A DNA stretch of 64,000 nucleotides from Alicyclobacillus sp. SO9 (GTDB taxonomy: Bacteria; Bacillota; Bacilli; Alicyclobacillales; Alicyclobacillaceae), in assembly GCF_016406125.1 (NCBI RefSeq), contig NZ_CP066339.1:4836001-4900000 (forward strand), in the 5' to 3' direction. How positions within the stretch are numbered: position 1 is the first letter of the stretch; the number at the start of each line of letters is the position of its first letter. Position numbers and translations under genes: made by a program. The notes beneath the pieces are model-generated. The model worked only from the letters and a program-made list of their open reading frames with translations. It was not told the DNA's origin and searched no databases. This document shows, piece by piece, positions 1 to 64,000 of this stretch.

Positions 1-42
1 TTTAGGCAACTTCTTTGGCCCGCCGTTCGCAACTGCCTGCAT
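1..42 (-). CDS. ABC sugar transporter permease, 5' end only
   Basis: Only the first 14 codons are in the window, starting MQAVANGGPKKLPK. The start ATG at 42 is preceded by a GAGGAGGTGC ribosome binding site. It follows the sugar-binding lipoprotein gene on the same strand, where the MalF-type permease of a maltodextrin importer usually lies, so the identity is inferred from position only. Confidence 0.5.
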   Translation of the reverse strand, partial: MQAVANGGPKKLPK

Positions 43-69
43 ATTTGCACCTCCTCTTTCGATAAAAGA

Positions 70-98
70 AGGGCCGGGTCATCAATCCAACCGGCCCT
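70..98 (-). terminator. Intercistronic GC stem-loop between binding protein and permease
   Basis: An 8-bp stem (AGGGCCGG with CCGGCCCT, 13-nt loop) is followed on the minus strand by TTCTTTT. It sits between the binding-protein stop and the permease start. In mal-type operons such a partial terminator lets the binding protein be made in excess of the membrane subunits; that role is inferred. Confidence 0.6.
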
Positions 99-112
99 CG
101 CTGATTTGGAAA

Positions 113-1372
113 TTATGAGCCCTGTACCTGAATACCCTTTTTAATGTTTTTCACGAAGTCATTTGCACCAGTCTGTGGTGATACCTTGCCGTTAACAATG
201 TTCTTGATAACACTCATCGCACTCCAGGCTGCTTGCATTTGCGGAATGTTCGGCATTGGAACAGCAACTTTTGTCTGGTCAGCAAATGCCTTAAACATCG
301 GTGACTGCTGTACTACTGATGAGTTTTGTAATGATTTTAGAGCTGGAATTTGTTGAGCATCGTTAAACAATTTCTGCTGTGCAGCCTTATTTGTCAAAGC
401 TTTTGCCAAACTCCAATCTGCAGCCTGGTGCTTGCTCTTTGCATTGACAATTGTAGTCTTGACACCCATAAACGGAGTTGCTGGTTTGCCGTTGGGAAGT
501 GTCGGCCAAGGTGCAATCCCGAAGTTCACACCTGCTTTTTTCACATCAGGAATATCCCAAGGGCCGCTGACATACATACCGATTTTACCTGCGATAAACT
601 TAGACTTTGCAACAGCACCCGTGACACTTGGGTTCATCCAGTGATACTTGGAGTCCATTTGACGCATCAAGGTGAATGCCTGCACTGCACCAGCATTATT
701 CAAACCTATATCCTTGGGATCCAGCGTTCCGTTATTGCTCTTAAAGACGTAACCGCCAAATCCGCCAATTAGTGCATAGTCATCGTATAAATTCGCTTGG
801 TCGTACATAAAGCCGTGGGCGTTCGCGTCTTTCACAAATTCAGTCCAGTTCTTTGGAGGTGTCTTTATCATTTTCTTGTTGTAGAAAATTGCTGTTGTTT
901 CAACCTCCATTGGGATGGAGTATATTTTGCCGTTAACCGTAACGGCATGAACTACAGATGCATTGTATTTACTCGGGTCAAAATCAGCCTTTGGTACTGG
1001 AGATAGAAGACCTTCCTGTGCAAACAGTCCATTATTGTCATGCGGCATACCATATAAAACGTCCGGACCCTTACCTGTTCTCGCAGCCGTCGCATAAAAC
1101 TTAAAGCCGTTCGGATTCTTGTGCTGGTCAACAATCTTTACAGTATCGCCATGTTTCTTTGCCCAAGCATTAGCAAGCGCTGTAACGTCTTTTAGGTTCG
1201 GACCGCCTTCCCATACCCACAGTGTAATCGTTTGTCCTTTTGGAACAGACGCTGCTTTGGTTGAATTCCCGCTGCTGGAAGTGCCGTTTGCGGTACCGCA
1301 CCCAGAGACCACTCCCGCCAGAGCTAATGCTGCAAAAGTTCCTGTTGCTGCTGATTTCCACCTTTTTTTCAT
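113..1372 (-). CDS. Sugar ABC transporter substrate-binding lipoprotein, maltodextrin type
   Basis: The 419-residue protein begins MKKRW and has a lipoprotein signal ending VVSGCG, so it should be anchored outside the membrane by its cysteine. The mature part has the family 1 extracellular binding-protein layout, with an early TLWVWEGG strand, the GPDVLYGMPHDNNGLFAQEG segment, the IYSIPMEVETTAIFYNK motif and late PMPNIPQM. This resembles MalE/MdxE maltodextrin-binding proteins. An upstream ATG at 1438 is possible, but the ATG at 1372 has the AAGGGGAAGA ribosome site and leads straight into the signal peptide. It is the first gene of an operon that runs out of the window with a permease gene next. 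The exact sugar is inferred. Confidence 0.85.
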   Translation of the reverse strand: MKKRWKSAATGTFAALALAGVVSGCGTANGTSSSGNSTKAASVPKGQTITLWVWEGGPNLKDVTALANAWAKKHGDTVKIVDQHKNPNGFKFYATAARTGKGPDVLYGMPHDNNGLFAQEGLLSPVPKADFDPSKYNASVVHAVTVNGKIYSIPMEVETTAIFYNKKMIKTPPKNWTEFVKDANAHGFMYDQANLYDDYALIGGFGGYVFKSNNGTLDPKDIGLNNAGAVQAFTLMRQMDSKYHWMNPSVTGAVAKSKFIAGKIGMYVSGPWDIPDVKKAGVNFGIAPWPTLPNGKPATPFMGVKTTIVNAKSKHQAADWSLAKALTNKAAQQKLFNDAQQIPALKSLQNSSVVQQSPMFKAFADQTKVAVPMPNIPQMQAAWSAMSVIKNIVNGKVSPQTGANDFVKNIKKGIQVQGS

Positions 1373-1464
1373 CACATCTTCCCCTTTCTGATGGTACCAT
1401 TGAAATGCTGTTTGCAGCTTGCTTATCAGGTCCCTCAAAAGCCTCGGAAGTGCTTTGCAAGTTG

Positions 1465-1521
1465 TGCAAACGTTTGTCTTAGATTATATAGTTTTTCTAT
1501 TTAATAATGCAAGCGCTTGCG
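1465..1521 (-). promoter_or_regulatory. Promoter with two flanking LacI/CcpA-type operators
   Basis: On the minus strand a TTGCAT -35 (1507-1512) and TATAAT -10 (1483-1488) are 18 bp apart. A palindrome TGCAAGCGCTTGCG (1508-1521) overlaps the -35 and a second, TGCAAACGTTTGTC (1465-1478), lies just past the -10. Both have the central CG of LacI-family sites (MalR or catabolite-responsive element). Centre spacing is 43 bp, about four helical turns, so two repressors could lie on one face. Repression by a MalR/CcpA-type protein is inferred. Confidence 0.75.
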
Positions 1522-1589
1522 CGTGAACTTTTTTAAAAAATCCTGTCACAATGATATGCAGAATGTGCCAAAACAACTTGCACAAGAAA

Positions 1590-1609
1590 GCGCCTCCAAC
1601 TGGAGGCGC
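1590..1609 (-). terminator. Stem-loop after the membrane-anchored protein gene
   Basis: GCGCCTCC pairs with GGAGGCGC around a 4-nt loop, about 70 bp past the stop codon of the gene ending at 1681. The minus-strand sequence that follows (TTTCTTG) is only weakly T-rich, so this is a probable rather than certain terminator. Confidence 0.5.
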
Positions 1610-1680
1610 AACAGATAACAGGAAGAACAAGTCGGACCCGAATTCCCTCAATTACATCTTGTAAAAGCATACACAAGCCA

Positions 1681-2310
1681 TTAACCAAACAGCTTTGCAA
1701 GTCCGTAAACCACCACAAATGACAGAATAAATGAGCCCACTATCATGCCTGTCCAGAACAGCCAACCGCGAGAGGCGGCATCGGATGCCGGCGCTGCTGC
1801 GGGCCGTTTCGGGGGACTGACGCGCTGACTAGGACGTGTGTGTTCTTGCGGGATAGTCCGCGCTGATTCGTTTCTCGGGTTATGTGTGTTTCTTGGACTC
1901 CTCGTGTTCCGCGGGTTTCGCTCGTACAACTCGTTTGGTTCATTTTGCATATATGCCGGCCCTGAAGCCATGTGTTCTGGTTCGATTCCGACTTCTGTGG
2001 CCGAAGTCTCAACGCCAAGCATTTGGGCAAGTTCGTAACTATCCTTGCACCATGCCAGTCCTAGCGGCGTAAACAGTTCTGCGCCGCGCCGATTATAGCC
2101 AGCGTGTTCACCACGATAAAGAGCTATGAATCTCCCGTTTTCCCGGGCTATTTCAAGTGCTTCGTGCAACATTGGTGTTTCTTCACCAGGATGGGCTCCG
2201 CTCACAGCTTCCAGCGTCAAAGGACCATATTCCGAATCTGGCTGTTGCTCTGAGTTTTTCCGTGCAATTGCAGGCGAATCTTCAAAACGAACATAGACTC
2301 TGTATTCCAC
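1681..2310 (-). CDS. C-terminally membrane-anchored protein of unknown function
   Basis: I do not recognise a family. The 209-residue protein starts at a GTG with a GGTGAG ribosome site. A soluble N-terminal part (about 1-115) contains EYRVYVRFEDS, ELFTPLGLAWCKD and EIARENGRFIALY, which could be a small alpha/beta domain. A hydrophilic linker rich in N, R, P and T (about 125-180) follows, and a single transmembrane helix closes the protein (WTGMIVGSFILSFVVVYG). With no signal peptide the soluble part should face the cytoplasm. It is divergent from the polysaccharide deacetylase gene. Confidence 0.6.
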   Translation of the reverse strand: MEYRVYVRFEDSPAIARKNSEQQPDSEYGPLTLEAVSGAHPGEETPMLHEALEIARENGRFIALYRGEHAGYNRRGAELFTPLGLAWCKDSYELAQMLGVETSATEVGIEPEHMASGPAYMQNEPNELYERNPRNTRSPRNTHNPRNESARTIPQEHTRPSQRVSPPKRPAAAPASDAASRGWLFWTGMIVGSFILSFVVVYGLAKLFG

Positions 2311-2469
2311 TATGTCTCACCATCCCTAAATATGTACCTTGTCTAACTATAAAACAACTTGCCAAGAAGGTATAGTCAAATACACTTCGTTTCCGTTGCT
2401 CGGCGTCGTGACATGCAAAAGCATAACACTGGACATGCTAACCAAGAGTCTGAATCGGAGGTTACCACC

Positions 2470-3291
2470 ATGTCTACACGCACAAGAGTCCTGCTTCGTT
2501 CCCTCTTTGGGTTGGCGCTTGCAACAAGTTGCACTTCAATACCCCCGAGTCCCCATGCTTATGCGCTTGCACGGCTTGTGACGCCGTCCGACAACACATT
2601 GAGAGACCACCTGTTTCCCGTAAAAAGCCGGCAGTATTATGAGTCCCGAGGTGAAGCCGTGTGGAATGTGCCAACGAAAGAACGCGCCGTAGCCATTACT
2701 TTTGACGACGGTCCAAATCCAAAGTTTACTCCGCGTGTTTTAAAACTGTTGCACAAGTACCGTGCACACGCAACATTTTTCGTAATTGGAGCCAACGTGG
2801 ACCAACACCCTGAACTTGTACAACAGGAAGTTGACGAAGGTCATGAAGTAGCAAATCACACATACAATCACAAAAACATCCGTACGCAAAGCCAAGATGA
2901 GTTAGAAGACGAAATTGAACGAACTCAGCAGAGCATTGAACGAGCTGCCGGAAAGCGGAGCATATTATTTCGGCCGCCGACAGGCTACTACAGTTCGACC
3001 GTAATTCAGGCAGCCAAGGAGCAAGGTTGTCTTGTCGTCATTTGGTCATGGGATCAGGACACACGCGACTGGGAACGCGAAACCACTGCTGACTCAATTG
3101 TACAATCCGTCCTCTCCCACTTGCATAACGGGGATATTATTTTGTTTCACGACCGGGCAGGCGATAGAAGCGAAACACTGCGGGCATTGCACAGAATCCT
3201 TCCAGAACTGCAGGAAAGAGGATACGAATGCCTCACTGTGTCGGAATTATTGAGACTGAAAAATCCAACTCAGACCAGTCCGGACGCATGA
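2470..3291 (+). CDS. Polysaccharide deacetylase (NodB domain), secreted
   Basis: The 273-residue product has a carbohydrate esterase 4 NodB domain. It removes acetyl groups from cell-wall or other polysaccharides with a divalent metal. Motifs in order are TFDDGPNPKFT (catalytic and metal-binding Asp), HTYNH (two metal His), RPPTGYY (substrate groove Arg/Pro) and a late LFHDRAGDR with the last catalytic His. An N-terminal hydrophobic stretch followed by PHAYA suggests signal peptidase I export; a cysteine at LATSC is a poor lipobox. I start at the ATG at 2470 because it follows CGGAGG, although the frame is open from 2359. Confidence 0.88.
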   Translation: MSTRTRVLLRSLFGLALATSCTSIPPSPHAYALARLVTPSDNTLRDHLFPVKSRQYYESRGEAVWNVPTKERAVAITFDDGPNPKFTPRVLKLLHKYRAHATFFVIGANVDQHPELVQQEVDEGHEVANHTYNHKNIRTQSQDELEDEIERTQQSIERAAGKRSILFRPPTGYYSSTVIQAAKEQGCLVVIWSWDQDTRDWERETTADSIVQSVLSHLHNGDIILFHDRAGDRSETLRALHRILPELQERGYECLTVSELLRLKNPTQTSPDA

Positions 3292-3341
3292 GCATAACAC
3301 AGCACTTACATATAGAGTACGAAAATAAGCATCCTTGAGCC

Positions 3342-3371
3342 TTGCAGTGGTACAACGGCATAGTATATAAT
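3342..3371 (+). promoter_or_regulatory. Sigma-A type promoter of the APC permease gene
   Basis: TTGCAG (3342-3347) and TATAAT (3366-3371) are separated by 18 bp, about 70 bp before the ATG of the permease gene. Confidence 0.6.
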
Positions 3372-3441
3372 CCCTATCAACTTAGTAAACTATAACTCCT
3401 TGTGCACATAGTGAAACTAGAAATTCAGGAGGAGGCGAAGT

Positions 3442-4704
3442 ATGGAAGAACAGCTCAAAAAAGTACTGCGGACACCGGAAGTCTTGTTTATCGGTATGAA
3501 CGGAGTCATCGGCGGAGGGATTTTTCTGCTTCCTGGAAAAGTGGCCAAAATCGCAGGCCCGCAGGCTGTCTGGGCCTATCTTGCCGCTGGTATCATTGTG
3601 ACACTGATTGGCTTGGCTTTCGCTGAAGCAAGCAGCATGTTTCAACGTACCGGCGGAGCACTGGTCTATGCAGAAGAAGCCATGGGAAAAACCGTTGGTT
3701 TCACAGTGGGCTGGATGGCCTGGCTCACCTATCTTGTGGGTTGGGCAGCTCTTTCCAACGGGTTTGTCAAGTATTTAAGTACACTGTTTCCAGGAGTAGC
3801 ACCGTACAGAGCACTCATCATTTTTGTCGTTGTAGGATTTCTCTGTCTTTTGAACACGTACGGTGTCAAGAACGGATCGTCTATCATTACATTCTTCTCG
3901 ATTGCCAAGTTAATTCCGTTAGCTGTACTTATCTTCGTAGGTGTCCTGTTCGCGGGCGATCCCGCTTTACACTTGGTCCCGGCAGGAACGGGCAGCTTTG
4001 GCAAAGCAGTGCTGGTCCTTATTTTTGCCTACGGGGGCTTTGAAATGGCCACCATTCCGTCAGGTGAAATGGTGAATCCGCGCAAGACAGTGGCCATAGC
4101 GGTGCTGGGCACACTCACAGGCGTTACGTTCTTTTACATGCTCATCCAATATGCGGCACAGCGCCTGGACCCGAATATCGCATCGGCCGGAGCACCTTTG
4201 GCCACAGCAGGCGGCGCCATGTTTGCCGGAGGTTTGACATTCATGACCCTGGGAGCCGTCATCTCCATTTTCGGAACAAAAAGCGGTGTTGCCCTTGCGG
4301 CCCCCCGCTCTATCTATGCGTTGTCTTGGAATGGAGCTTTACCCTCTATTCTCGCAAAAGTACACCCGCGGCTGAAGACGCCCTATGTGTCTATCTGGCT
4401 TACAGGAATTTTGGTCATGATACTTGCCATAACGGGATCGTTCACGCATCTCATTCTATTAAATGTGGCTGCAAGACTCTATGAGTATTTAATGGTATGT
4501 ATCGCAGTCATTGTGCTCCGCTATCGCAAGAGCGACGTGGACCGTCCCTTCACACTGCCCTTTGGCATCTTCATTCCAACCGTTGCAGCTGTCCTTTGCA
4601 TCTGGCTGATTGCGCAGGAGTCAGGCAAGCAGTTGGTTGCAGCCGTTATAGCGTTCGTGATTGGGGTAATTTTATACGGATTGACGCAAATCACTACAAA
4701 ATGA
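3442..4704 (+). CDS. APC-superfamily amino acid permease
   Basis: This 420-residue integral membrane protein has about twelve hydrophobic segments. The first helix carries the broken-helix motif VIGGGIFLLPG typical of amino acid-polyamine-organocation transporters, and helix 6 shows IFAYGGFEMATIPSGE, the other unwound substrate-binding segment. It should import or exchange an amino acid by coupling to protons or sodium; the substrate cannot be read from the sequence. The ATG follows AGGAGGAGGCGAAGT, an excellent ribosome site. It stands alone between the deacetylase gene and the convergent aroF. Confidence 0.88.
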   Translation: MEEQLKKVLRTPEVLFIGMNGVIGGGIFLLPGKVAKIAGPQAVWAYLAAGIIVTLIGLAFAEASSMFQRTGGALVYAEEAMGKTVGFTVGWMAWLTYLVGWAALSNGFVKYLSTLFPGVAPYRALIIFVVVGFLCLLNTYGVKNGSSIITFFSIAKLIPLAVLIFVGVLFAGDPALHLVPAGTGSFGKAVLVLIFAYGGFEMATIPSGEMVNPRKTVAIAVLGTLTGVTFFYMLIQYAAQRLDPNIASAGAPLATAGGAMFAGGLTFMTLGAVISIFGTKSGVALAAPRSIYALSWNGALPSILAKVHPRLKTPYVSIWLTGILVMILAITGSFTHLILLNVAARLYEYLMVCIAVIVLRYRKSDVDRPFTLPFGIFIPTVAAVLCIWLIAQESGKQLVAAVIAFVIGVILYGLTQITTK

Positions 4705-4772
4705 AAACTTAGCTGCAGGGATACTGCGTTTCTGACCTGTGTCGTCCTGTTACTGGCTTTGTGATTGGAGAG

Positions 4773-4803
4773 GACCCCGGCAGCCTGCGGCAAGGCCGGG
4801 GTC
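4773..4803. terminator. GC-rich stem-loop between convergent permease and aroF genes
   Basis: A perfect 9-bp stem GACCCCGGC/GCCGGGGTC with a 13-nt loop lies about 70 bp past the permease stop. It has no T tract on either strand, so termination is uncertain. The next 60 bp hold two copies of GGTCCTTCGATG. Confidence 0.45.
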
Positions 4804-4904
4804 CAAAGATGCCCAATGCAACTGTAATTCCTTGCGATGGTCCTTCGATGGACTCCGATGGACTTCAGCGGTCCTTCGATGACGACGCTATTATCTACAC
4901 AAAT

Positions 4905-5918
4905 TCACCTCCGCGACGCAGACACAGGTTCCTGCACGCCAATTTGATGCATCAGGTCTGCGAATACTTCCGGAGTAAGAGACTGCTTCCCGTCCGAAAC
5001 GGCTTCCTCCGGATGAGGATGAATTTCGATAATCAATCCGTCTGCTCCGGCAGCTATGGCTGCTTTTGACATCGGCGTAACGTGGCGAGCAATGCCTATG
5101 CCGTGACTGGGATCGACAATGATTGGCAAATGACTCAGTTCCTTGACTACAGGTACAGCGTTTAAGTCGAGAGTATTGCGGGTGTAAGTCTCGAATGTGC
5201 GAATGCCTCTTTCACACAAGATGACATTGTCATTGCCGCCGGACAGGATGTACTCCGCTGACATCAACCACTCCTCTATGGTGGCAGACATCCCGCGTTT
5301 GAGTAATACAGGCTTCCTAAGCTTACCCAGTTCCTTAAGCAAATGAAAATTCTGCATGTTGCGAGCGCCGATTTGGAGAATGTCGACGTATTCGGCTACC
5401 ATCGGGAGATTAACGGGATCCATGACCTCCGAAATGATTTTCAATCCAGTTTCTTCTCGCGCCTCCGCCAACAGCTTTAATCCTTCTTCACCAAGGCCCT
5501 GGAAGGAATACGGTGAACTGCGCGGTTTGAATGCGCCGCCTCTAAGAACATGTGCTCCCGCTGCTTTTACTGCGTGCGCGGACTCGAGAATTTGTTCGCG
5601 GCTCTCCACAGAACACGGCCCTGCCATGACCACGGGTTTGCCGTTACCAATCTCTACGTCTCCCACAGATACCACCGATGATTCTGGATGAAAATCTCTG
5701 CTGGCCCGCTTGAAGGGGTGCTTAACCCTGGCTGTTCGAATCACACCGGGCCAAGCTTCAACCTGTGTTTCATTCAAGCGCTCTGTCTGCCCAATCACAC
5801 CGATAACCACATTATCCTCGCCCTCCACGACATGGCCCTTCAAATCAAGTGACTCAATCTTTTTAACCACAGCATCCACTTGTTCCCGACTGGCGGTTGG
5901 CTTCATGACAATAATCAC
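4905..5918 (-). CDS. aroF: 3-deoxy-7-phosphoheptulonate (DAHP) synthase, AroF/AroA(Q)-beta type
   Basis: DAHP synthase condenses phosphoenolpyruvate and erythrose 4-phosphate, the first committed step to chorismate and the aromatic amino acids. The 337-residue protein has an N-terminal ferredoxin-like/ACT-like regulatory domain (about 1-70, [20 protein letters not shown]) and a TIM-barrel catalytic domain. It shows MAGPCSVES (PEP site), [37 protein letters not shown] and IVDPSHGIG. This is the form with an N-terminal domain as in Thermotoga. The GTG start follows AGGAGGAGAG. It is alone behind a T-box leader, so expression should rise when an aromatic amino acid is short. Confidence 0.95.
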
Positions 5919-5965
5919 TGATTCTCTCCTCCTCTAATTTTCTGTAGTTGACAAGCGCGAAATAC

Positions 5966-6320
5966 AAAAATCTCGTCCTAAACAGGGACGAGATGCTCGC
6001 GGTACCACCCTGATAAAAGACGGGGCCACAGTCAGATTGAGGTCCTCCAAGCAATCAAAAAAACCCATCCCAATCAGGGACGAGTTCTGCTCGCGGTACC
6101 ACCCTAAGACAAAGGCAAACGCCTTTCACCTTCATTGGAATAACGAAAACGTTGGTTGACGCTTCCGGCACAGACTACTACCCGCCTAAACTGCGGGATT
6201 CACCTAGCAGCTCCGGAGTGAACTTCCGCTGCTTCGTCAGTCCGGTTTTCACCACCCACCGGCTCTCTGCACTGTCAGAAGATGCGTACTCTCTCCATCA
6301 AAGCTGTTCATTATTTCACA
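5966..6320 (-). promoter_or_regulatory. T-box leader of aroF with duplicated antiterminator/terminator
   Basis: On the minus strand there is one Stem I region (about 6300-6190) with the AGTA loop-E strand, a specifier side reading GGAAG-TTC-ACTCC and a distal hairpin CCGGT/ACCGG. A Stem III hairpin (AAAGGC/GCCTTT) follows just before the first AGGGTGGTACCGCG box (6092-6105). That is followed by an 8-bp terminator (6064-6084) with seven T. Then comes a second identical box (5998-6011) and a second terminator, a perfect 9-bp stem (5970-5994) with five T. UUC as specifier predicts uncharged tRNA-Phe as the ligand. T-boxes sense uncharged tRNA by pairing its NCCA end with the UGGN of the box. Confidence 0.92.
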
Positions 6321-6343
6321 ACATTTGAGTAAATTTTCTCTAC

Positions 6344-6372
6344 ATTCTGCATCTTTTTTGCCCGACTGTCAA
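6344..6372 (-). promoter_or_regulatory. Promoter of the aroF T-box leader
   Basis: On the minus strand TTGACA (6367-6372) and CAGAAT (6344-6349) are 17 bp apart, placing the start of transcription some 20-30 bp before Stem I. Confidence 0.6.
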
Positions 6373-6448
6373 CAACGAATGTGCCTAAATATTTTGTGAA
6401 TACGATTTCATTTTATAGACACTCCAACTGATGTCAGAAAAAAGACTT

Positions 6449-6483
6449 GGATGTTGACAGACATCCCAAGATAGTTATATAGT
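6449..6483 (+). promoter_or_regulatory. Promoter and candidate MarR operator of the marR-MFS operon
   Basis: TTGACA (6454-6459) and TATAGT (6478-6483) are 18 bp apart. An inverted repeat GGATGT-TGACAG-ACATCC (6449-6466) covers the -35 box, where a dimeric MarR protein could block polymerase. Autoregulation is inferred from position and symmetry. Confidence 0.6.
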
Positions 6484-6558
6484 GTAATGGTTTCGTAACT
6501 AAATCATTAGAGTGTATAAATATCTGTCCGAAGAGTGATTCCTAAAGAAGGTGATAGT

Positions 6559-7077
6559 TTGGCGCAGTCAGACAGTCTGCCGGACCGATTCGACACTGCT
6601 CTCTTCACGACAATGCAACACATTGGGCCGCAGTTGGTTCAGGAGATGGATTTGGAACTCACACCTGGTCAAGTGTTCATGCTGCACTTTATCCGGGAAC
6701 AGCCGAACTGCAGCGCCTCAGCCTTGTCGGACAAAATGGAGGTCAATCCAAGCGCGGTGACAGTCATGCTCGATAGACTGGAGCATCACGGGTTTGTCCT
6801 GCGGCAAAGAAGCAAAAAAGACCGACGAATGATAGTCATTCAACTTACGGAGACTGGGAGAAAGGCACTTTCGCACGTGATGGACATACGCCGCATTATC
6901 CTGGCCTATTGCTTTAACAAACTGAATCCCAAGGAGCCGGAGTTACTGGTAGAGTTACTCGAACATGTGGCCAAAATTTCTTCCGGTTTAAACTTGAAAG
7001 AATTTATCGCCTCTTGCAGCCCACCGGATATGGAAAAGCGGAAAGAAAAGGCGAACCCGAGTCATTCGGAATCGTAA
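6559..7077 (+). CDS. MarR-family transcriptional regulator
   Basis: The 172-residue protein has the winged helix-turn-helix of MarR: LTPGQVFMLHFI, then NCSASALSDKMEVNPSAVTV as the recognition region and the wing RQRSKKDRRMIVIQLTETG. MarR dimers usually repress a neighbouring exporter operon and release DNA on binding a small phenolic or drug ligand. I start at TTG 6559, which follows AAGAAGGTGA; an in-frame GTG at 6535 has no comparable site. The drug exporter gene begins 24 bp downstream, so the two form an operon. Confidence 0.88.
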   Translation: MAQSDSLPDRFDTALFTTMQHIGPQLVQEMDLELTPGQVFMLHFIREQPNCSASALSDKMEVNPSAVTVMLDRLEHHGFVLRQRSKKDRRMIVIQLTETGRKALSHVMDIRRIILAYCFNKLNPKEPELLVELLEHVAKISSGLNLKEFIASCSPPDMEKRKEKANPSHSES

Positions 7078-7101
7078 AGATAGAAAAATGGAGTGGTAAT
7101 T

Positions 7102-8742
7102 GTGAATAAAACAGGCGTACAGACAACAAACCAAATTACAGGACAACGAAAATGGTGGGCATTGGCCACTGTCCTATTGACCATGTTTTTTTCGTCCATG
7201 GACCAAACAGTAGTGTCAACCGCAATGCCGACCATCATTGGCGACCTGCATGGATTTGACTTATATGCTTGGGTATTTAGCGCATACATGATGGCTTCTT
7301 CTGTGACAGTCCCAATTTACGGAAAGCTGTCTGATGTGTTTGGCAGAAAACCTTTTTATATCTTTGGACTCGTGATGTTTGGCATCGGGTCTGCCATTTC
7401 AGGTCAGGCCGATTCAATGACTGCGCTGATTTGGGCTCGAGGGTTCCAAGGTATCGGTGCAGGAGCCATGATGAGCATGCCTCGCGCGACCATTGGAGAC
7501 ATATTTGATCCAAAGGAACGCGGTAAATGGATGGGTGTCATGGGAGCTGTGTTTGGTCTCTCCAGTATTTTGGGACCAACTATCGGCGGCTGGATTACGG
7601 ATTCGATATCTTGGCGCTGGGTCTTCTACATTAACCTGCCGTTTGCCGTCTTGGCTATCATCGGTGTCATGATTGCCTTACCCAAAGTTCGTGCAGAACA
7701 CCGTGTCAAAGTGGACTGGCTTGGTTCGTTCCTGCTCGTAGTTGGACTGGTCCCGCTTCTCCTCGGTTTCACATGGGCCGGCAACAAATACGCATGGGGT
7801 TCCCCAATCGAACTGACACTGTTTATCGGCGGATTAGTTGTGCTGGCTGTATTCATGTTCTGGGAACGAAAAGCGGCCGATCCGTTGCTTACACCGGTAT
7901 TGTTTAAAAACCGGATTTTCAGCACATCTTTGGTACTGGGCGTGCTGGTTGCCATGACGATGTTTGGCAGCATCATGTTTCTGCCAGTGTATGTACAGGG
8001 TGTACTTGGACTCAATGCTCAAGGCAGCGGCTGGGTCATGGCGCCCATGATGCTAAGTTTCATTGCGGGAAGTATTGTGGCCGGGCAACTGATGTCCAGA
8101 ACCGGGCGTTACAAGGTACTTGCATGGATCAGCGGGGCAGTCATTGTGGCTGGTGCATTTCTGCTAACGAGGATGACCATTCACACCACGTGGCCTGATG
8201 TCATCTTGAACATGGTAGTGCTCGGCCTCGGTATTGGAGCGCTCATGCCGATGATGAACGTCGCGGTCCAGAACGCGTTCCCATACAAAATGATGGGTAC
8301 CGTCAATTCGACACAACAATTCGTCAGTTCTTTGGGCGGCGTTATTGCGTCTCCTATTTTCGGTTCGATTCTGGCGAAGGCCTTTGCAAATAAGCTCTCA
8401 CATACGATTCCCAGTTCTCTGAAACAGTTCCAGAGCAAACTCAAAGGCATTAACCCTCAGTCACTGCTGACAACGCAGGCACAACATAAGATTGCATCAG
8501 AGTTCGACAAATTTGGAGCTGCAGGACACCAGATGTATCTGCAATTGATGGATTCAGTGAAAACATCCCTAACTTTTGGTATCCATCGTCTGTTTGAATT
8601 TAGCTTGATTTTTGCCATCCTGTGCTTTGTAGGAACGTTCTTTCTCCCAGAAACGAAATTGCAAGGAGAAGAGTACTATAAAGCCAAGGATTCGGAAGGC
8701 GATGCAAAACCGAAAGACAGAGATGCCGTAACACAGAACTGA
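7102..8742 (+). CDS. MFS drug exporter, DHA2 (EmrB/QacA) family
   Basis: About 546 residues with 14 predicted membrane segments, the hallmark of the DHA2 family of proton-coupled multidrug efflux pumps. It shows motif D1 in helix 1 (SSMDQTVVSTAMPTI), motif A in the loop after helix 2 (GKLSDVFGRKP) and motif C-like GAVFGLSSILGPTIGGWI in helix 5. A long external loop near residues 435-490 (IPSSLKQFQSKLKGINPQ) precedes the last helices. Start GTG 7102 follows GGAGTGG. It is the second gene of the marR operon, so its substrate may also be the inducer of MarR. Confidence 0.9.
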   Translation: MNKTGVQTTNQITGQRKWWALATVLLTMFFSSMDQTVVSTAMPTIIGDLHGFDLYAWVFSAYMMASSVTVPIYGKLSDVFGRKPFYIFGLVMFGIGSAISGQADSMTALIWARGFQGIGAGAMMSMPRATIGDIFDPKERGKWMGVMGAVFGLSSILGPTIGGWITDSISWRWVFYINLPFAVLAIIGVMIALPKVRAEHRVKVDWLGSFLLVVGLVPLLLGFTWAGNKYAWGSPIELTLFIGGLVVLAVFMFWERKAADPLLTPVLFKNRIFSTSLVLGVLVAMTMFGSIMFLPVYVQGVLGLNAQGSGWVMAPMMLSFIAGSIVAGQLMSRTGRYKVLAWISGAVIVAGAFLLTRMTIHTTWPDVILNMVVLGLGIGALMPMMNVAVQNAFPYKMMGTVNSTQQFVSSLGGVIASPIFGSILAKAFANKLSHTIPSSLKQFQSKLKGINPQSLLTTQAQHKIASEFDKFGAAGHQMYLQLMDSVKTSLTFGIHRLFEFSLIFAILCFVGTFFLPETKLQGEEYYKAKDSEGDAKPKDRDAVTQN

Positions 8743-8763
8743 GACTTTTCGCGGAAGTCTACA

Positions 8764-9546
8764 TCATATCCCAATCACAAACGGGTCGTGCAAGTTGCGA
8801 AGAAGCTTCATAATGCTCATCGCGACAATCACACCCGTTTTTGGGTTTTCAGATGGAGCATTTCTGATTTCAAATGAGAACAAACCAGAGTCCCCTTGCA
8901 CCGACACAACATGTACGTTTTGATGAATATCCGGATCTACCCACACTTCCACCCTGGTTTCGTCCAGCCCCCCGCCAGCGAGACCGAGTGCCGCCGAGAC
9001 ATTCGCGTTCTGGGGGTATTTTTGCGCCGCTTGCCTGGCTGTCCCCGTAAAGACCCGTGTTGGTACAGACAGTTGTTCCAAATCCAGGCGACTTTCCACC
9101 TCCGTTCCATACCAGGATGTCGGAGGCTTTCGCGTCTGCAACTGAACTGTCTGTAGACTGCCTTCCTTTGCCGCGCAAATGCGGTCTAATCCGCCGAGAG
9201 CACAAGATGGGAAGTATATTTTGGCGTTGTGTCTTAAAGCCTGTTGGTGCATCTGTTGTTCGAACGCCTTGTCTGTAAAAGCCCCCACACTGCAAACCGC
9301 CACTGAGATACCCCTTTGAACGAGTTGCGGGACAAAAGTACGGACCGCTGCTTGGCCTGCTGCTTCAATAACGAGATTTGGCTTTAGACTGAGAAAATGG
9401 GAGAAATCCGTCGTCATGATGGGCACGTGACTGGATCTCGTGCGACTGAATATTGAAATGAGCTCTAGACCAGGTAATTTAGCCGATTGAATCCGCTGTG
9501 CAACGTCCTTCCCAATGGCCCCATAACCTATCAATCCCACCTTCAT
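8764..9546 (-). CDS. Aspartate dehydrogenase-like oxidoreductase (DUF108 family)
   Basis: The 260-residue protein opens with a Rossmann nucleotide site GLIGYGAIGKDVAQR. It then has the aspartate-dehydrogenase signatures FPSCALGGLDRICAA (usual form PSGALAGLD) and NAPSENPKTG near the end, with the conserved His of DPDIHQNVH. The family oxidises aspartate to iminoaspartate with NAD(P), feeding NAD synthesis or deamination; related members act on other amino acids. Here it is the last gene of an operon with a GntR/FCD regulator 17 bp upstream, and it lies at the edge of a catabolic cluster, so a role in substrate catabolism is at least as likely as NAD synthesis. Confidence 0.8.
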   Translation of the reverse strand: MKVGLIGYGAIGKDVAQRIQSAKLPGLELISIFSRTRSSHVPIMTTDFSHFLSLKPNLVIEAAGQAAVRTFVPQLVQRGISVAVCSVGAFTDKAFEQQMHQQALRHNAKIYFPSCALGGLDRICAAKEGSLQTVQLQTRKPPTSWYGTEVESRLDLEQLSVPTRVFTGTARQAAQKYPQNANVSAALGLAGGGLDETRVEVWVDPDIHQNVHVVSVQGDSGLFSFEIRNAPSENPKTGVIVAMSIMKLLRNLHDPFVIGI

Positions 9547-9563
9547 GTTGTGTCACCTCCTAT

Positions 9564-10232
9564 TCACTCTTGTCCCTCTGTCGGATAGAGTTTTAAGTAA
9601 GCTGTCTTTGCACCTTCTATGTGCTTCTTCGCGACGGAGATTGCTGCCTCAACATCCTGCCTGCGAATTGCGTCGACCAAAAGCCGGTGCTCTTTCATAG
9701 CTTGTGCACTTCTCCCAAAAGCCTTGTAACCCTCTTGGGCAAACAGTTGAATACTGTCAAGCAAGCTAGACAGCATCTCCAGCAGACGTTTTCTGTTTGC
9801 AGCTTCATAGACCGCGCAGTGAAACGCAATATTATAGCCAGACACCGCCGTATCGTCTCCTTGTTCCAGCGCAAGTTCCATTTTCTCCGCCAGGTCTGCA
9901 AGCTTATCAATGACTTCCCGTGACGCATTGCGAGTGGCAAGTTCGACTGCCATTGGTTCAAGGGCGAAGCGTAAATCAAAGATTTCAAAAAACTCCTGGG
10001 GGCTGATGACGCTTACAATAGGCCCCTTGTGAGTGATGTTCTTAATGAGCCCTTCGGTCTCCAATCGAATCATTGCGTCTCGGATTGGTGTTCTGCTAAC
10101 ACCGAGTTCTATTGAGATGTCTTTTTCAACCAACTTTTCACCGGAACGATATGTACCATCCAGGATTCGCTGACGAAGAATCATACGCACCTGTTCCCCG
10201 ATGGATTCTGAAGAGATTAATACGTTTTTCAT
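9564..10232 (-). CDS. GntR-family regulator, FadR/FCD subfamily (1 of 3)
   Basis: About 222 residues: an N-terminal winged HTH with the FadR-type core SRTPIRDAMIRLETEGLI, then an all-helical FCD ligand domain. The FCD domain keeps its metal/ligand residues (D and H in the stretch SGYNIAFHCAVYEAA, and KEHRLLVDAI and KKHIEGAK). FCD proteins bind organic acids or similar metabolites. I start at the ATG at 10232 with AAGGAG upstream, not the longer open frame to 10340. It is cotranscribed with the aspartate dehydrogenase-like gene, and is one of three FCD regulators within 8 kb. Confidence 0.9.
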   Translation of the reverse strand: MKNVLISSESIGEQVRMILRQRILDGTYRSGEKLVEKDISIELGVSRTPIRDAMIRLETEGLIKNITHKGPIVSVISPQEFFEIFDLRFALEPMAVELATRNASREVIDKLADLAEKMELALEQGDDTAVSGYNIAFHCAVYEAANRKRLLEMLSSLLDSIQLFAQEGYKAFGRSAQAMKEHRLLVDAIRRQDVEAAISVAKKHIEGAKTAYLKLYPTEGQE

Positions 10233-10344
10233 GGCAATGGCTCCTTCAGCGGCACAGTTCAAGCAGTTAGTGCAAAGAACCCAGGATGGGCCGGAATACA
10301 TTCTGGTAAACACCAACTCCCCAAGCGCATTCCAACCCATCCTT

Positions 10345-10427
10345 GTTACCCTAATAAGCTGTTACCTCAATAAGCTGTTCTTACTTCAATAAAGTGTTAC
10401 CTCAATCAAATGTTGCCTCAAGTAAAC
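10345..10427. repeat. Degenerate 16-bp tandem repeat, about 5 copies
   Basis: Units of GTTACCTCAATAAGCT-like sequence follow each other at 10345, 10361, 10377 (with a 3-bp insertion), 10396 and 10412. The array stops exactly at the stop codon of the binding-protein gene, which begins at 10428. It fills most of the space between this gene and the downstream regulator gene. Similar 16-bp arrays occur at 14749 and 61289. Confidence 0.85.
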
Positions 10428-11522
10428 CTACGGCTTCTGGAATTTCCCAATCTTTTTCAGTGCAGCTTTGGCAAAACTCATGTTTACAATTTTTGACGCC
10501 TTCAAGCCGGTCTGTACAAACCCATGTTTGACATACCAGTTAATTTGGTTTTGGATACTGCTTGTATAAACGGTGCCATTCGGGTCCAGTTCAGGCTGGT
10601 TTTCGGCCTCAAGGATAGACACAGATGTATTGGTATCCTTAGCCATAATTTTGGCAATCTTAGCCTGATTTTTGCTTCCATAGACAAAGGCGTTGTCAAA
10701 GGCGCGTACACCTTTCAAATATGCAATCATATACCGTGTGGCGAGGCTCTTGTTTTTGAGGAGATTTTTCCCGAACTCTAGAACGGAGACTTCTTCATGG
10801 GGTGCGTATACCTTTGGTCCAATCGGGAAGGGAACGAGGATGTTTTGCTGTTTTCCTTTCGTAATCAAAGGTTCCAACTGCATTGCTGCATCCATCGCAC
10901 CGTGCGACATTGCGGTGTTTAAATCCGAAAAACTGTCGATCACTTTGATATGAACGTCCTTTTCCGTCAGGCCGCCCTTTGCCAATGCTTCGTCAAGCAT
11001 GAGCTCATTGATGTTTCCTTTTGAGACGACACCGATGGTTAAGCCTTTTAGGTCCTTGAATGTTTTTACTTTATTCTGAAGTTTCTTTCTAATCGTGAGT
11101 GCAAAATACGGTTTACCCGGATAGTTCCGTCCCGCGTCGGCTACAATCTGAATGCCGAAATTCTTGTGTTCCAGGTTAATTAGGCCGGCGCTGACCAGAC
11201 CCTGCGCTACATCAATTTGACCGGAGGCTAACCCAGTTAATTCGTCCGATCCGCTTGAAAATTTGGTCGACTCTATCTTAATTCCTTCCTGCTTAAAGTA
11301 ACCCAAGGCTTCTCCGAGGAACAAACCGGCATAAGACGGTGATCCTTCTGCAGTTGCTACTTTCACGACTTGAAGTTTTCCGGATGACCCTTTGCTTCCA
11401 CCACCAGACTGTGCGCTGCCCGAACTGTTGGCAGATGCTGTGCCGCAACCCGCTATCAGTCCAGTCACAAGCAGCGGTGCTGCTGCCCACATCACGAAAT
11501 TTTTCGACCTTTTTCCTATCAT
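10428..11522 (-). CDS. ABC transporter substrate-binding lipoprotein, NitT/TauT (NMT1-like) type
   Basis: The 364-residue protein has a lipoprotein signal ending LIAGCG and a serine/glycine-rich linker. The binding domain follows, with LGYFKQEGIKIESTKF, LASGQIDVAQGLVSAG and LKGLTIGVVSKGNINELM, typical of SsuA/TauA/ThiY-like proteins. These capture small molecules such as taurine, sulfonates, nitrate, aromatic acids or pyrimidines for import. ATPase and permease genes of the same family follow upstream on the same strand. The ligand cannot be told from sequence; the surrounding enzymes suggest the pathway substrate. Confidence 0.88.
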   Translation of the reverse strand: MIGKRSKNFVMWAAAPLLVTGLIAGCGTASANSSGSAQSGGGSKGSSGKLQVVKVATAEGSPSYAGLFLGEALGYFKQEGIKIESTKFSSGSDELTGLASGQIDVAQGLVSAGLINLEHKNFGIQIVADAGRNYPGKPYFALTIRKKLQNKVKTFKDLKGLTIGVVSKGNINELMLDEALAKGGLTEKDVHIKVIDSFSDLNTAMSHGAMDAAMQLEPLITKGKQQNILVPFPIGPKVYAPHEEVSVLEFGKNLLKNKSLATRYMIAYLKGVRAFDNAFVYGSKNQAKIAKIMAKDTNTSVSILEAENQPELDPNGTVYTSSIQNQINWYVKHGFVQTGLKASKIVNMSFAKAALKKIGKFQKP

Positions 11523-11736
11523 TACAATACCCCCTGTTTATTCTTTTCTTAGGTTGCATTGTGAGGTTAAATTCCAGATATGTAGAGCAAGCAACCCCTT
11601 CCTGAATCGGAGAACAGAAGCACCATCACCTCCCTTTCGTTAAAATTTCAACCGCAACTCTCTCAGACCACAGACTTGTTGCAAATCACCTATTGGTCCG
11701 CCGCCTGGATTCCCCTTCCCGGGCGTGTGAACGTAC

Positions 11737-12573
11737 TTAGTTCGACAGACCTTGCTCACGTTTTGATTTATCCACTTCTTCCTTCAACAGGCCCCAAATT
11801 TCCGTGAACAATTCCATAAATCGATGACTTGCTCTCACTTCTTCGATTTTACGGGGCCTTGGGAGATCAATACTGAACGACTCCTTGACAGTGCCCGGGT
11901 GAGCCGTCATTACGTAAACCTTGTCAGAGAGAAACAATGCCTCGTCAATGCTGTGCGTGATGAACACAACCGTTTTACGCGACTCCTCCCAGATTCGAAC
12001 CAGCTCCTGCTGCAACAGTAACCTGTTCTGCTCATCCAGTGCTGCAAACGGCTCGTCCATCAGGAGTATTTCCGGGTCATTGGCGAAGGCACGCGCGACA
12101 CTGACACGTTGGCGCATGCCGCCGGACAGTTGATGCGGCAAAGCGTCGCCAAAGGGGCGTAACCCTGTTTTCTCCAGGTACAAGTCGACAATCTCATTCG
12201 TCTTTGCCTTCGGAACCTTTCGCATTCTTAGGCCATAACCAATGTTCTTACGCACGGACATCCAGGGAAAAATGGAGTGTTCCTGAAATACCATGGAGTT
12301 TAGCGGTTGGCTCAAGTCATCGTGCTGCATGTCCATCGTTCCCGTTGTGGGTTTCTCTAATCCGGCCAAGATACGAAGAAGGGTCGTTTTACCGCAGCCG
12401 CTTGGCCCGACAATGCACGCAAACTCTCCTTGCTTAATATCGAGATTGACCGCATCCAATGCCGTTACAATCTTCTTCTTCACTTGAAATTGCTTTCCCA
12501 ATCCCCGAATAGAAATTTTATTGTTCCGATGTTCATCAATTATGGCTGCGTCACTATTCAGCACCTTACTCAC
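11737..12573 (-). CDS. ABC transporter ATP-binding protein, SsuB/TauB type
   Basis: The 278-residue subunit shows Walker A GPSGCGKTT, Q-loop VFQEHSIFPWM, signature LSGGMRQRVSVARAF, Walker B ILLMDEPFAALD and the switch His in VVFITHSIDEAL. EHSIFPWMSV is characteristic of nitrate/sulfonate/taurine importers. It should hydrolyse ATP at the cytoplasmic face to drive the adjacent permease. The start is a GTG with AGAGGAG upstream. A 214-bp gap separates it from the binding-protein gene and 61 bp from the permease. Confidence 0.93.
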   Translation of the reverse strand: MSKVLNSDAAIIDEHRNNKISIRGLGKQFQVKKKIVTALDAVNLDIKQGEFACIVGPSGCGKTTLLRILAGLEKPTTGTMDMQHDDLSQPLNSMVFQEHSIFPWMSVRKNIGYGLRMRKVPKAKTNEIVDLYLEKTGLRPFGDALPHQLSGGMRQRVSVARAFANDPEILLMDEPFAALDEQNRLLLQQELVRIWEESRKTVVFITHSIDEALFLSDKVYVMTAHPGTVKESFSIDLPRPRKIEEVRASHRFMELFTEIWGLLKEEVDKSKREQGLSN

Positions 12574-12634
12574 AAGGCTTCACTCCTCTGACAGTTTCAT
12601 AGACTTGGATTCCAAGCCAAAGTGCGTCATTACC

Positions 12635-13477
12635 TTATTTTTGTTTCCACGGCACAACACGGGCTTCAATTTCATCCAAAATAATGCTGAAAATATAGCC
12701 AAGGAGCGACATCAAAATGAAGTAGACAAACATGTCTCGAATATCAAAGACATCATACGAAGTCCATATGCGGTAGCCAATGCCAGCCGTGGACCCTTCC
12801 ATTTCAGCCGCAACAATCAAGAGCAGCGCCATCCCGGAGCCAAGCTTGAGTCCTGTAAAGATCATCGGCAGAGAACCGGGTATAGCAACTGTTTTGTAGT
12901 AGTTCCAACGTGAGGCTCCAAAGTTCTTTGCAACGTCCATGTACGCTTTCTCCAAATTTAAGACACCTGCTGCAGAGTTAATGAGCACTGGAAATACAAC
13001 ACCCAAAAGAATAATCATGATTTTCTCCAGATTACCCAATCCAAAGATCAACATGATGAGTGGCAACAGAGCCAACTTGGGGATGGGATAAGTGGCAGAG
13101 ACAACGGGATCGAAAATGGCACGGACGATGGGAAACAAGCCCATTGACACACCTATAATCACGCCCGGTACAGCCCCCCCAATAAATCCCCAGAAAATGC
13201 GGTACAAACTCACAACCAAGTCATGCTGCAACTGCCCCGTCTGAATGTCACTAATACCTTTTGCAATAATGGACGTTGGTGTTGGGAAGAACCTCGTATC
13301 AATCAGGTGAAATTGAGACAGGAACTGCCAGATAACCAGCAAGATGATAGGAGAGACAACAGCGAGAACTCGGCGCCTTTGGTTTTCCGTCATGCCGATT
13401 TTCACCTTTTCAACGTCCGTTCCTACCACTTTAATTGCGTGTCCAGACTCCGTCATTGGAGAACTCAAATCTCTCAC
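12635..13477 (-). CDS. ABC transporter permease, SsuC/TauC type
   Basis: The 280-residue membrane subunit has about six transmembrane helices. The ATPase-coupling EAA loop reads AAGVLNLEKAYMDVAKNFGASRWNYYKTVAIPGSLP, here spanning about residues 164-199, the classic form for the sulfonate/taurine/nitrate family. It forms the channel for the binding protein and ATPase encoded just downstream. The first candidate start is GTG 13477, directly abutting GAGAAAGG, and an ATG seven codons later is the alternative. An FCD-type operator lies 21 bp upstream, so this operon belongs to the regulon. Confidence 0.92.
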   Translation of the reverse strand: MRDLSSPMTESGHAIKVVGTDVEKVKIGMTENQRRRVLAVVSPIILLVIWQFLSQFHLIDTRFFPTPTSIIAKGISDIQTGQLQHDLVVSLYRIFWGFIGGAVPGVIIGVSMGLFPIVRAIFDPVVSATYPIPKLALLPLIMLIFGLGNLEKIMIILLGVVFPVLINSAAGVLNLEKAYMDVAKNFGASRWNYYKTVAIPGSLPMIFTGLKLGSGMALLLIVAAEMEGSTAGIGYRIWTSYDVFDIRDMFVYFILMSLLGYIFSIILDEIEARVVPWKQK

Positions 13478-13497
13478 CCTTTCTCAGTTTGAATAAT

Positions 13498-13510
13498 GTA
13501 TGTTGTATAC
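13498..13510 (-). promoter_or_regulatory. FCD-type operator A (permease operon)
   Basis: On the minus strand GTATAC-A-ACATAC, matching the shared motif GTATAC-W-NNATAC. It is 21 bp upstream of the permease start. Confidence 0.7.
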
Positions 13511-13542
13511 CAAATCAACCAAAAATTTTTTGGTTGTAATAA

Positions 13543-14088
13543 CTAAACCCCAAACCGAGGCAATACAATGCCTCCGTAGACAAAGGCTGCAACAATGACG
13601 AAAGCTGGGTGCCACTTCTTAAAATGAATGACCCACAACGCTACGGCTGCAATAATAACTGATTGCAAAACTCCAATGCCGTGCACTGCGTCCCGGCCAA
13701 TTTCCCAGGTCAAAAGCACCATCAAAATAGCGATGACAGGTTGCACAAGGGCCGTCATCCCTTTCACCACTGACGAAGTGCGGTATTTATTGAGAATTTT
13801 CAACAACACGATGAGCCCCAAGCAGGATGGAAGAACAGTTGCTGCAATTGCGATGAAAAAACCTGCCCATCCACTGGCTCCATACCCGACAAAGGCAGCG
13901 ATTTTTGTCGCAATGGGACCCGGTAAAGCATTTCCCAACGCTAATACATTTGCAAACTGCGTATTGTTCATCCAGTGATAGTGATGAACAATTTGGACTT
14001 GCATCAAAGGAATGGACGAAGGACCTCCGCCGTAGCCAAGAATATTGGCCACAAAGAAGCCCCAAAGCACGTGCAGCAAGTTCATCAT
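13543..14088 (-). CDS. Short chromate (CHR) family transporter, first of a pair
   Basis: About 181 residues, half the length of a classical ChrA, with five to six hydrophobic helices. It has the CHR signatures NILGYGGGPSSIPLMQ and ALGNALPGPIATKIAAFVGY. Short CHR proteins work as two-subunit pairs; a second copy lies 0.7 kb upstream on the same strand. Chromate export is the named function, but family members probably carry other anions. I start at the double ATG at 14088/14085, which follows GGAGGAAAT, not the longer open frame to 14217. Confidence 0.85.
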   Translation of the reverse strand: MMNLLHVLWGFFVANILGYGGGPSSIPLMQVQIVHHYHWMNNTQFANVLALGNALPGPIATKIAAFVGYGASGWAGFFIAIAATVLPSCLGLIVLLKILNKYRTSSVVKGMTALVQPVIAILMVLLTWEIGRDAVHGIGVLQSVIIAAVALWVIHFKKWHPAFVIVAAFVYGGIVLPRFGV

Positions 14089-14196
14089 ATTTCCTCCTTC
14101 CATGTACATCCTGTACTTCACTGGCGTTAGGAAAGCCAAAAGTTTGACAATATGGATTGGGCAACTACTATCCATTCCCATGTTCCACTGAATATT

Positions 14197-14209
14197 GTAT
14201 ACAATATAC
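14197..14209 (-). promoter_or_regulatory. FCD-type operator B (chromate-family gene 1)
   Basis: GTATACAATATAC, at the centre of a longer palindrome ATATTGTATACAATAT. It is 109 bp upstream of the start, and an extra half-palindrome AGTATACT lies at 14223-14230. Confidence 0.72.
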
Positions 14210-14345
14210 CATTTCAATAAGTAGTATACTGTCCGCCAACACTCTGTGTCAACGCAAAATTCAGTATCTTGTCACAATTATATCTGTTTGCTTATTGACT
14301 GCTGCAGGCAGCCTCCGCAAACATTGGTGCTTTAAAATACTCATA

Positions 14346-14681
14346 TTAAGATTTGGACTGTTCTATTCTTTTCCATGCTGGTTTAAGGGGGACAGCATCT
14401 TGCTGAATTTCAATATCACTTGTAATTTCAAGCTGGCAGAGCAAACGGTACCCTTCTGCGAGTTTGTCCTCACCAACCATCTTAATCTCCTTCCAGTTTG
14501 GTTCTGGAAGGAACTCAAGCCCTGCTAAAATTCGTGACGCGCATCGAGTACACCTACCCATTCCACAAGAATAGCGGAGCCCTTTGAACTTCCTTAGTCC
14601 GGCCAGTACAACCAGGTTACTTCCTGGTCTTACCTTCTGTTCGTACAGGCCGTCCACCCCGTGCAGGATGACGTTCACCAT
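14346..14681 (-). CDS. [2Fe-2S] plant-type ferredoxin (1 of 2)
   Basis: The 111-residue protein has the cluster ligands C39-x4-C44-x2-C47 (in YSCGMGRCTRC) and C82 (LLCQ), the plant/adrenodoxin-type arrangement. It is a soluble one-electron carrier, usually serving an oxygenase or reductase. The second ATG (14681) is the better start because GGAGG is 7 nt upstream. It lies between the two chromate-family genes. With the second ferredoxin at 17195 it could feed the diiron protein encoded nearby; no ferredoxin reductase gene is in the window. Confidence 0.88.
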   Translation of the reverse strand: MVNVILHGVDGLYEQKVRPGSNLVVLAGLRKFKGLRYSCGMGRCTRCASRILAGLEFLPEPNWKEIKMVGEDKLAEGYRLLCQLEITSDIEIQQDAVPLKPAWKRIEQSKS

Positions 14682-14748
14682 ATGCATGCCTCCGTTGTAT
14701 CCGACTTCGCTGACGACTGTTTTACGACTTCACTTGCTCCATTTACCA

Positions 14749-14828
14749 TTTCGTTGCTGTTTCATTTCGTCATTACTTCATTTCGTTACTGCTTCATTTC
14801 GCTGTTACCTGATTTCGTTACTGCTTCA
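14749..14828. repeat. 16-bp tandem repeat, 5 copies
   Basis: Five consecutive 16-bp units of the form TTTCGTTACTGCTTCA run from 14749 to 14828 with a few substitutions. The stop codon of the chromate-family gene (14818) lies inside the last unit, so the array begins at the very 3' end of that gene and fills the space towards the ferredoxin gene. Confidence 0.92.
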
Positions 14829-15498
14829 TTGTGGGATTCTGCGACTCCGTTGTGCCCTTTGCCACAGACTGACTCCTGTTTTTTGTTAGATATTTTGTGA
14901 ACCTAAAATGCACTGTGCCGTAGGCCAAAAACGCCAGGACAACAATCGCTGGATTCAAGTTCAGAACGGCCAAGAGCAAAAGAGCTGTAAGGGCAAATCC
15001 CGTTCCAGCCGCTTTCCCCAAGCCTTTCCAGGATTTCTTGGTAAAATCGTAGGCCATCAGGCCTAACATCACCACAATGACTGGGTTAACTGCTGCAATC
15101 ATGCCGTGAACGATTGGTGATTGGCGAAACCATGTCAACGCGTTTAGCAGCAAAACCATGGCCAGGGTAGTAGGAAGAATATGAATAACCACAGCGCTAA
15201 TTGCCCCTGCTGCACCCTTGACGCGGTATCCTAGGTATGCGGCCATTTTTGTGGCGATAGGACCTGGCAGAGTATTGGCGACGGCTAATATCTCACCAAA
15301 CTCAGTGTCGTCAATCCACTGGTACCGGTCGACTGCCTCATAACGAAACAACGGTATAATCGCGGGTCCTCCTCCGTACCCAAGCATTCCGGTTCGCAAC
15401 ATGGCCAACGCGATTTCTCGGTAGGCTTTTGGATTGATACAAATCCCCCCTCTACACGCTGTGCTGTAACGTACTACCTTCGCATCATCCCCTCCCAT
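14818..15498 (-). CDS. Short chromate (CHR) family transporter, second of a pair
   Basis: Up to 226 residues with about six membrane helices and the CHR motifs RTGMLGYGGGPAIIPLFRYE and AVANTLPGPIATKMAAYLGY. It pairs with the other short CHR protein at 13543. The only standard in-frame start is ATG 15498, which has no ribosome site and would leave a 5' leader of under 10 nt from the predicted promoter. AGAGGGGGG lies six bases before an in-frame ATC at 15438, which would give the same N-terminal length as the partner, so initiation at a rare codon is possible. The end lies in a 16-bp repeat. Confidence 0.82.
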   Translation of the reverse strand: MGGDDAKVVRYSTACRGGICINPKAYREIALAMLRTGMLGYGGGPAIIPLFRYEAVDRYQWIDDTEFGEILAVANTLPGPIATKMAAYLGYRVKGAAGAISAVVIHILPTTLAMVLLLNALTWFRQSPIVHGMIAAVNPVIVVMLGLMAYDFTKKSWKGLGKAAGTGFALTALLLLAVLNLNPAIVVLAFLAYGTVHFRFTKYLTKNRSQSVAKGTTESQNPTMKQ

Positions 15499-15506
15499 TT
15501 AATTTG

Positions 15507-15541
15507 GTATACAATATACAATACAGACACAATTTTTTCAA
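15507..15541 (-). promoter_or_regulatory. Promoter with FCD-type operator C (chromate-family gene 2)
   Basis: On the minus strand TTGAAA (15536-15541) and TATATT (15513-15518) are 17 bp apart. The operator GTATACAATATAC (15507-15519) lies over the -10 box, so a bound regulator should exclude RNA polymerase. Confidence 0.75.
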
Positions 15542-15651
15542 TTATTAATTTTCTTAAGTGTGCCAAGAGTTTTTCGCAGTGAGATAACTCAACCACTGGG
15601 ATGGCGCGTTCTATGATGACTGAAACAACTATATTGACACGCGGATAGATG

Positions 15652-15664
15652 GTATACTCCATAC
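15652..15664 (+). promoter_or_regulatory. FCD-type operator D (GntR gene at 15710)
   Basis: GTATAC-T-CCATAC, 46 bp before the GTG start of the plus-strand GntR gene and just past a TTGACA box at 15634. Position suggests autoregulation. Confidence 0.7.
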
Positions 15665-15709
15665 AAAACACGACATATGGAAATCTAAGGGCAAGGGAGT
15701 TGGTGAGGA

Positions 15710-16372
15710 GTGGCACTTTCAACAGATTCCATCAGTGAACAAATTCGTCAGATTTTACGCGATAGAATTTTGGACGGAACGTTTCATCCAGGACAACGAC
15801 TCTTAGAGCACGCTCTGGCTGAGGAATTTATGGTCAGTAGAACGCCTATCAGAGAGGCCGTTTTGAGATTGGAAGTGGAAGGACTCGTAACAACAAATCC
15901 AAGGCGGGGCATTTCAGTCAGTATGGTTAGTAAGGAACAGGTTTTGGAACTCTTTGAAATTCGGCTGTTACTCGAACCGATGGCTGTGGAACTCGCTAGT
16001 CAAAGACGCACCCAAGCTGAATTGGAGCGTTTAAGAGAAGCCCTGCAGGCAATGGACGAGACACTGTCGTCTTTGGACGACACAAAACTGGACGAACACC
16101 ATGCGCAGTTTCATAAGACGATCTACCAAGCAGCCCATAGCCCAAGACTGCTTGAAATCTTATCAGGATTGCTAGGCGACATTCGACGCTTTGCACGACA
16201 AAGCTACACGTTTTTCGGACGCGATAAAGAAGCCATGCGGGAACATTGGGCTCTCCTGGACGCAATCAGCCAAGGCGACGGCCAGAGAGCCTTTCAGTTG
16301 TCAAGAATCCATATAGAACAGTCCAAGAAAGTGTATATGAAAGTGTATCAGACGCAGACAACGCAACAGTGA
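15710..16372 (+). CDS. GntR-family regulator, FadR/FCD subfamily (2 of 3)
   Basis: 220 residues. The winged HTH contains ILDGTFHPGQRLLEHALAEE and SRTPIREAVLRLEVEGLV. The helical FCD domain retains its His/Asp ligand positions (LDEHHAQFHKTIYQAA, REHWALLDAI, RIHIEQSKK). It closely resembles the regulator at 9564, down to the FARQSYTFFGRDKEAM stretch. It is the only plus-strand gene in the cluster, transcribed away from the chromate-family operon with operator D in front, and is the best candidate for the cluster-wide regulator. The GTG start has AAGGGAG 10 nt upstream. Confidence 0.92.
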   Translation: MALSTDSISEQIRQILRDRILDGTFHPGQRLLEHALAEEFMVSRTPIREAVLRLEVEGLVTTNPRRGISVSMVSKEQVLELFEIRLLLEPMAVELASQRRTQAELERLREALQAMDETLSSLDDTKLDEHHAQFHKTIYQAAHSPRLLEILSGLLGDIRRFARQSYTFFGRDKEAMREHWALLDAISQGDGQRAFQLSRIHIEQSKKVYMKVYQTQTTQQ

Positions 16373-16441
16373 CTCGGCGGCGGTGCCTTGCGTCCGGGTA
16401 CCAACGCTACGTGGGCATCATGATTGACGAGGAGAGCGTGA

Positions 16442-17101
16442 TTAAGACTGCTTCTTCAACTGATGACGGTAGGCATTCACTGATTGTTGGACATGCAAAT
16501 GGATGTACTCTTCCGCTGCGTCCCCGTCTCCAGCCTGAACAGCCTTGATAATCTCTCTGTGCTCATGTGCAGCCTCTTCAGCGCGCCCAGGTTGCTCTCG
16601 TCCCAACCTTGCTGTAGCCCGAATCATGTCCAAGAGGCTCCTGAGCATATCGGTCAGTTTCTTGTTCTTGGCAACTTCACAAATCGCCGCAATCATTTGG
16701 GACGCATCTGTGACATCTATCTGATTCAACATGTCCTGTTGCGAAGGTGTGATTCGTTCTGCTGCCTGTCTCACCGCAAGTACTTCCAACGTTTCAAGGA
16801 TGCGAAACATATCAAGAATGTCCTTGTCGGTCAATTCTACAACGATTCCGCCTCGACGAGGAATGATTTCAATAAATCCTTCAGAGTCCAGCTTTCGCAG
16901 TGCTTCCCGCACGGGTGTACGGCTGATACGCAGCCGTTCGGCCAGTTCCCGTTCAATTAGGCGTTCGCCAGCCTTCAACTCCCCCAACAAAATCTGCTCC
17001 CGAAGAATTTGATAAACTCTTACCTCAAGCGGGCGAAAATCCTCATCGAACAAACCTCCTGCATCCTTACCCACGTTTTTGTCACATCCCATTCCATTCA
17101 T
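16442..17101 (-). CDS. GntR-family regulator, FCD subfamily with altered ligand pocket (3 of 3)
   Basis: 219 residues with an intact winged HTH (SRTPVREALRKLDSEGFI). The FCD domain is shorter than in the two neighbours by about 15 residues. The segment that carries the first Asp and the FH metal ligand in them is here DASQMIAAICEVAKN, with Ile at the His position. Later His residues (HEHREII, HLHV) remain. It may therefore bind a different effector or respond without metal. Operator H lies 17 bp upstream of the start, so it is probably part of the same regulon. Confidence 0.88.
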   Translation of the reverse strand: MNGMGCDKNVGKDAGGLFDEDFRPLEVRVYQILREQILLGELKAGERLIERELAERLRISRTPVREALRKLDSEGFIEIIPRRGGIVVELTDKDILDMFRILETLEVLAVRQAAERITPSQQDMLNQIDVTDASQMIAAICEVAKNKKLTDMLRSLLDMIRATARLGREQPGRAEEAAHEHREIIKAVQAGDGDAAEEYIHLHVQQSVNAYRHQLKKQS

Positions 17102-17117
17102 AATCAGCGAATCTGTC

Positions 17118-17130
17118 GTATGGTGTATAC
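17118..17130 (-). promoter_or_regulatory. FCD-type operator H (GntR gene at 16442)
   Basis: On the minus strand GTATAC-A-CCATAC, 17 bp upstream of the start codon of the third FCD regulator. Confidence 0.7.
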
Positions 17131-17194
17131 CTTTGTAGATTCGCGCTGCTCATATACTAGCAATGTGACAACCGAACTGCAAGAGAAAACCTTG

Positions 17195-17575
17195 TTACGT
17201 ACCGCCAACTTGACTCTTATAACCCGTGTTTGCTCCTCTTTTCTCCCAAAATTCGCGCAGTTTCGGCAGGGGCGGGAGCTTTGACTGTTCGGGATCCCAT
17301 GTCAACGTACAATCGCCATACGCATAGGTCTGGCACCCTAACCGGTACCCTTCTTTTAGCATGTCCCCCAACCTGTCGATTTCCGCTTTTCCTACGGGAG
17401 AGATGTTGTCCATGCCCTCTTCCACGTAGACTCTGCAAGTTCCGCATCGGCCGCCCGCACAGCGGTAGGGCAACCCTCCCTCGTAGCGAATCGAAGTACG
17501 AAGAATGTGTGCTTCTCCCTCGGGCCCAATTTCAATTTTGCGGCCTGATGTCTTGAAGTAGATGCGTCCAGCCAT
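17195..17575 (-). CDS. [2Fe-2S] plant-type ferredoxin (2 of 2)
   Basis: 126 residues with ligands C39-x4-C44-x2-C47 (YRCAGGRCGTC) and C81 (RLGCQ). The GAGGTCGTCGAACC region in front of the ATG offers a ribosome site. It is the last enzyme-associated gene of the apparent operon diiron protein - aldehyde dehydrogenase - GlcG - ferredoxin, with an 18-bp gap to the GlcG gene. Co-expression with a diiron oxygenase-like protein suggests that it delivers electrons to it; this is inference. Confidence 0.9.
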   Translation of the reverse strand: MAGRIYFKTSGRKIEIGPEGEAHILRTSIRYEGGLPYRCAGGRCGTCRVYVEEGMDNISPVGKAEIDRLGDMLKEGYRLGCQTYAYGDCTLTWDPEQSKLPPLPKLREFWEKRGANTGYKSQVGGT

Positions 17576-17593
17576 GGTTCGACGACCTCCTCT

Positions 17594-18073
17594 CTACATT
17601 TTTATGTCCGCTTCTGCAGTAACCTCGTAACCCTCTGATGCCAAGGATTCTGCCAAAGCCTCGAGTGCCGCGAGACCAACAGCGGTGTCCTGCTTACCAT
17701 TCCCGCCACTGATGCCAAGTCCGCCAACCACCTCATTGTCAATGACAATTGGAAAACCTCCCACAAATACAGCGAACCGTCCCGGAAACATGAGTTGAAT
17801 CCCATATGCTTCGTTGTTAGGGAGAACAGGGCCGTTCGGCGGTTTATTGAACAGGTGTGTAGCACGCCTGTGCCCTGCTGCTGTAAAAGCTTTTGCAATG
17901 GCGATTTCCGGTCCCGTAATTCTCGCACCGTCCATGCGCTCCAGTGCGATGAGATGCCCTCCTGCATCCACCACAGCGATGGTTTCTGCCACTTCAATTT
18001 CACTAGACTTTTCCTCAGCCGCGGCAATCAGTGTGCGAGCCTCAGCGGTTTCCAGTTGAATCGTCTTCTTCAT
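17594..18073 (-). CDS. GlcG/HbpS (DUF336) family protein
   Basis: About 159 residues starting MKKTIQLETAEARTLIAAAE. The DUF336 motifs are AVVDAGGHLIALERMDGA, AIAKAFTAAGHRRAT, MFPGRFAVFVGGFPI and GGLGISGGNGKQD. The family includes HbpS (haem binding), GlcG of glycolate operons and small catabolic-operon proteins whose chemistry is mostly unknown. The ATG at 18073 follows GGGAGGGCG; the longer open frame to 18217 overlaps the aldehyde dehydrogenase end and is unlikely. It sits 31 bp after the dehydrogenase gene. Confidence 0.88.
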   Translation of the reverse strand: MKKTIQLETAEARTLIAAAEEKSSEIEVAETIAVVDAGGHLIALERMDGARITGPEIAIAKAFTAAGHRRATHLFNKPPNGPVLPNNEAYGIQLMFPGRFAVFVGGFPIVIDNEVVGGLGISGGNGKQDTAVGLAALEALAESLASEGYEVTAEADIKM

Positions 18074-18104
18074 CACGCGCCCTCCCATTGGCTTATTGAG
18101 ACCC

Positions 18105-19574
18105 TTATTCACCGCCGTAGTACACGGTTTTGATCTGTGTAAAGAACTCCAGCCCGGTTCGACCTGATTCGCGAAATGTAGTTGTACTTGAGCGTTTGAG
18201 TCCTCCGAACGGAGCATTTATCAAGTTTCCCGTGGTTGTGCGATTAACTTTCACAGTTCCTGCTTCAATCTCTCTAACGAACAGATTCGCCTTGTTGATG
18301 TCCCTTGTCACCAAAGATGCCGACAAACCGTATTCCACGTCATTGGCCGCTTCAAGGGCTTCTTCAAGACTGTCAACCGGAATAACAGAAATGACCGGAC
18401 CGAAAATTTCTTCCCTGGAAATGGTCATAGCCTGCGTTGCATCCGCAAAAATAGCCGGGGTTACGTAATATCCCTTCGCATACTCTCCACCGGTCAAATG
18501 CTCGCCCCCATAGACCAGTCGTGCGCCTTCTTTCTTACCAAGTTCGATGTATGATAACACGGTGTCCAATTGGGACTGATTTGCCAAAGGACCCATCTCA
18601 ACACCTTTGTCCAGTCCATTTCCTATTTTCATGGATTTTGCGGCCTCAATTAATAATGGAAGAAACTCGTCATAGACCGACCGCATGACAATAACTCTGC
18701 TTGTACCCGTGCAGGCCTGCCCTGTAAGTCCATACCCACCTTTAATCGTCAGGTCAACCGCCTTTTCCAGATTTCCATCTTCCATCAGAATCAGCGGATT
18801 TTTACCTCCGAGTTCCATCTGAGTTCTGGTTGTCAGTGAAGCCTTACTGTGAATCGCTTCCCCCGCTCGGGTCGATCCCGTAAATGTAATGGCCCGAATT
18901 CTCACATCTGTCGTCAGTGCGGCCGACACACGCGAAGCCTGCCCCGTTACGAAATTCAATACACCCTTTGGCAACCCGGCATCATACAAGCATTCGACCA
19001 ACCGCAGTGCTGTGAGCGGTGTGTCTGATGCAGGCTTAAAGACAACCGTATTGCCAGCAGCCAAAGCGGGCGCTATTTTTCGAGAGGGAATAGACATAGG
19101 AAAGTTCCACGGAGTAATGACAGCCACCACGCCCAATGGTTCACGATGGCTGAACACAAAGGCATCTCCATCGTCGCTTGGGAACGTTTCTCCCGTAAAC
19201 GACAGAATTTCCTGGGCGTAAAAGCGGAGTGTGGAAGCAGACCTGGCGACTTCCTTACTTGCGGCGCCGTACAGCTTCCCTTCCTCTCGGCACAATTCCT
19301 CTGCATACCTCTCTCTGCGTTCGTCCAGCAGTTGGGCAGCTTTGATGAGGATGGATGATCTCTTGGTTGGGGACGTTTTTCTCCAATCAGCAAAGGCCAA
19401 TGCCGCGGCATCCACCGCACGCACTGCATCTTCATGATTCATATTGGGGAACTGCCCCAATATGTCAGATGTGTCCGCCGGATTTATGCTTTGAAACCAT
19501 TCCGACGATTGCGATTCTACCCATTCTCCATCAATCAGGCTCTTAAACTTTTGCACATCATGCACCGTCTCCAT
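18105..19574 (-). CDS. NAD(P)-dependent aldehyde dehydrogenase, ketoglutarate-semialdehyde-like
   Basis: About 489 residues, a full-length class-3-fold aldehyde dehydrogenase that oxidises an aldehyde to its acid. Visible features are the N-terminal SLIDGEWVES, cofactor segment ITPWNFPMSIPSRKIAPALA, FTGSTRAGEAIH, the general-base Glu in MELGGKNPLIL, the catalytic Cys in GQACTGTSR and EEIFGPVISVI. GQACTGTSR is similar to 2-oxoglutarate-semialdehyde dehydrogenases, so a dicarboxylic semialdehyde is a reasonable substrate guess. I take ATG 19574 (GAGG 7 nt upstream); GTG 19580 is possible. It follows the diiron-protein gene. Confidence 0.92.
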   Translation of the reverse strand: METVHDVQKFKSLIDGEWVESQSSEWFQSINPADTSDILGQFPNMNHEDAVRAVDAAALAFADWRKTSPTKRSSILIKAAQLLDERRERYAEELCREEGKLYGAASKEVARSASTLRFYAQEILSFTGETFPSDDGDAFVFSHREPLGVVAVITPWNFPMSIPSRKIAPALAAGNTVVFKPASDTPLTALRLVECLYDAGLPKGVLNFVTGQASRVSAALTTDVRIRAITFTGSTRAGEAIHSKASLTTRTQMELGGKNPLILMEDGNLEKAVDLTIKGGYGLTGQACTGTSRVIVMRSVYDEFLPLLIEAAKSMKIGNGLDKGVEMGPLANQSQLDTVLSYIELGKKEGARLVYGGEHLTGGEYAKGYYVTPAIFADATQAMTISREEIFGPVISVIPVDSLEEALEAANDVEYGLSASLVTRDINKANLFVREIEAGTVKVNRTTTGNLINAPFGGLKRSSTTTFRESGRTGLEFFTQIKTVYYGGE

Positions 19575-19607
19575 TTCCACGCCTCACTTTCATCCTCCAG
19601 TAAGTTC

Positions 19608-19638
19608 TTGTGGAGCGGTACAAAGCACCGCTCCACAA
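19608..19638 (-). terminator. 12-bp perfect stem-loop between diiron-protein and aldehyde dehydrogenase genes
   Basis: TTGTGGAGCGGT pairs perfectly with ACCGCTCCACAA around a 7-nt loop. There is no T tract after it on the minus strand. It is more likely an mRNA processing or stability element than a full terminator, and would set the ratio of the two products. Confidence 0.6.
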
Positions 19639-19660
19639 TGTCTCATTGCCTTCGTCCCCA

Positions 19661-20383
19661 TCAGGCGGTGACTGTTGACTCTACATCTGGTTGAACATAA
19701 GCCCGGTATAGTCCATCCATATACGCCCAGCGCATCGCAGCTCCATCGCGAATCACTTTTAGGCAGCGTTGTTGAAGCTCCGGTGTGTCAGCGTGATCGA
19801 GCACAATCTGAAATCCTCTCTCCCCGTGGATTTCATCCGAAACGATATGCAGCGAGAAAAACTCTGCCTCTTCTTCCGAAAATCCGTATTTGTCTAATAG
19901 AGGAGGAAGCTGCTTCTTGTAAATCGCCGGCACCTGCGACTCGAGTCCGACAATCAGAGCAGCACTTGCAACAACAAAGTGTTCCCGCATTGCCAGCGCA
20001 TAGCACCAACTTTGCAGACCTCGAGTCGTCGGCAGCATGTTGTTATCGTCCTTCACACGGTCCGCAGTAGTGCCGCAGGCCTCAGCAAAGCGAATGAGCA
20101 AATCCGTATGACGCACGTCACTAATCTCTTCTTCGTACATGTTTTGCAGGAGAAAGTCTTTTGCCTCTTCGAATTTGTCAGATGTATTCCCGTAGATATA
20201 GCCCAAGTAGTCGGCAAAAGGACCAACATAGTGGTAGTGATTTTCTGCCCACCTTGCAAAGTGCTTTCTCTGCAGTTTCCCCTCTGCCCAAGCCACACTA
20301 AAGGGAGCTGCCTGGGAGTGGCGGCCCTTGATAGCCTCTTCCATTTGCGTCCGAAACTCTTCCTTAGAAAGCATCTCCGTCAT
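19661..20383 (-). CDS. Heme-oxygenase-like diiron oxidase/oxygenase (PqqC/CADD/TenA fold)
   Basis: The 240-residue all-helical protein belongs to the PqqC/TenA structural family. It carries the six metal ligands of the diiron subgroup (HDO proteins such as CADD and UndA): E85 and H92 in YEEEISDVRH, E148 in VGLESQ, and H179, D183 and H186 in LHIVSDEIHGE. The spacing H-x3-D-x2-H and E-x6-H matches CADD exactly. Such enzymes use O2 and two irons for C-C or C-N bond cleavage, N-oxygenation or decarboxylation. The lack of a TPP riboswitch and the neighbours argue against a thiamine-salvage TenA. It leads an operon with operator F. Confidence 0.88.
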   Translation of the reverse strand: MTEMLSKEEFRTQMEEAIKGRHSQAAPFSVAWAEGKLQRKHFARWAENHYHYVGPFADYLGYIYGNTSDKFEEAKDFLLQNMYEEEISDVRHTDLLIRFAEACGTTADRVKDDNNMLPTTRGLQSWCYALAMREHFVVASAALIVGLESQVPAIYKKQLPPLLDKYGFSEEEAEFFSLHIVSDEIHGERGFQIVLDHADTPELQQRCLKVIRDGAAMRWAYMDGLYRAYVQPDVESTVTA

Positions 20384-20445
20384 ACAACCTACCTCCTTGA
20401 ATTCTTTTCAACTTGCTGGATTCCAAAATACTTCACACAGCATAA

Positions 20446-20500
20446 GGTATACTGTATACCAAATTGGCCCTATTATATCAATTACACACGAGCAAATCAA
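20446..20500 (-). promoter_or_regulatory. Promoter with FCD-type operator F (diiron-protein operon)
   Basis: On the minus strand TTGATT (20495-20500) and TATAAT (20472-20477) are 17 bp apart. The perfect 15-bp palindrome GGTATACTGTATACC (20446-20460) lies about where transcription starts. This is the most symmetrical copy of the shared operator. Confidence 0.78.
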
Positions 20501-20508
20501 CAGATAAT

Positions 20509-21279
20509 TCAGTTTCTTGAAATGAAATTGGGATTTAAGTCGAAGATCTTCCTTGCCGCCTCAGCAGTATTTTTTACAGCTTCCTCCACAATCTCGCGCC
20601 CCGCTTCATAGGACCCTGCCGGCGCATTCCCGATAGCACCATTCTTCGTCATTTCGTCATAGTAATAAAACCCCTGAATCGCTTGCCCTGGACGGAGCCA
20701 GCGCCAAGGCCCCTCCTGAATCTCACCTTTGGCCAAATGGTCCTCTCGAACAATTTCCGGAGCTACATACAAGGATTCAGATACTTCACGTTCACAACTG
20801 TGACCGAACAAGTCTGAGTGAACGTGTTTCTTAATACTCTCCTTAGCAGACGCTGTGGTCTTGGTATAAGTAACGTTTACTTGAAGCTCCTGAGAAATCT
20901 GCGCTGACGCAACACTTAGCAGCGACTGGTTTCCCCCGTGACTGTTTACAATAAGGAAGTTTTCCAAACCGTGTTGCTTGAGGGACCAAATGATATCTTC
21001 CAGCACCTGCAGCAGCGTCTCCGCACGAAGGGTGATTGTCCCAGGAAAGTGAATGTGGTGCATCGACATCCCGAATGGAATGGTGGGAGCAACCAAAACA
21101 CTTGGGTGAAGTTCATCGGCAATTTTCCTGGCGATTCTTTCAGCGAGTACAGCGTCACAAGATTCATGGAGATGAGGTCCGTGCTGTTCGTGTGCGCCGA
21201 TTGGCAGCAGGGCCAATTTGACAGTCTCCATAGCCTCTTTCACTTGCGGCCACGTCATTTCACTCAAAACATACGCCAC
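20509..21279 (-). CDS. Creatininase-family amidohydrolase
   Basis: The 256-residue protein has the family's metal motif: E31, H33 and H36 in AHEQHGPHLHESCD with D42, then VNSHGGNQS and a later E in HSCEREVSES. The family opens cyclic amides (creatinine) or cleaves formamide bonds (FAPy deformylase, MftE) with a binuclear metal site. In this cluster it may hydrolyse an amide or lactam of the imported compound, which is inference. It has its own promoter region with operator G 26 bp upstream and heads the cluster on the right side. Confidence 0.9.
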   Translation of the reverse strand: MAYVLSEMTWPQVKEAMETVKLALLPIGAHEQHGPHLHESCDAVLAERIARKIADELHPSVLVAPTIPFGMSMHHIHFPGTITLRAETLLQVLEDIIWSLKQHGLENFLIVNSHGGNQSLLSVASAQISQELQVNVTYTKTTASAKESIKKHVHSDLFGHSCEREVSESLYVAPEIVREDHLAKGEIQEGPWRWLRPGQAIQGFYYYDEMTKNGAIGNAPAGSYEAGREIVEEAVKNTAEAARKIFDLNPNFISRN

Positions 21280-21304
21280 TATCTCAACTCCTCCCCCTCA
21301 GATT

Positions 21305-21317
21305 GTATACACTATAC
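21305..21317 (-). promoter_or_regulatory. FCD-type operator G (creatininase-family gene)
   Basis: GTATAC-A-CTATAC, 26 bp upstream of the start codon. Confidence 0.72.
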
Positions 21318-21452
21318 AATATAACGCTATTCTCATAGATATACTACATCTGATACGAATCCAGCGAACGAATTAACATTTTTATCTTTTTTAACCTAAA
21401 TAACGAAATTGTTGTGGTATGATTCAAGTGAAAAAATACGAGGAATGGTGTG

Positions 21453-22010
21453 ATGAGAATGAAGAAGCTGTTCATGTGGTCTGTTTTCTCTTTGTCAGTA
21501 TTAGCCATGCTTGTCCCGTCTACTGCATATGCGTCACCCTCTTCATCAAGTACATTCAGTGCACCAAAACGTCTCACTAGGGTTCAGGTAGAACATCTGC
21601 AACAGAGCGGCGTGACGCCAAATCCTGTTACACATTCTCTCAATAGATTTTCTCCCATGTTCGCTGTACCAGCTCCGGGCGGTGCTAACTCATACTGGTA
21701 TCATTTTGCCTCAATGAATCCGTACAGCTTCATTACGACGGAAAGCAGCAAAGACTTTGTCATAGGTAACACAGAGCCGGTTACAATCCAACTCGTTCAG
21801 TATCCGGCAACATCGGGATCGATAAATCTAGCTTACACGCTCTACCCAGTTGGAAATGGGTATGCTTCAGAAACCATCCATGTGACGAAACGCTTCACGT
21901 CCACCGATGATTGGATAACCTTCCCGAATGTTCAACCAGGTACATATTATCTAGAAGTAGACAATCTCGGCAGTGCGTATATGGACGGCAATGGTATTGT
22001 CTATTGGTAG
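21453..22010 (+). CDS. Secreted protein of unknown function
   Basis: About 185 residues. An N-terminal signal peptide (MRMKKLFMWSVFSLSVLAML, then a cut after TAYA) is followed by a serine-rich start and a beta-rich body (NSYWYHFASMNPYSF, GTYYLEVDNLGSAYMDG). I recognise no family; the body could be a small beta-sandwich that binds a surface or sugar. The ATG at 21453 has GAGGA 8 nt upstream. It stands alone, divergent from the creatininase-family gene. Confidence 0.7.
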   Translation: MRMKKLFMWSVFSLSVLAMLVPSTAYASPSSSSTFSAPKRLTRVQVEHLQQSGVTPNPVTHSLNRFSPMFAVPAPGGANSYWYHFASMNPYSFITTESSKDFVIGNTEPVTIQLVQYPATSGSINLAYTLYPVGNGYASETIHVTKRFTSTDDWITFPNVQPGTYYLEVDNLGSAYMDGNGIVYW

Positions 22011-22111
22011 GACACTACGGCGACCGCCGCGTCATCTCAGCCATAACGAGCAAATAAGGCAATTGCGTACGTTCACGCAGTCAAGTGACTCAGTTACTTG
22101 ACTCAGTTAGC

Positions 22112-22561
22112 TCAGTGGTGCTGTTTGTAGAGGTCATATGTTACAAACATCCCGTCCTTCGTGATGACTTCTTTTGTCTGTGAGTTGACATTAGCAATGC
22201 CCTGCGCAATTTCCGATTTTGGAAGTTTGACAAAATGGCTAGTTTTATAGAATGTCCCGAAATTCGTATAGAGGGCACTTGTGTTCAGGTTGTCCTTTCT
22301 ATTTTGTGCTTTTGTTAATGGTTTTGGAGTGGTATGCATATTGGATGTAAAATAAGCAACGGACGCGTACCCGGCTCCCATTAAAAGCAATACTCCAGGA
22401 ATACTGAACCAAAGGGATTTTTTCGTTAGAAAGAAATGCCTTCGAGATGGCGGCGAAGTTTGCTCCAGAGTTGCATAAAGTTGTTGTCTAAAATCATCAA
22501 CATTTACAACGTTCTGTTTATAGTGTGGCTTCGCCGAACGAATCATTCTATCCACGTTCAT
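22112..22561 (-). CDS. Membrane-anchored anti-sigma-like partner of the ECF sigma factor
   Basis: About 149 residues: a short cytoplasmic N-terminus (NVDRMIRSAKPHYKQN), one membrane helix (LWFSIPGVLLLMGAGYASVAYF) and a small outer domain. Its start overlaps the end of the sigma gene by 14 bp, and it uses the GAGGTGA ribosome site inside that gene, so translation is coupled. Sigma followed by a single-pass membrane protein is the usual sigma/anti-sigma layout. It has no zinc motif, so the name rests on context and topology. Confidence 0.65.
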   Translation of the reverse strand: MNVDRMIRSAKPHYKQNVVNVDDFRQQLYATLEQTSPPSRRHFFLTKKSLWFSIPGVLLLMGAGYASVAYFTSNMHTTPKPLTKAQNRKDNLNTSALYTNFGTFYKTSHFVKLPKSEIAQGIANVNSQTKEVITKDGMFVTYDLYKQHH

Positions 22562-23060
22562 GCCAATCACCTCGCTTAGATAATTCCCTTTTCAAGTGCT
22601 TTCGCCCGCGAAATATGCGCACTCTGACAGTGCCATTGTCTACATTGAGCACATCCGCAATCTGTTTCGTTGAGAGGTCTTCAAAGTAGTACAGTATAAT
22701 TGGTGTACGGTAAATGTCCGGAAGAGACAGGACGCAGTCGTAGATCTCCTCAGATTCGATGCGTCGCATATAGGTGTCCTCTGAACTCCTGGAGGTGTTC
22801 TCCGGAATGGACCTTGTCAGAACTTCCCGCCATCTCTTCCCTCTGAGTTTCGTTTTGCTCTCATTCATCACCATCCGCATCAGCCACGATAACTCTTTAC
22901 TTTCATCTCGCAATGGACTATTGGTTCGGAACGATTTGATAAAGACGTCCTGCACGATATCCTCCGCAGTCGACCAGTTCCGAACGTATGAATAAGCAAG
23001 TTGAACAAGCTTGTTGGTATATCTGTCTATCCATAATTCTAGTCGTTCTTCCGGAGTCAC
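22548..23060 (-). CDS. ECF (group 4) RNA polymerase sigma factor
   Basis: About 170 residues. Region 2 contains LAYSYVRNWSTAEDIVQDVFIKSF and the -10 recognition stretch with WLMRMVMNESK. Region 4 contains LPDIYRTPIILYYFEDLSTKQIA and DNGTVRVRIFRGRKHLKREL, the HTH for the -35. I favour the GTG at 23060, which has GGGAGGA six bases upstream, over the ATG at 23075 that overlaps that site. An ECF-type promoter lies just upstream, suggesting autoregulation. Confidence 0.92.
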   Translation of the reverse strand: MTPEERLELWIDRYTNKLVQLAYSYVRNWSTAEDIVQDVFIKSFRTNSPLRDESKELSWLMRMVMNESKTKLRGKRWREVLTRSIPENTSRSSEDTYMRRIESEEIYDCVLSLPDIYRTPIILYYFEDLSTKQIADVLNVDNGTVRVRIFRGRKHLKRELSKRGDWHERG

Positions 23061-23085
23061 TTGCTGTCCTCCCATTCAATCTCAA

Positions 23086-23111
23086 GACGTAACGAAACCC
23101 AAAAATGTTTC
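23086..23111 (-). promoter_or_regulatory. ECF-type promoter in front of the sigma gene
   Basis: On the minus strand GAAAC (23107-23111) and CGTC (23086-23089) are 17 bp apart, the pattern of SigW/SigX-class promoters. It is 26 bp upstream of the favoured sigma start, as expected for an autoregulated ECF sigma. Confidence 0.55.
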
Positions 23112-23305
23112 GTATCATGTTTACCAACTAACAACTATAACTCTCTGCATATGGAATTGTCATGTTCGTACGCCAAAAAAGCAGAGAAACTTCTGAGAGA
23201 AATGATGATGGAAGAGAGAGACGTCGTCGCAGAAGACTATCTGAACAAACTTCGTAGAGGCTATCGCAGGTTTATCCCGGTTTTGTCGTGGATGAATCCA
23301 GGCTC

Positions 23306-23434
23306 CTATAAAAGCGGCAGTACTTCAAGCAGAGCGTCTTCCAGCTTGGCTTTTGCGGAGTGCAACGTATCTCCGGAAAAGCCTGGCGTCCATTCATGAA
23401 ACAACTCGTCACTCACTACCAATGCATTACACAC
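23306..23434 (-). CDS. Small open frame or gene remnant after the MscS gene
   Basis: A 42-codon frame from GTG 23434 to TAG 23306 contains ELFHEWTPGFSGDTL and AKAKLEDALLEVLPLL, which has the look of a real C-terminus. It has no clear ribosome site. The frame is open further upstream, nearly to the end of the MscS gene. I cannot assign a family. The rest of the space between 23112 and 23506 shows nothing recognisable. Confidence 0.25.
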   Translation of the reverse strand: MCNALVVSDELFHEWTPGFSGDTLHSAKAKLEDALLEVLPLL

Positions 23435-23506
23435 GCGAAAAATGAAAGGACACTGGTTGACCTCTTCTCTATTGGCAAAGTTGGCTTACAGATATGGGAA
23501 CGGATG

Positions 23507-24850
23507 TTATTTGCTCGACGATGTGTTCTTATCCGGCTCATGATGATCGGTCTCGTCCCCGGACCTGGACCTAGACATCCTTGTTCTGGACGCTGCTGCT
23601 TCTTCAGAGTGCAGTGCATCAGAGTTGGCAGTCTGAGGTGCTTTGCCAGGGCTTTGAGGTGAGTCAGAGGGAGATGAAAAAACGGGATCACGCCGCGAAT
23701 GCTGTTCGCTCTCGACTTGAGTGTGCCCAGTATTCTCCTGATTCTCTTCATGACCAGCAGCCTCAGGTTGACTCTGATTCGTATGCAGCGGAGTTTCAAA
23801 GTAAACGGATTGGCTGGGAAAGGCGACCTGAACGTCCAGCTCCTCCAAAATCTCCATGATTTTAAAGTTGATGTCCTCTTTCACGACCAAATACTCAGCC
23901 CAAACTGTAGTTTTAGTAAAAAAGTACAAGAAGATATCAAGGCTACTGCTTCCATAGGTATCAAAGGCAACCATGATGGTCTCTGGATGCACACCGGGAT
24001 GGTTCTGCAGCAAATTTCGAATCGCTTTGACAACTTCCTCGAGCTTATCTCTACTGGTACTGTAGGTCACACCCAGTTGAAAAGAGACTTGCCTCTTGCC
24101 CATCTTCGTCCAGTTGGTGATGGGTTCATTGGCCAACAGAGAGTTCGGTACAATCACAAGTGCTTGAGCAAAGGTGCGTACCTTGGTACTGCGAAACGTG
24201 ATGTCTTCTACCGTCCCCTGCACACTGGGTGTCTTAATCCAATCATCTATTGAAAAGGGGCGTTCTGTAATGATGACAAAACCTGCAAACAAGTTGGCTA
24301 AGGAATCTTTGGCCGCAAGCGCCAGAGCCAAGCCGCCAATTCCCAGGCCAGCAACAAATGTGCCCACATTGAAGCCCCAGATATCCGCAATCATCGCAAC
24401 CGCAGAAGCAACAATGATAAATCTCAAAAGTCTTGTCAAAAACGGCTTTACAATTCTGTCAAACTGCAAACGAAAACGAGTCCCAAGATTCGTAAACAAA
24501 TATGCCACTTTATAGAGACCCGTGGCTACAACAACAATAAAGACACTTTGAAGTATCCGTCCAAATGCCTGTGTCGCGGCAGCGTTAAATCCAAGCGCCA
24601 TCAATGCGAAGTACAAGCCTATGGCAACAATCAACCAACCAAGAGGAGCTTGAAATGCCCGCAGCAACTCATCGTCCAGTTGTGTCTTTGTTTTGCTGGT
24701 AAAGCGCAGTGTAAAACGTAGTATATAGCGGCTGAACAAGCGCCGAAACGCCAGTGCTAGCAATAAGATGACAACACTGACACCGACTCTGTGCCAGGGG
24801 ATAACATGAAGAACATAGTATTGCGTTTCATGCCAGTACTGCTGCCACAC
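23507..24850 (-). CDS. Small-conductance mechanosensitive channel (MscS family)
   Basis: 447 residues. Three or four N-terminal helices lead into the pore helix VGTFVAGLGIGGLALALAAKD, then the beta domain (RPFSIDDWIKTPSVQGTVEDI and NSLLANEPITNWTKMGKRQV), which is the MscS signature. It opens when membrane tension rises and releases solutes on osmotic downshock. After about residue 350 there is a long hydrophilic, disordered tail rich in S, E, Q and H that most family members lack. The GTG start has GGAGG 7 nt upstream. Confidence 0.92.
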   Translation of the reverse strand: MWQQYWHETQYYVLHVIPWHRVGVSVVILLLALAFRRLFSRYILRFTLRFTSKTKTQLDDELLRAFQAPLGWLIVAIGLYFALMALGFNAAATQAFGRILQSVFIVVVATGLYKVAYLFTNLGTRFRLQFDRIVKPFLTRLLRFIIVASAVAMIADIWGFNVGTFVAGLGIGGLALALAAKDSLANLFAGFVIITERPFSIDDWIKTPSVQGTVEDITFRSTKVRTFAQALVIVPNSLLANEPITNWTKMGKRQVSFQLGVTYSTSRDKLEEVVKAIRNLLQNHPGVHPETIMVAFDTYGSSSLDIFLYFFTKTTVWAEYLVVKEDINFKIMEILEELDVQVAFPSQSVYFETPLHTNQSQPEAAGHEENQENTGHTQVESEQHSRRDPVFSSPSDSPQSPGKAPQTANSDALHSEEAAASRTRMSRSRSGDETDHHEPDKNTSSSK

Positions 24851-24885
24851 GTCTTTTCCTCCGTTCAGAGAGTGTTCTCCTTATT

Positions 24886-26688
24886 CTAGCGGGAGGACTG
24901 AATTGTATCAACATGCAAGCGGTCGGTCTCAACCTCCCACATAGCACGATAGACTCCACGCTTTCCAATCAATTCCTCATGCGTACCTCGTTCAACAATT
25001 CGCCCCGCATCGAATACCAGAATCTCGTCAAAGGCTTCCAGCCCGGTGAGGCGATGGGTTATGAGCAAAAGAGATTTGTCTTTTGCTACGCCCTTCAGAA
25101 CGCTGAGAAACTGTCTCTCTGTCAGCGCATCGAGTCCATTTGTGGGCTCGTCAAGCAGCAGAACAGGTGCTTCTTTGAGCAGTGCCCTGGCTAATGCCAA
25201 GCGCTGCTTCTCACCTCCAGAAAACCGTGTTCCAAATTCCCCTACCACAGTTTGATAGCCTTGTGGCAGTGTCCGCAGTAAGCCGTCAATCTGCGCCTGC
25301 TCGGCCGCCGCTTCCATTTGTGCATCCGTCGCATCAATTTTGCCCAACCGAAGATTCCCAGCAACCGTATCGTGAAAGAGATGCGCCGACTGTTCAACCA
25401 ATGCAAAGTTGGCTCTTACTTCTTCAGCGGTCAGACCCTCCACATCCACCCCGCCGAGTTGTATGCTGCCGGCAGAAGGCTGCCACAACCTCATAATGAG
25501 ATTGATCAATGTACTCTTGCCTGCACCGCTTGCACCAACAACCGCAATGTGCTTTCCTTCTGGCAAGGTAAACGTAATGTCTGTCAAGACATTCTCAGCC
25601 TGATTGGGATAACGAAAATGAACGTGATTGAGGGAGACATCAGCAGAGGCAGGGTGGTGCAAAGACTCCCCGTCCAGCAGCGGGCTGCGTTCATCTGCCA
25701 GAGCGAAAATTCTTCTTCCGGCTTCCACACATTCTCCTATTTGCTGAAAGGCGGTCGGGATTGGCATTAACGCTTCAAATGCAGACAGAGCCGCCAGCAT
25801 CATCGCAGCCAACACCACCCCTTTGACCTGGCCCAAGCTGACAGCAGCCGCACCAATCCACAAAACACCCCACATGGCAAGGTGATTCAAGCCAAGCAAC
25901 AAAGCACTGCTGAGGCCTTCAATGTTTGTCAGGCGAACCTGTTGGCGGTTAAACGCAGACTGCTCCTCCTCGTAGTGGTGCAGCCATTTCTTTACTTGGC
26001 CAAAGCTGATGATGTCTGCCATTCCAGCCATAGTGTCCGTCAGGCGGGTGTGAAGGCGACTTTTGCTCCTTACCAACTCGGCTCCGGCCTTCGCACTGAA
26101 TTGGTGAGACAGCCACGGCACACCAATTCCAGCCAACAAGTACAACAGAACAAATGTAACAGCGGACCAGAAGTTAAAACTCCAAAGGATAGCTGCGGTA
26201 AGTATCATAATCAGCAGTGCTACTGCAAGAGGTGCTAAACCGCGCAAATATAAGTTCTGAAGAGTGTCGATGTCCCCGACAACCGCAGCCATTACGTCTC
26301 CGCTCTGTCGACTTTGCCACAGCCAAGGGACCAATGGTTCAATCTTGGCATATAACCACACGCGCATCTGTTTTAAAATGCGAAAGGTCAAGTCGTGAGA
26401 CAGATACCGCTCACCATAGCGAAAAGCGGCCCGTGACAAACCGAAAAACCGCACCCCGACAATTGGCACCCATATCAGCAAAATTGTAATGGGGTGCAGG
26501 GCCGCTTTCGAAATCAGATAGCCCGACGTGGCCATCAGACCAACACTGGCACCGATTGTGGCGAATCCAAGCAGTACAGAAAGAAGTGTCTGCCCAGGAT
26601 AAGGTCGCTGGAATTTCAGCAATCGCCAAATGATGGTGGAGGTTTTCAAATTCGGCTGTAAACTGTTTGAGATGTGTTCCTGCTTCAC
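24886..26688 (-). CDS. cydC: Thiol reductant ABC exporter subunit CydC
   Basis: A 600-residue half-transporter: a six-helix membrane domain (1-320) with SGYLISKAALHPITILLIWV, then a nucleotide-binding domain with Walker A GASGAGKST, signature FSGGEKQRLALARALL and Walker B VLLLDEPTNGLD. CydDC exports cysteine or glutathione to the outer face and is needed to assemble cytochrome bd. The start overlaps the stop of the cydD gene by four bases, so the two are co-translated. No cydAB genes are in the window. Confidence 0.9.
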   Translation of the reverse strand: MKQEHISNSLQPNLKTSTIIWRLLKFQRPYPGQTLLSVLLGFATIGASVGLMATSGYLISKAALHPITILLIWVPIVGVRFFGLSRAAFRYGERYLSHDLTFRILKQMRVWLYAKIEPLVPWLWQSRQSGDVMAAVVGDIDTLQNLYLRGLAPLAVALLIMILTAAILWSFNFWSAVTFVLLYLLAGIGVPWLSHQFSAKAGAELVRSKSRLHTRLTDTMAGMADIISFGQVKKWLHHYEEEQSAFNRQQVRLTNIEGLSSALLLGLNHLAMWGVLWIGAAAVSLGQVKGVVLAAMMLAALSAFEALMPIPTAFQQIGECVEAGRRIFALADERSPLLDGESLHHPASADVSLNHVHFRYPNQAENVLTDITFTLPEGKHIAVVGASGAGKSTLINLIMRLWQPSAGSIQLGGVDVEGLTAEEVRANFALVEQSAHLFHDTVAGNLRLGKIDATDAQMEAAAEQAQIDGLLRTLPQGYQTVVGEFGTRFSGGEKQRLALARALLKEAPVLLLDEPTNGLDALTERQFLSVLKGVAKDKSLLLITHRLTGLEAFDEILVFDAGRIVERGTHEELIGKRGVYRAMWEVETDRLHVDTIQSSR

Positions 26689-28604
26689 TGTGCGGCACCC
26701 CCAACGTGAGCGCGATGCAATTCACGGTACAGTCCCTCTTCATTGATTAAGTCGCCGTGCGTCCCTACTTGGACGATGCGTCCGTGTTGCATGACAACAA
26801 TTCGATGGGCCTTTCGTACCGTGCTTAACCTGTGCGCGACCACAATGGCGGTCCGATTTTCTATGAGCCGCCCAAGCCCAGTCTGCACTAAGCGCTCCGT
26901 CGCTGCATCCAAGTGAGCCGTCGGCTCGTCCAACAAGACAAGCGGTGCATTTTTTAGCAATGCCCGAGCTACTGCAATACGCTGCTTCTGCCCGCCGCTT
27001 AGTCCAACGCCACCTTCGCCAATGACCGTTTGATAGCCGTGGGGCAGTTGCAAAATAAAGTCATGTGCTTGCGCAGCTTTGGCCGCCTCCTCCAGTTCTG
27101 CGCTCGCCGCATCCGGCCGCGCCATTAACAGGTTGGCCAAGACCGTGTCGGAAAAGACATGGGACGCCTGTCGCAAAGCCGCAACCTGGCTCCGCCACCG
27201 GGCGGTGTCCCACCGCTCCAGCGCTGTACCATTGGCTCGAATCGTACCCTCTGTAGGAGTGAGGAATCCTTGAATTAAATCAAGAAGGGTACTTTTGCCC
27301 GATCCGCTTGGACCCACAACAGCGACCATCTCCCCTGCCCCCACCGACAAAGTGACACCTGAGAGTGCGTTCAAGCGGCCCTGACTGTCTCCAGACGAAT
27401 CGCCAGCACGGCCGTATGAAAATGAGACACTGTCCAGTTCGATGCTTATCCCCCGCACCGCTCCAGCAGGCATCATGGGATGTGCCGGAAGTCTGTCACC
27501 CTTGACTTCAACCTCATTGACGTGATTGGCTTGACCTACCCCGTCAACTTCATTCTCATTCACCTCGTTGATCTCGTTGATCTCGTTGATCTCGTTACCG
27601 ATACCTTGAGGCTCAGCATCCAAAATTTCGAATATAGAACCGGCTGCCACAACTCCGTTCATGCCTGCATGGAACTCACTTCCAAGCGATCGAATTGGTT
27701 GATAAAAATCGGGAGTCAAAAGGAGAACAAAAAAGGCAATGAGGAACGAAATATGGCCCGAAATGAGTCGCAGGCCCAGAGATACAGCTACTACAGCTGT
27801 TCCGAGGGTCGCGAATAATTCCAGTAAAAATGACGACAGAAATGCAACACGCAACGTTTTCATCGTGGCAGTACGGTATGCTTCGCTAGCCTTTCCCATC
27901 CACTCAATCTGCTGACGGCTACGCCCAAACACTTTTAACGTTGTCATTCCTTGAAGAACATCCAAGAACCATGCAGCCAAAATACTCAGTTGCCGCCATT
28001 GCCGCTCGCTTGCAGACTCCGCCAACCGCCCCACCAGAATCATAAACATGACAATCAGAGGACCTGTAACAGCCAGTATCAGTGCAGTTATCCAATCCTG
28101 CGTCAACACCACAACCAAAAACGCCAAAGGCATCAGTACTGCCAAGGCCATTTGGGGAAGGTACTTCCGAAGAAAGTCCTCCAATTCTTCAATCCCATTG
28201 ACAACTGTGTTCATGATTTCACCCCTTCTTATACCTGAGGTATAAGAAGGTCCTAGTCTCATCAGATGCTGAAGCACTTGGCGACGCAAATCAGTTTTGA
28301 CCCGGATGGCAAGACGCGCAGCCGCTGTTTGACTCAACCAAGTCAGAAGTGAACGAATTATAATTAAACAAAGAATCACCCATAACCAGGGTCTTACAGA
28401 TGAAAAGGACACATGACTTAAAAAGATGCCATTAACAACACGAGCAAGACCGTAGGCTTGTACAATCAGCAACGCTCCACTGAGAACACCAATCGAAACC
28501 GTTGCCACGAGCAGCCAGCGTACAGCTCCGACTCGATTTATCAGACGTTTTGTCAACTCATTTACACTATTAGGTGTTGCTTGGTTTTTAGATGCTTTTT
28601 CCAT
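26685..28604 (-). CDS. cydD: Thiol reductant ABC exporter subunit CydD
   Basis: 639 residues, longer than the usual 540-590. The membrane domain (1-330) includes LVVVLTQDWITALILAVTGP. The ATPase domain has Walker A GPSGSGKST, signature LSGGQKQRIAVARAL and Walker B PLVLLDEPTAHLD. Between them lies an inserted acidic low-complexity linker (about 335-370) of NEI/NEV repeats encoded by a 9-bp tandem repeat. The ribosome site before ATG 28604 is weak (AGGAT). A 27-bp perfect palindrome lies in the coding sequence at 28224. Confidence 0.88.
   Translation of the reverse strand: MEKASKNQATPNSVNELTKRLINRVGAVRWLLVATVSIGVLSGALLIVQAYGLARVVNGIFLSHVSFSSVRPWLWVILCLIIIRSLLTWLSQTAAARLAIRVKTDLRRQVLQHLMRLGPSYTSGIRRGEIMNTVVNGIEELEDFLRKYLPQMALAVLMPLAFLVVVLTQDWITALILAVTGPLIVMFMILVGRLAESASERQWRQLSILAAWFLDVLQGMTTLKVFGRSRQQIEWMGKASEAYRTATMKTLRVAFLSSFLLELFATLGTAVVAVSLGLRLISGHISFLIAFFVLLLTPDFYQPIRSLGSEFHAGMNGVVAAGSIFEILDAEPQGIGNEINEINEINEVNENEVDGVGQANHVNEVEVKGDRLPAHPMMPAGAVRGISIELDSVSFSYGRAGDSSGDSQGRLNALSGVTLSVGAGEMVAVVGPSGSGKSTLLDLIQGFLTPTEGTIRANGTALERWDTARWRSQVAALRQASHVFSDTVLANLLMARPDAASAELEEAAKAAQAHDFILQLPHGYQTVIGEGGVGLSGGQKQRIAVARALLKNAPLVLLDEPTAHLDAATERLVQTGLGRLIENRTAIVVAHRLSTVRKAHRIVVMQHGRIVQVGTHGDLINEEGLYRELHRAHVGGAAQ
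27564..27598. repeat. 9-bp tandem repeat inside cydD
   Basis: CTCGTTGAT is repeated three times and then partly, encoding an asparagine-glutamate-isoleucine run in the linker of CydD. The number of copies can change without breaking the frame. Confidence 0.9.
28224..28250. repeat. 27-bp perfect palindrome inside cydD
   Basis: CCTTCTTATACC and GGTATAAGAAGG flank a 3-nt loop (TGA). The palindrome encodes PSYTSGIRRG in the early membrane domain of CydD. It may be chance, an insertion scar or a hairpin that affects the transcript. Confidence 0.85.
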
Positions 28605-29139
28605 GCCATTATCCTAGCACTGCGAGGAACCAAACAAAAGCTGCACCGGAAACGCAGATTTCGAGTCGGCATCAAGTTGTTTAAAAGAACAAGCAACATG
28701 CATGTTCAGGGTGTGAGTCCATTCTGACGCGAGGCAAGCGAGCGACCGATAAGACGCAGTTAACCACAAACACTTTTGTGGAAATGGGGCCCAGTATGTC
28801 ATAATGATTTATATTTGTCGCAATTCTGTTGCAACTACGATAGAATTGTGAGAAAGTTACATTTTTAAAGAACAAACAACAATACCCAGACAAAAGAGTT
28901 GCGGTTTGCTTTGCAGACTGACAGAGGTCTGGTGCCGCTTATAAGACAATAATCTGTAACCCAGAACCATACAGGCCAAAGATGCAAGAGTATTGAAGAA
29001 CGATTTAGGAGAATGATTTAGGAGCACCCATTTAAGAAAGCCGTTCAGGACAATGATCCAGGAGAACGGCCGGAAGAAAATGATTTAAGCGATTGATTCA
29101 AGCGATTGATTCAAGAGAATGAGGAAGGGAGTCTTCTAC
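28605..29139. other. 535-bp intergenic region with degenerate repeats
   Basis: No convincing gene. A small hairpin CCACAAA/TTTGTGG lies at 28763-28780. From about 28990 the sequence is a degenerate 13-15 bp repeat (GATTTAGGAGAAT-like, then two exact copies of AGCGATTGATTCA at 29088-29113) that runs up to the ribosome site of the binding-protein gene. Confidence 0.6.
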
Positions 29140-30090
29140 GTGAAACGCACTATGGGGGTTGTAGCTTCAGTCACAGTACTGGCTACATTAGCTGTATCGG
29201 GTTGCGGTACGAGCACCGGAAACAAAAACCAAAACACAAGTAGTTCCGGCGCGGGCAACACCGCCAATCAGGCAACGACAAATACGTCGTCAAGTTCAAG
29301 TACCGGCGACAAAAACAAGCAGATTACAATTGGCTACATGAATTGGACGGAAGATGTTGCAGCAACGTTCTTGTGGAAGCGGTTGCTGGAGCAGAAGGGA
29401 TATAAGGTAGACTTGAAACAATTGAGTCCTGGTCCCGTCTGGGAAGGTCTGTACGGAAACCAAGTCAACCTGTTTCTCGACACTTGGATGCCGTATGCTG
29501 ACAAACATTATATGAACAAATACGGATCACATGTGAATGTGCTCGGACGTTGGTACGCAGGGAATACAAAGGAAGGCTTCGTCGTACCGGACTACATGAA
29601 GAATATCAAGACAGTAGCCGACCTCCGGACTCATGCCAAGGAGTTTGGCGGGAAGATTGTGGGTATATCACCGGGATCGATTGAAATGGGCCAAGCCAAA
29701 ACAGCCATCCAAAAATACAACCTCCCGTATAAGCTTCAATCAAGCTCGTCCGCGGCGATGTTGACAGCGCTGAAACGCGCCTATGATAACAAGCAGCCCA
29801 TCGTTGTCACATTGTGGAGTCCGCACTGGGCGTTCGCTAAGTATCACTTGCACTACATTCCTGATCCGAAAAATGTATTTGGCAAGCCTGGCGTCATCGA
29901 AACCGTAGCCACAAAAACGTGGAGCGCGAGCCATCCTACGGCCATCTCCTGGCTCAAGAACTTCCATTTAAGCGTCAAACAGCTGGGAACGCTGGAAGAA
30001 GACATTAATAATCATCCGCAAGACAAGATGGCTGGCGTCGATCAGTGGATCAGCAAGAACAAACAGCTAGTCGACGCATGGTTTAAGTAG
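29140..30090 (+). CDS. Glycine betaine/choline-type ABC substrate-binding lipoprotein (OpuAC family)
   Basis: About 316 residues with a lipoprotein signal (LAVSGCG) and a serine/asparagine linker, then an OpuAC domain: ITIGYMNWTEDVAATFLW, NLFLDTWMPYADKHY, ISPGSIEMGQAK and VVTLWSPHWAFAKY. The tryptophans in NWTE, DTWMP and LWSPHWAF match the aromatic cage that binds quaternary amines. I start at GTG 29140 (AAGGGAG 8 nt upstream) rather than ATG 29119, which is part of that site. No permease or ATPase gene is adjacent, so it must serve a transporter encoded elsewhere. Confidence 0.9.
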   Translation: MKRTMGVVASVTVLATLAVSGCGTSTGNKNQNTSSSGAGNTANQATTNTSSSSSTGDKNKQITIGYMNWTEDVAATFLWKRLLEQKGYKVDLKQLSPGPVWEGLYGNQVNLFLDTWMPYADKHYMNKYGSHVNVLGRWYAGNTKEGFVVPDYMKNIKTVADLRTHAKEFGGKIVGISPGSIEMGQAKTAIQKYNLPYKLQSSSSAAMLTALKRAYDNKQPIVVTLWSPHWAFAKYHLHYIPDPKNVFGKPGVIETVATKTWSASHPTAISWLKNFHLSVKQLGTLEEDINNHPQDKMAGVDQWISKNKQLVDAWFK

Positions 30091-30117
30091 GGTTTAAAAG
30101 ACTATCGAGTAGCGCAG

Positions 30118-30144
30118 CGCTGCAGGCAGAAAGGGCCTGCAGCG
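30118..30144 (+). terminator. Stem-loop after the binding-protein gene
   Basis: A perfect 10-bp stem CGCTGCAGGC/GCCTGCAGCG with a 7-nt loop begins 28 bp after the stop codon. The tract after it (TGGGTTG) is poor in T. Confidence 0.6.
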
Positions 30145-30283
30145 TGGGTTGCGTGGCGCGGATTGCGCGGCACAGTGTGCCGATACCTCGAGGCGCATAC
30201 CACGGCGAATGGATGTTTGGGGGATACTCGGCTGGGCGCAGACCGGCAGACCCAAATGCGGGCCGTCGGATACCCGGGGGGGT

Positions 30284-30560
30284 GGTATCCACAAACTGAA
30301 TAAGCTCCTCTCACGCGCTTATTCCTCCATTTGTCACACCAAACCACTCAATAAGCGCTTCCCAAGCGCTTATTATCCGATTTCCATACCCCGTAGCGGT
30401 ATCTACAAGCTAAATAAGCTCCTCCCACGCGCTTATTCCTCCATTTGTCACACCAAACCACTCAATAAGCGCTTCCCAAGCGCTTATTATCCGCCACTAT
30501 ACCTAGGGGTGGTATCCGGCGGACTCAATGTCGGCAAATTTATACCCCGCAGCGGTATAC
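30284..30560. repeat. Duplicated 114-bp palindromic intergenic element
   Basis: Two copies with 114-bp spacing (the shared core starts at 30299 and 30413) are nearly identical over about 80 bp. Each contains AATAAGCGCTT-CCC-AAGCGCTTATT, a perfect 25-bp palindrome, plus a weaker copy with ATAAGCTCCTC/GCGCTTATT. The units are bounded by GGTATC/TACCCC half-sites that also form hairpins (ATACC-CCGTAGC-GGTAT, TATACC-CCGCAGC-GGTATA). No open frame fits. The rest of 30145-30764 holds nothing else recognisable. It resembles REP/MITE-like elements. Confidence 0.8.
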
Positions 30561-30764
30561 AGGAGGGTTAATGCCAGTCATCGAATACGCGGTGGGTGGT
30601 ATCATCAAACTCATTAAGCTCCTCAGTGCACTTCGGAGACTCCCTCCGCCAGTCCTGTCAGCTGTCGATTCAGGCCTTCCGTGCATGCCGATTATCTGTT
30701 CACGATGCCTGGACGCGGTCTTCTAGGGTCATCCAACAACACACGATCTCATTCCCAGTTCCAT

Positions 30765-31337
30765 TTACATTTCGTGAAAAAAGTGTTGGATAGCAAACAA
30801 ATCAGGCTCGGGTACAGTTTCCTGTATCTGTGTAAAGATGACTTGTTCCTCCAATTGGACATGTCCCTTTAATAAACCGCCCAGCTTATGAAAGGTATTT
30901 AAGCTTATATTGTCTACCGATGGCTTGGGAACGGGGGTGGGTGCTGTTTGAGTACCGTGATCGCCATTTGTGTCGGCTTGATCTCTACTTTTTAGTCCCC
31001 GATCAGCCCGTTCCGCATCATCACGCACTTCCCCTTCATCACCCATACCATCTCTGATGGTCTGTACAAGCATTCGAATCTGTACGTGCTCAATGAGCAT
31101 TCTGATGACATTTTCGTCATCCTGTAAATCCTTATACTTTGCGTATGTGGGTAACAACACGTCTTCTTCTTCGCGAAAGTGATGGTTGCCGCTGTCATCC
31201 CAGAATTGAATAACCTCTTGCCGCAGTTTGGTTACGTCCTCAATTTGGGCGCGTTTCAGATTCATCGCAACCACCAATGCATGGTGGTGATGACGAGATA
31301 ATTCCTGAAGTGCTTCATGCCTCTTAATGCCAGCCAC
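30765..31337 (-). CDS. Hemerythrin HHE cation-binding domain protein
   Basis: About 190 residues. The hemerythrin-like four-helix bundle shows RHEALQELSRHHHHAL, the second helix NHHFREEEDVLLP, IEHVQIRMLV, and, after a disordered insert (about 110-150, rich in D, T and P), the last helix LLKGHVQLEEQVIFTQIQE. The His and Glu residues would hold a diiron site that binds O2 or senses NO or redox state. I choose GTG 31337, six bases after GGAGGGG, over the open frame to 31409. It is downstream of an ECF sigma gene on the same strand and may be its target. Confidence 0.88.
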   Translation of the reverse strand: MAGIKRHEALQELSRHHHHALVVAMNLKRAQIEDVTKLRQEVIQFWDDSGNHHFREEEDVLLPTYAKYKDLQDDENVIRMLIEHVQIRMLVQTIRDGMGDEGEVRDDAERADRGLKSRDQADTNGDHGTQTAPTPVPKPSVDNISLNTFHKLGGLLKGHVQLEEQVIFTQIQETVPEPDLFAIQHFFHEM

Positions 31338-31451
31338 AGGCCGCCCCTCCTTCACTCTCTGCCTTCCTATGTACCTCATATTGTAGTCAAGTCCAGGCTG
31401 TTCCGCCAAAATGCCAAAATGCCAAAATTCCTACTACAACTATATATGACA

Positions 31452-32024
31452 TCAAACTATCTCTTCACGTCCGGGCCACACGGTACGGAGTTTACGCAAA
31501 GCGCGGCTATAGGTGACGCGCACACGTGCCTGACTCCAACCGAGAATACGGGCGGTTTCGAGCACACTGAAACTTTGGTAAATCCGACAGAGAACGACAA
31601 GACGCATATGTTGCGGTAATTTGTCGACAAACATCCTGATGCAGGTGGATTCGTCTTGTTTGACGGTGTAGTCCAAGGGATCGACGGCTGTTTCGCTGCT
31701 CATTTTTGCAATGTCTTCCCCTTCGACATCGTCCGCCCGATACTTGGCACGACGTGACTGCTTTCGCCAATAATCTGTTATGACATTGCGCGCAATGGCA
31801 AGCACCCAAGTGCGCACACTGGATTTGCCATGAAATTGATGATAGTTTCGAGCTACCTTCACGAAGACATCCTGGACAATTTCTTCGGCATCCTCTTCTG
31901 TTTGCGCCGCACTTCTGGCAAATGCCATCACAGCAGCGTAGTGTACGTCGTACAATTCTCGAAAACAGGAGTTGGACATGGGGGTGTTCGTGTTCGATAT
32001 ATCAGATGATGACATATGCGTCAC
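31452..32024 (-). CDS. ECF RNA polymerase sigma factor
   Basis: 190 residues. Region 2 shows AEEIVQDVFVKVARNYHQF and SSVRTWVLAIARNVITDYWRKQ; region 4 shows KLPQHMRLVVLCRIYQSFSV and LGWSQARVRVTYSRALRKLR. It starts at GTG 32024, which overlaps the TGA of the upstream gene (GTGA), with GGAGGGGG as ribosome site. The upstream gene encodes a single-pass membrane protein with anti-sigma architecture, so the usual sigma-first order is reversed. Confidence 0.92.
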   Translation of the reverse strand: MTHMSSSDISNTNTPMSNSCFRELYDVHYAAVMAFARSAAQTEEDAEEIVQDVFVKVARNYHQFHGKSSVRTWVLAIARNVITDYWRKQSRRAKYRADDVEGEDIAKMSSETAVDPLDYTVKQDESTCIRMFVDKLPQHMRLVVLCRIYQSFSVLETARILGWSQARVRVTYSRALRKLRTVWPGREEIV

Positions 32025-33994
32025 TGGCTGCCCCCTCCAGTCAATAGTCCTGTCAGCGACTTTCTATAGACATGAGCCGATCCCGTTACCATGACGTAAA
32101 GGGAATTATCTTTCGCGTCATACCACCACGATGTAGCATCGCGATGTAACAGTTGCATGTCCTTGCCCTGATTGACAAGCCACAAGCCAGCCGTCGTTTG
32201 CACCAAAGCACGACCGGCACCCGCCCGGCGAATGTCGATAATTCGTCCGCTCACAGATGGACCGGCGGAAATTGACGACGCGTTCACTCCAAACCAAGCG
32301 GCCACGCTGAGTTTCGTTGCTGTTTCACTGCTGGCCGGAACGTTTGCCGGACCACTGGTGGACATATGTTTATAATCAGCGGCTAGCACGTAGTACTGAT
32401 TCAGCCATACGTAAGGGCCGCGGAGCTCAGGAAAAGAGCCCCAGCCCTTTGCAGCCCGTCCCGTCGTTGAAAACGCAGCCAGCCCTCTGGTTGTGACGAC
32501 AGACACTTCGAACCCGTCTCTTGACCACTGCAGCACATGCCGTGCGCCGCCTGAGACATTCAGCGAGACACCTTGCACCACTGTATGCAGTTTTTTTGTC
32601 AACACATTGTACGTTACGATGGTATAGTTTTGAGGTACTTTCCCGGAATCTACAGAATTTGTGTCTGGCAGGACCGCAGCCAAGACGTCTCCGTTTGTCG
32701 GCGACCACTCGGCCGCAACCGCTTTTGCCAACCGGGGAACGACCTGCCTGTTGATGCGAACCGATGCACGGGACTTTGACCATATTTTCTCGATCCAGTT
32801 GCCGCCCGTACTTTCCTTAGCCCAAACAGTCATCGGCACGTCCGATTCATTTTGGTTGGCTGCATACTTTTTACTGTTCACTTTACTGTTTATATGGCTG
32901 CTCGCACCACTGTTTCCGTCAGGCTTTATGGAAGTGGTTTGGGGCAAGTGATGATGGGTACTTCCATAAGTTACTGCGGATTTTTGCAAGTGTTTGCTAG
33001 TTACGCCCGAAGAATTTGGTCCAATTGGGAAGTAGCGCACTTGCCCTGCACGCAGGGTGACCCTTCCTGCCTGTACATTCTTATCTACTTGTGCTGTCGC
33101 GGTATTTCTATTGCTCTCAGATTGAGATACATTACCCTGTGAGACTGCCTGACGGGCGGCGGACTGATTGGATTTTTGTGAAGTTCTCGGACCTTGAGTC
33201 GGCAAATAGGCGAGTACCACACTGCCATTGAGATCCTTCATCACAACCGCACTCGTTGGTGTGGAAGCTGCAATCCTCAATTTTCTGTCAGAGACTTTAA
33301 TTTCTTGACCGCTCATGTTTTCAAGAAACGTTCCCGTCCCTGGTTTATAAAGTGCCAACCATTGTCCATTGGGAGAAGCCAGCGATTTGTGAACAGATGT
33401 ATACGCAGGTGAAACGGATCCCAGTGTGGATACCTTCGTCAGTTGGAAACCCTTAGGTACCCCATTTGTCTTGGTTGTGTCTGCTTTGGACACGTGTAGG
33501 GAAGCAAAGTGACGAACATTACGTAAAGAAAACCATTTAGCAAAAACAGACTGTTTTGGTGACCCGATATAAGTCAGCAAGCCGGCAGCGACGACGACTG
33601 CCGCGACAATGGCCACAACCGGCACCACATTTCTTATCCTGCGCCGAAGCGTGGAATACAGGCCGTTGTAATTTGGAGCATGATAAAACCGGCTCTCCTA
33701 AAGTGGCGCATTTTGACGGCCGGCGTCTACAGCCTTTCCATCAGGCAATCCGCTTTCAGGTGAATCTGCATCGAGCGAAGTTGTCCTATTGTCACGAATA
33801 CCGGTGCTGGAGGATTGGTGATTGGCTGATTCGTGCTCCAACTGCCTCTGAATGTTTATCCATACCCGTTCCTTTTGCATCTGGAAATTACTAGAGTATG
33901 CTGTCGTGCTGTCCTCATCAGACAATTTTTGACGGGCCTGCATCGACTTCCTGAGTTTGGCCTCCCATTCAGACGCTTTCAGCTTTTTCCTCAC
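32021..33994 (-). pseudogene. Anti-sigma-like membrane protein interrupted by an in-frame TAG
   Basis: From GTG 33994 (GGGAGGGG 7 nt upstream) a 98-codon frame encodes a hydrophilic cytoplasmic domain (KERVWINIQRQLEHE) and ends at TAG 33698-33700. The same frame then stays open: a basic stretch LYSTLRRRIRN, a membrane helix (VVAIVAAVVVAAGLLTYIG) and an outer domain of about 500 residues with repeated W/G-rich segments, perhaps a beta-propeller, down to 32021. Cytoplasmic domain, helix and outer domain are the parts of one anti-sigma protein. The second part could be made alone from GTG 33628 (weak AGGA). Mutation, readthrough or sequencing error could explain the stop. Confidence 0.75.
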
Positions 33995-34070
33995 GTCGAT
34001 ACCCCTCCCGCACAAGTCTATTGTATTAGACGGTATTTGGAGGAAAAGCGAAACAACATTTTTCATCATG

Positions 34071-34107
34071 ACTGCATCGCAGTCATCGCAGTCATCGCAG
34101 TCATCGC
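34071..34107. repeat. 9-bp tandem repeat between anti-sigma and PAS-GGDEF-EAL genes
   Basis: AGTCATCGC is repeated three times exactly (34081-34107) with a degenerate copy before it. It is intergenic. Confidence 0.85.
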
Positions 34108-34162
34108 AGCGGGGCCAGCAGTCTCAGCCAGCGCAAGAGCTGCCATGGTCGCCCCCCAGAAA

Positions 34163-36445
34163 TCACAGCAGAGCTTCAATTTCCTGAGGGGTTTTTGGCT
34201 GCGAAATCAAATATCCCTGAATCATGTCACAATGATGAGATTGAAAAAATACCCGCTGACTTTCATACTCGACGCCTTCTGCAATCACCTGCAGACCTAG
34301 GTTGTGAGCCAGTTGAATCATGGCCATGACGATTTGTCGGTTTGTGGCGTCAGTGTCCAAGTCTTTGACGAACGACTGATCAATTTTCAACACATCAATG
34401 GGAAACCGCTTTAGATAGGCGAGAGAGGAATAGCCAACGCCGAAGTCGTCGATAGAGAAGCTGACCCCTAAATTGCGCAGTTGGCGCATTCGGGTGGATG
34501 TACTCCGTGTATTGTCCATCAGGCTTCGCTCAGTGATTTCAAACTCAAGAACCGTCCCTTGGAGATGGCAGTTATTTAGTGTTTCCCGTACCACGGAAAA
34601 AAAGTCTTCAGACCGAAATTGCCTTGGAGAGAGATTTACCGCAACCGGAACCACACTTATCCCCTTGGTATTCCACTCCTCCAGTTGTGTACAGACGCTT
34701 CTGATGACCCAGTGGCCAAGCGGAACAATGAGTCCGTTCTCCTCAGCAATGGGTATGAATTCATCTGGAGACACTTCTCCAAATTCGGGACTCGTCCATC
34801 GCAGCAGTACTTCCAGCCCTGCGATGCTGCCTGTCCTTGTATTTACCTTTGGCTGATAGACCAGTGAAAATTCACCGCGGTGGAGTGCTCGATACATGCT
34901 GCCTTCCAGTTTCAAACGCCGCATGGGCAGTTCAATTGTATTTTGGGATTTATACCAACTCACATTGTTGCCACCCTGCCTCTTTGCCTCATACATTGCT
35001 ACATCGGCCTGTCTCAGCAAATCCGCATCAATTTCGTCCGAAAATGAGAACTGGGTCGCACCTAGACTGGCTGTGACCAGAATTTCCTGACCATGAACAC
35101 AAAACGGCTTGGTATTCAGCCCAGTAATGATGTCCCGCGATAACTGTTCCATCCCATCTCTTGGCTGCCTAAGCAGAATGGTGAATTCGTCCCCGCCAAG
35201 ACGTGCTACAAACGCTGATGACGGCGTCAACTCACGCAACCTGTCAGCAACCTGACTTAAAAGTTCATCCCCTGCTGCGTGACCAAATGTATCATTCACA
35301 ACTTTGAACCTGTCGATGTCGAGGAAAAATAGCGCTAGTTCTTCTGAGGGAGAGGCCGATTCCGTCAGACCGTTCGACTGCAAAGCTTCTTGCAGTTGTT
35401 CCACGAAGGCGCGGCGATTATACAGATTTGTAAGCTGATCGCGATAGGCCATATTCCAAATTAACTGCTGCGATTGCCTGCGCTCAGTGATGTCCTGAAT
35501 AACCGCAAGAATAGCCGGTCGATTTCCATACTGAATCAAGCTTGTACGTGACTCAACGTGTATAATTTGCCCATCCAAATTTACGAGTTTCGTCTCTACC
35601 GGCGGATTAATACGCCTGCTTGAAGACAATGCACGAAGACGAGGGCGCAGACGGTCATGTTCCTCTTGCGCAATAAAATCCCACATTGACCTGCCCACCA
35701 ATTGTTCCGGTTTGCTTCCGCCAATGATTTGCGCACCCGTCTGATTGACAAATACAATCCGTCCATTAACGAGGACGGTAATCAATAATGGAGAGGTTTC
35801 AACCAACGTTCTGTATAGTTGTTCACTCTCTTGCAGCTTTGCCAAAGCCGTCTTCTCTTGGGTAATATTCCTCGCAAAGGACACAACAAGAGTCTTTCCA
35901 TGAACATTCAGTTTTGTTGCACTAAACTCCAGTGGTACCGTCTCTCCGGTCTTCCTAATATAGGCACCTTCGAACCTCAATTTCTCATCAGCATAGATAC
36001 GGGCTAATAAATCAGGAATCCCGCTGTGCCGGCTCGTGGGGGTGATATCGACAGGACTCAATTGCAACAACTCATGTTCCGTGTATCCGAGCAGTTCACA
36101 CGCGGCCGGATTTACCCGTACATAAGCACCAGGACGACCATCGTCCCCTATAGGAAAAACAAAAATGGCTTCATTGGCAAGTCTAAACATCGATTGATAC
36201 AATTCGTTGTCAAACACGGAGTCCTCATCCAGCAGTTGAGAGCCTGCGTCAAACACCCTTGAGTCCTTATTGAGCAAGTTTGACGCTGCGTCAAACACTC
36301 TTGATCTGTCGTCTCCAAGTGTGAGATTGTCTACGGTTTCGTCATTTTTCTCAATGTGCAAAGATTTATGTAATTTGGTGTCCTCATTACCCTTCTTGTC
36401 TTTGGGAGGCTTACCGTTACTAAACTCGCCGTGCGTCACGACCAC
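34163..36445 (-). CDS. PAS-PAS-GGDEF-EAL cyclic-di-GMP turnover protein
   Basis: About 760 residues, cytoplasmic. After a charged N-terminus comes a duplicated 16-residue motif (RVFDA-x-S-x-LL-x-x-DS), then PAS 1 (FRLANEAIFVFPIG...CELLGYTEHEL), PAS 2 (LYRTLVETSPLLITVLVNG), a GGDEF domain with an intact ARLGGDEF active site, and an EAL domain reading EVL instead of EAL. That domain keeps the catalytic set (NLSPRQF, FEITERSL, IDDFGVGYSSL, LKIDQSF, GVEYES). Both synthesis and hydrolysis of c-di-GMP are possible. The frame is open to 36847, but that stretch does not look coding; GTG 36445 with AAGGAG upstream is my choice. Confidence 0.9.
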   Translation of the reverse strand: MVVTHGEFSNGKPPKDKKGNEDTKLHKSLHIEKNDETVDNLTLGDDRSRVFDAASNLLNKDSRVFDAGSQLLDEDSVFDNELYQSMFRLANEAIFVFPIGDDGRPGAYVRVNPAACELLGYTEHELLQLSPVDITPTSRHSGIPDLLARIYADEKLRFEGAYIRKTGETVPLEFSATKLNVHGKTLVVSFARNITQEKTALAKLQESEQLYRTLVETSPLLITVLVNGRIVFVNQTGAQIIGGSKPEQLVGRSMWDFIAQEEHDRLRPRLRALSSSRRINPPVETKLVNLDGQIIHVESRTSLIQYGNRPAILAVIQDITERRQSQQLIWNMAYRDQLTNLYNRRAFVEQLQEALQSNGLTESASPSEELALFFLDIDRFKVVNDTFGHAAGDELLSQVADRLRELTPSSAFVARLGGDEFTILLRQPRDGMEQLSRDIITGLNTKPFCVHGQEILVTASLGATQFSFSDEIDADLLRQADVAMYEAKRQGGNNVSWYKSQNTIELPMRRLKLEGSMYRALHRGEFSLVYQPKVNTRTGSIAGLEVLLRWTSPEFGEVSPDEFIPIAEENGLIVPLGHWVIRSVCTQLEEWNTKGISVVPVAVNLSPRQFRSEDFFSVVRETLNNCHLQGTVLEFEITERSLMDNTRSTSTRMRQLRNLGVSFSIDDFGVGYSSLAYLKRFPIDVLKIDQSFVKDLDTDATNRQIVMAMIQLAHNLGLQVIAEGVEYESQRVFFQSHHCDMIQGYLISQPKTPQEIEALL

Positions 36446-36890
36446 GCCATTCACGCTCCTTGCACTTACATTTCTGTCCGCAAAGCATTCCTCCTGCACA
36501 CAAGCGAAAATAAATGATCTATACTGTAAATAGACAAAATCAAACAAATTATGCAAACATCGCGTCAACCTTCTACAATTCTCACTGTGTGGGACAACGT
36601 GGCGCAATGATGAAATCCCTTTCAAAGTGCCGGTCTGACAGCCAAACACCATGAGTAATGGAGCCCAAGCAATTACCATATATAGGTTATCAAGAGGTAT
36701 GCTAAACCTCAGGCAGATAACACATGCTAAAGATGAGCCATATGAAAGAATAAACGGGATGAACGTGGCACAAGTGTATACGCCTGTGGTTCCGTCCAAA
36801 CTAAACAGTGTGAAAATGTTGGCGGTAACGACTGATTGCAATGACAACTGATTGTTACACTACACAGATATACATAAGGGGCATGGGGAT
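36446..36890. other. 445-bp region between divergent PAS-GGDEF-EAL and LCP genes
   Basis: AT-rich, with a weak minus-strand promoter candidate near 36515-36545 (TTGTTT and TATAGA about 18 bp apart). The open frames across it lack ribosome sites and coding character. I see no other element. Confidence 0.4.
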
Positions 36891-38219
36891 TTGATATTTA
36901 AACGAAGTCGCAGTCATGCTAAGAGGCAAGATGGGATAAAGCGGTGGAAATGGAGAAGCTTTTTTAAGTACAGTGCCTTGGCCTTTGCAGTTCTTGTCGG
37001 AGGAGGGCTGGGCTTTGGTACTTATCAGTATCAGCAGTTGAGTGCCGCCACACATTTTAGTAACCTGTCGGTTGTCGGCGAGCCCTTGGCCGGGAACAGC
37101 GTTGCCAACGGCACAGCAAACACCTCTACAAATGATACCGCGTCGAATCCCGTTCCGACGGTGAACCTTCCGGGAACATTTAACATGCTTCTGATTGGGT
37201 CGGATGCAAGACCCGGCGACAAAATCAGCCACTCCGATACCATGGTGTTGGTTCATGTCGATTTAAATCACCACGTGTACAACATGATTAGTTTACCGCG
37301 AGATTCACGGACATATTTTCCAGGTTACGGATATACGAAACTCACGACAATCCAGTTCATGGATGAAGACAAATATGGTGTAAACAAGGGGATTGAGCAG
37401 ACCGTCAAAACCGTATCTGAAGTGACCGGCGTCCCCATTAACTTCTATGCGGAGACCAGTTTCTGGGGTTTGCAGGATATGGTGAATGCGCTGGGAGGTA
37501 TTAATATTGACTTGCCCTTCACCATCAAACTCACCCATCCATGGCACAAACAAATGAAAGGTGATGTGTTTCAAAAGGGTGAGCACTTCCTTACCGGTGC
37601 ACAGACAATCGAAGTTGTTCGGGAACGAGACAGTGTACCAGGAGGGGACTATGGGAGACAACAAATCCAGGAACGAGCCTTAATCGGCATTGCGAAGGAA
37701 GTGCTTAAACCCCAGAACATACCGCACCTTCCGGCTCTAGCCAAAGCGCTGCCGAAATACTTGATTTCTACGAATCTTTCCACTGAAGATTTGCTTTCGC
37801 TTGGATTAAATGTAAAGGCTGATTTTCACCCCGATGAACAAATTCACTACTTTCAGATTCCCAGCACCACAAAATACATCCGCGATGACGTGCTGAAAGC
37901 ACCGAACGATGAGTTGATTCTAAACCAAAAAACGCTAAAGCAAGTCATACACAAGTACTTCCTCAGTGCGAACGACGTGCCGCCCCGTCAGAAGTCTCCT
38001 GGTCCAAACACCATCAGCAGCCCTCGCAGTGAGATTGGCAGGGCAGGAGGCATGACGGCTGGGAACACTGCAGGCTCACCTGGCAGTGCGGGCAGTACAG
38101 CTAACATCTTCCAAGGTGATGACCCGGGAAATGAGATTGTAAATCCTGGGTCAAACCCCGCTGATTTCGGACCTCTGGGGGCACCTGCACCAGGTGGAGG
38201 TGTGAAGCCTTCACGGTGA
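36891..38219 (+). CDS. LytR-CpsA-Psr (LCP) family cell-wall ligase
   Basis: About 442 residues. A basic cytoplasmic start and one membrane helix (YSALAFAVLVGGGLGFGTYQ) are followed by the extracellular LCP domain with MLLIGSDARPGDKISHSDTM, ISLPRDSRTYFPG and, later, VVRERDSVPGGDYGRQQIQER. The conserved Arg and Asp residues bind the polyprenyl pyrophosphate. LCP proteins transfer teichoic acids or capsular sugars from lipid carriers to peptidoglycan. The tail (about 380-442) is a disordered S/G/P/A-rich extension. I start at TTG 36891 with AAGGGG upstream; an earlier TTG at 36852 has none. Confidence 0.9.
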   Translation: MIFKRSRSHAKRQDGIKRWKWRSFFKYSALAFAVLVGGGLGFGTYQYQQLSAATHFSNLSVVGEPLAGNSVANGTANTSTNDTASNPVPTVNLPGTFNMLLIGSDARPGDKISHSDTMVLVHVDLNHHVYNMISLPRDSRTYFPGYGYTKLTTIQFMDEDKYGVNKGIEQTVKTVSEVTGVPINFYAETSFWGLQDMVNALGGINIDLPFTIKLTHPWHKQMKGDVFQKGEHFLTGAQTIEVVRERDSVPGGDYGRQQIQERALIGIAKEVLKPQNIPHLPALAKALPKYLISTNLSTEDLLSLGLNVKADFHPDEQIHYFQIPSTTKYIRDDVLKAPNDELILNQKTLKQVIHKYFLSANDVPPRQKSPGPNTISSPRSEIGRAGGMTAGNTAGSPGSAGSTANIFQGDDPGNEIVNPGSNPADFGPLGAPAPGGGVKPSR

Positions 38220-38387
38220 ATTGACAGCCAGCCCCCATGCCGAGTCAATGCTGCAGCAGACACCACAGGTTCCCCTTACATCACAAGTGTGTCCCACAGA
38301 ACATCGCGTTTACACAACCGTGCTTGACGGAATACCTGACAGACTGAGTGACGGAATGCTAGACAAAATGAGAGGAGTGCTTTAGAC

Positions 38388-38675
38388 ATGCAAGTGAACA
38401 AGGAGAACAGTCGAAATTCTGCGATGCCTATCGGTTTAACTGATAGTTCCAGGGTAAGTAACAATTCAAGCAAAGTCCATTTGGACGTGCGTGTTCAGAC
38501 TTACCTTCCAACTACCTGGATGGTTGCCTACTTTGCGCTGCTTGTTGGTCTCTTTGCGCTCGCCTTATTTTGGATGGAGCGTCTCTTCCATGGCAGCATA
38601 CCCCCGAATACGTGGTGGTATTATGATATTCCTTGGATTGCCCTAACTGTGGCCTCTTGGTTCCCTACATTTTAA
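38388..38675 (+). CDS. Small membrane protein of unknown function
   Basis: 95 residues: a hydrophilic N-terminus of about 40, one clear membrane helix (WMVAYFALLVGLFALALFW) and a second hydrophobic stretch at the end (IPWIALTVASWFPTF). The ATG has GAGAGGAG about 11 nt upstream. It follows the LCP gene on the same strand and precedes another small membrane protein. I recognise no family. Confidence 0.6.
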   Translation: MQVNKENSRNSAMPIGLTDSSRVSNNSSKVHLDVRVQTYLPTTWMVAYFALLVGLFALALFWMERLFHGSIPPNTWWYYDIPWIALTVASWFPTF

Positions 38676-38699
38676 TCCCTATACTTTCGTAAAACCTTT

Positions 38700-39059
38700 T
38701 TGTCTGCCGATATGGACCGAGACGCAAAAACCTGTCAGCTTTCTGGTCAGCATTTTGGAGGTTCATGGAATATAAGGGATAAGGACCCGCGCAGAGCCGG
38801 TTCATCGCAGGCTGTCTCAATTACTTTAGGGGTTTTCATTCTGATTATGTTCCTCGTCGAAAGTGGAGTCAGTGTATCCACTTGGCTGATGCACTCCCCC
38901 GGCCCAAGTCCAGCAGTCAAAGCGAATGTTGTGCAGCAACTGTGTATCCCCTGGATTCTAGCCGGAATTTTCGTTCGATTTCTTCTGAGTTGGAAGTACC
39001 CTAATATCATGCTGCTGCGTCGAAACGGCAAACGACTGTGGGTACAGTTCAAAGATTAG
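38700..39059 (+). CDS. Small two-helix membrane protein of unknown function
   Basis: Up to 119 residues with two membrane helices (SITLGVFILIMFLVESGVSV and LCIPWILAGIFVRFLL) and a basic end. There is no good ribosome site for the TTG at 38700 or the ATG at 38712, so the start is uncertain; translation may depend on the gene 24 bp upstream. Confidence 0.5.
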   Translation: MSADMDRDAKTCQLSGQHFGGSWNIRDKDPRRAGSSQAVSITLGVFILIMFLVESGVSVSTWLMHSPGPSPAVKANVVQQLCIPWILAGIFVRFLLSWKYPNIMLLRRNGKRLWVQFKD

Positions 39060-39161
39060 ATTCACTAAATCTGTCTCTCATATTACTCATTGTTCACCCT
39101 ACCCCCCATTGACGTAACACTCGAGAGAAACCCTTTTTCTGCATCTTGCCAAGATAACTTA

Positions 39162-40343
39162 TTACGCCTGTCGATAAACCGATATCAAGAAGGAACTCAT
39201 GACACCAATCGCCGCTATTAACAGAGAAAGTCCGAAGAGAGCACGCTCCATCTGATATCCAATCAGCAAGCCGGCTATGGTTGGACCAAGGAAGAATCCA
39301 ACAAAAGCGAAGGTTTGCATTACACCGTTCGCAGTACCGCGTTTGTCCTTAGACATCAGTTTGTTGATTTCTGAGGGAATTCCTGCGGTCAGGCACATAA
39401 ATCCGGCGAGACTCAAAGTCGTCCCCAAAATAGTGAAGACAAGCCCATTTACTGCAAGCAGAATCCATCCGAACAGCGCGGCTGTAAATGCGGCAGATGA
39501 CACCTGTACGTAGTAGCCTCTATCAGCAAGGGTTGTCGTGATTCTCATCGCAACCATGCCAAGGAGTATTGCGGGTAAAAATACAATCCACATATTCGCA
39601 GCGCCAATATCCTGGTTTAATCTCGGGGGTACAACCAGAAACAACTCCGCGTTTAAATAATTGATTGAAAATCCTGAGAGAGACAGCAATTGCACCTGCC
39701 TATTCATTAGTATTTTTGTTATTGGTGAAGCCGCTGCTGGCGAGAGCGTCTCTTTGTCAGATTTGGTTTCTGGGACAAATAGAAGAATCAATACAATGGC
39801 GGCAAAGATGAGTATAGCGCATCCCAAAAACATATCCTTTACCGATATAATTCGATACAGCAGAGGACCCGCGATGAACGCGGCGACAGCGCCTACGGCG
39901 ACCATAACTCCTACAATCCCCATTGCTTTGCTCTTTTGACTGTCGTCTTCAATTCCGTCGCCAATCCACGAGTAGGCAATCGCCATTAATGCACCGCTTC
40001 CTTGTAGAGCTCGGGCAAGAATGAGCGTGAAGATATCATTTGCAAAAAAAGCAAGAACGAGTCCAGCCGCGAGTTGTGCAAGCCCCGTTAAAATGACTGG
40101 CTTTCTTCCAGAAAAATCACTCCATCTACCGTAGGGCAACTGAAAAACAGCATTTGTGAGGCCGTAGATCCCAAGTGCTATGCCGCATAAAAGTGGTGTA
40201 CTCCACTTTAAGGTTTCCCCGTAAATATTGATAAAGGGATTTAACATCGTCATCGACAGTTCACGCAGTGCAGCTGCGAAGCCCAAGATTACAAGAAATT
40301 TGACCTGTAGCTTCGAAAATCTCCCTCTTTGAGGTATACCCAT
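39162..40343 (-). CDS. Major facilitator superfamily transporter
   Basis: About 393 residues with twelve predicted helices. The loop after helix 2 has the MFS motif A (GRWSDFSGRKPVILTG), and SWIGDGIEDDSQKSKAMG lies after helix 4. Likely a drug or metabolite exporter; the substrate is unknown. ATG 40343 is preceded by AGGTGG, better than GTG 40355. It is downstream of an ArsR-type regulator gene on the same strand. Confidence 0.88.
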   Translation of the reverse strand: MGIPQRGRFSKLQVKFLVILGFAAALRELSMTMLNPFINIYGETLKWSTPLLCGIALGIYGLTNAVFQLPYGRWSDFSGRKPVILTGLAQLAAGLVLAFFANDIFTLILARALQGSGALMAIAYSWIGDGIEDDSQKSKAMGIVGVMVAVGAVAAFIAGPLLYRIISVKDMFLGCAILIFAAIVLILLFVPETKSDKETLSPAAASPITKILMNRQVQLLSLSGFSINYLNAELFLVVPPRLNQDIGAANMWIVFLPAILLGMVAMRITTTLADRGYYVQVSSAAFTAALFGWILLAVNGLVFTILGTTLSLAGFMCLTAGIPSEINKLMSKDKRGTANGVMQTFAFVGFFLGPTIAGLLIGYQMERALFGLSLLIAAIGVMSSFLISVYRQA

Positions 40344-40433
40344 AATGAAAGCCACCTATATAAGATGTATATCTAATAAGATGACTATATTATATCAATG
40401 AACAATTTGATTTGGCAATATCTCGAGTTATTC

Positions 40434-41462
40434 CTATTTGTTGTATAAATAGCCCTTCAAGTCCGCTATGATTTTCTCAAGATTGTCTTCACTGACGCTG
40501 AAGTACTTCGTGTTCTTGTCTTTACTCTCAGTAACTAAATGTGCAGAACTGAGGACTTCCAAATGATGCGAAATGGTAGCTGTTGTGAGGTTCAGCCGAT
40601 CGGCAAGAATTTTCCCATATGTAGGCTGAAGGATTAAAAGCCTGAGGATTTCGAGCCGCGTCTCATCGCTTAAAACCTTTAAAGAAGCGGAGAGTTTCTG
40701 TCGGGTTATAGCAGTGTCCCGGCTTTCTCGTCGCATGTCGTACAAGAGCAACCGAGAAGACTCATTGTAGGCCATTACATAATGTGGGTTGATATAGTGA
40801 GACGGAGCAAACAGATATTCCTCGATTGTGCCTTCCGTTCTGATACTGCGATTCATAATTTTCTCAGCTAATTCACGAGGTGAGTTTTTGGCCAAACTAT
40901 TTCTCAGGACCTCCAGTGAAGCCTCATAATCCGATTTTAAATTCTGATACATTTCAGCAAAATACACCTGGTAAAGTTCTGTAATCAGTCCTGCAAAGTC
41001 CTCTTTAAATTTTTGGGTGTCATACAGAACGCTCTCAAATGCCTCATGTCCGCCGCGGTATACCCATGGAAAATTATGCAGCAGCTCACTCAGTGCTTGT
41101 CTGTCCTCCATGAGTCGAACAATTTCACTGTTCTCTAACTCTCCTCCAGTTAAAACATGAATGAATCTTCTATTATCAAAGTCGCAAACCACCTGTGTAA
41201 ACTGAGATACATCATTAAAAATACGGCAGTCCAGGACAATCTCGAAAAATTCCAGCCCCTGAAACGGCATCTGCGCCATTTTTTGCAGAAACAAGCGGCT
41301 GTTCGAACTCAGTTTTTCGATCACATCCGACAGCTCATCCTGTACAGAGACATGATGTTTTGGGTCGGCTAAAACATTTGCAATCGAAATTAACTCCACA
41401 ACACTGGAGTAAAACACGGAAACTTTAGGTTCTGACACATCGGCAGACACCGAAAGAGACAT
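40434..41462 (-). CDS. ArsR-type HTH regulator with large N-terminal domain
   Basis: 342 residues. The last 90 or so form an ArsR-type winged HTH (LKVLSDETRLEILRLLILQP, then LNLTTATISHHLEVLSSAHLV). The 240 residues before it are a helical, acidic domain that I do not recognise, probably the sensor. There is no cysteine metal site in the HTH. It lies upstream of the MFS gene with a 90-bp gap and probably controls it. Confidence 0.85.
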   Translation of the reverse strand: MSLSVSADVSEPKVSVFYSSVVELISIANVLADPKHHVSVQDELSDVIEKLSSNSRLFLQKMAQMPFQGLEFFEIVLDCRIFNDVSQFTQVVCDFDNRRFIHVLTGGELENSEIVRLMEDRQALSELLHNFPWVYRGGHEAFESVLYDTQKFKEDFAGLITELYQVYFAEMYQNLKSDYEASLEVLRNSLAKNSPRELAEKIMNRSIRTEGTIEEYLFAPSHYINPHYVMAYNESSRLLLYDMRRESRDTAITRQKLSASLKVLSDETRLEILRLLILQPTYGKILADRLNLTTATISHHLEVLSSAHLVTESKDKNTKYFSVSEDNLEKIIADLKGYLYNK

Positions 41463-41658
41463 TTCAACTCACCGCTCTTTTCCCACAGGATTCATCCTGA
41501 CTCTGAATACTCCCTGCTGAATACTCTCTTACCCTACTTACCCCAAGTTTGATTGGACGTCAAGTTGCTGTAGCAATCCACTACCACCCCATGCGGACTA
41601 AAGACTGCCAAAGCGGCCCTCCCACAGAAACAAGGAACGCAAACGCAATAGCAACATA

Positions 41659-41712
41659 AAAGACACCCGTTTTGCTGACAGATTTGTCAGCCGTACCAAC
41701 CCGGGTGTCTTT
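41659..41712. terminator. Bidirectional terminator-like inverted repeat
   Basis: AAAGACACCCG pairs with CGGGTGTCTTT. The loop contains a second hairpin GCTGACA-GATTT-GTCAGC. The long stem with A/T ends lies between two minus-strand genes. Confidence 0.7.
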
Positions 41713-41720
41713 CACTATCT

Positions 41721-41760
41721 TTCATAAGGCTTCTTAAGGCTTCGTAAGGCTTCGTAAGGC
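41721..41760. repeat. 10-bp tandem repeat, 4 copies
   Basis: TTCNTAAGGC occurs four times in a row, just before the stop codon of the DUF3501 gene (minus strand, 41770). It is another short array at a 3' gene end. Confidence 0.92.
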
Positions 41761-41769
41761 CGTTACAAG

Positions 41770-42354
41770 TTATGCCTGCAGGTCTTTGCCTAAGCTGGCA
41801 ATCGTTGCAGGGTCAAGTTTCATGTCAGCCTGCAGCTCCGGATGATCCAGCACCAACTTCACAACAACGCCTGTATCCGAAGTCATAGCTTTAGCGGCAG
41901 ACGGAGTTAAGGGGAACTTGAGGTAATGAACACTGGTTGTGAACTCCCTGTCATCGTGTTCTTCTTCGAACACCGCCTGTATTCGCTCATTACCAATCTG
42001 CATGTATAGATGATTTTCAATGCCTTTAAGGCGTGCGAGCATTTCCTCAAGTTTCTCTTGATTGTCCATTTCAATGAACAGGGTGCCTGAGAGCTCGTTA
42101 TCGCCAGGAAGCATGGGGCTGTATATGTCGATATACTCTGCAATTTCGGATTCATTTTCCAAGTCTTCACCAAAAATCAATTCCTGTATCTGGTACAGAA
42201 CCGTATCTTTGTTTTCAAACAGCAGCGATACATCTGGGGCCAGACGTACACGGCGCTGGTTTTTCTTTTCAATCATGTCCCGAATATACTGTTGCCTCTG
42301 GTTACCGTATTCTTGTAAAGATTGCAGGTCGTCACGGACAATGGTGTGTGCCAC
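41770..42354 (-). CDS. DUF3501 family protein
   Basis: About 194 residues, the normal size for the family, starting at GTG 42354 six bases after GGGGGAG. Features are RRVRLAPDVSLLFENKDTV, VLYQIQELIFGEDLENESEIAEYI and ELSGTLFIEMDNQE. The function is unknown, but the family is regularly found beside rubrerythrin and Fe-S oxidoreductases in peroxide- or sulfur-related clusters. Here it follows the rubrerythrin gene. Confidence 0.85.
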   Translation of the reverse strand: MAHTIVRDDLQSLQEYGNQRQQYIRDMIEKKNQRRVRLAPDVSLLFENKDTVLYQIQELIFGEDLENESEIAEYIDIYSPMLPGDNELSGTLFIEMDNQEKLEEMLARLKGIENHLYMQIGNERIQAVFEEEHDDREFTTSVHYLKFPLTPSAAKAMTSDTGVVVKLVLDHPELQADMKLDPATIASLGKDLQA

Positions 42355-42457
42355 TGTATCTCCCCCTTTCATGTGGTGAAAAATGTCTGCGAAGGCACCA
42401 GAGGACAGCGGGTCCTCTGGCTCTGCCTCGCTCGACGGTTCTTTCATACAACTCTAT

Positions 42458-42892
42458 TTAGACGGTTTCGCCTAGAGAATCAAGGAGCCGTTGGAAACGC
42501 TGTGCGTGCACGCGCTCCGCCTTCGCCATGACTTCCATCCATTCTCCGATTTCATCGAAGCCTTCGTCACGAGCAGACTTCGCAAATCCAGGGTACATTT
42601 CTGTGTACTCGTAAGTCTCCCCCGCAATCGCGGATTCTAACATTTCACGGGAGGTTTGAACCGGGTAGCCAGTAACGGGATCGCCTTCACCGTGCAAACG
42701 AATCCGGTCAAAATGGCCAAATGCGTGCTTCGTTTCACCTTTGGCGATGCTGCGGAATAAATTTGCGACATCTACTGCGCCCTCTTCGTCAGCGCGCTCA
42801 GCGAAGTATAAGTAGCGACGATTGGCTTGAGATTCACCTGCAAACCCAACCTTCAAATTTTCTGCGGTCTTTGTTCCCTTTAGTTCTCCCAC
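42458..42892 (-). CDS. Rubrerythrin-like diiron protein (erythrin type)
   Basis: 144 residues forming the four-helix diiron domain: [29 protein letters not shown] (E-x2-H), [16 protein letters not shown] and [11 protein letters not shown] (E-x2-H). There is no C-terminal rubredoxin domain. Such proteins reduce hydrogen peroxide in the cytoplasm. The GTG start follows AGGAGATTT. It leads the two-gene operon with DUF3501, and a 24-bp AT palindrome in its promoter region suggests control by the Fur/PerR-type regulator encoded upstream. Confidence 0.93.
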
Positions 42893-42953
42893 TTCAAATC
42901 TCCTCCTTGTCTAGAGTAACGGATTTGGTGGACACACATCCGTCATATTTGAT

Positions 42954-42977
42954 AATAACTATTATATAATAGTTATT
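42954..42977 (-). promoter_or_regulatory. Fur/PerR-like box of the rubrerythrin operon
   Basis: AATAACTATTAT and its exact reverse complement ATAATAGTTATT form a 24-bp palindrome, 61 bp upstream of the GTG. The shape and base composition fit Fur-superfamily operators. Confidence 0.65.
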
Positions 42978-43057
42978 CTACACAACTCAGATAGTGATGT
43001 CAACACAGTTCGTTTGAGAGGTAGACGAACTTCCAAGCATAATAAAAGAGTGCAGAA

Positions 43058-43086
43058 AAGGATGCGCAAATATGCAACGCATCCTT
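43058..43086 (-). terminator. Terminator of the Fur-family gene
   Basis: AAGGATGCG/CGCATCCTT with an 11-nt loop, followed on the minus strand by TTTTCTG, 28 bp past the stop codon. Confidence 0.7.
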
Positions 43087-43113
43087 GTCATAAGACTGAT
43101 GAGATTCTTCCTT

Positions 43114-43566
43114 CTACTGAGCTGCACAGTCGCTGCACAGGCCCGTCAACTCGATGTGCACCTCTTCCAGCCGAAAACGCGCATGTGAGGCTGCATCATC
43201 AAGATTCAATACATTTGCGGGAACGTAGAAGTCAATCCGTTTGCCGCACTTTCGGCACACCATATGGTGGTGAGGCTCAGTGTTTCCGTCGAACAAACTT
43301 GCTCCGTCACCGTTTCGAATCTCCCGAATAAGCCCTGCTTCCGTTAGACTTCTCAAGGTCTTATACACTGTCGCTACACTCATACTTGGATGTGTAGTAT
43401 GAATGGATTCATAGACCTGTTGTGCGGAAAAGTGTTCTCCGGCAAGGGATTGCATCAGCTCCAAGATGGCAGACCTTTGCGGAGTAATACGCAGTCCAGC
43501 ATCTTTAAGCAGTCCGGATACATCCGGTTTCTCTGCAGTATTATCCAAGTTTCTTGATGGTGCCAC
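43114..43566 (-). CDS. Fur-family regulator, PerR-like
   Basis: About 150 residues. The winged HTH reads LRITPQRSAILELMQ and STSVATVYKTLR-like (here MSVATVYKTLRSLTEAGL). The metal/dimer domain has EPHHHMVCRKCGK and the second CxxC CSDC for structural zinc. PerR senses peroxide by oxidation of iron-bound His; the sequence alone does not separate PerR from Fur, but the adjacent rubrerythrin favours PerR. GTG 43566 follows GGGAGGGAAG; the longer frame to 43674 runs over its own operator. Confidence 0.9.
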   Translation of the reverse strand: MAPSRNLDNTAEKPDVSGLLKDAGLRITPQRSAILELMQSLAGEHFSAQQVYESIHTTHPSMSVATVYKTLRSLTEAGLIREIRNGDGASLFDGNTEPHHHMVCRKCGKRIDFYVPANVLNLDDAASHARFRLEEVHIELTGLCSDCAAQ

Positions 43567-43608
43567 TTGTCTTCCCTCCCGGTCCGCAAAGTAGTTCACG
43601 GTAATTAG

Positions 43609-43625
43609 GTAATAATTATTATTAC
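43609..43625 (-). promoter_or_regulatory. Fur/PerR-like box of the regulator gene
   Basis: GTAATAAT-T-ATTATTAC, a perfect 17-bp palindrome 43 bp upstream of the start. It resembles the PerR box TTATAAT-N-ATTATAA and suggests autoregulation. Confidence 0.7.
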
Positions 43626-43641
43626 ATAAAAACAGGTAAAA

Positions 43642-43672
43642 GACGACCTCTACAATCAAAAAAGAGGTCGTC
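43642..43672 (-). terminator. Terminator of the YeeE/YedE transporter gene
   Basis: GACGACCTC/GAGGTCGTC with a 13-nt loop, followed on the minus strand by TTTTACC. Confidence 0.7.
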
Positions 43673-43814
43673 AATGCTACTTAATTTAACACATTACGCG
43701 GAAATTTGCTACATTTGTCAATGTTGGCGAGCGAAAAGTTGCTACAATACGCCAGTCGTGAAAGAGACGGCAGGACGGAATTTGTCAAAGTTCGCACGGT
43801 AACTTGACCAGAAC

Positions 43815-45062
43815 TCATTGCTTGACCTGGTTCGACAAGGCAGCCACCGGCCGAATCAACACACCGACTACGCTTCCCAACATGCCTCCAACGAGCCACT
43901 CCCATCCATGCAGGCTGAAGGAGGCAATACCGGCAAAATAGGCACCGATGTTACAGCCAAACGCAATCCGAGCACCGTATCCCATGAGTACACCGCCAAC
44001 AAATACAGCCGCCAACATCCTGACAGGAAACTGGCGAAAGTACGGCCGGGGGAATCTCCCGGCCAGTCCGGCGGCCAAAAGCGATCCCAGGATGATTCCA
44101 ATATCAAGCACAGTCGTAACGTCGTGAAACAGACCATGCTGAAGAGACAGTGCATGCGGCCTCAATTGCCAGTAGCCCCAGCTCGTAACGTGAATTCCCA
44201 TGGCCTGTGCAATTCTGGCACCCCACATTGCAAAAGCGGACGTGACACCCCACGGTCTCCCCGATAACAGCAACACTGCGGCATTTCCTACGGCCAGCAC
44301 AACGCTGCCTGCCACCCACGACCAAGGGCCGCGAAATATTGTCCTCATGGAGAAAGGCTGTTTCATCCGAATTGAATCCACGTTGCCATTCCGTCGTTTT
44401 TCAACCGCTGCCGTGATGAAGTAAACCATGGCCAGCAACAAGGCATTAAACAACAAACCCCCAACAGCACCGAAGCTCTTCACAAACGACACAGGTTGAA
44501 AATGAGGGGTGCTCATCCACCAGGTAAAGTTGACTGTACCAAGGACTGACCCCACAACGAAGCCAACCAAAGTGAGTACCCCGCGGGCGTCTCCGCCGCC
44601 TGTGTGGTATAAGGTACCGGAAGCGCAGGCATCGCCTAACTGCATTCCGATGCCAAACATGAACGATCCCGCCAGCACCGAGATCCCGACAGGAAATACA
44701 TACCCGGACACACTGTGACCAAAAAATGTGCCATGAAGGATGATGGGCAGAAATAGCAGATTGGCGATGAGAAACATGACCATCTGAGCTCGTAATCCGG
44801 CTCCACGTCCTGCCACAATAAAATTACGATAGGAGGTGGTAAAACCATATCGTGCATGATACAGGCCAACGCCAAGTACCCCTGCAATCAAATACAGTAC
44901 CGCCTGAGTCAGTGAAACTGTCTGTAACAAAAATACAAATCCTATGGCAAATAGAGCCAATGTGATGAAGACTCCAGGGCTCTGAATCTTGCGGTCTGTA
45001 CCGCTGGGCACAGATTTCGGAGAACTCTCCAGGTTCAGAATTTGACTCTCTGTTGTGGCCAT
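43815..45062 (-). CDS. YeeE/YedE family sulfur-compound transporter (TsuA-like)
   Basis: 415 residues with about ten membrane segments in two similar halves. The conserved cysteine motifs are QLGDACASGTLYHTGGGDAR in the first half and ARIAFGCNIGAYFAGI in the second. Characterised members carry thiosulfate by passing it between cysteines; others serve selenium metabolism. No tusA/yeeD gene is adjacent. The ATG has AAGGAGGAAAC-type context. A small palindrome ATAAC-A-GTTAT upstream links it to the Fur/PerR-like group. Confidence 0.9.
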   Translation of the reverse strand: MATTESQILNLESSPKSVPSGTDRKIQSPGVFITLALFAIGFVFLLQTVSLTQAVLYLIAGVLGVGLYHARYGFTTSYRNFIVAGRGAGLRAQMVMFLIANLLFLPIILHGTFFGHSVSGYVFPVGISVLAGSFMFGIGMQLGDACASGTLYHTGGGDARGVLTLVGFVVGSVLGTVNFTWWMSTPHFQPVSFVKSFGAVGGLLFNALLLAMVYFITAAVEKRRNGNVDSIRMKQPFSMRTIFRGPWSWVAGSVVLAVGNAAVLLLSGRPWGVTSAFAMWGARIAQAMGIHVTSWGYWQLRPHALSLQHGLFHDVTTVLDIGIILGSLLAAGLAGRFPRPYFRQFPVRMLAAVFVGGVLMGYGARIAFGCNIGAYFAGIASFSLHGWEWLVGGMLGSVVGVLIRPVAALSNQVKQ

Positions 45063-45119
45063 TTATGTTTCCTCCTTAAAAAACAGAATGAATGAGATAG
45101 AAATCCTACGCACACTATA

Positions 45120-45130
45120 ATAACAGTTAT
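45120..45130 (-). promoter_or_regulatory. Possible third Fur/PerR-like half box (YeeE/YedE gene)
   Basis: ATAAC-A-GTTAT, an 11-bp palindrome within TATAATAACAGTTATC, 58 bp upstream of the start. It is similar to the outer part of the rubrerythrin box but shorter, so less certain. Confidence 0.4.
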
Positions 45131-45296
45131 CTCATCGATTTACTATGTTTTAGTGAAGAACATGCAACTCGTTGACCTCGCAGAAAAAAATGTACTGTAA
45201 AATGAAATGGTGGTGATGTAAATTGGAAGGGACTACCCTGTAGTCTTTGTTGGTCATGCCCTCTACCGGGGCCGTAAGAATATGGGAGGTGGAGAA

Positions 45297-45664
45297 ATGG
45301 CACGCCGAGTTGAAATTGAAGGGGATTCAATTAGTGTCCATCTCACCGGACTCACAAGTCTGGCATCATTCAAGAGGCACTTCGTCATTCCGTTCGCATC
45401 TATTGTAAGGTGGCCGTAGGTCCTCCTAATTTGAACTCCCTGATACGGCTGGGTGGAACTGCAGCAGGCGACATACAGGAGGGGCATTATTGGCACGGTG
45501 ATGACTGGTACTTCCTGTCGTATGAGCACCCCGATAAGGTGATTTGTCTAACGTTAAACGATTACTATGTCGGTGACAGACGATATCAAGTCGTAGCGCT
45601 CGGAGTCGATGACCCTCACGGTCTGAAACAGACAATTGAACAACGACTGAATCCTGTTGAATAG
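45297..45664 (+). pseudogene. PH-like domain protein, frameshifted
   Basis: ATG 45297 has GGAGGTGGAG upstream. Frame 1 encodes MARRVEIEGDSISVHLTGLT and continues to IPFASIVRW before a stop at 45417. The frame starting at 45410 carries on with GGTAAGDIQEGHYWHGDDWY and SYEHPDKVICLTL to 45664. Joined, they align along their length with the intact protein at 55682. A one-base deletion near 45408-45410 explains the break. The function of the family is unknown; a PH-like beta fold is my guess. Confidence 0.85.
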
Positions 45665-45696
45665 CGTCTGATCTAACAAAGAGGAGGCGAGGTATA

Positions 45697-45831
45697 ATGT
45701 CCCAACTGATAATTGATGCGATTGTGGGATGCTGGCTCGGCACGACGGCTGTCATCACATTCATCGTAATACGGTCTCGGCGTGCGGGTCATGCAAATCC
45801 CACATGCAATTCCCGTCTGCAGCGTAAATAG
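45697..45831 (+). CDS. 44-residue single-helix membrane peptide
   Basis: MSQLIIDAIVGCWLGTTAVI begins the peptide, with one membrane helix and a basic tail (SRRAGHANP...RLQRK). The ATG has AGAGGAGGCGAGG upstream, one of the strongest ribosome sites in the window, 32 bp after the frameshifted gene. No family is recognised. Confidence 0.6.
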   Translation: MSQLIIDAIVGCWLGTTAVITFIVIRSRRAGHANPTCNSRLQRK

Positions 45832-45967
45832 CAACACACTTCAGGGTTGAGTGTCTTGAGGCGACTCGGTCATTTGCTAAGCACAAACCGAGCAGCATAA
45901 TGCTAATGCCGAAAAGAATCCACCGAATTGACAACATGTAACATACGTCCCCTAAAAAGGTGATTTG

Positions 45968-46162
45968 TTAATCCTTCTGAACATAAATGACGGAAGCTAC
46001 AAATAGATTGCCGTCAGTCGTTGATACCTTAACATCTCTAACGTTGTGAGGTTCCAGCCGTTTCAAAAATTCATTCACCTTTGCGTCCATATCTTCAGAC
46101 GAACTGGATGTGAAGGTCCTTACTGTAACTGATATTCCCGTCTTAGGTCTTACAAAATCCAT
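45968..46162 (-). CDS. Small protein similar to sporulation protein Cse60
   Basis: 64 residues: TGISVTVRTFTSSSSEDMDA, KVNEFLKRLEPHNVRDVKVS and a final ASVIYVQKD strand. Size and the pattern acidic helix, VxVS strand, final YxxxxxY-like strand resemble the Cse60/DUF2758 family of small sporulation proteins. The ATG has AAAGGTGAG upstream. Assignment is tentative. Confidence 0.6.
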   Translation of the reverse strand: MDFVRPKTGISVTVRTFTSSSSEDMDAKVNEFLKRLEPHNVRDVKVSTTDGNLFVASVIYVQKD

Positions 46163-46187
46163 GTTTACTCACCTTTCTTATGCGTAT

Positions 46188-46910
46188 TCAGTGAAGATGT
46201 TTGTTGATTCTAAACTTGACAATCGTATTACCTTTAGAATCCAATGTCTTTTGTACTGCTTCTACTGTGTCACCTTGCAGTCTCCATGTGAAGTGCATTC
46301 CACCCCAATTTTGTCCCGATGCAAATGCAGCGGGTCTTTGATTTTGTGCATTCACCTGAATTGCAAAAAGGCGTAAGGCAACAGGTTGAGTGAACCCCTT
46401 TACCCCCTCATCTAGTTCAAGGATTGCCCAGGAGTTATTTACTTTCCATTTGGAAAATTCATATTCAGTTTGATAGACTTTGTTCCCCTTGAACTTACCA
46501 TATAAAGGACCAGATGCAATGACTTGATTCTGTGCATTCCTAACTTGCCATTCCCTATCTTTCCTCGCCGCCACAAAGTTAAGGCTTGTTCCGTTGGGTA
46601 AGGTGACAGAGGGTTTTAGGGATTGAAGAGTTACTAGAGCAGGCTTCGATGGAGTCTCTTTGGAGTCATTCGTCGTCAATATGAAACTGTGTTTTGACAG
46701 GGCGTAGAGACCTCCTGCGAAAACAGCCATAGCAGCTACCGCTGCCGTACTCGTTTTCACAGCATGGAAACGCCTTCTATGTCTCTTGGCAGGGAAGGAT
46801 TGGGATATTCGCCGTTCTACATCCATCCAAATTTGGTTCTGTTCCTTACTGGAGAGTTCCATTTTGGATAGCAGAGCATATCTTTCAATGGGCTCATGTT
46901 TTTCACTCAC
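46188..46910 (-). CDS. Membrane-anchored anti-sigma-like protein
   Basis: About 240 residues: a cytoplasmic domain (LSSKEQNQIWMDVERRISQS), a basic stretch (KRHRRRFHAVK), a membrane helix (TAAVAAMAVFAGGLYAL) and an outer domain with KPSVTLPNGTSLNFVAARKD. It starts at GTG 46910 with AGGAGGCG upstream and overlaps the sigma gene end by 8 bp. It is the cognate partner of the frameshifted ECF sigma; if that sigma is dead this gene is an orphan. Confidence 0.75.
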   Translation of the reverse strand: MSEKHEPIERYALLSKMELSSKEQNQIWMDVERRISQSFPAKRHRRRFHAVKTSTAAVAAMAVFAGGLYALSKHSFILTTNDSKETPSKPALVTLQSLKPSVTLPNGTSLNFVAARKDREWQVRNAQNQVIASGPLYGKFKGNKVYQTEYEFSKWKVNNSWAILELDEGVKGFTQPVALRLFAIQVNAQNQRPAAFASGQNWGGMHFTWRLQGDTVEAVQKTLDSKGNTIVKFRINKHLH

Positions 46911-47428
46911 TGTTGAAGTTCGCCTCCTGAGCATCTGTCGCCATTAACTCCCGTAATCGACGAATCGCTCTGTAATCTGTGGTACGAACCTTCCCTTCTG
47001 AGCATCCCAAAACTCGTGCTGTCTGCTGAATCGATAACCCTTCGACGTGTCGAAGCACAAACATCTCGCGATACGCTGTCTTGAGTTGATGCAACGACTC
47101 TTCTAAAATCATCATCGTTTCAATGGATACCTCCTCCCCGGCTTGAACCGATACTGGTATGTATTTATCCATAAACTCTCGTTCCCTGCGTTTTTTGCGC
47201 AATAAATCAAACATATAATTTCTGGCGATGCTAAACAGCCATGTCTTGGGATTCGATTCACTGCGAAAGCTATTCCAAGAACGAAATGCCCGAAACGAAG
47301 ACTTCTTGAACGACATCCTTCGCATCTGTATGATTACCAAGCGTGAGTCTGGCATAGCGAAACACATCGTTTGCATAGATACAAAATAACTGTGCAACTT
47401 CCTTGCGGGACTCGTCTTGATGAGTCAT
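46903..47428 (-). pseudogene. ECF sigma factor gene with a frameshift in region 2
   Basis: ATG 47428 has AGAGGTGA 7 nt upstream and opens MTHQDESRKEVAQLFCIYAN, then DVFRYARLTLGNHTDAKDVV and QEVFV. The frame then runs into a stop within ten codons, while the neighbouring frame continues RAFRSWNSFRSESNPKTWLF and the full regions 2.4 and 4 (LRHVEGLSIQQTARVLG, KVRTTDYRAIRRLREL). One extra T in the TTT run at 47293-47295 accounts for it. Either the gene is inactive, frameshifting occurs, or the read is wrong. Confidence 0.85.
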
Positions 47429-47605
47429 GAGGTGTTCACCTCTCTACCCCCTTCGCTGGATTAGACGCTCGCCAGAGCCTTCTGTCACAGTCATGAATAA
47501 ATTTTTCGTTACTACTCAATTCAGATTCGGACATCGGCGTTTACGAAGAAATATCACTCACACACGTAAAAACGTGATAACATGGGTATATATGGAAGTG
47601 ATTTG

Positions 47606-47998
47606 ATGAGAGTAAAGCTATTTTTACCAGTAGTTGCAGTGGTTCTTACCTTGACTGCTTGTTCAAGTCATAAGACGCTTTATTTTTCAGGGAAAACTAG
47701 ACACTGGCAGATAAAATACCAAGCTAATATAACTTCACAAACCAGTGAATCTGACGATACTGAAATCCGGTATATCGGCAGTGGCCACCCTCCAAAGCAT
47801 ATCCAATTTAAAATTGGTGGGAGCAGCGGATCCATGAGTTTGCATAATGGTGTTCTCATATTATCCGGTAGTGGTTGCTCTGGATGTTCGGTGACCAGAA
47901 AAGCCGATAAAATAAGCGCAAAGATTCAGTGGGATGGCAAGAGCGAGCTGACAACACTAAAGAATGAACCTAGATTTAAGAAACCGATACCACTCTAA
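47606..47998 (+). CDS. Small lipoprotein of unknown function
   Basis: About 130 residues. The signal peptide MRVKLFLPVVAVVLTLTAC has a good lipobox. The mature part is polar and beta-rich (KIGGSSGSMSLHNGVLILSG) with a CSGCS pair. ATG 47606 has GGAAGTG upstream; the earlier frame from 47582 is less likely. No family is recognised. Confidence 0.65.
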   Translation: MRVKLFLPVVAVVLTLTACSSHKTLYFSGKTRHWQIKYQANITSQTSESDDTEIRYIGSGHPPKHIQFKIGGSSGSMSLHNGVLILSGSGCSGCSVTRKADKISAKIQWDGKSELTTLKNEPRFKKPIPL

Positions 47999-48200
47999 AC
48001 ACCCTAACATAATGCGTTGTAGCAACGTGGGTGGGTTCGTAGTATTTGCTTATCATAATTTGAAAATGCATAAAAATGCGGCGTTCAAATATACTCCATT
48101 CCGCGTATTCAAACATCTCTGCGCCGTGTTTCGTGCTGAATTAAAGCCCCCAATAGGTCAAGAGCGGGATGCCCGCAGACATCCGGTTGACCTCCCAGAT

Positions 48201-48944
48201 TTATTGCACTTTATGGTTAATCCACACGTTAGGTTCAATGTATAGACCATTGTCATTCTGCAGGTCAATTTCAACGGGATTGAATGCTTGTGGAACAACG
48301 TATTGCCCAGTCTCGGGAAAAGACATATTAGTCCAATCTTCCCACTCCCGTATCGACCCGGTTACTGTCATAGAGTATTGGGCAACACAAAGATACGAGC
48401 CACCTAATCGGAAGTGTACCCGAATCCAAGGATCAAAGGATGAGCCATCATTCCTAATCCATCTCACGTATTTTTCCATCGGCGTGAGAGGGTATTTACC
48501 TTTCCACGTTGGGCGCACTGGTGCTATCAACGTCTGCAAATCATACATTTTTGCCAGATATTTCATTGTGTTAATGATTTGATAACTCAATCCAACGCTT
48601 TTATATTTTGGAGAGGTTACCGCCGCCAATGCACACAGAGTATTAGGTGTACGCCGCTGATTTAGAGATTCAAATCCATCTTCCAAAACACCGTCATAGC
48701 CAGAAGGAAGGTGTTCAACGTCCCCATCCCACTGAAGCGGAATGGCGTGACCACAGGCTGCGACACTACCATTCGAGTCACACAACGTAAACTGAAACTC
48801 TGGGTAGTATCGATATAGATTACGCCAGTGTTTCCGACTGGTTCTATCTCCTCCCAATATGAATTGAGGAAATTGATGATGCAAGTGTCCAATATCAGTT
48901 TCCAACTCCGGTCGTTCTCGAAGTGTAACGCAATCAAATTCCAT
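48201..48944 (-). CDS. GNAT-like acetyltransferase-fold protein
   Basis: About 247 residues starting MEFDCVTLRERPELETDIGH with AAAGGTGG upstream. A central stretch CALAAVTSPKYKSVGLSYQI looks like the strand 4/acetyl-CoA loop of GNAT enzymes, followed by MKYLAKMYDLQTLIAPVRPT. The second half (KYVRWIRNDGSSFDPWIRVH) is not typical of small GNAT enzymes. I am fairly sure of the fold, not of the substrate. Confidence 0.6.
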   Translation of the reverse strand: MEFDCVTLRERPELETDIGHLHHQFPQFILGGDRTSRKHWRNLYRYYPEFQFTLCDSNGSVAACGHAIPLQWDGDVEHLPSGYDGVLEDGFESLNQRRTPNTLCALAAVTSPKYKSVGLSYQIINTMKYLAKMYDLQTLIAPVRPTWKGKYPLTPMEKYVRWIRNDGSSFDPWIRVHFRLGGSYLCVAQYSMTVTGSIREWEDWTNMSFPETGQYVVPQAFNPVEIDLQNDNGLYIEPNVWINHKVQ

Positions 48945-48975
48945 ATAGTAGACCACCTTTCAAATGTAGCAATAC

Positions 48976-49006
48976 AAAAAACCGCAACAGAACCATCTCT
49001 GCCGCG
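48976..49006 (-). terminator. Terminator of the 32-residue peptide gene
   Basis: On the minus strand CCGCGGCAGA pairs imperfectly with TCTGTTGCGG around a short loop and is followed by six T. It lies 24 bp past the small gene and 32 bp before the GNAT-like start, so the peptide transcript should end here. Confidence 0.8.
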
Positions 49007-49029
49007 GTCGGGGGGTTCCGCTCAACCTC

Positions 49030-49128
49030 TTAAGCACCAGTTTCGGTGTCTTTACCGAAAATGGGCATACTATCCCCCTCCCCAAATACGACACTTAAAA
49101 TCACACCATACGTGAGCCAAAGGGACAT
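49030..49128 (-). CDS. 32-residue peptide gene with its own ribosome site and terminator
   Basis: The frame opens MSLWLTYGVILSVVFGEGDS and ends IFGKDTETGA. GGGAGGTG lies 8 nt before the ATG and a strong terminator follows the stop. The first half is a short hydrophobic helix, the second polar and charged. It is below usual annotation limits. Possibilities are a small membrane toxin, a signalling peptide or a leader; none is proven. A TTGACT box upstream (about 49172) may belong to its promoter. Nothing else is seen in 49129-49351. Confidence 0.55.
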   Translation of the reverse strand: MSLWLTYGVILSVVFGEGDSMPIFGKDTETGA

Positions 49129-49351
49129 GTATGCCACACCTCCCGTTCAAATAAGATAAAGTCAATATATCACATGGCGAACAGTTCCGAGACATGGTAC
49201 ATCTCGGTTGCCTCTAAACTCTGCTGCCTCATAAGCGTCATAAAGTCAGCGTCCTATAAACGCATGTTTATGCAAGCCACAGGCAACAACTGCCTCCGAA
49301 TAGCTCACGTTTGACAGAACTCGTCCTTTCGAAACGATCTTTCATACTTAC

Positions 49352-49846
49352 TCAAAGACTTTTTAACATGGTCACTGCTGGCAATATAGCACCATTCCAA
49401 TTCAGTGATATATCTTCAGATTTATGGAATCCATTTCTAGTCCAAAAACTCAATACCTTATCGGTATAGCTGGTCACCACATCTAGTTTTATCTGCTTGC
49501 TGCCTCTGAAACTGGCGTACTCTTCAAATGCTTCGTAAACCTGTTTTCCAAGCCCTCTATTGGCATAATGCGTATGGATCATAAGCAGGGAGAGATAGCT
49601 TTCCTCATCTACTTTGAAGTCAATTATCCCAACGATCCTGTTTGTATCTTTTGCAGTGACCTTGCAGGAAGTGAATCCTAGCTTCCTCATGGATTCCAGT
49701 TCGTCGAAGACGCATTGCGCTGTAACACTGTCAGTACGCATATGTTTTACTAAAAAGTCCCTGTTTGAATTATACACCTGCACAACTGCCGATATCTCAG
49801 TTTGGCTTATATCGTCTACATAGAGGTATTCTGACTCAAAAAGCAA
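49352..49846 (-). CDS. GNAT family N-acetyltransferase
   Basis: 164 residues with the GNAT order: NRIVGIIDFKVDEESYLSLL strands, the acetyl-CoA loop HTHYANRGLGKQVYEAFEEY (R/N-x-G-L-G-K), IKLDVVTSYTDKVLSFWTRN and the final GFHKSEDI. It should transfer acetyl from acetyl-CoA to an amine. The TTG start follows GGAAGGAAT. It is a single gene. Confidence 0.85.
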   Translation of the reverse strand: MLFESEYLYVDDISQTEISAVVQVYNSNRDFLVKHMRTDSVTAQCVFDELESMRKLGFTSCKVTAKDTNRIVGIIDFKVDEESYLSLLMIHTHYANRGLGKQVYEAFEEYASFRGSKQIKLDVVTSYTDKVLSFWTRNGFHKSEDISLNWNGAILPAVTMLKSL

Positions 49847-49946
49847 AATATTCCTTCCTTCAAGACAAGTCGTTGCTCAACTCTACTGCCCAAGAGGTGA
49901 AGAAGTCTTACCTAGAACAATATAGGATATTTATGCACACGACATG

Positions 49947-50461
49947 TTACGGTCCAGTTCCAATGGAAATGATCTTCCAAGCATCATTTTCTTTGTTCCG
50001 CCCCAAGTAAATAAATCTCGTTTGCGGTCCACTGCCTTCGGTAATGACTTTGCGATATTTAGCGTTGTAATTTACGTCTACTTGAACTTCGTATTGTACT
50101 GATTGTTTAAACGGATTTTGTGTGCCTCGGATACTTTGACTACTGATATGTTCTGTACATTGTTAAAGTTAGAATCAGACTCCCAGCGAAACGCAGAAGT
50201 GAGTTTAGAAGTAAGAAATTGCGCTGCAGTTGCATTCTTCCCGTGTTCAATGTACTTGTAGTAATCACTCACAACCTGAACAGGAGTTAAAGACGCTTTG
50301 TTTAAATTGACTTGAGTTGATTCTGACTCCTTAAGTTGAGATGTTGGACTGCCACACGCAGATACGAAAAATAAGGGAAGACATGATGTCAGTGTGAAGC
50401 CTATCGCCCAAGAGCTGAACAAGTACCACAAAACACTGACGGATGTTTGTGCACCCGTCAA
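49947..50461 (-). pseudogene. DUF4829-type lipoprotein, frameshifted
   Basis: The upstream frame has a hydrophobic start ending LFFVSACGS (lipobox), then TPVQVVSDYYKYIEHGKNAT and KLTSAFRWES, and stops at 50078. The next frame continues VQYEVQVDVNYNAKYRKVIT and WKIISIGTGP to 49947, the typical C-terminus of DUF4829 proteins. A one-base loss near 50098-50102 joins them. The start is uncertain, as no ribosome site is clear. Confidence 0.78.
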
Positions 50462-50508
50462 ATTCCATGGCGACTGTACTTATGTATTCGTCTGTCCGAC
50501 ATCCTCGA

Positions 50509-50898
50509 TTATCGGTTGCGGACTCTTTTAATGATTTGTGCCTCTTCCGCTTTATCCAGATATTCAAAGAAACCAATGCGATTTCCCCACGGGTCCGAAA
50601 AAGTACCCCATTTTACATTTACTTCCTGACGGGAGTAAATTTCAAATGGTTCAACCGCCAATTCATCTATCACCCGATTTCGTTCGGCTTCAAGGTCCGT
50701 TACTCCGAGCCGAAGAGGTCCATTCCCTTCTGTGGGTGCACCTTCGGCAACCTGTAACCAGCTGCCTGGAATCAACTCCCACTCCGCAAAACCGTCATGA
50801 GGAGCGTAATCTGCTTCTCTCCTAAGCAACGTCCTATACCAGTCAAAACCCTTTTCGAAATCCGAAACTCGAACCTGTACCGTCACCTCAATGACCAT
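50509..50898 (-). CDS. VOC (glyoxalase/bleomycin-resistance fold) family protein
   Basis: About 129 residues. A VIEVTVQVRVSDFEKGFDWY start, AEWELIPGSWLQVAEG in the middle, and WGTFSDPWGNRIGFFEYLD at the end are typical of the two-module VOC metalloenzyme fold. Members bind or convert small electrophiles or antibiotics. ATG 50898 has GAGGGGGAG upstream. The substrate is unknown. Confidence 0.85.
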   Translation of the reverse strand: MVIEVTVQVRVSDFEKGFDWYRTLLRREADYAPHDGFAEWELIPGSWLQVAEGAPTEGNGPLRLGVTDLEAERNRVIDELAVEPFEIYSRQEVNVKWGTFSDPWGNRIGFFEYLDKAEEAQIIKRVRNR

Positions 50899-50972
50899 GC
50901 CAACAGACTCCCCCTCAAACGAGATGTGATTTGTTATAGTATACCTAATTATCATAATTTAGGAGGGTTCAA

Positions 50973-51104
50973 ATGATACCGCAACGTACTACTTTGATTG
51001 CGATTGGAGCTTGGGGTGTTTCAAAACTGCGAGCGTTCTACAAGGGACTGGGTTGGAAGGAAACTGATTGGAGTTCAGACAGCTACGCCGTATCCAGAAA
51101 TTAA
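50973..51104 (+). pseudogene. Truncated VOC-family gene (N-terminal 43 residues)
   Basis: ATG 50973 with TAGGAGGG upstream opens MIPQRTTLIAIGAWGVSKLR, then AFYKGLGWKETDW, the first helix-strand of a glyoxalase-fold protein, and stops at 51102. The remaining 80-90 residues are missing from the following 120 bp. It is divergent from the intact VOC gene but not similar to it in detail. Confidence 0.6.
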
Positions 51105-51228
51105 GGCTGCATGTTGAAGAAACTCAACACAAGTACCATGCATGATTCGTGCGATGAAGTTCGTTCGTTTCTTGCGGTCCGCCCTACGCGTCACCTGATT
51201 TTCCCACTACTAAATTAGTGCCAACATT

Positions 51229-51845
51229 TTAATTCATTGAGGCAATGACATTTCCAGCCTTGTTATAGGCCTTTATAGAGTATCCTTTATATGTAATTTT
51301 GGAAAACTTATATACCCAAATCGGTAAGGACCCTACCTTAACGAAGGAAAATGGAATTCTTTTACCGGATTTAGTGAATGCTTTGTAGCTTGTAACAGCA
51401 GCAATGTCAACCCCGCTGGTCAATCAATACTATCGCATAGCCAATTCTAAACTGTTTGCTCGGTACTCTGCTTGGTATTTCTACGAGTTTTCTAAAGGTT
51501 AGCTTACGGCTGCTTCCCTGAGTATTTTTCGCATGTATCTTTGTAACGAGTTGAGCCTGCCATCGTCCACCTTTTTGCTGGACGTAAAAAAATTCAAATT
51601 GATTGTAGGCAGTAAGAGTCTCCGTCACAATGACATACCCGTCACCTATTGCTGCTTTTCCTGGTGCTAAGATTGCACTGTCCAGCCCTTGGTTCTTATG
51701 CGTTTTTATGAAACGCTCAACAGCCTTTTTCTGGCGTATTGTTAATTATTTCTCGGTGATAGGCGATGGAGTATGTTCCCATTGTCCAAGCAAATAGCCC
51801 AATTATGAAAACTACCGATAAGAGAACTCTCCGTTTCCTACTCAT
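51229..51845 (-). pseudogene. Single-pass membrane protein gene with two frameshifts
   Basis: ATG 51845 (GGGAGGAG upstream) opens MSRKRRVLLSVVFIIGLFAW and YHREIINNTPEK. A one-base gain near 51725-51731 moves the frame to KAVERFIKTHKNQGLDSAIL and TETLTAYNQFEFFYVQQKGG. A second shift near 51410-51415 moves it again to TSGVDIAAVTSYKAFTKSGK down to the stop at 51229. The reconstructed product would be an outward-facing protein of about 200 residues of unknown family. Confidence 0.75.
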
Positions 51846-51953
51846 TGACTCCTCCCAATAGGTTGAAGTTAACTAGCGGATTTCATAGATGACCTCTCTA
51901 CCCGCTTGTCTATTGTAACTCTGTCAAAAGTTCCACTCGTAAGCATGTGAGTT

Positions 51954-52385
51954 TTAACTATGCCTGCGGTTCAATATTCCAGCTTTTTTACCTATAAAGC
52001 CCAAAAGCAGTATAGTGAGGCATAGACACTGCGCAACAACGACAACTTGTCCTACAGGGATGCTTTCCACGGCTCCCTGCATTGTCGATATCTGCATAGC
52101 GTGGTAAAAGCCTGAAGCGTGCACGCGTACTACATGACCGATTATTATGCTTAGAATAAGCGGACCCCAACAGACCATGTTTGCACCGAAATTCCACCAT
52201 CCGTCTATTTCTCTGGGCTTTTGTTGGTATATGATATTTAAAAAGAGGAGTGGAAAACCAATTAGATTAACAAGTCCTGTCAACCACCAAAATTGATAAC
52301 CTGCAACGCCCACGAGATGCCAAACCCACCCGATAATAAGTTGATAAACAATCAAAATCAGGACAATGACGCTCAGCGGCTTAAT
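51954..52385 (-). CDS. Four-helix membrane protein, possible ATT start
   Basis: About 143 residues: helices LSVIVLILIVYQLIIGWVW, FWWLTGLVNLIGFPLLFL, CWGPLILSIIIGHVVRV and VVVVAQCLCLTILLLGFIG. The first standard start (TTG 52355) would cut into helix 1. An in-frame ATT at 52385 overlaps the upstream stop as TAATT, exactly where a coupled TAATG would be, and gives a sensible KPLSVIV start. The protein is otherwise unrecognised. Confidence 0.55.
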   Translation of the reverse strand: MKPLSVIVLILIVYQLIIGWVWHLVGVAGYQFWWLTGLVNLIGFPLLFLNIIYQQKPREIDGWWNFGANMVCWGPLILSIIIGHVVRVHASGFYHAMQISTMQGAVESIPVGQVVVVAQCLCLTILLLGFIGKKAGILNRRHS

Positions 52386-52564
52386 TAGACTTTGCCCACC
52401 TTCAATCTAAGTCCGAGCTCTTTTTGAACCATCGCAATTTCTTGTGGATCAGACCATACTTCCCTTTGCTTACATAAGTGTAGCACACTGGTAACGTATG
52501 AATATGCAATCTCTCTGCATAAACGGATGCGCGTTTTTGTGTGGATTTCAACCGAGAAATACAA
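52385..52564 (-). CDS. Small protein of unknown function upstream of the membrane protein gene
   Basis: About 59 codons from TTG 52564: RIRLCREIAYSYVTSVLHLC and SDPQEIAMVQKELGLRLKVG look coding. No ribosome site is clear. Its stop overlaps the next gene by one base, suggesting coupling. It may be the surviving end of a longer gene. Confidence 0.35.
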   Translation of the reverse strand: MYFSVEIHTKTRIRLCREIAYSYVTSVLHLCKQREVWSDPQEIAMVQKELGLRLKVGKV

Positions 52565-52630
52565 TTTCCTGTGTATTATATTGATGATGGTTACAGAATT
52601 GTAATTCAAAAAGCAATGAGGGGGCGGGGT

Positions 52631-53500
52631 ATGGCCTTGAAAGTTAGGGGAGTCACGTACGACGTTGGTATGCCTGTCATAAAAGGTGGAATGACACGTG
52701 AGAGTTTGAGTGCAGATGCAGTCCATCGGGAAATGCAAACCATTACGCATGAGCTACATTGCAATGCCGTGCGCATCACGGGTCAGGACCTTGATCGACT
52801 GAAAATGGCAGCGGATATTGCCATACATCACGGGCTGGATGTTTGGCTGTCTCCTTCTTTTCACGACGCCAGCGAAGAAACAACCTCGAATCGGATTGTT
52901 GAAGCGGCTCGTATATGCGAAGGACTACGAGGAGAGTGTTCCAGGCACATCGTTTTGGTTCTTGGGTGTGAACTTAGCATATTTATGGCTGGAATAATAC
53001 CAGGGAAGAACGGACTGGAACGTTTGGCGCTGCTGTCTGATCCGTCACGATGGACCGAGGAACTCTTTGCACTGGGATCACCCGTTGAACGATTGAATGA
53101 CTTTTTGAAACAAACAGCCATCGAGGTAAGAAAACATTTTTCGGGTCCTCTAACGTATGCTGCAGGATTATGGGAAGACATCGACTGGGATGTGTTTGAC
53201 TTTGTTGGCATCGATGCTTATCGTGACGCAAACAATTCCAGTCATTTTCGAGATTTAATTCAAAAATACAAGCAGATTGAAAAGCCAATTGTTGTAACCG
53301 AATTTGGATGCTGCACGTACGTGGGCGCTGATAGTCAAGGTAGTATGGGATGGCTCGTCATTGACCGAGAATCCCAACCTTGGCGCCTAAACAAATCAAT
53401 TACAAGGGATGAAAACGTCCAAGCAGAGTATCTGACAGATATGCTCGCTTTGTTCGAAGATGAAGGAGTGAAAACAAATGATTTATTTTGTCGGCAGTAG
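52631..53500 (+). CDS. TIM-barrel (glycosidase-like) protein often named abortive infection protein; 3' end probably lost
   Basis: About 289 residues: MALKVRGVTYDVGMPVIKGG, then ITHELHCNAVRITGQDLDRL, VLVLGCELSIFMAGIIPG, FVGIDAYRDANNSSHFRDLI, and IVVTEFGCCTYVGADSQGSM with a likely catalytic Glu. This is a glycoside-hydrolase-like barrel family that databases often call abortive infection protein, without proof of phage defence. The ATG has GAGGGGGCGGGG upstream. The C-terminus ends in KTNDLFCRQ where relatives, from memory, run on about 40 residues, so a late frameshift or truncation is likely. Confidence 0.65.
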   Translation: MALKVRGVTYDVGMPVIKGGMTRESLSADAVHREMQTITHELHCNAVRITGQDLDRLKMAADIAIHHGLDVWLSPSFHDASEETTSNRIVEAARICEGLRGECSRHIVLVLGCELSIFMAGIIPGKNGLERLALLSDPSRWTEELFALGSPVERLNDFLKQTAIEVRKHFSGPLTYAAGLWEDIDWDVFDFVGIDAYRDANNSSHFRDLIQKYKQIEKPIVVTEFGCCTYVGADSQGSMGWLVIDRESQPWRLNKSITRDENVQAEYLTDMLALFEDEGVKTNDLFCRQ

Positions 53501-53667
53501 GCAAGACGTGAACAATAACTATTCGTGTAATTGCACACTGGTATTTTGTATGCCTACTCACTTCGAAAGAACAGCGCTTGCCGATCTTTTCGGAATGCAC
53601 GTCGAGAGTTCTGCTTTGTAGAGAAAATAAGCGCGTTCAAGTGTTCAGAAAGGAGCGAAGGTATCAA

Positions 53668-54123
53668 GTGAAACGAGTAACAGCTCTATTGGGATTTGTT
53701 TCAATTTTAGTACCTATCGTAACTGGATGCGGTACCCCGCATTTCGCGGTGTTGGGACCTAATCCATCGTCGATAGTAGTGAAAAGTTATATAGATCCGA
53801 ACAGTACCGTACATCGACCGCAACACACTTATATTCTAACGGGATCAAAAATGACAACGCTCTACAAGTCTCTTCAACAGGCGGCCAAGCATGTGTTACC
53901 GAAACACTGGTCAGCTAGTTGTCCAACTTACACCTCAAATACGGTCGTCTGGGATTACCACATCGTTGTTCACTATGCCAATCATAATCATCGTTCTTTT
54001 AATCAAACAGACACTGGATGTAGTATCCTCAAAGACGAACAGACTGGAGCGATGGAACTGGGAGCACTGCCAGAGCTAAAACCATTTGGCAACAGCTCGC
54101 AACAGTGGCTAAACGGCGCATAG
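53668..54123 (+). CDS. Lipoprotein of unknown function
   Basis: 151 residues. The signal MKRVTALLGFVSILVPIVTG is followed by Cys, a proper lipobox. The outer part contains SSIVVKSYIDPNSTVHRPQH and two further cysteines. GTG 53668 has GGAGCGAAGG upstream; the longer frame to 53578 lacks a site. No family recognised. Confidence 0.6.
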   Translation: MKRVTALLGFVSILVPIVTGCGTPHFAVLGPNPSSIVVKSYIDPNSTVHRPQHTYILTGSKMTTLYKSLQQAAKHVLPKHWSASCPTYTSNTVVWDYHIVVHYANHNHRSFNQTDTGCSILKDEQTGAMELGALPELKPFGNSSQQWLNGA

Positions 54124-54136
54124 ATGTTTAGTCTTC

Positions 54137-54892
54137 ATGCACAGACATTTGGATTTAATCATAGGGGATGGTCAGCGTGAACGTGCCTTGACAGAACCTT
54201 CACGTCCTCTCAAAGAAATTGATGCGACTTTTGATGAACAAGTGCCAAAGAGAAACCTCAACAATGCTCATGATAGCTACGTCTATGATAAACAGCGCAT
54301 GGAACACTGGTTGCGTCATCATCAAGAAAAGTATGGTGTCAAAATCACCGTTATTCGACCGTTGCTTCAGATGGTAGGACCCAATACAGAAGACGGGCGC
54401 TTTGCTTGGTTCTGGCTGCGGGTAACCGATGGCGGACCAATATGGTTGCCTGGTACTGCCAGACACAAGGCTGGTCCGTGTCAACTCTCCTTTTCAGGCG
54501 ATGTCGCCAAAGCAATTCATGGTGCAATGAATCATGCTGCGAAAGATTATGCTGTGTATAACACTGGACAACCAGAATTGTGGACCTATGAAGAATATAT
54601 TGGCATGCTGGCAGCCGAGGCTGGGCGACACACAGAAGTCTATTACGCTCCCGCAGAAACCTTGAATACGTGGGCGGGTGGATTTTATCGGATTTCACTA
54701 CCGTACCCAGTAGCATTTGATGTCTCAAAAACTGAACAGGAATTGGGAGTTAAACCAACTCCGATGAAAGAATGGGTGCGGGAAACTGCAACATGGATGA
54801 CGAATCATTACAGAGGTATGTCACCACGGTGGTACGAAACCAGAGAGAATGAAATCCAATGGTCGTCGTTGAATATGACTGCAAGGGGCTAG
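54137..54892 (+). pseudogene. NAD-dependent epimerase/reductase family gene lacking its N-terminus
   Basis: The 251-codon frame keeps the second half of an extended short-chain dehydrogenase: SYVYDKQRMEHWLRHHQEKY (Y-x3-K-like), KITVIRPLLQMVGPNTED, LSFSGDVAKAIHGAM and VKPTPMKEWVRETATWM. The Rossmann GxxGxxG half of about 100 residues is absent, and the first codons (MHRHLDLII) have no ribosome site. It is thus a 5'-truncated remnant unless translation restarts. Confidence 0.65.
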
Positions 54893-55022
54893 TCATTATA
54901 CATAAATATGTATCACCGTTTGTCATGTTAATCTCGGACTTGGGGGCAGGATAAGCGTACTGCAAACTCCCGATAATCTTTCAAGACTGTCTCAACCAAA
55001 AAACCGAAGCGGGGTGTCCTTG

Positions 55023-55616
55023 ATGAGAAGTAGTAAAACGAATCCCAAGGTTGATGACTTTTTGGCCAAATCCCAAAAATGGAAGGAAGAATATGAAAAG
55101 CTCAGAGAGATTGTACTGGACTGTGAACTGATTGAAGAGTTTAAGTGGATGCATCCTTGTTATACGTTTGAGAAGAAGAACATCGTTTTGATACACGGAT
55201 TTAAAGAATACTGTGCACTGCTGTTTCACAAAGGTGCTTTGTTAAAGGATCCCCAGGGGATACTGGTCCAACAAACGGAGAATGTACAGGCGGCGCGCCA
55301 ACTTCGGTTCACCAATCTTGAGGAAATTGTAGAGATAGAGTCGACCGTGAAAGCCTATATCTATGAAGCCATTGAAGTAGAGAAAGCCGGTCTGGAAGTG
55401 AGCCTTAAGAAGACGCGAGAATTCATGGTTCCTGAAGAACTTGAAAGTAAATTTAGTGAATTTCCTGCCTTGAAGACAGCTTTTGAAGCCTTAACACCAG
55501 GACGGCAACGAGCATACATCCTCCACTTTTCCAAGCCCAAACAATCGAAAACGCGCATATCCAGGATTGAGAAATACACCCAGTACATTCTTAATGGAAA
55601 GGGATTGAATGACTAG
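55023..55616 (+). CDS. YdeI/OmpD-associated family protein (DUF1801 domain)
   Basis: About 197 residues: KVDDFLAKSQKWKEEYEKLR, then the DUF1801 core EEFKWMHPCYTFEKKNIVLI and KEYCALLFHKGALLKDPQGI, and a C-terminal part with LTPGRQRAYILHFSKPKQSK and RISRIEKYTQYILNG. It is a cytoplasmic family of unknown biochemical role found in many bacteria. GTG 55014 is an alternative start; the ribosome site is weak for both. Confidence 0.85.
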   Translation: MRSSKTNPKVDDFLAKSQKWKEEYEKLREIVLDCELIEEFKWMHPCYTFEKKNIVLIHGFKEYCALLFHKGALLKDPQGILVQQTENVQAARQLRFTNLEEIVEIESTVKAYIYEAIEVEKAGLEVSLKKTREFMVPEELESKFSEFPALKTAFEALTPGRQRAYILHFSKPKQSKTRISRIEKYTQYILNGKGLND

Positions 55617-55681
55617 TTTAGCCTCTCCATCAAAGCGCGCATCAAACTTGCGAATTTTAGCAGTATAGAGGAGCGATATAT

Positions 55682-56056
55682 GTGTCAAGGAATGTTGAGT
55701 TGACTGCAGTTGAATTGGTTCTCAAATTGTCAGGACTAACGTCCCTCGCAGCGTTGCATGGGAGCATTCATATCCCTTTTAGAGAAATTCGTGAAGTATC
55801 CACCCTTCCCTATCATCATCCCGCCGGAGCCGTAAGATTTGCAGGAACCGCGGTACCGGGAACGGGGATTATGGAAGGGAGTTTTGTACACGGCACCTCG
55901 CAATTCTTTTTGTCATTCGAACACCCGGATAGGACCATCACACTTGATGGAACTTTCCACATTGATAATCAGGCCTATGAAAAGATTGTATTTGAGGTTC
56001 CGAACCCTGAGCAACTTCAGAAATTATTGGTTCAAAAATGCCCTCATCTTCAGTGA
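55682..56056 (+). CDS. PH-like domain protein (intact paralogue)
   Basis: 124 residues, all beta except a final helix: VELTAVELVLKLSGLTSLAA, IHIPFREIREVSTLP, GTGIMEGSFVHGTSQFFLSF and NPEQLQKLLVQK. It is similar throughout to the frameshifted gene at 45297. I read a bacterial PH-like fold from the strand pattern, without known ligand. The GTG start follows GAGGAG. Confidence 0.7.
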   Translation: MSRNVELTAVELVLKLSGLTSLAALHGSIHIPFREIREVSTLPYHHPAGAVRFAGTAVPGTGIMEGSFVHGTSQFFLSFEHPDRTITLDGTFHIDNQAYEKIVFEVPNPEQLQKLLVQKCPHLQ

Positions 56057-56176
56057 TGGGTGGGTAGAGTTGAGCTTGTCGATCTCGTTCGTCAAGATGT
56101 CCTCTGTGTTCAAGATGAGTTGAGCGATAAAGGTGTCGTTTCAACGCTTCACTCCCCCTAAAGGAGGAACTTGTTT

Positions 56177-56542
56177 ATGAGTGGATCACGAAAGTGGGTC
56201 GGTGGTTTTGCAGTTATCATTCTTCTTTATGCGATAGCCCTTGCCTTCTTCCGACACTTTTATGGCGTGCGTGTGGCCGTCAATATTGTTTTTGTCTTGG
56301 TCTTAGTGGGGTTCGTTATATACAAAGCAACTCACATGACAGTAAAGGATTTTTTTGGCGTTCAAACGAGAAGCTGGATGGTGATTCTACTGAGTTTCTA
56401 CTATATGAGACTCCCTTTTATTAGGACCTATTTTGCTGAGTCTCATCATTTCACTCCCAAAATCGAAAGTTGGACCTCAAGCTCATTTCCCCACTTGCCC
56501 TCCAGCCGCCCTTTGAGCCAACTCTTCGCGCAACGTCGTTAA
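56177..56542 (+). CDS. Membrane protein of unknown function, 3' end overlapping next gene
   Basis: About 121 residues with two or three membrane helices (GGFAVIILLYAIALAFF, AVNIVFVLVLVGFVIY, SWMVILLSFYYMRLPF). ATG 56177 has AAAGGAGG upstream. The last 20 codons run antisense through the end of the kinase gene, and their composition (SSRPLSQLFAQRR) suggests that the original C-terminus has been replaced. Confidence 0.55.
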   Translation: MSGSRKWVGGFAVIILLYAIALAFFRHFYGVRVAVNIVFVLVLVGFVIYKATHMTVKDFFGVQTRSWMVILLSFYYMRLPFIRTYFAESHHFTPKIESWTSSSFPHLPSSRPLSQLFAQRR

Positions 56543-57004
56543 GCTCTCTGATGCAGAGTGATGGGCCGTATCGATGACAATGTGGTTTGTATCCCAGCTG
56601 TCATAGTGCCTGCTCTCGACCTCATCCCAGGAGGGGAGGTTCAGTCCGGGAATATCGGAGACTCTGGAACGAATTCGAGACTTGTGTTCTTCTACATCAG
56701 AACAAATAACTTCAATTTCTACAAACGGCGCGTTAAGCGACTCAGCGACCTGGCGCCAATCCTGACGCGACTGTCCAATCGGATTGACTGTGTCAGCAAC
56801 CACATCAAGTCCCAATTTGAGGTTCTGTGCCGCAAGTTCATAACAAACCATGTACCCGGCCGGTCCGTCAACCCAGAGACCCGCAGTTCGCATCGCCTGT
56901 TCGACAACATCGACTCGGATGTAAGTCGCCCGCAGCTCTTGCGCCAAGGACGATGATAGTGTTGATTTTCCTGTGCCTGGCAGCCCTCCAAAGATATACA
57001 GCAT
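56483..57004 (-). CDS. P-loop small-molecule kinase-like AAA protein
   Basis: 173 residues with Walker A GLPGTGKST at the N-terminus, RVDVVEQAMR (substrate Asp), LGLDVVADTVNP as Walker B region and an Arg-rich lid (HKSRIRSRVSD). The layout fits gluconate-kinase/zeta-like kinases that phosphorylate a sugar, nucleoside or antibiotic. The ATG follows GGGAGGTAAG. No antitoxin gene is beside it, so a toxin role is unlikely. Confidence 0.8.
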   Translation of the reverse strand: MLYIFGGLPGTGKSTLSSSLAQELRATYIRVDVVEQAMRTAGLWVDGPAGYMVCYELAAQNLKLGLDVVADTVNPIGQSRQDWRQVAESLNAPFVEIEVICSDVEEHKSRIRSRVSDIPGLNLPSWDEVESRHYDSWDTNHIVIDTAHHSASESLTTLREELAQRAAGGQVGK

Positions 57005-57083
57005 GACTTACCTCCCATCTTATAGCGACCCATGTTACGACGATGCATCTTATGGTGAACCAATAAACTCTCGTGTCAAAGCT

Positions 57084-57680
57084 CTACTTTTGTGCTTCTG
57101 GTGATTCCAACCCGGCAAATAGAACTCGCAAACCGTATAAAAACTGACCATCATAATCAATATTAGCAAACATCCGCCTGTCGAATGGCCCCAGGGTTTC
57201 GGCAAAGTCAGCGAATGCTTCCGGAGATGTGTTTTTAAACCGCACCTCATCAGCCACAAAGGACAGCACATAGTTATTCAGCAAATTCCCGATTGTAATA
57301 AGGTTTTTGTCTGGTATGCCCATGACCGAAAGAGCGTCAATCGTAGCCGTGATGAGTTCCATCCTCCTAGGTGTGTTGGGGATAGAATCTTCAAAGACAG
57401 GAACGGCATCCCGCGTCGAAAGCAGCATAGTTCGGTATGACCTATACATGTCTTCGAGAAAGGACTTCTCATCGACTTCTCTCTTCGGCATCTGGTACTG
57501 CGAACACAGGTACTCAGCAATTTCACTATACAACTCCGACTTCCCCCGCACGTGCCAGTAAAGAGAGGCCGCCTTTATCTGAAGTTCGTTAGCAATCGTG
57601 CGCATGGTTAAATTGTCAATCCCATCGCGATTCAGTATTTTTATCGATGCTTGAACGATTGCCTGTTTCGAGATAGCCAT
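57084..57680 (-). CDS. TetR-family regulator with tetracycline-repressor-like C-terminal domain
   Basis: About 198 residues. N-terminal HTH: ILNRDGIDNLTMRTIANELQ, then KAASLYWHVRGKSELYSEIA, the exact pattern of TetR/ActR proteins. The C-terminal domain has LFAGLES at the end. ATG 57680 follows GCGAGGAG. It is divergent from the methyltransferase gene with a palindrome between them. Confidence 0.92.
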   Translation of the reverse strand: MAISKQAIVQASIKILNRDGIDNLTMRTIANELQIKAASLYWHVRGKSELYSEIAEYLCSQYQMPKREVDEKSFLEDMYRSYRTMLLSTRDAVPVFEDSIPNTPRRMELITATIDALSVMGIPDKNLITIGNLLNNYVLSFVADEVRFKNTSPEAFADFAETLGPFDRRMFANIDYDGQFLYGLRVLFAGLESPEAQK

Positions 57681-57733
57681 GTATTCTCCTCGCATTCTTG
57701 AGAAAGTCCGATAATAGCAATTGACTCAAACAC

Positions 57734-57759
57734 CGTTAGGTGATAGCTTCTATCTAACG
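57734..57759. promoter_or_regulatory. TetR operator candidate between divergent genes
   Basis: CGTTAG and TAACG with GATAG/CTATC inside form a 26-bp inverted repeat centred at 57746.5, in the 158-bp space between the tetR start and the methyltransferase start. It could serve both promoters. Confidence 0.65.
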
Positions 57760-57838
57760 TTGTTAGTTTCCTGTCTTAGTCCACTGTAGCACAACCAATT
57801 TGGATCAACAATTCCGATTGAAAGTCGAGGTACGACCT

Positions 57839-58546
57839 ATGGCCCTCATGAAAAATGCACGGAAGAAGAAAGATGTGGGGATTTATGGCCCGATGGCGAA
57901 ATGGTATGACAAGAACAGCCGCAAGTCGAGACTTCAAGAAATGCACCGCTATGCAGACCTTGTGGAGACACATACGGATGCTGGTTCTGCCGTTCTGGAA
58001 GTGGCTCCTGGTCCCGGTTATCTCTCCATTGAACTGGCACGTCGCGGCTATCTTGTCAGTGGCATAGAAATCAGTGCAGATTTTGTTGAAATTGAAAAAC
58101 GAAATGCACAAGAAGCGAATGTCGCTGTCAATTTCGAACAAGGCAATGCGTCCGCTCTCCCCCAACAGGACGGTACATTTGACTTTGTCGTGTGTTCCAC
58201 CGCGTTTAAGAATTTTAAAGATCCCCTCACCTCGCTCAATGAAATGTACCGCGTGCTCAAGCCAAATGGTAGGGCATTGATTTTGGACATGAACCACGAT
58301 GCGACAAACGAGGACATTAACAACGAGATGGAACAGTCAGGCATGAGAGGCTTTGATCGCCTCTTTGTCAAGTTTTCATTTAAGACCTTTCTTAAGAGTG
58401 GAGCGTATACAAGAGAAGGCTTTGAGGCCCTCATCGCGCAGACGGAGTTTTCCAATTATGAGATTGCCAAGCAAGGCATTGGATTGCAGGTATGGCTTAC
58501 GAAGGACGAGTCAATGGTGCGACGCAGCATTCACAGTGAAAAGTAA
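57839..58546 (+). CDS. Class I SAM-dependent methyltransferase
   Basis: About 235 residues. Motif I reads VLEVAPGPGYLSIELARRG, motif II YLVSGIEISADFVEI, then GNASALPQQDGTFDFVVCST and a motif III region YRVLKPNGRALILDM. It transfers a methyl group to a small molecule; the substrate is unknown. ATG 57839 follows GAGGTACG. It is divergent from tetR and probably its target; the regulator's drug-type sensor hints at methylation of an antimicrobial. Confidence 0.88.
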   Translation: MALMKNARKKKDVGIYGPMAKWYDKNSRKSRLQEMHRYADLVETHTDAGSAVLEVAPGPGYLSIELARRGYLVSGIEISADFVEIEKRNAQEANVAVNFEQGNASALPQQDGTFDFVVCSTAFKNFKDPLTSLNEMYRVLKPNGRALILDMNHDATNEDINNEMEQSGMRGFDRLFVKFSFKTFLKSGAYTREGFEALIAQTEFSNYEIAKQGIGLQVWLTKDESMVRRSIHSEK

Positions 58547-58584
58547 AAGATGACACGGAAGACTAGAACTTGAGGCCCTTCGTT

Positions 58585-58788
58585 CTAGTCTTCCGTAAAA
58601 TTCTCTCTGATGGCTATAATCAGTTTCTCTCTGATGTCCTGGGCTACGTCTTCATTGATACTGTCGCCTAAATATGCTTCTGAACGGATGACTTTTTCTA
58701 GTCTCTTCACTAGCTCTCCTATAGCTCGATTGTCCCCGTCATAAATTCTAGCCAACAGTTCGTCATTACTTAACGATTCTGGCTCCAT
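58585..58788 (-). CDS. Sigma region-2-like small protein (RsoA-like half of a split sigma factor)
   Basis: 67 residues: LSNDELLARIYDGDNRAIGE, then LVKRLEKVIRSEAYLG and EDVAQDIREKLIIAIREN. It matches the first helices of sigma region 2 (dispatch of a stretch ELLARxxxGDxxAFxxLxxR...DxxQDxxxxL) without a region 4. Its ATG directly follows the stop of the next gene (TAAATG). In B. subtilis the pair SigO (region 4) and RsoA (region 2) work together as a sigma factor; the same division is seen here. Confidence 0.72.
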   Translation of the reverse strand: MEPESLSNDELLARIYDGDNRAIGELVKRLEKVIRSEAYLGDSINEDVAQDIREKLIIAIRENFTED

Positions 58789-59193
58789 TTATCCACTCAT
58801 TGCTTTTTCACTCATTGCTTTTTCACTCATTGCTTCGCGAAGTCTCTTTATGCCCCTTGTTTTAAGGCGACTCACACTTTGCTGGCTTAAATCCAGGTTC
58901 TTCGACAACTCTGACTGTGTTAGACCTCTTACAAACAATCCGTAGATTACCCTTTTTTCCTTGGGAGGCAAATTCTCAATTAGCAACATGACGTCCTTGT
59001 TGCGTTCGTCCTTTTGAGACTTTGGACATGCTAATAAGTCCCCCCATTCACTACCGTCATCAAGTGTTCGATTTATGACTAATGCGTCACGACTCCAGCG
59101 AATGTATCGACGCTTGGCATTGATTGCTTCGCGATGTATCACTTTGAGACACCAATTAATCGCCTGTCCAGTCGTATACCTTTGCCGTGTCAT
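58789..59193 (-). CDS. Sigma region-4 protein (SigO-like half of a split sigma factor)
   Basis: 134 residues. LLIENLPPKEKRVIYGLFVR and LTQSELSKNLDLSQQSVSRL form a sigma region 4 with its -35 recognition HTH. The N-terminal part (INWCLKVIHREAINAKRRYI) is basic and does not make a full region 2. The tail EAMSEKAMSEKAMSG comes from a 15-bp tandem repeat. The next gene supplies the region-2-like part. Confidence 0.75.
   Translation of the reverse strand: MTRQRYTTGQAINWCLKVIHREAINAKRRYIRWSRDALVINRTLDDGSEWGDLLACPKSQKDERNKDVMLLIENLPPKEKRVIYGLFVRGLTQSELSKNLDLSQQSVSRLKTRGIKRLREAMSEKAMSEKAMSG
58795..58836. repeat. 15-bp tandem repeat at the 3' end of the SigO-like gene
   Basis: TGCTTTTTCACTCAT is repeated almost three times, encoding repeated SEKAM. 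It lies at the 3' end of a minus-strand gene, like several other arrays in the window. Confidence 0.9.
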
Positions 59194-59300
59194 AGTGACC
59201 TCTCCTACTTCCTTTCTTCCTTCAATTACGTAGATTCAAATTTCCACTGCACATCCGCTAGCGCAGACATCATATTTTCGTCAAGCGTTCATCAACTGTC

Positions 59301-59537
59301 TTACTCATCAATAACACCATGCCGATCACGCAGATACACCACGGCCCCGCCCTCACGGCCAGCGGGCTTTACCCAGCCGGCTTTATATTGATAGTTTGTA
59401 TCGTATGGCATTTCCTTTCCGACTTGCACGACGCATGTCACTGCGATTTCAATAGAAGAATTACTTGGACTCATGCAGCGAATATGAGCACCTATGAGTG
59501 AAACAAGCTGTTCTGTGTGTTTCTTGTTATTGTTCAA
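59301..59537 (-). CDS. Possible small protein of unknown function
   Basis: Up to 78 codons. The segment SSIEIAVTCVVQVGKEMPYD and TNYQYKAGWVKPAGREGGAV looks coding. The start is unclear: TTG 59537 abuts AGAGGA, while ATG 59474 lacks a site. It may be a remnant. Confidence 0.35.
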   Translation of the reverse strand: MNNNKKHTEQLVSLIGAHIRCMSPSNSSIEIAVTCVVQVGKEMPYDTNYQYKAGWVKPAGREGGAVVYLRDRHGVIDE

Positions 59538-59614
59538 TCCTCTGTGCGTTGATAGGCAAGACAGCCAAACCCGGCCATAGAGCGTTGAACAATAAGATGC
59601 AAAGGATGGTTGTT

Positions 59615-60174
59615 ATGAGTAATCGATTTGATGTTGTGTGCTCAAAGCAGGATTTAGGAGGTGGGCTGACCACTAAGGTATGCACAGGTCACCCACGATA
59701 TCGATACAGGCGCAGGTATTGAGTGGGATGACACGTATATCTACCATTTTCAAGGCAGTACCTTTGAATCAGAAAGCCCACTGTCTGAATATGGAATTTC
59801 TGCGTCCATTGCGAACAGGGTCACAAATCTAAAACGCCGTCTTTGGCAGTGAGTATGTCATTTTTGGGGCCAAGGTCAACGAGTCATGGAACATGAGTTT
59901 CAATTCTAATGGCATTGATTTTTCTGTCTCCATCAGTGCAAACCTAACTGGGTGGAGCGGACAAGCGACCCCTGCTTTAGGTTGGTATAACTTCGAGGAG
60001 ATGCAGGTCACCGAGACACTAGACTCAAGCACGGATAACCTCAGCGCAGTGCCACAGGAGGTACTAACCTTGTTAGCAATTGGTGTCATGGTTGCACTAG
60101 TGATTGAGTACGGAGGGGAAGTTGTCGGGGCCCTGGACGTACTCAGCGGAATTTTGTCAGCTGCCGGAGCTTAA
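59615..60174 (+). pseudogene. Unknown gene broken by at least two frameshifts
   Basis: ATG 59615 follows AAAGGATGG and opens MSNRFDVVCSKQDLGGGLTT. Soon the coding frame moves to THDIDTGAGIEWDDTYIYHF and STFESESPLSEYGISASIAN, then moves again at about 59840 to GSEYVIFGAKVNESWNMSFN, ending with a hydrophobic helix LLAIGVMVALVIEYGGEVVG. The product is unknown. Confidence 0.7.
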
Positions 60175-60191
60175 TGGACAATGAGTAGAGT

Positions 60192-60292
60192 GGTTCAGCA
60201 GGACCTATTTAAGGGGTTGCTTCGCGAAAATATCCAAGTTGCTGCGGACTGCTGCTAGCCTGAATGGGCTCTCCTGCTGAACCCAGTTTTTT
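60192..60292 (+). terminator. Long inverted repeat with T tract
   Basis: GGTTCAGCAGGA (60192-60203) is the exact complement of TCCTGCTGAACC (60272-60283), and CAGTTTTTT follows. The 68-nt loop may hold inner structure. It could be the terminator of the broken gene before it or a small structured RNA. Confidence 0.55.
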
Positions 60293-60362
60293 CACCTTTA
60301 CAAGCTGATTGACTGGAAATTATTATCTGTAAATATGTTATAGTCTTTTAAATCGCGCGGCC

Positions 60363-60791
60363 ATGTCCTTACTTCGCAACCACATTGGGTACGTTTTTCA
60401 AAACTATGCTCTGATTGACGACGCCACAGTGGATGACAATCTGGACATTTCTCTTATGTATAACCGGGCGGCCAAACGCGACAAACTCGCCCTAAAACAA
60501 TCTGCACTGGCGCAAGTAGAACTGCCGGATATTGATGTTTCGAGAAAGATCTATACGTTATCTGGAGAGGAACAACAGAGGGTAGCACTGGCACGCCTGT
60601 TGCTAAAGCCTTGCGATTTAATTCTAGCAGACGAGCCCACAGGTTCGCTTGACGCTGACAACCGTGCTGGTGTCATCCGTATTTTGAAACAACTCCATCA
60701 GGATGGACGAACGATAATCGTGGTCACACATGATGAAGTCGTTGCGAATGCCTGTGATAGAGCGGTTGGGCTCAGTAGTGTTTCGACTTAG
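60363..60791 (+). pseudogene. ABC transporter ATPase lacking Walker A (5'-truncated)
   Basis: 142 codons: Q-loop HIGYVFQNYALIDDATVDDN, a degenerate signature LSGEEQQRVALARLLLKP, Walker B LILADEPTGSLD and the switch His in IIVVTHDEV. The first 80 residues with the P-loop are missing. NYALIDDATV resembles ATPases of bacteriocin (lactococcin 972 type) exporters. It could not hydrolyse ATP and is a remnant. Confidence 0.8.
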
Positions 60792-61261
60792 TCATGTGGT
60801 TTTGGAAGCGCATTGACAAACTCTGTATACTCATCTTGGGTACTAAAAGCCCGTTTCGGAATGACCAACTCCTGGGAATTCCCTACAACGATGATGAGAA
60901 ATTTGTCAGTTTCATTAACGTCTCGCACTTTGCTTAGTTCTATTGAGGTTTTTACATTGTTCGTGGTCACCAAGATGAATTCTGATTGGATTTCTATTGT
61001 TCGGGGCTCTTTAAGATTGCTGCGACCGTACGCCTTTTTAAGAAATCGGTTCCATGCAAACCTAATGAAAAGACCCACGATGACATCAAATACAACGACT
61101 AGAAAGATACTTCTGCTTTCCAGCCAAAAAATCAGGGATACGATAATGAAGAACAGAACCAGTAAAGTGACTCGTTTTGCCCGCGACTTTTGATTACTCT
61201 TCATCTTTAATGATACGTAGTCCTTAACATCCCGCTCTGACAATAAAACGTCAATCTTCAC
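60788..61261 (-). CDS. YcxB-like membrane protein
   Basis: 157 residues with two membrane helices (VTLLVLFFIIVSLIFWL and FLVVVFDVIVGLFIRFAW) and a C-ter domain VRDVNETDKFLIIVVGNSQE then LVIPKRAFSTQDEYTEF, the YcxB-like pattern. The function is unknown. The GTG start follows GGGAGTG. Its stop overlaps the convergent ABC remnant by four bases. Confidence 0.75.
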   Translation of the reverse strand: MKIDVLLSERDVKDYVSLKMKSNQKSRAKRVTLLVLFFIIVSLIFWLESRSIFLVVVFDVIVGLFIRFAWNRFLKKAYGRSNLKEPRTIEIQSEFILVTTNNVKTSIELSKVRDVNETDKFLIIVVGNSQELVIPKRAFSTQDEYTEFVNALPKPHD

Positions 61262-61288
61262 AAAATCACTCCCGCATCAGGCACTTCT

Positions 61289-61400
61289 CGTTCCAGTGCT
61301 TCCTCGTTTCAACGCTCCTCAGTTCCCACACTTCCCAGTTCCCACACTTTCCAATTCTTGTCCCTGCTGCCCAATTCCTATGCTGCTCGCTTCACATTCG
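61289..61400. repeat. 16-bp degenerate tandem repeat, about 7 copies
   Basis: Units at 61289, 61305, 61321, 61337, 61353, 61369 and 61385, the clearest being AGTTCCCACACTTCCC. The array ends exactly where the stop codon of the lipoprotein gene begins (61401), as at 10428. Confidence 0.82.
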
Positions 61401-62101
61401 TTAGCTTAGCTGGCTTTGATTCAAGACAGCAATATCAGACTGAGCTGAAGGTAGGTTGACTGAGTTCAAGTAAGTGAGTTTAAATAGATGTTTGTTGGAA
61501 ATCCATTCAAACGTGCTGTAACTTTGCTTTGCTGTGTCAAAGAGTGCGTTGACTGTCGCACCGTCTACCGTCATTTTCTTCACAGCTTGCTTTTTGGTGT
61601 TTGTATGCCCTGATTGGGTCCAGTCTTTAGAGGAGGCCTTTTCATTATTAATGCTCTCTTGCAGGCCTTGTTGCGCGGTTTTCTTGTACCCTCCGCCATT
61701 GCAAATTCGTAGTGTGGATGTGAGAGAAGATGTCTTTACGTTAAGGTTTTTCAGCACCTGATACATCTTCTTGTTTGAGTCTGTAGATAAGGATTGAGCT
61801 CCATTCGCATCCTTATTGGGCGTAAATTTTATATACACAGACACCGGATGTTGACTTAGCCGCTTCACCGTCCCTTTGGCGGCAGAGGCTACAGGGTATT
61901 TTCTCGCATATATGAAATGGTCCACTTGTGCGGGATGACGAGACTGTTCAGCCCAAAACCAGGATTGACTTGACTGGCTATACTTGTCCTTTTTACAGAA
62001 GCTTGAGTCTGATTTTGGCTCTGATGTTGATGGGATGTACCACAACCGTAAAAGAACACCGTCCCCAATAGCAGGGCTGGAATATAAAGCTTTTGGTGCA
62101 T
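61401..62101 (-). pseudogene. Lipoprotein gene with a frameshift
   Basis: ATG 62101 opens MHQKLYIPALLLGTVFFYGC, a lipoprotein signal, and SHQHQSQNQTQASVKRTSIA. This frame stops at 61889, while the alternative frame continues DHFIYARKYPVASAAKGTVK, then VSVYIKFTPNKDANGAQSLS and WISNKHLFKLTYL to 61401. One base gained or lost at about 61900-61970 splits it. No family is recognised. Confidence 0.72.
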
Positions 62102-62636
62102 GTTTTAAACCCTCCAATAAAGAATGACAAAATCCACTGTGCACTAGACCTCAGGCAAACTCACAAACTTAGAGCAACTGGCGACACTTCTCGATGCCGT
62201 ACTGTACGTATTGATAACGACAACCAGACGGAATGTCGTGAGGAAACAGCATGAAGATACGCCGACACTCAGTTAGCAGCATGTCTACCAACCGATATCG
62301 CGTACCGCTTTTTAGTTTCGTTTACGGAACATATTTTATTCAGGCATAGCCAATGGAATACTCAAGAATAATCGTAACACATTATCCTTGGAGGCTGTTG
62401 GTGAACAAACAGGCGTTTACTGGAAACCTGCCCATCACTTTGGCGTGTAGACTTCAGTCTTGGCGCTGTGTATCCAATGAAATAGAACGCTCTGAGCGGG
62501 AATATGCCTTCGCCCTTCTTCGTACCGTCGTCTAAAGGTTCTCGAATCCACTCATCCGAAACGACAGCATGTTCCACTCAAGGACTTGATCCGCGACGGG
62601 ATCCCGCAGTCATTACGAGATCCCCTTTAGACAAAT
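62102..62636. other. 535-bp region, mostly without genes
   Basis: On the minus strand a frame open from 62331 to the stop at 62169 encodes RLVDMLLTECRRIFMLFPHD and IPSGCRYQYVQYGIEKCRQL, which looks like the C-terminus of a lost gene (possible ATG 62282, no ribosome site). Nothing recognisable is seen elsewhere. Confidence 0.35.
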
Positions 62637-63359
62637 TTACAATTGAGACTTTTGCGTCTCCACCTCGTGCTGATGCGATTTCCATTCATCAACCAGTTTA
62701 CGGGCTTCCAACTTTGGATCATCAGCCTCTGACACTGCAGTCACCACGAAAAAACCATTGACGCCGGTCTTGGCAAGCTCTGAGATATCAGCGAGTTTAA
62801 CACCGCCGCCGATGACAACAGGAATTGGACTGATTCTAGCCAGCTCGGCAATTTCGTCAAAGCTCCTGGTAACCACTTTCCCGTCTATATCAAGTCCACA
62901 GTCCGGTTTGGTTTTTGTTTCATGCAACGGCCCCGCCCCAAAGTAATCCACGTGAGTTACATCCGCCGTTTTGATATACTCAAGCAATTCATGGGTTCTG
63001 GCTGACAACCCGACGATAGCATCTGCTCCTAAGTACTCCCGACACACTTCGACCGGAATGTCTGTTTGCCCGACATGAATGCCGTCCACTTTTATTCCGC
63101 TACTTCTGGCGGCAAGAACCACATCAAGTCTGTCATCCACAAGCAGCGTGACTTCGTCCGACTTGCCAGTTTGCGCAATGACGTCGGCAACCTCACGGGT
63201 TAGCTCTATCAGTTCCCGTGCTGAGGCTGTTTTTGATCGGATTTGCACACATGTAAACCCGGCCTCAATGGCATCGCTGACAATCGGTGCAACTGGACGC
63301 CCCTTTGTATTCTCGGGCCCCACGACAAAGTAGGCAGAAATATCAAGGCGCTTCCTCAT
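62637..63359 (-). CDS. thiE: Thiamine phosphate synthase
   Basis: 240 residues, slightly longer than usual because of a charged tail. ThiE joins HMP pyrophosphate and thiazole phosphate to thiamine phosphate. The barrel shows FTCVQIRSKTASARELIELT, VDDRLDVVLAARSSGIKVDG with GIHVGQTDIP, the phosphate motif YFGAGPLHETKTKPDCG and PVVIGGGVKLADI. The ATG follows GGAGGGTC. It is 42 bp downstream of thiM, in one operon. Confidence 0.95.
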   Translation of the reverse strand: MRKRLDISAYFVVGPENTKGRPVAPIVSDAIEAGFTCVQIRSKTASARELIELTREVADVIAQTGKSDEVTLLVDDRLDVVLAARSSGIKVDGIHVGQTDIPVEVCREYLGADAIVGLSARTHELLEYIKTADVTHVDYFGAGPLHETKTKPDCGLDIDGKVVTRSFDEIAELARISPIPVVIGGGVKLADISELAKTGVNGFFVVTAVSEADDPKLEARKLVDEWKSHQHEVETQKSQL

Positions 63360-63401
63360 CTTGATTTGACCCTCCTAAACTCCCTTAATTTTCGAAACTC
63401 C

Positions 63402-64000
63402 CTAGACTTCTTCAATTTCCAAAGGATTCTCGGCAATCTCCTCTGCAGCGGCTTTATATAGTTCATCAAGGAATGCTATTTGAAAACTCGCCGGAGCGTT
63501 CGCCTTACATTCAGCTCGGCTCGCTGCAAGGTTATACACCGCAGTACCTGTAAGTGCCGCAATAAAAGGCGAGGCAACAGTTGCATAGACAGCGACGACT
63601 CCGCCCAATGAACAGCCCGCACCAGTAATCTTCTCCATAAAGTGAGAGCCTCCCAGAGAGAACGCCACTATGGAACCATCTGTGACTAAGTCTGTTTCTC
63701 CGGATACAGCCACAGCCCCACCTGTCCATTTTGCTAGTGCCACAGCCGCTGTTTTCGCTGTACTCACTGAATCTGTGGAATCGACGCCGCGAACATTAGA
63801 CTCTTTCCCCCCGTCTAATCCCCATAGACCAGCAAGCGCAATGATTTCTGACGCATTGCCTCTGATGACACTTGGCTTGTAAGATTGAAACTGTTGCAGC
63901 AGCTTTGTTCTGAGTGAGCCGATGCCTATGGCAACCGGATCGAGCACCCATGGTTTCTCAGAATTGTACAAAGCTTTGGCTGTACGAGGCAGAGTCTCTT
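63402..64000 (-). CDS. thiM: Hydroxyethylthiazole kinase, 3' part
   Basis: About 199 codons are visible; the 5' end is outside. ThiM phosphorylates 4-methyl-5-hydroxyethylthiazole for thiamine salvage. Motifs are KPWVLDPVAIGIGSLR, VIRGNASEIIALAGLWGLDG, AVSGETDLVTDG and the anion-hole/catalytic HFMEKITGAGCSLGGVVAVY. The early frame at the edge reads ETLPRTAKALYNSEKP. Any TPP riboswitch would lie beyond the window. Confidence 0.94.
   Translation of the reverse strand, partial: ETLPRTAKALYNSEKPWVLDPVAIGIGSLRTKLLQQFQSYKPSVIRGNASEIIALAGLWGLDGGKESNVRGVDSTDSVSTAKTAAVALAKWTGGAVAVSGETDLVTDGSIVAFSLGGSHFMEKITGAGCSLGGVVAVYATVASPFIAALTGTAVYNLAASRAECKANAPASFQIAFLDELYKAAAEEIAENPLEIEEV

Follow-up and report, generated by a model that had tools for sequence, protein, structure and literature searches.

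A heme-oxygenase-like protein with a complete diiron ligand set

The window analysed here, a stretch of 64,000 nucleotides from Alicyclobacillus sp. SO9, encodes a heme-oxygenase-like protein (HDO) in a gene cluster that also contains ferredoxins. Does this protein have the residues of an oxygen-activating diiron site and, if so, what kind of pathway would it serve? The minus strand of its gene (Table 1) is an unbroken frame of 240 amino acids, and the plus-strand translation contains stops. E85, H92, E148, H179, D183 and H186 are all found at these positions of the protein. In HMMER alignments, counted by eye, they stand opposite E81, H88, E142, H174, D178 and H181 of CADD. The E-x6-H and H-x3-D-x2-H spacings equal those of CADD and the interval between E148 and H179 is shorter by one residue. 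All six are identical in the 86 rows of the ortholog alignment (the window protein plus 85 locus proteins, among which L082 repeats L063 and L084 repeats L001), and they are kept in 11 of 11 more distant orthologs (62.8-78.1% identity). The alignments and this conservation confirm what the earlier note had claimed, namely that six residues match the CADD ligand pattern with nearly equal spacing. By sequence alignment, HDO thus has a 3-His/3-carboxylate set at the aligned positions. E47, H49 and H51 are likewise invariant in the 86 rows, H51 being replaced by Ala in two of the 11 further orthologs. The same sequence alignment has an invariant E134 (86/86 rows); an extra Glu ligand from an auxiliary helix is the mark of the 3H/4C subtype of HDOs (SznF-like).

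The predicted model of HDO (pLDDT 86.5, pTM 0.83, from a 36-row alignment) has the heme-oxygenase-like alpha-helical fold of the HDO superfamily. Its best overlay by VIA-align is CADD (Z 25.5, rmsd 2.1 A, 213 residues), followed by PqqC (Z 24.7), UndA (23.2) and HrmI (22.4). Overlay on CADD and UndA, which the earlier note had proposed as a check, agrees with its reading at the level of the whole fold. Foldseek ranked PqqC first and CADD second, and overlays of PqqC and TenA on the model reached Z 18-25. Metal-bearing and metal-free members have the same fold, and the ligand set is therefore needed to tell them apart.

This shared fold would also suit an enzyme like PqqC or TenA that works without a metal and uses its His/carboxylate cluster for something else. 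The family models can be read both ways. PF14518 matches HDO with 112.5 bits (cutoff 28.9, E 2.6e-32), and Pfam TENA_THI-4 (PF03070) matches it more weakly though still above its cutoff (44.2 bits, cutoff 22, E 2.4e-11), being a broad TENA/THI-4/PQQC model that is not specific to TenA. The NCBIfam PqqC model (TIGR02111) gives 66.3 bits, far under its cutoff of 240, and there is no TenA model among the NCBIfam matches at E 0.001. In PqqC (5vrc), as aligned by eye, H179, D183 and H186 are replaced by R, A and D, so that at least three of the ligands are missing, which bears out the claimed difference from cofactor-free PqqC. The proposed separation from TenA stands as far as the ligand set and the NCBIfam matches go, but not at the level of Pfam, where TENA_THI-4 scores above its cutoff. 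As the six invariant residues and a redox partner in 73 of 73 loci (see below) fit an O2-activating metal site better, we regard a metal-free enzyme as improbable.

Among solved structures, phmmer found the closest relatives of HDO in 9pj4 (4-aminobenzoate synthase, E 2.4e-24) and CADD (1rcw, E 1.5e-15). Together with the common ligand set and the best VIA-align overlay, this could suggest a self-sacrificing p-aminobenzoate synthase of the CADD/PabS type, which turns its own Tyr and Lys into p-aminobenzoate. The sacrificed residues are Tyr27 and Lys152 in CADD and Tyr25 and Lys159 in NePabS, as described in part of the source cited (PMC11965152). They face Ser29 and Gln158 of the window HDO (alignment by eye). 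In the ortholog alignment, position 29 is Ser in 28 rows and Thr in 58, and position 158 is Gln in all 86; the 11 further orthologs have Ser, Thr or Ala at the former and Gln at the latter. The NCBIfam CADD model (TIGR04305) scores 97 bits against a cutoff of 200, and the neighbours that family models could name are not folate genes; unlike CADD and NePabS, HDO lies in a catabolic-type cluster with ferredoxins. Self-sacrificing synthesis is thus the least probable of the functions considered here, and HDO shares the ligands and the fold of CADD but not its function.

UndA, BesC, HrmI and PolF have the same fold as the window HDO (Z 18-23), with 10-18% identity in the overlays. BesC belongs to the 3-His/3-carboxylate ligand class. 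According to the parts of a review drawn on here (PMC13108848), UndA, HrmI and PolF are of the 3-His/3-carboxylate type as well, like the window HDO, and these natural-product enzymes are described there without a multi-gene ferredoxin set. BioE was considered as a possible relative and set aside; the parts of its paper drawn on here (PMC12915131) make no mention of heme oxygenase, PqqC, TenA or Pfam. The sequence, the predicted fold and these comparisons support an HDO-type protein that has the complete 3-His/3-carboxylate set, differs from cofactor-free PqqC and is encoded together with ferredoxins in a cluster of catabolic type.

Distribution of the clade

Genome contigs were scanned once, with 455 pattern matches; an HDO relative (E 0.001) is encoded at 443 of them, though not every one need be a member of the clade. 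The best 80 of these 443 have 70-85% identity to the window HDO, and taking them biases the sample to close relatives. Their hosts include Bacillaceae and related Bacillota, Alicyclobacillaceae, actinomycetes and Desertimonas, as well as metagenome-assembled genomes (MAGs) of Acidimicrobiales, Thermoanaerobacterales and Pirellula. HDO orthologs are also carried by six plasmid records of Cupriavidus and Caballeronia (64.6-70.9% identity); the other plasmid matches listed have about 26-27% identity and are PqqC wherever the record is annotated there.

Some PF14518 protein is present in 54 of 200 genomes of a class sample. Compared with the window HDO, 11 of 29 PF14518 loci have 62.8-78.1% identity and two have 22.8 and 23.8%; the rest consist of one match of 23 residues (43%, E 0.2) and 15 loci without a match at E 1. 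This gap in identity indicates that the clade of the window HDO stands well apart. Its distribution is patchy, since a gene of the clade was found in four of 61 near-relative genomes, the window's own genome included, and in one of 398 genomes of a phylum sample (E 1e-60), which is again its own. One locus (L041), titled Chryseobacterium sp. ISL-80, is arranged as in Cytobacillus, and this assembly is probably mislabelled or contaminated.

A conserved catabolic-type gene cluster

Read along the minus strand, the HDO gene follows the creatininase gene and precedes the genes for the aldehyde dehydrogenase (ALDH), the HbpS-like protein, a ferredoxin and a GntR-family regulator. Past a divergent GntR gene, the minus strand continues with ChrA, ferredoxin, ChrA, ABC permease, ATPase, the SsuA-like protein, GntR and the aspartate-dehydrogenase-type enzyme (AspDH) (Table 1). 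HDO had been described as lying beside a ferredoxin in a catabolic operon. The catabolic-type cluster with ferredoxins was indeed found, but the ALDH and HbpS-like genes lie between HDO and the nearer ferredoxin. The HDO and HbpS-like genes are less than 3 kb apart, and each is the only match to its own Pfam family in the genome of 5.3 Mb. The true start of the HbpS-like gene is probably near 18073, as its orthologs have about 159 aa, and that of the second ChrA gene (13543-14217) is probably further in, because a palindrome (14196-14210) lies inside the long ORF.

Table 1. Features of the HDO cluster, with positions counted from the first letter of the window
Feature	Coordinates	Strand	Basis or remark
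HDO, heme-oxygenase-like protein, full diiron ligand set, 240 aa	19661..20383	-	only PF14518 match in genome
Creatininase-family amidohydrolase	20509..21279	-	NCBIfam; PF02633, one of two genome matches
Aldehyde dehydrogenase	18105..19580	-	NCBIfam; alpha-ketoglutaric/2,5-dioxovalerate semialdehyde dehydrogenase best, under cutoffs
HbpS/GlcG-like protein (PF03928)	17594..18217	-	only PF03928 match in genome
[2Fe-2S] plant-type ferredoxin 1	17195..17575	-	NCBIfam; same ferredoxin family near HDO in 63/73 loci
GntR-family regulator	16442..17101	-	protein cluster 2; palindrome 17117-17131 just upstream
GntR-family regulator, divergent	15710..16372	+	protein cluster 2; palindrome 15651-15665 upstream
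ChrA-family (chromate-type) transporter half	14818..15498	-	protein cluster 1; PF02417 by homolog
[2Fe-2S] plant-type ferredoxin 2	14346..14687	-	NCBIfam
ChrA-family transporter half	13543..14217	-	protein clustering
ABC transporter permease	12635..13477	-	PF00528; palindrome 13497-13511 upstream
ABC transporter ATPase	11737..12573	-	
ABC substrate-binding protein, SsuA-like	10428..11522	-	91 bits, cutoff 163.5
L-aspartate-dehydrogenase-type enzyme	8764..9546	-	NF009828, 240 bits, above cutoff
Operator-like palindrome upstream of HDO	20446..20460	.	perfect
Operator-like palindrome upstream of creatininase gene	21304..21318	.	3 mismatches
Operator-like palindrome upstream of GntR 16442-17101	17117..17131	.	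3 mismatches
Operator-like palindrome upstream of GntR 15710-16372	15651..15665	.	3 mismatches
Operator-like palindrome upstream of ChrA 14818-15498	15506..15520	.	2 mismatches
Operator-like palindrome at ChrA 13543-14217	14196..14210	.	2 mismatches
Operator-like palindrome upstream of ABC permease gene	13497..13511	.	3 mismatches

Several repeats lie between these genes. An inverted repeat (19608-19638) lies between the HDO stop and the ALDH start; its 12-bp arms match perfectly around a loop of 7 bases, and there is no T run. It is the only such match in the window and possibly an element of mRNA processing or stability. About five tandem 16-nt units (consensus CATTTCGTTACTGCTT) lie between ferredoxin 2 and the first ChrA gene and reach into the end of its ORF (14747-14830), and about five imperfect 16-nt tandem units lie between a GntR gene and the gene of the ABC substrate-binding protein (10344-10426).

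Neighbours were counted by tblastn, because gene calls at high GC are unreliable, within 9 kb of HDO and at 40 bits or more, in the 73 of the 80 loci that have at least 14 kb (L005, L022, L052, L053, L060, L062 and L077 are shorter and were dropped); the reference proteins include some that come from the counted loci. Under these conditions, a [2Fe-2S] ferredoxin, Rieske ferredoxin or reductase is found near HDO in all 73 loci and an ALDH in 72. For each of the six ALDHs that were tested, the ketoglutaric/2,5-dioxovalerate semialdehyde models score highest, though below their cutoffs, so that "semialdehyde-type" is the most that they can be called. A creatininase, GGT-type or alpha/beta hydrolase is present in 70 loci, the latter two taking the place of the creatininase in other taxa. 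A GntR or PucR regulator is present in 69 loci; the HbpS-like protein, the carrier-like protein TransA, and an imine or amino-acid enzyme of the RidA, AspDH, ornithine-cyclodeaminase (OCD) or ProC type in 68 each; and a 111-aa protein in 57. With a slightly stricter cut, the same 73 loci gave creatininase in 60, GGT in 10 (two of these matches, in L016 and L075, having only 29-30% identity), ferredoxin in 63, FAD reductase in 10, ChrA in 57, TransB in 58, AspDH in 46, RidA in 34, ProC in 31 and PucR in 10. The hydrolase is absent near HDO from three of the 73 loci, and the imine enzyme, HbpS and TransA from five each, in some cases with short flanks; the Cupriavidus locus L086 had no hydrolase match either. 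These gaps indicate that the pathway logic is not uniform.

The control consisted of PF14518 genes from the same class that are not orthologs of HDO, each taken with its surroundings (20 regions, 10-20 kb). They were picked from listed places and not at random; eight belong to the same family as the window, and contig ends shorten two. Every component was found in 0 of 20 except ALDH, found in two; one more region had an MFS match and one a 25% match to HDO. In the 11 regions of the more distant orthologs, the HbpS-like protein, ALDH, hydrolase, imine enzyme and regulator were each present in 11 of 11. TransA was missing from one of these regions (L152) and the redox partner from another (L148, with only 13.5 kb), which leaves both at 10 of 11.

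An HbpS-like neighbour and a ferredoxin-type partner (68 and 73 of the 73 loci), together with the name of the fold, might bring to mind heme catabolism, with HDO as a heme oxygenase acting alongside the ferredoxin and the HbpS-like protein. This is very unlikely, given the full diiron ligand set and the relationship to HDOs. The genes marked by the same palindrome (see below) are moreover of amidohydrolase type, an aspartate dehydrogenase and carriers of small anions, and an ALDH lies in the operon. No heme-uptake gene stood out among the conserved clusters.

Redox partners and electron supply

Genetic linkage to a [2Fe-2S] or FAD partner, the mark of a dedicated redox partner, thus holds for 73 of 73 loci and 10 of 11 further regions, against 0 of 20 in the control. 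Bacillota loci mostly have plant-type ferredoxins (protein cluster 0; 63 loci, 116 members). A reductase is found in ten actinomycete loci, and the one tested contains Pyr_redox_2 and Reductase_C domains. HDO is followed directly by a Rieske-type match in five of the ten, while the next match in the remaining five is the reductase. A ferredoxin together with a Rieske-type protein is present in Desertimonas (L016) and in the Thermoanaerobacterales MAG L055, the latter as judged from sequence. Besides two ferredoxins, the Caballeronia locus encodes a fused Fer2/FAD/NAD reductase. In the window, ferredoxins were found and there was no match to the reductase references. This replacement of one partner type by another between lineages is the best evidence that HDO would need electrons delivered by a protein. 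The ferredoxin of the window is part of a conserved set of electron-transfer proteins whose make-up differs between lineages.

Known HDOs offer a partial precedent. In the mangotoxin pair MboA (acetylenase) and MboB, an HDO is genetically linked to a flavin/Fe2S2 redox partner that it requires for full conversion, and this pair, from 2026, is perhaps the first dedicated one of HDO and redox partner, according to the parts of the paper drawn on here (PMC13185094). MboA/MboB is biosynthetic, acts on a peptide and uses a single reductase, whereas the window clade has neighbours of degradative type, and its redox partners are either separate ferredoxins or a reductase, which a Rieske ferredoxin may accompany. 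Part of another source names FlcD, which takes no external reductant, as the exception among characterised HDOs, the others needing auxiliary reductants (PMC11363339).

A palindrome shared by the promoters

A palindrome, GGTATACTGTATACC, lies about 60 bp upstream of the HDO start codon. With up to three mismatches it has eight matches in the window, where 0.94 are expected and 0 of 100 shuffles reach eight, and seven of the eight fall within the HDO cluster (Table 1). The exact core is rare elsewhere, being found in 10 of 95 loci, three of which have copies of the window's own site.

The seven window sites served to build a weight matrix. We scanned 58 low-GC loci outside this training set (GC at most 52%, at least 14 kb) with it and with 30 permuted palindromic matrices, counting as upstream those matches within 350 bp of cluster genes. 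Threshold 17 gave 127 matches, 123 of them upstream, against a mean of 1.5 and at most 6 matches for the permuted matrices. At threshold 14 there were 222 matches (permuted mean 13.9, largest 58), of which 211 were upstream (mean 5.0, largest 56). At threshold 9 the total of 516 does not exceed the largest permuted value of 532 (mean 217), while the upstream count is 438 against at most 146 (mean 59.5). Counting an upstream region between divergent genes for both genes, a site at threshold 14 was present for the ferredoxin in 54 of 58 loci, creatininase in 50 of 58, AspDH in 37 of 45, the 111-aa protein in 38 of 57, TransA in 22 of 57, GntR in 11 of 58 and HDO in 8 of 58. In these 58 loci HDO usually stands behind other genes of the cluster.

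The cluster is thus apparently co-regulated. We take this type of palindrome to fit GntR/FCD-family regulators, and the gene set is probably under the control of GntR proteins that would bind at these sites.

A proposed pathway

We propose a catabolic pathway for an organic anion that contains nitrogen, in which HDO is the terminal diiron oxygenase and is fed by a ferredoxin; to this reading we give a probability of somewhat under 60%. A small organic anion would be imported by TransA or, alternatively, by the SsuA-like ABC system. The diiron site of HDO would receive electrons from NAD(P)H, by way of a reductase and then a [2Fe-2S] ferredoxin, and would activate O2 and oxidise or oxidatively cleave the anion. 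The neighbouring ALDH could then convert an aldehyde product to the acid. An amide or lactam would be hydrolysed by the creatininase, GGT-type or alpha/beta hydrolase, depending on lineage, and imines may be handled by the RidA, aspartate-dehydrogenase, ornithine-cyclodeaminase or ProC type of enzyme. The palindrome marks the pathway genes and the importer together. Where the hydrolase step stands relative to that of HDO is a guess.

AspDH and OCD are unrelated enzymes, but amino acids and imines (iminosuccinate, for example) can be substrates of both. The AspDH is found in Bacillota, and an OCD-family enzyme in two Burkholderiaceae loci, in Desertimonas (L016) and in an Acidimicrobiales MAG (L075). 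This alternation suggests that an amino acid or an imine is an intermediate. The Rut uracil pathway follows the same logic as the window set, with an oxygenase, an amidohydrolase, RidA, a semialdehyde enzyme and a transporter, and serves here as an analogy only. RutA is a flavin monooxygenase; here the candidate is a diiron HDO with a ferredoxin.

The HDO clade, with its constant redox partner set in a conserved catabolic-type cluster, is apparently new within a known superfamily. Its fixed redox and catabolic-type neighbours and common motif suggest a degradative use of HDO chemistry. More tentatively, and with considerable doubt, the loci may represent a new aerobic catabolic pathway of several phyla. 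In such a pathway, a multicomponent HDO with interchangeable ferredoxin, Rieske and reductase modules would take the role of RutA and, with the help of oxygen, open or cleave a nitrogen-containing organic anion, and amide hydrolysis, imine removal and semialdehyde oxidation would follow. Characterised HDOs are described in biosynthetic roles in the parts of the review cited (PMC13108848) and in the papers considered here. If the proposal is true, an HDO would here serve degradation and not biosynthesis for the first time, judging by searches of the open-licence literature, which gave no description of the gene set. The fixed neighbours and the promoter motif make the substrate findable.

Carriers and accessory proteins

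Two carrier-like families of about 460-490 aa are tied to the HDO gene set, TransA (reference in L050, 8317-9780) and TransB (L044, 6007-7398). Neither has a significant match in Pfam or NCBIfam, and TransA has no significant sequence match in PDB. The predicted model of TransA weakly resembles anion carriers of the IT superfamily (TRAP, INDY, ArsB and MleN), with fold matches (E at most 0.001) of TM 0.3-0.6 and rmsd 7-14 A. TransA is not in the window cluster; its single genome match (39% identity) lies elsewhere, where the ORF list gave no interpretable neighbours. The region without TransA among the further orthologs (L152) encodes a homolog of the window's binding protein (49% identity) about 6 kb from its HDO gene, next to permease-like and ATPase-like ORFs as judged from sequence. 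As both the window and L152 lack TransA and have this binding protein, the ABC importer seems to be a repeated stand-in for TransA.

The same importer could be taken as a sign of sulfonate desulfonation, in which HDO would hydroxylate the carbon beside a sulfonate to release sulfite and an aldehyde, with ChrA or TauE proteins carrying the sulfur anion. The presence of the SsuA-like system in both the window and L152, of ChrA near HDO in 57 of 73 loci, of a TauE/SafE gene beside the L055 operon and of the adjoining ALDH would fit such a reaction. SsuA-like proteins bind many anions, however, and the window protein scores below the cutoff of the family. The link of ChrA and TauE to sulfite is only a loose one, and there is no ChrA match in the actinomycete loci shown. 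Desulfonation would also leave the hydrolase and imine enzymes unexplained, and we consider it about as improbable as a metal-free enzyme; oxidation of a nitrogen-containing organic anion is the reading that we prefer.

The TauE/SafE-family carrier gene of the Thermoanaerobacterales MAG (L055, 4951-5727) adjoins its TransA/ALDH/HDO cluster and is a weak hint at sulfur-containing substrates.

The 111-aa protein is encoded beside ferredoxins (L010, 6472-6813, and 56 other loci) and occurs in Cupriavidus and Caballeronia as well (L086, 10400-10720; L087, 13078-13428). It has no significant profile match in Pfam, NCBIfam or PDB. By tblastn it has no match in the window, in the actinomycete loci or in any of the 11 further ortholog regions, which rules it out as a universal effector. 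HDOs studied to date need no protein effector according to the parts of the review cited, which stresses natural-product roles (PMC13108848). Where present, the 111-aa protein could be a regulatory or coupling partner. The ABC transporter subunit encoded at 26685-28604 of the window carries a repetitive insert of the NEINEINEVNE type before its ATPase part.
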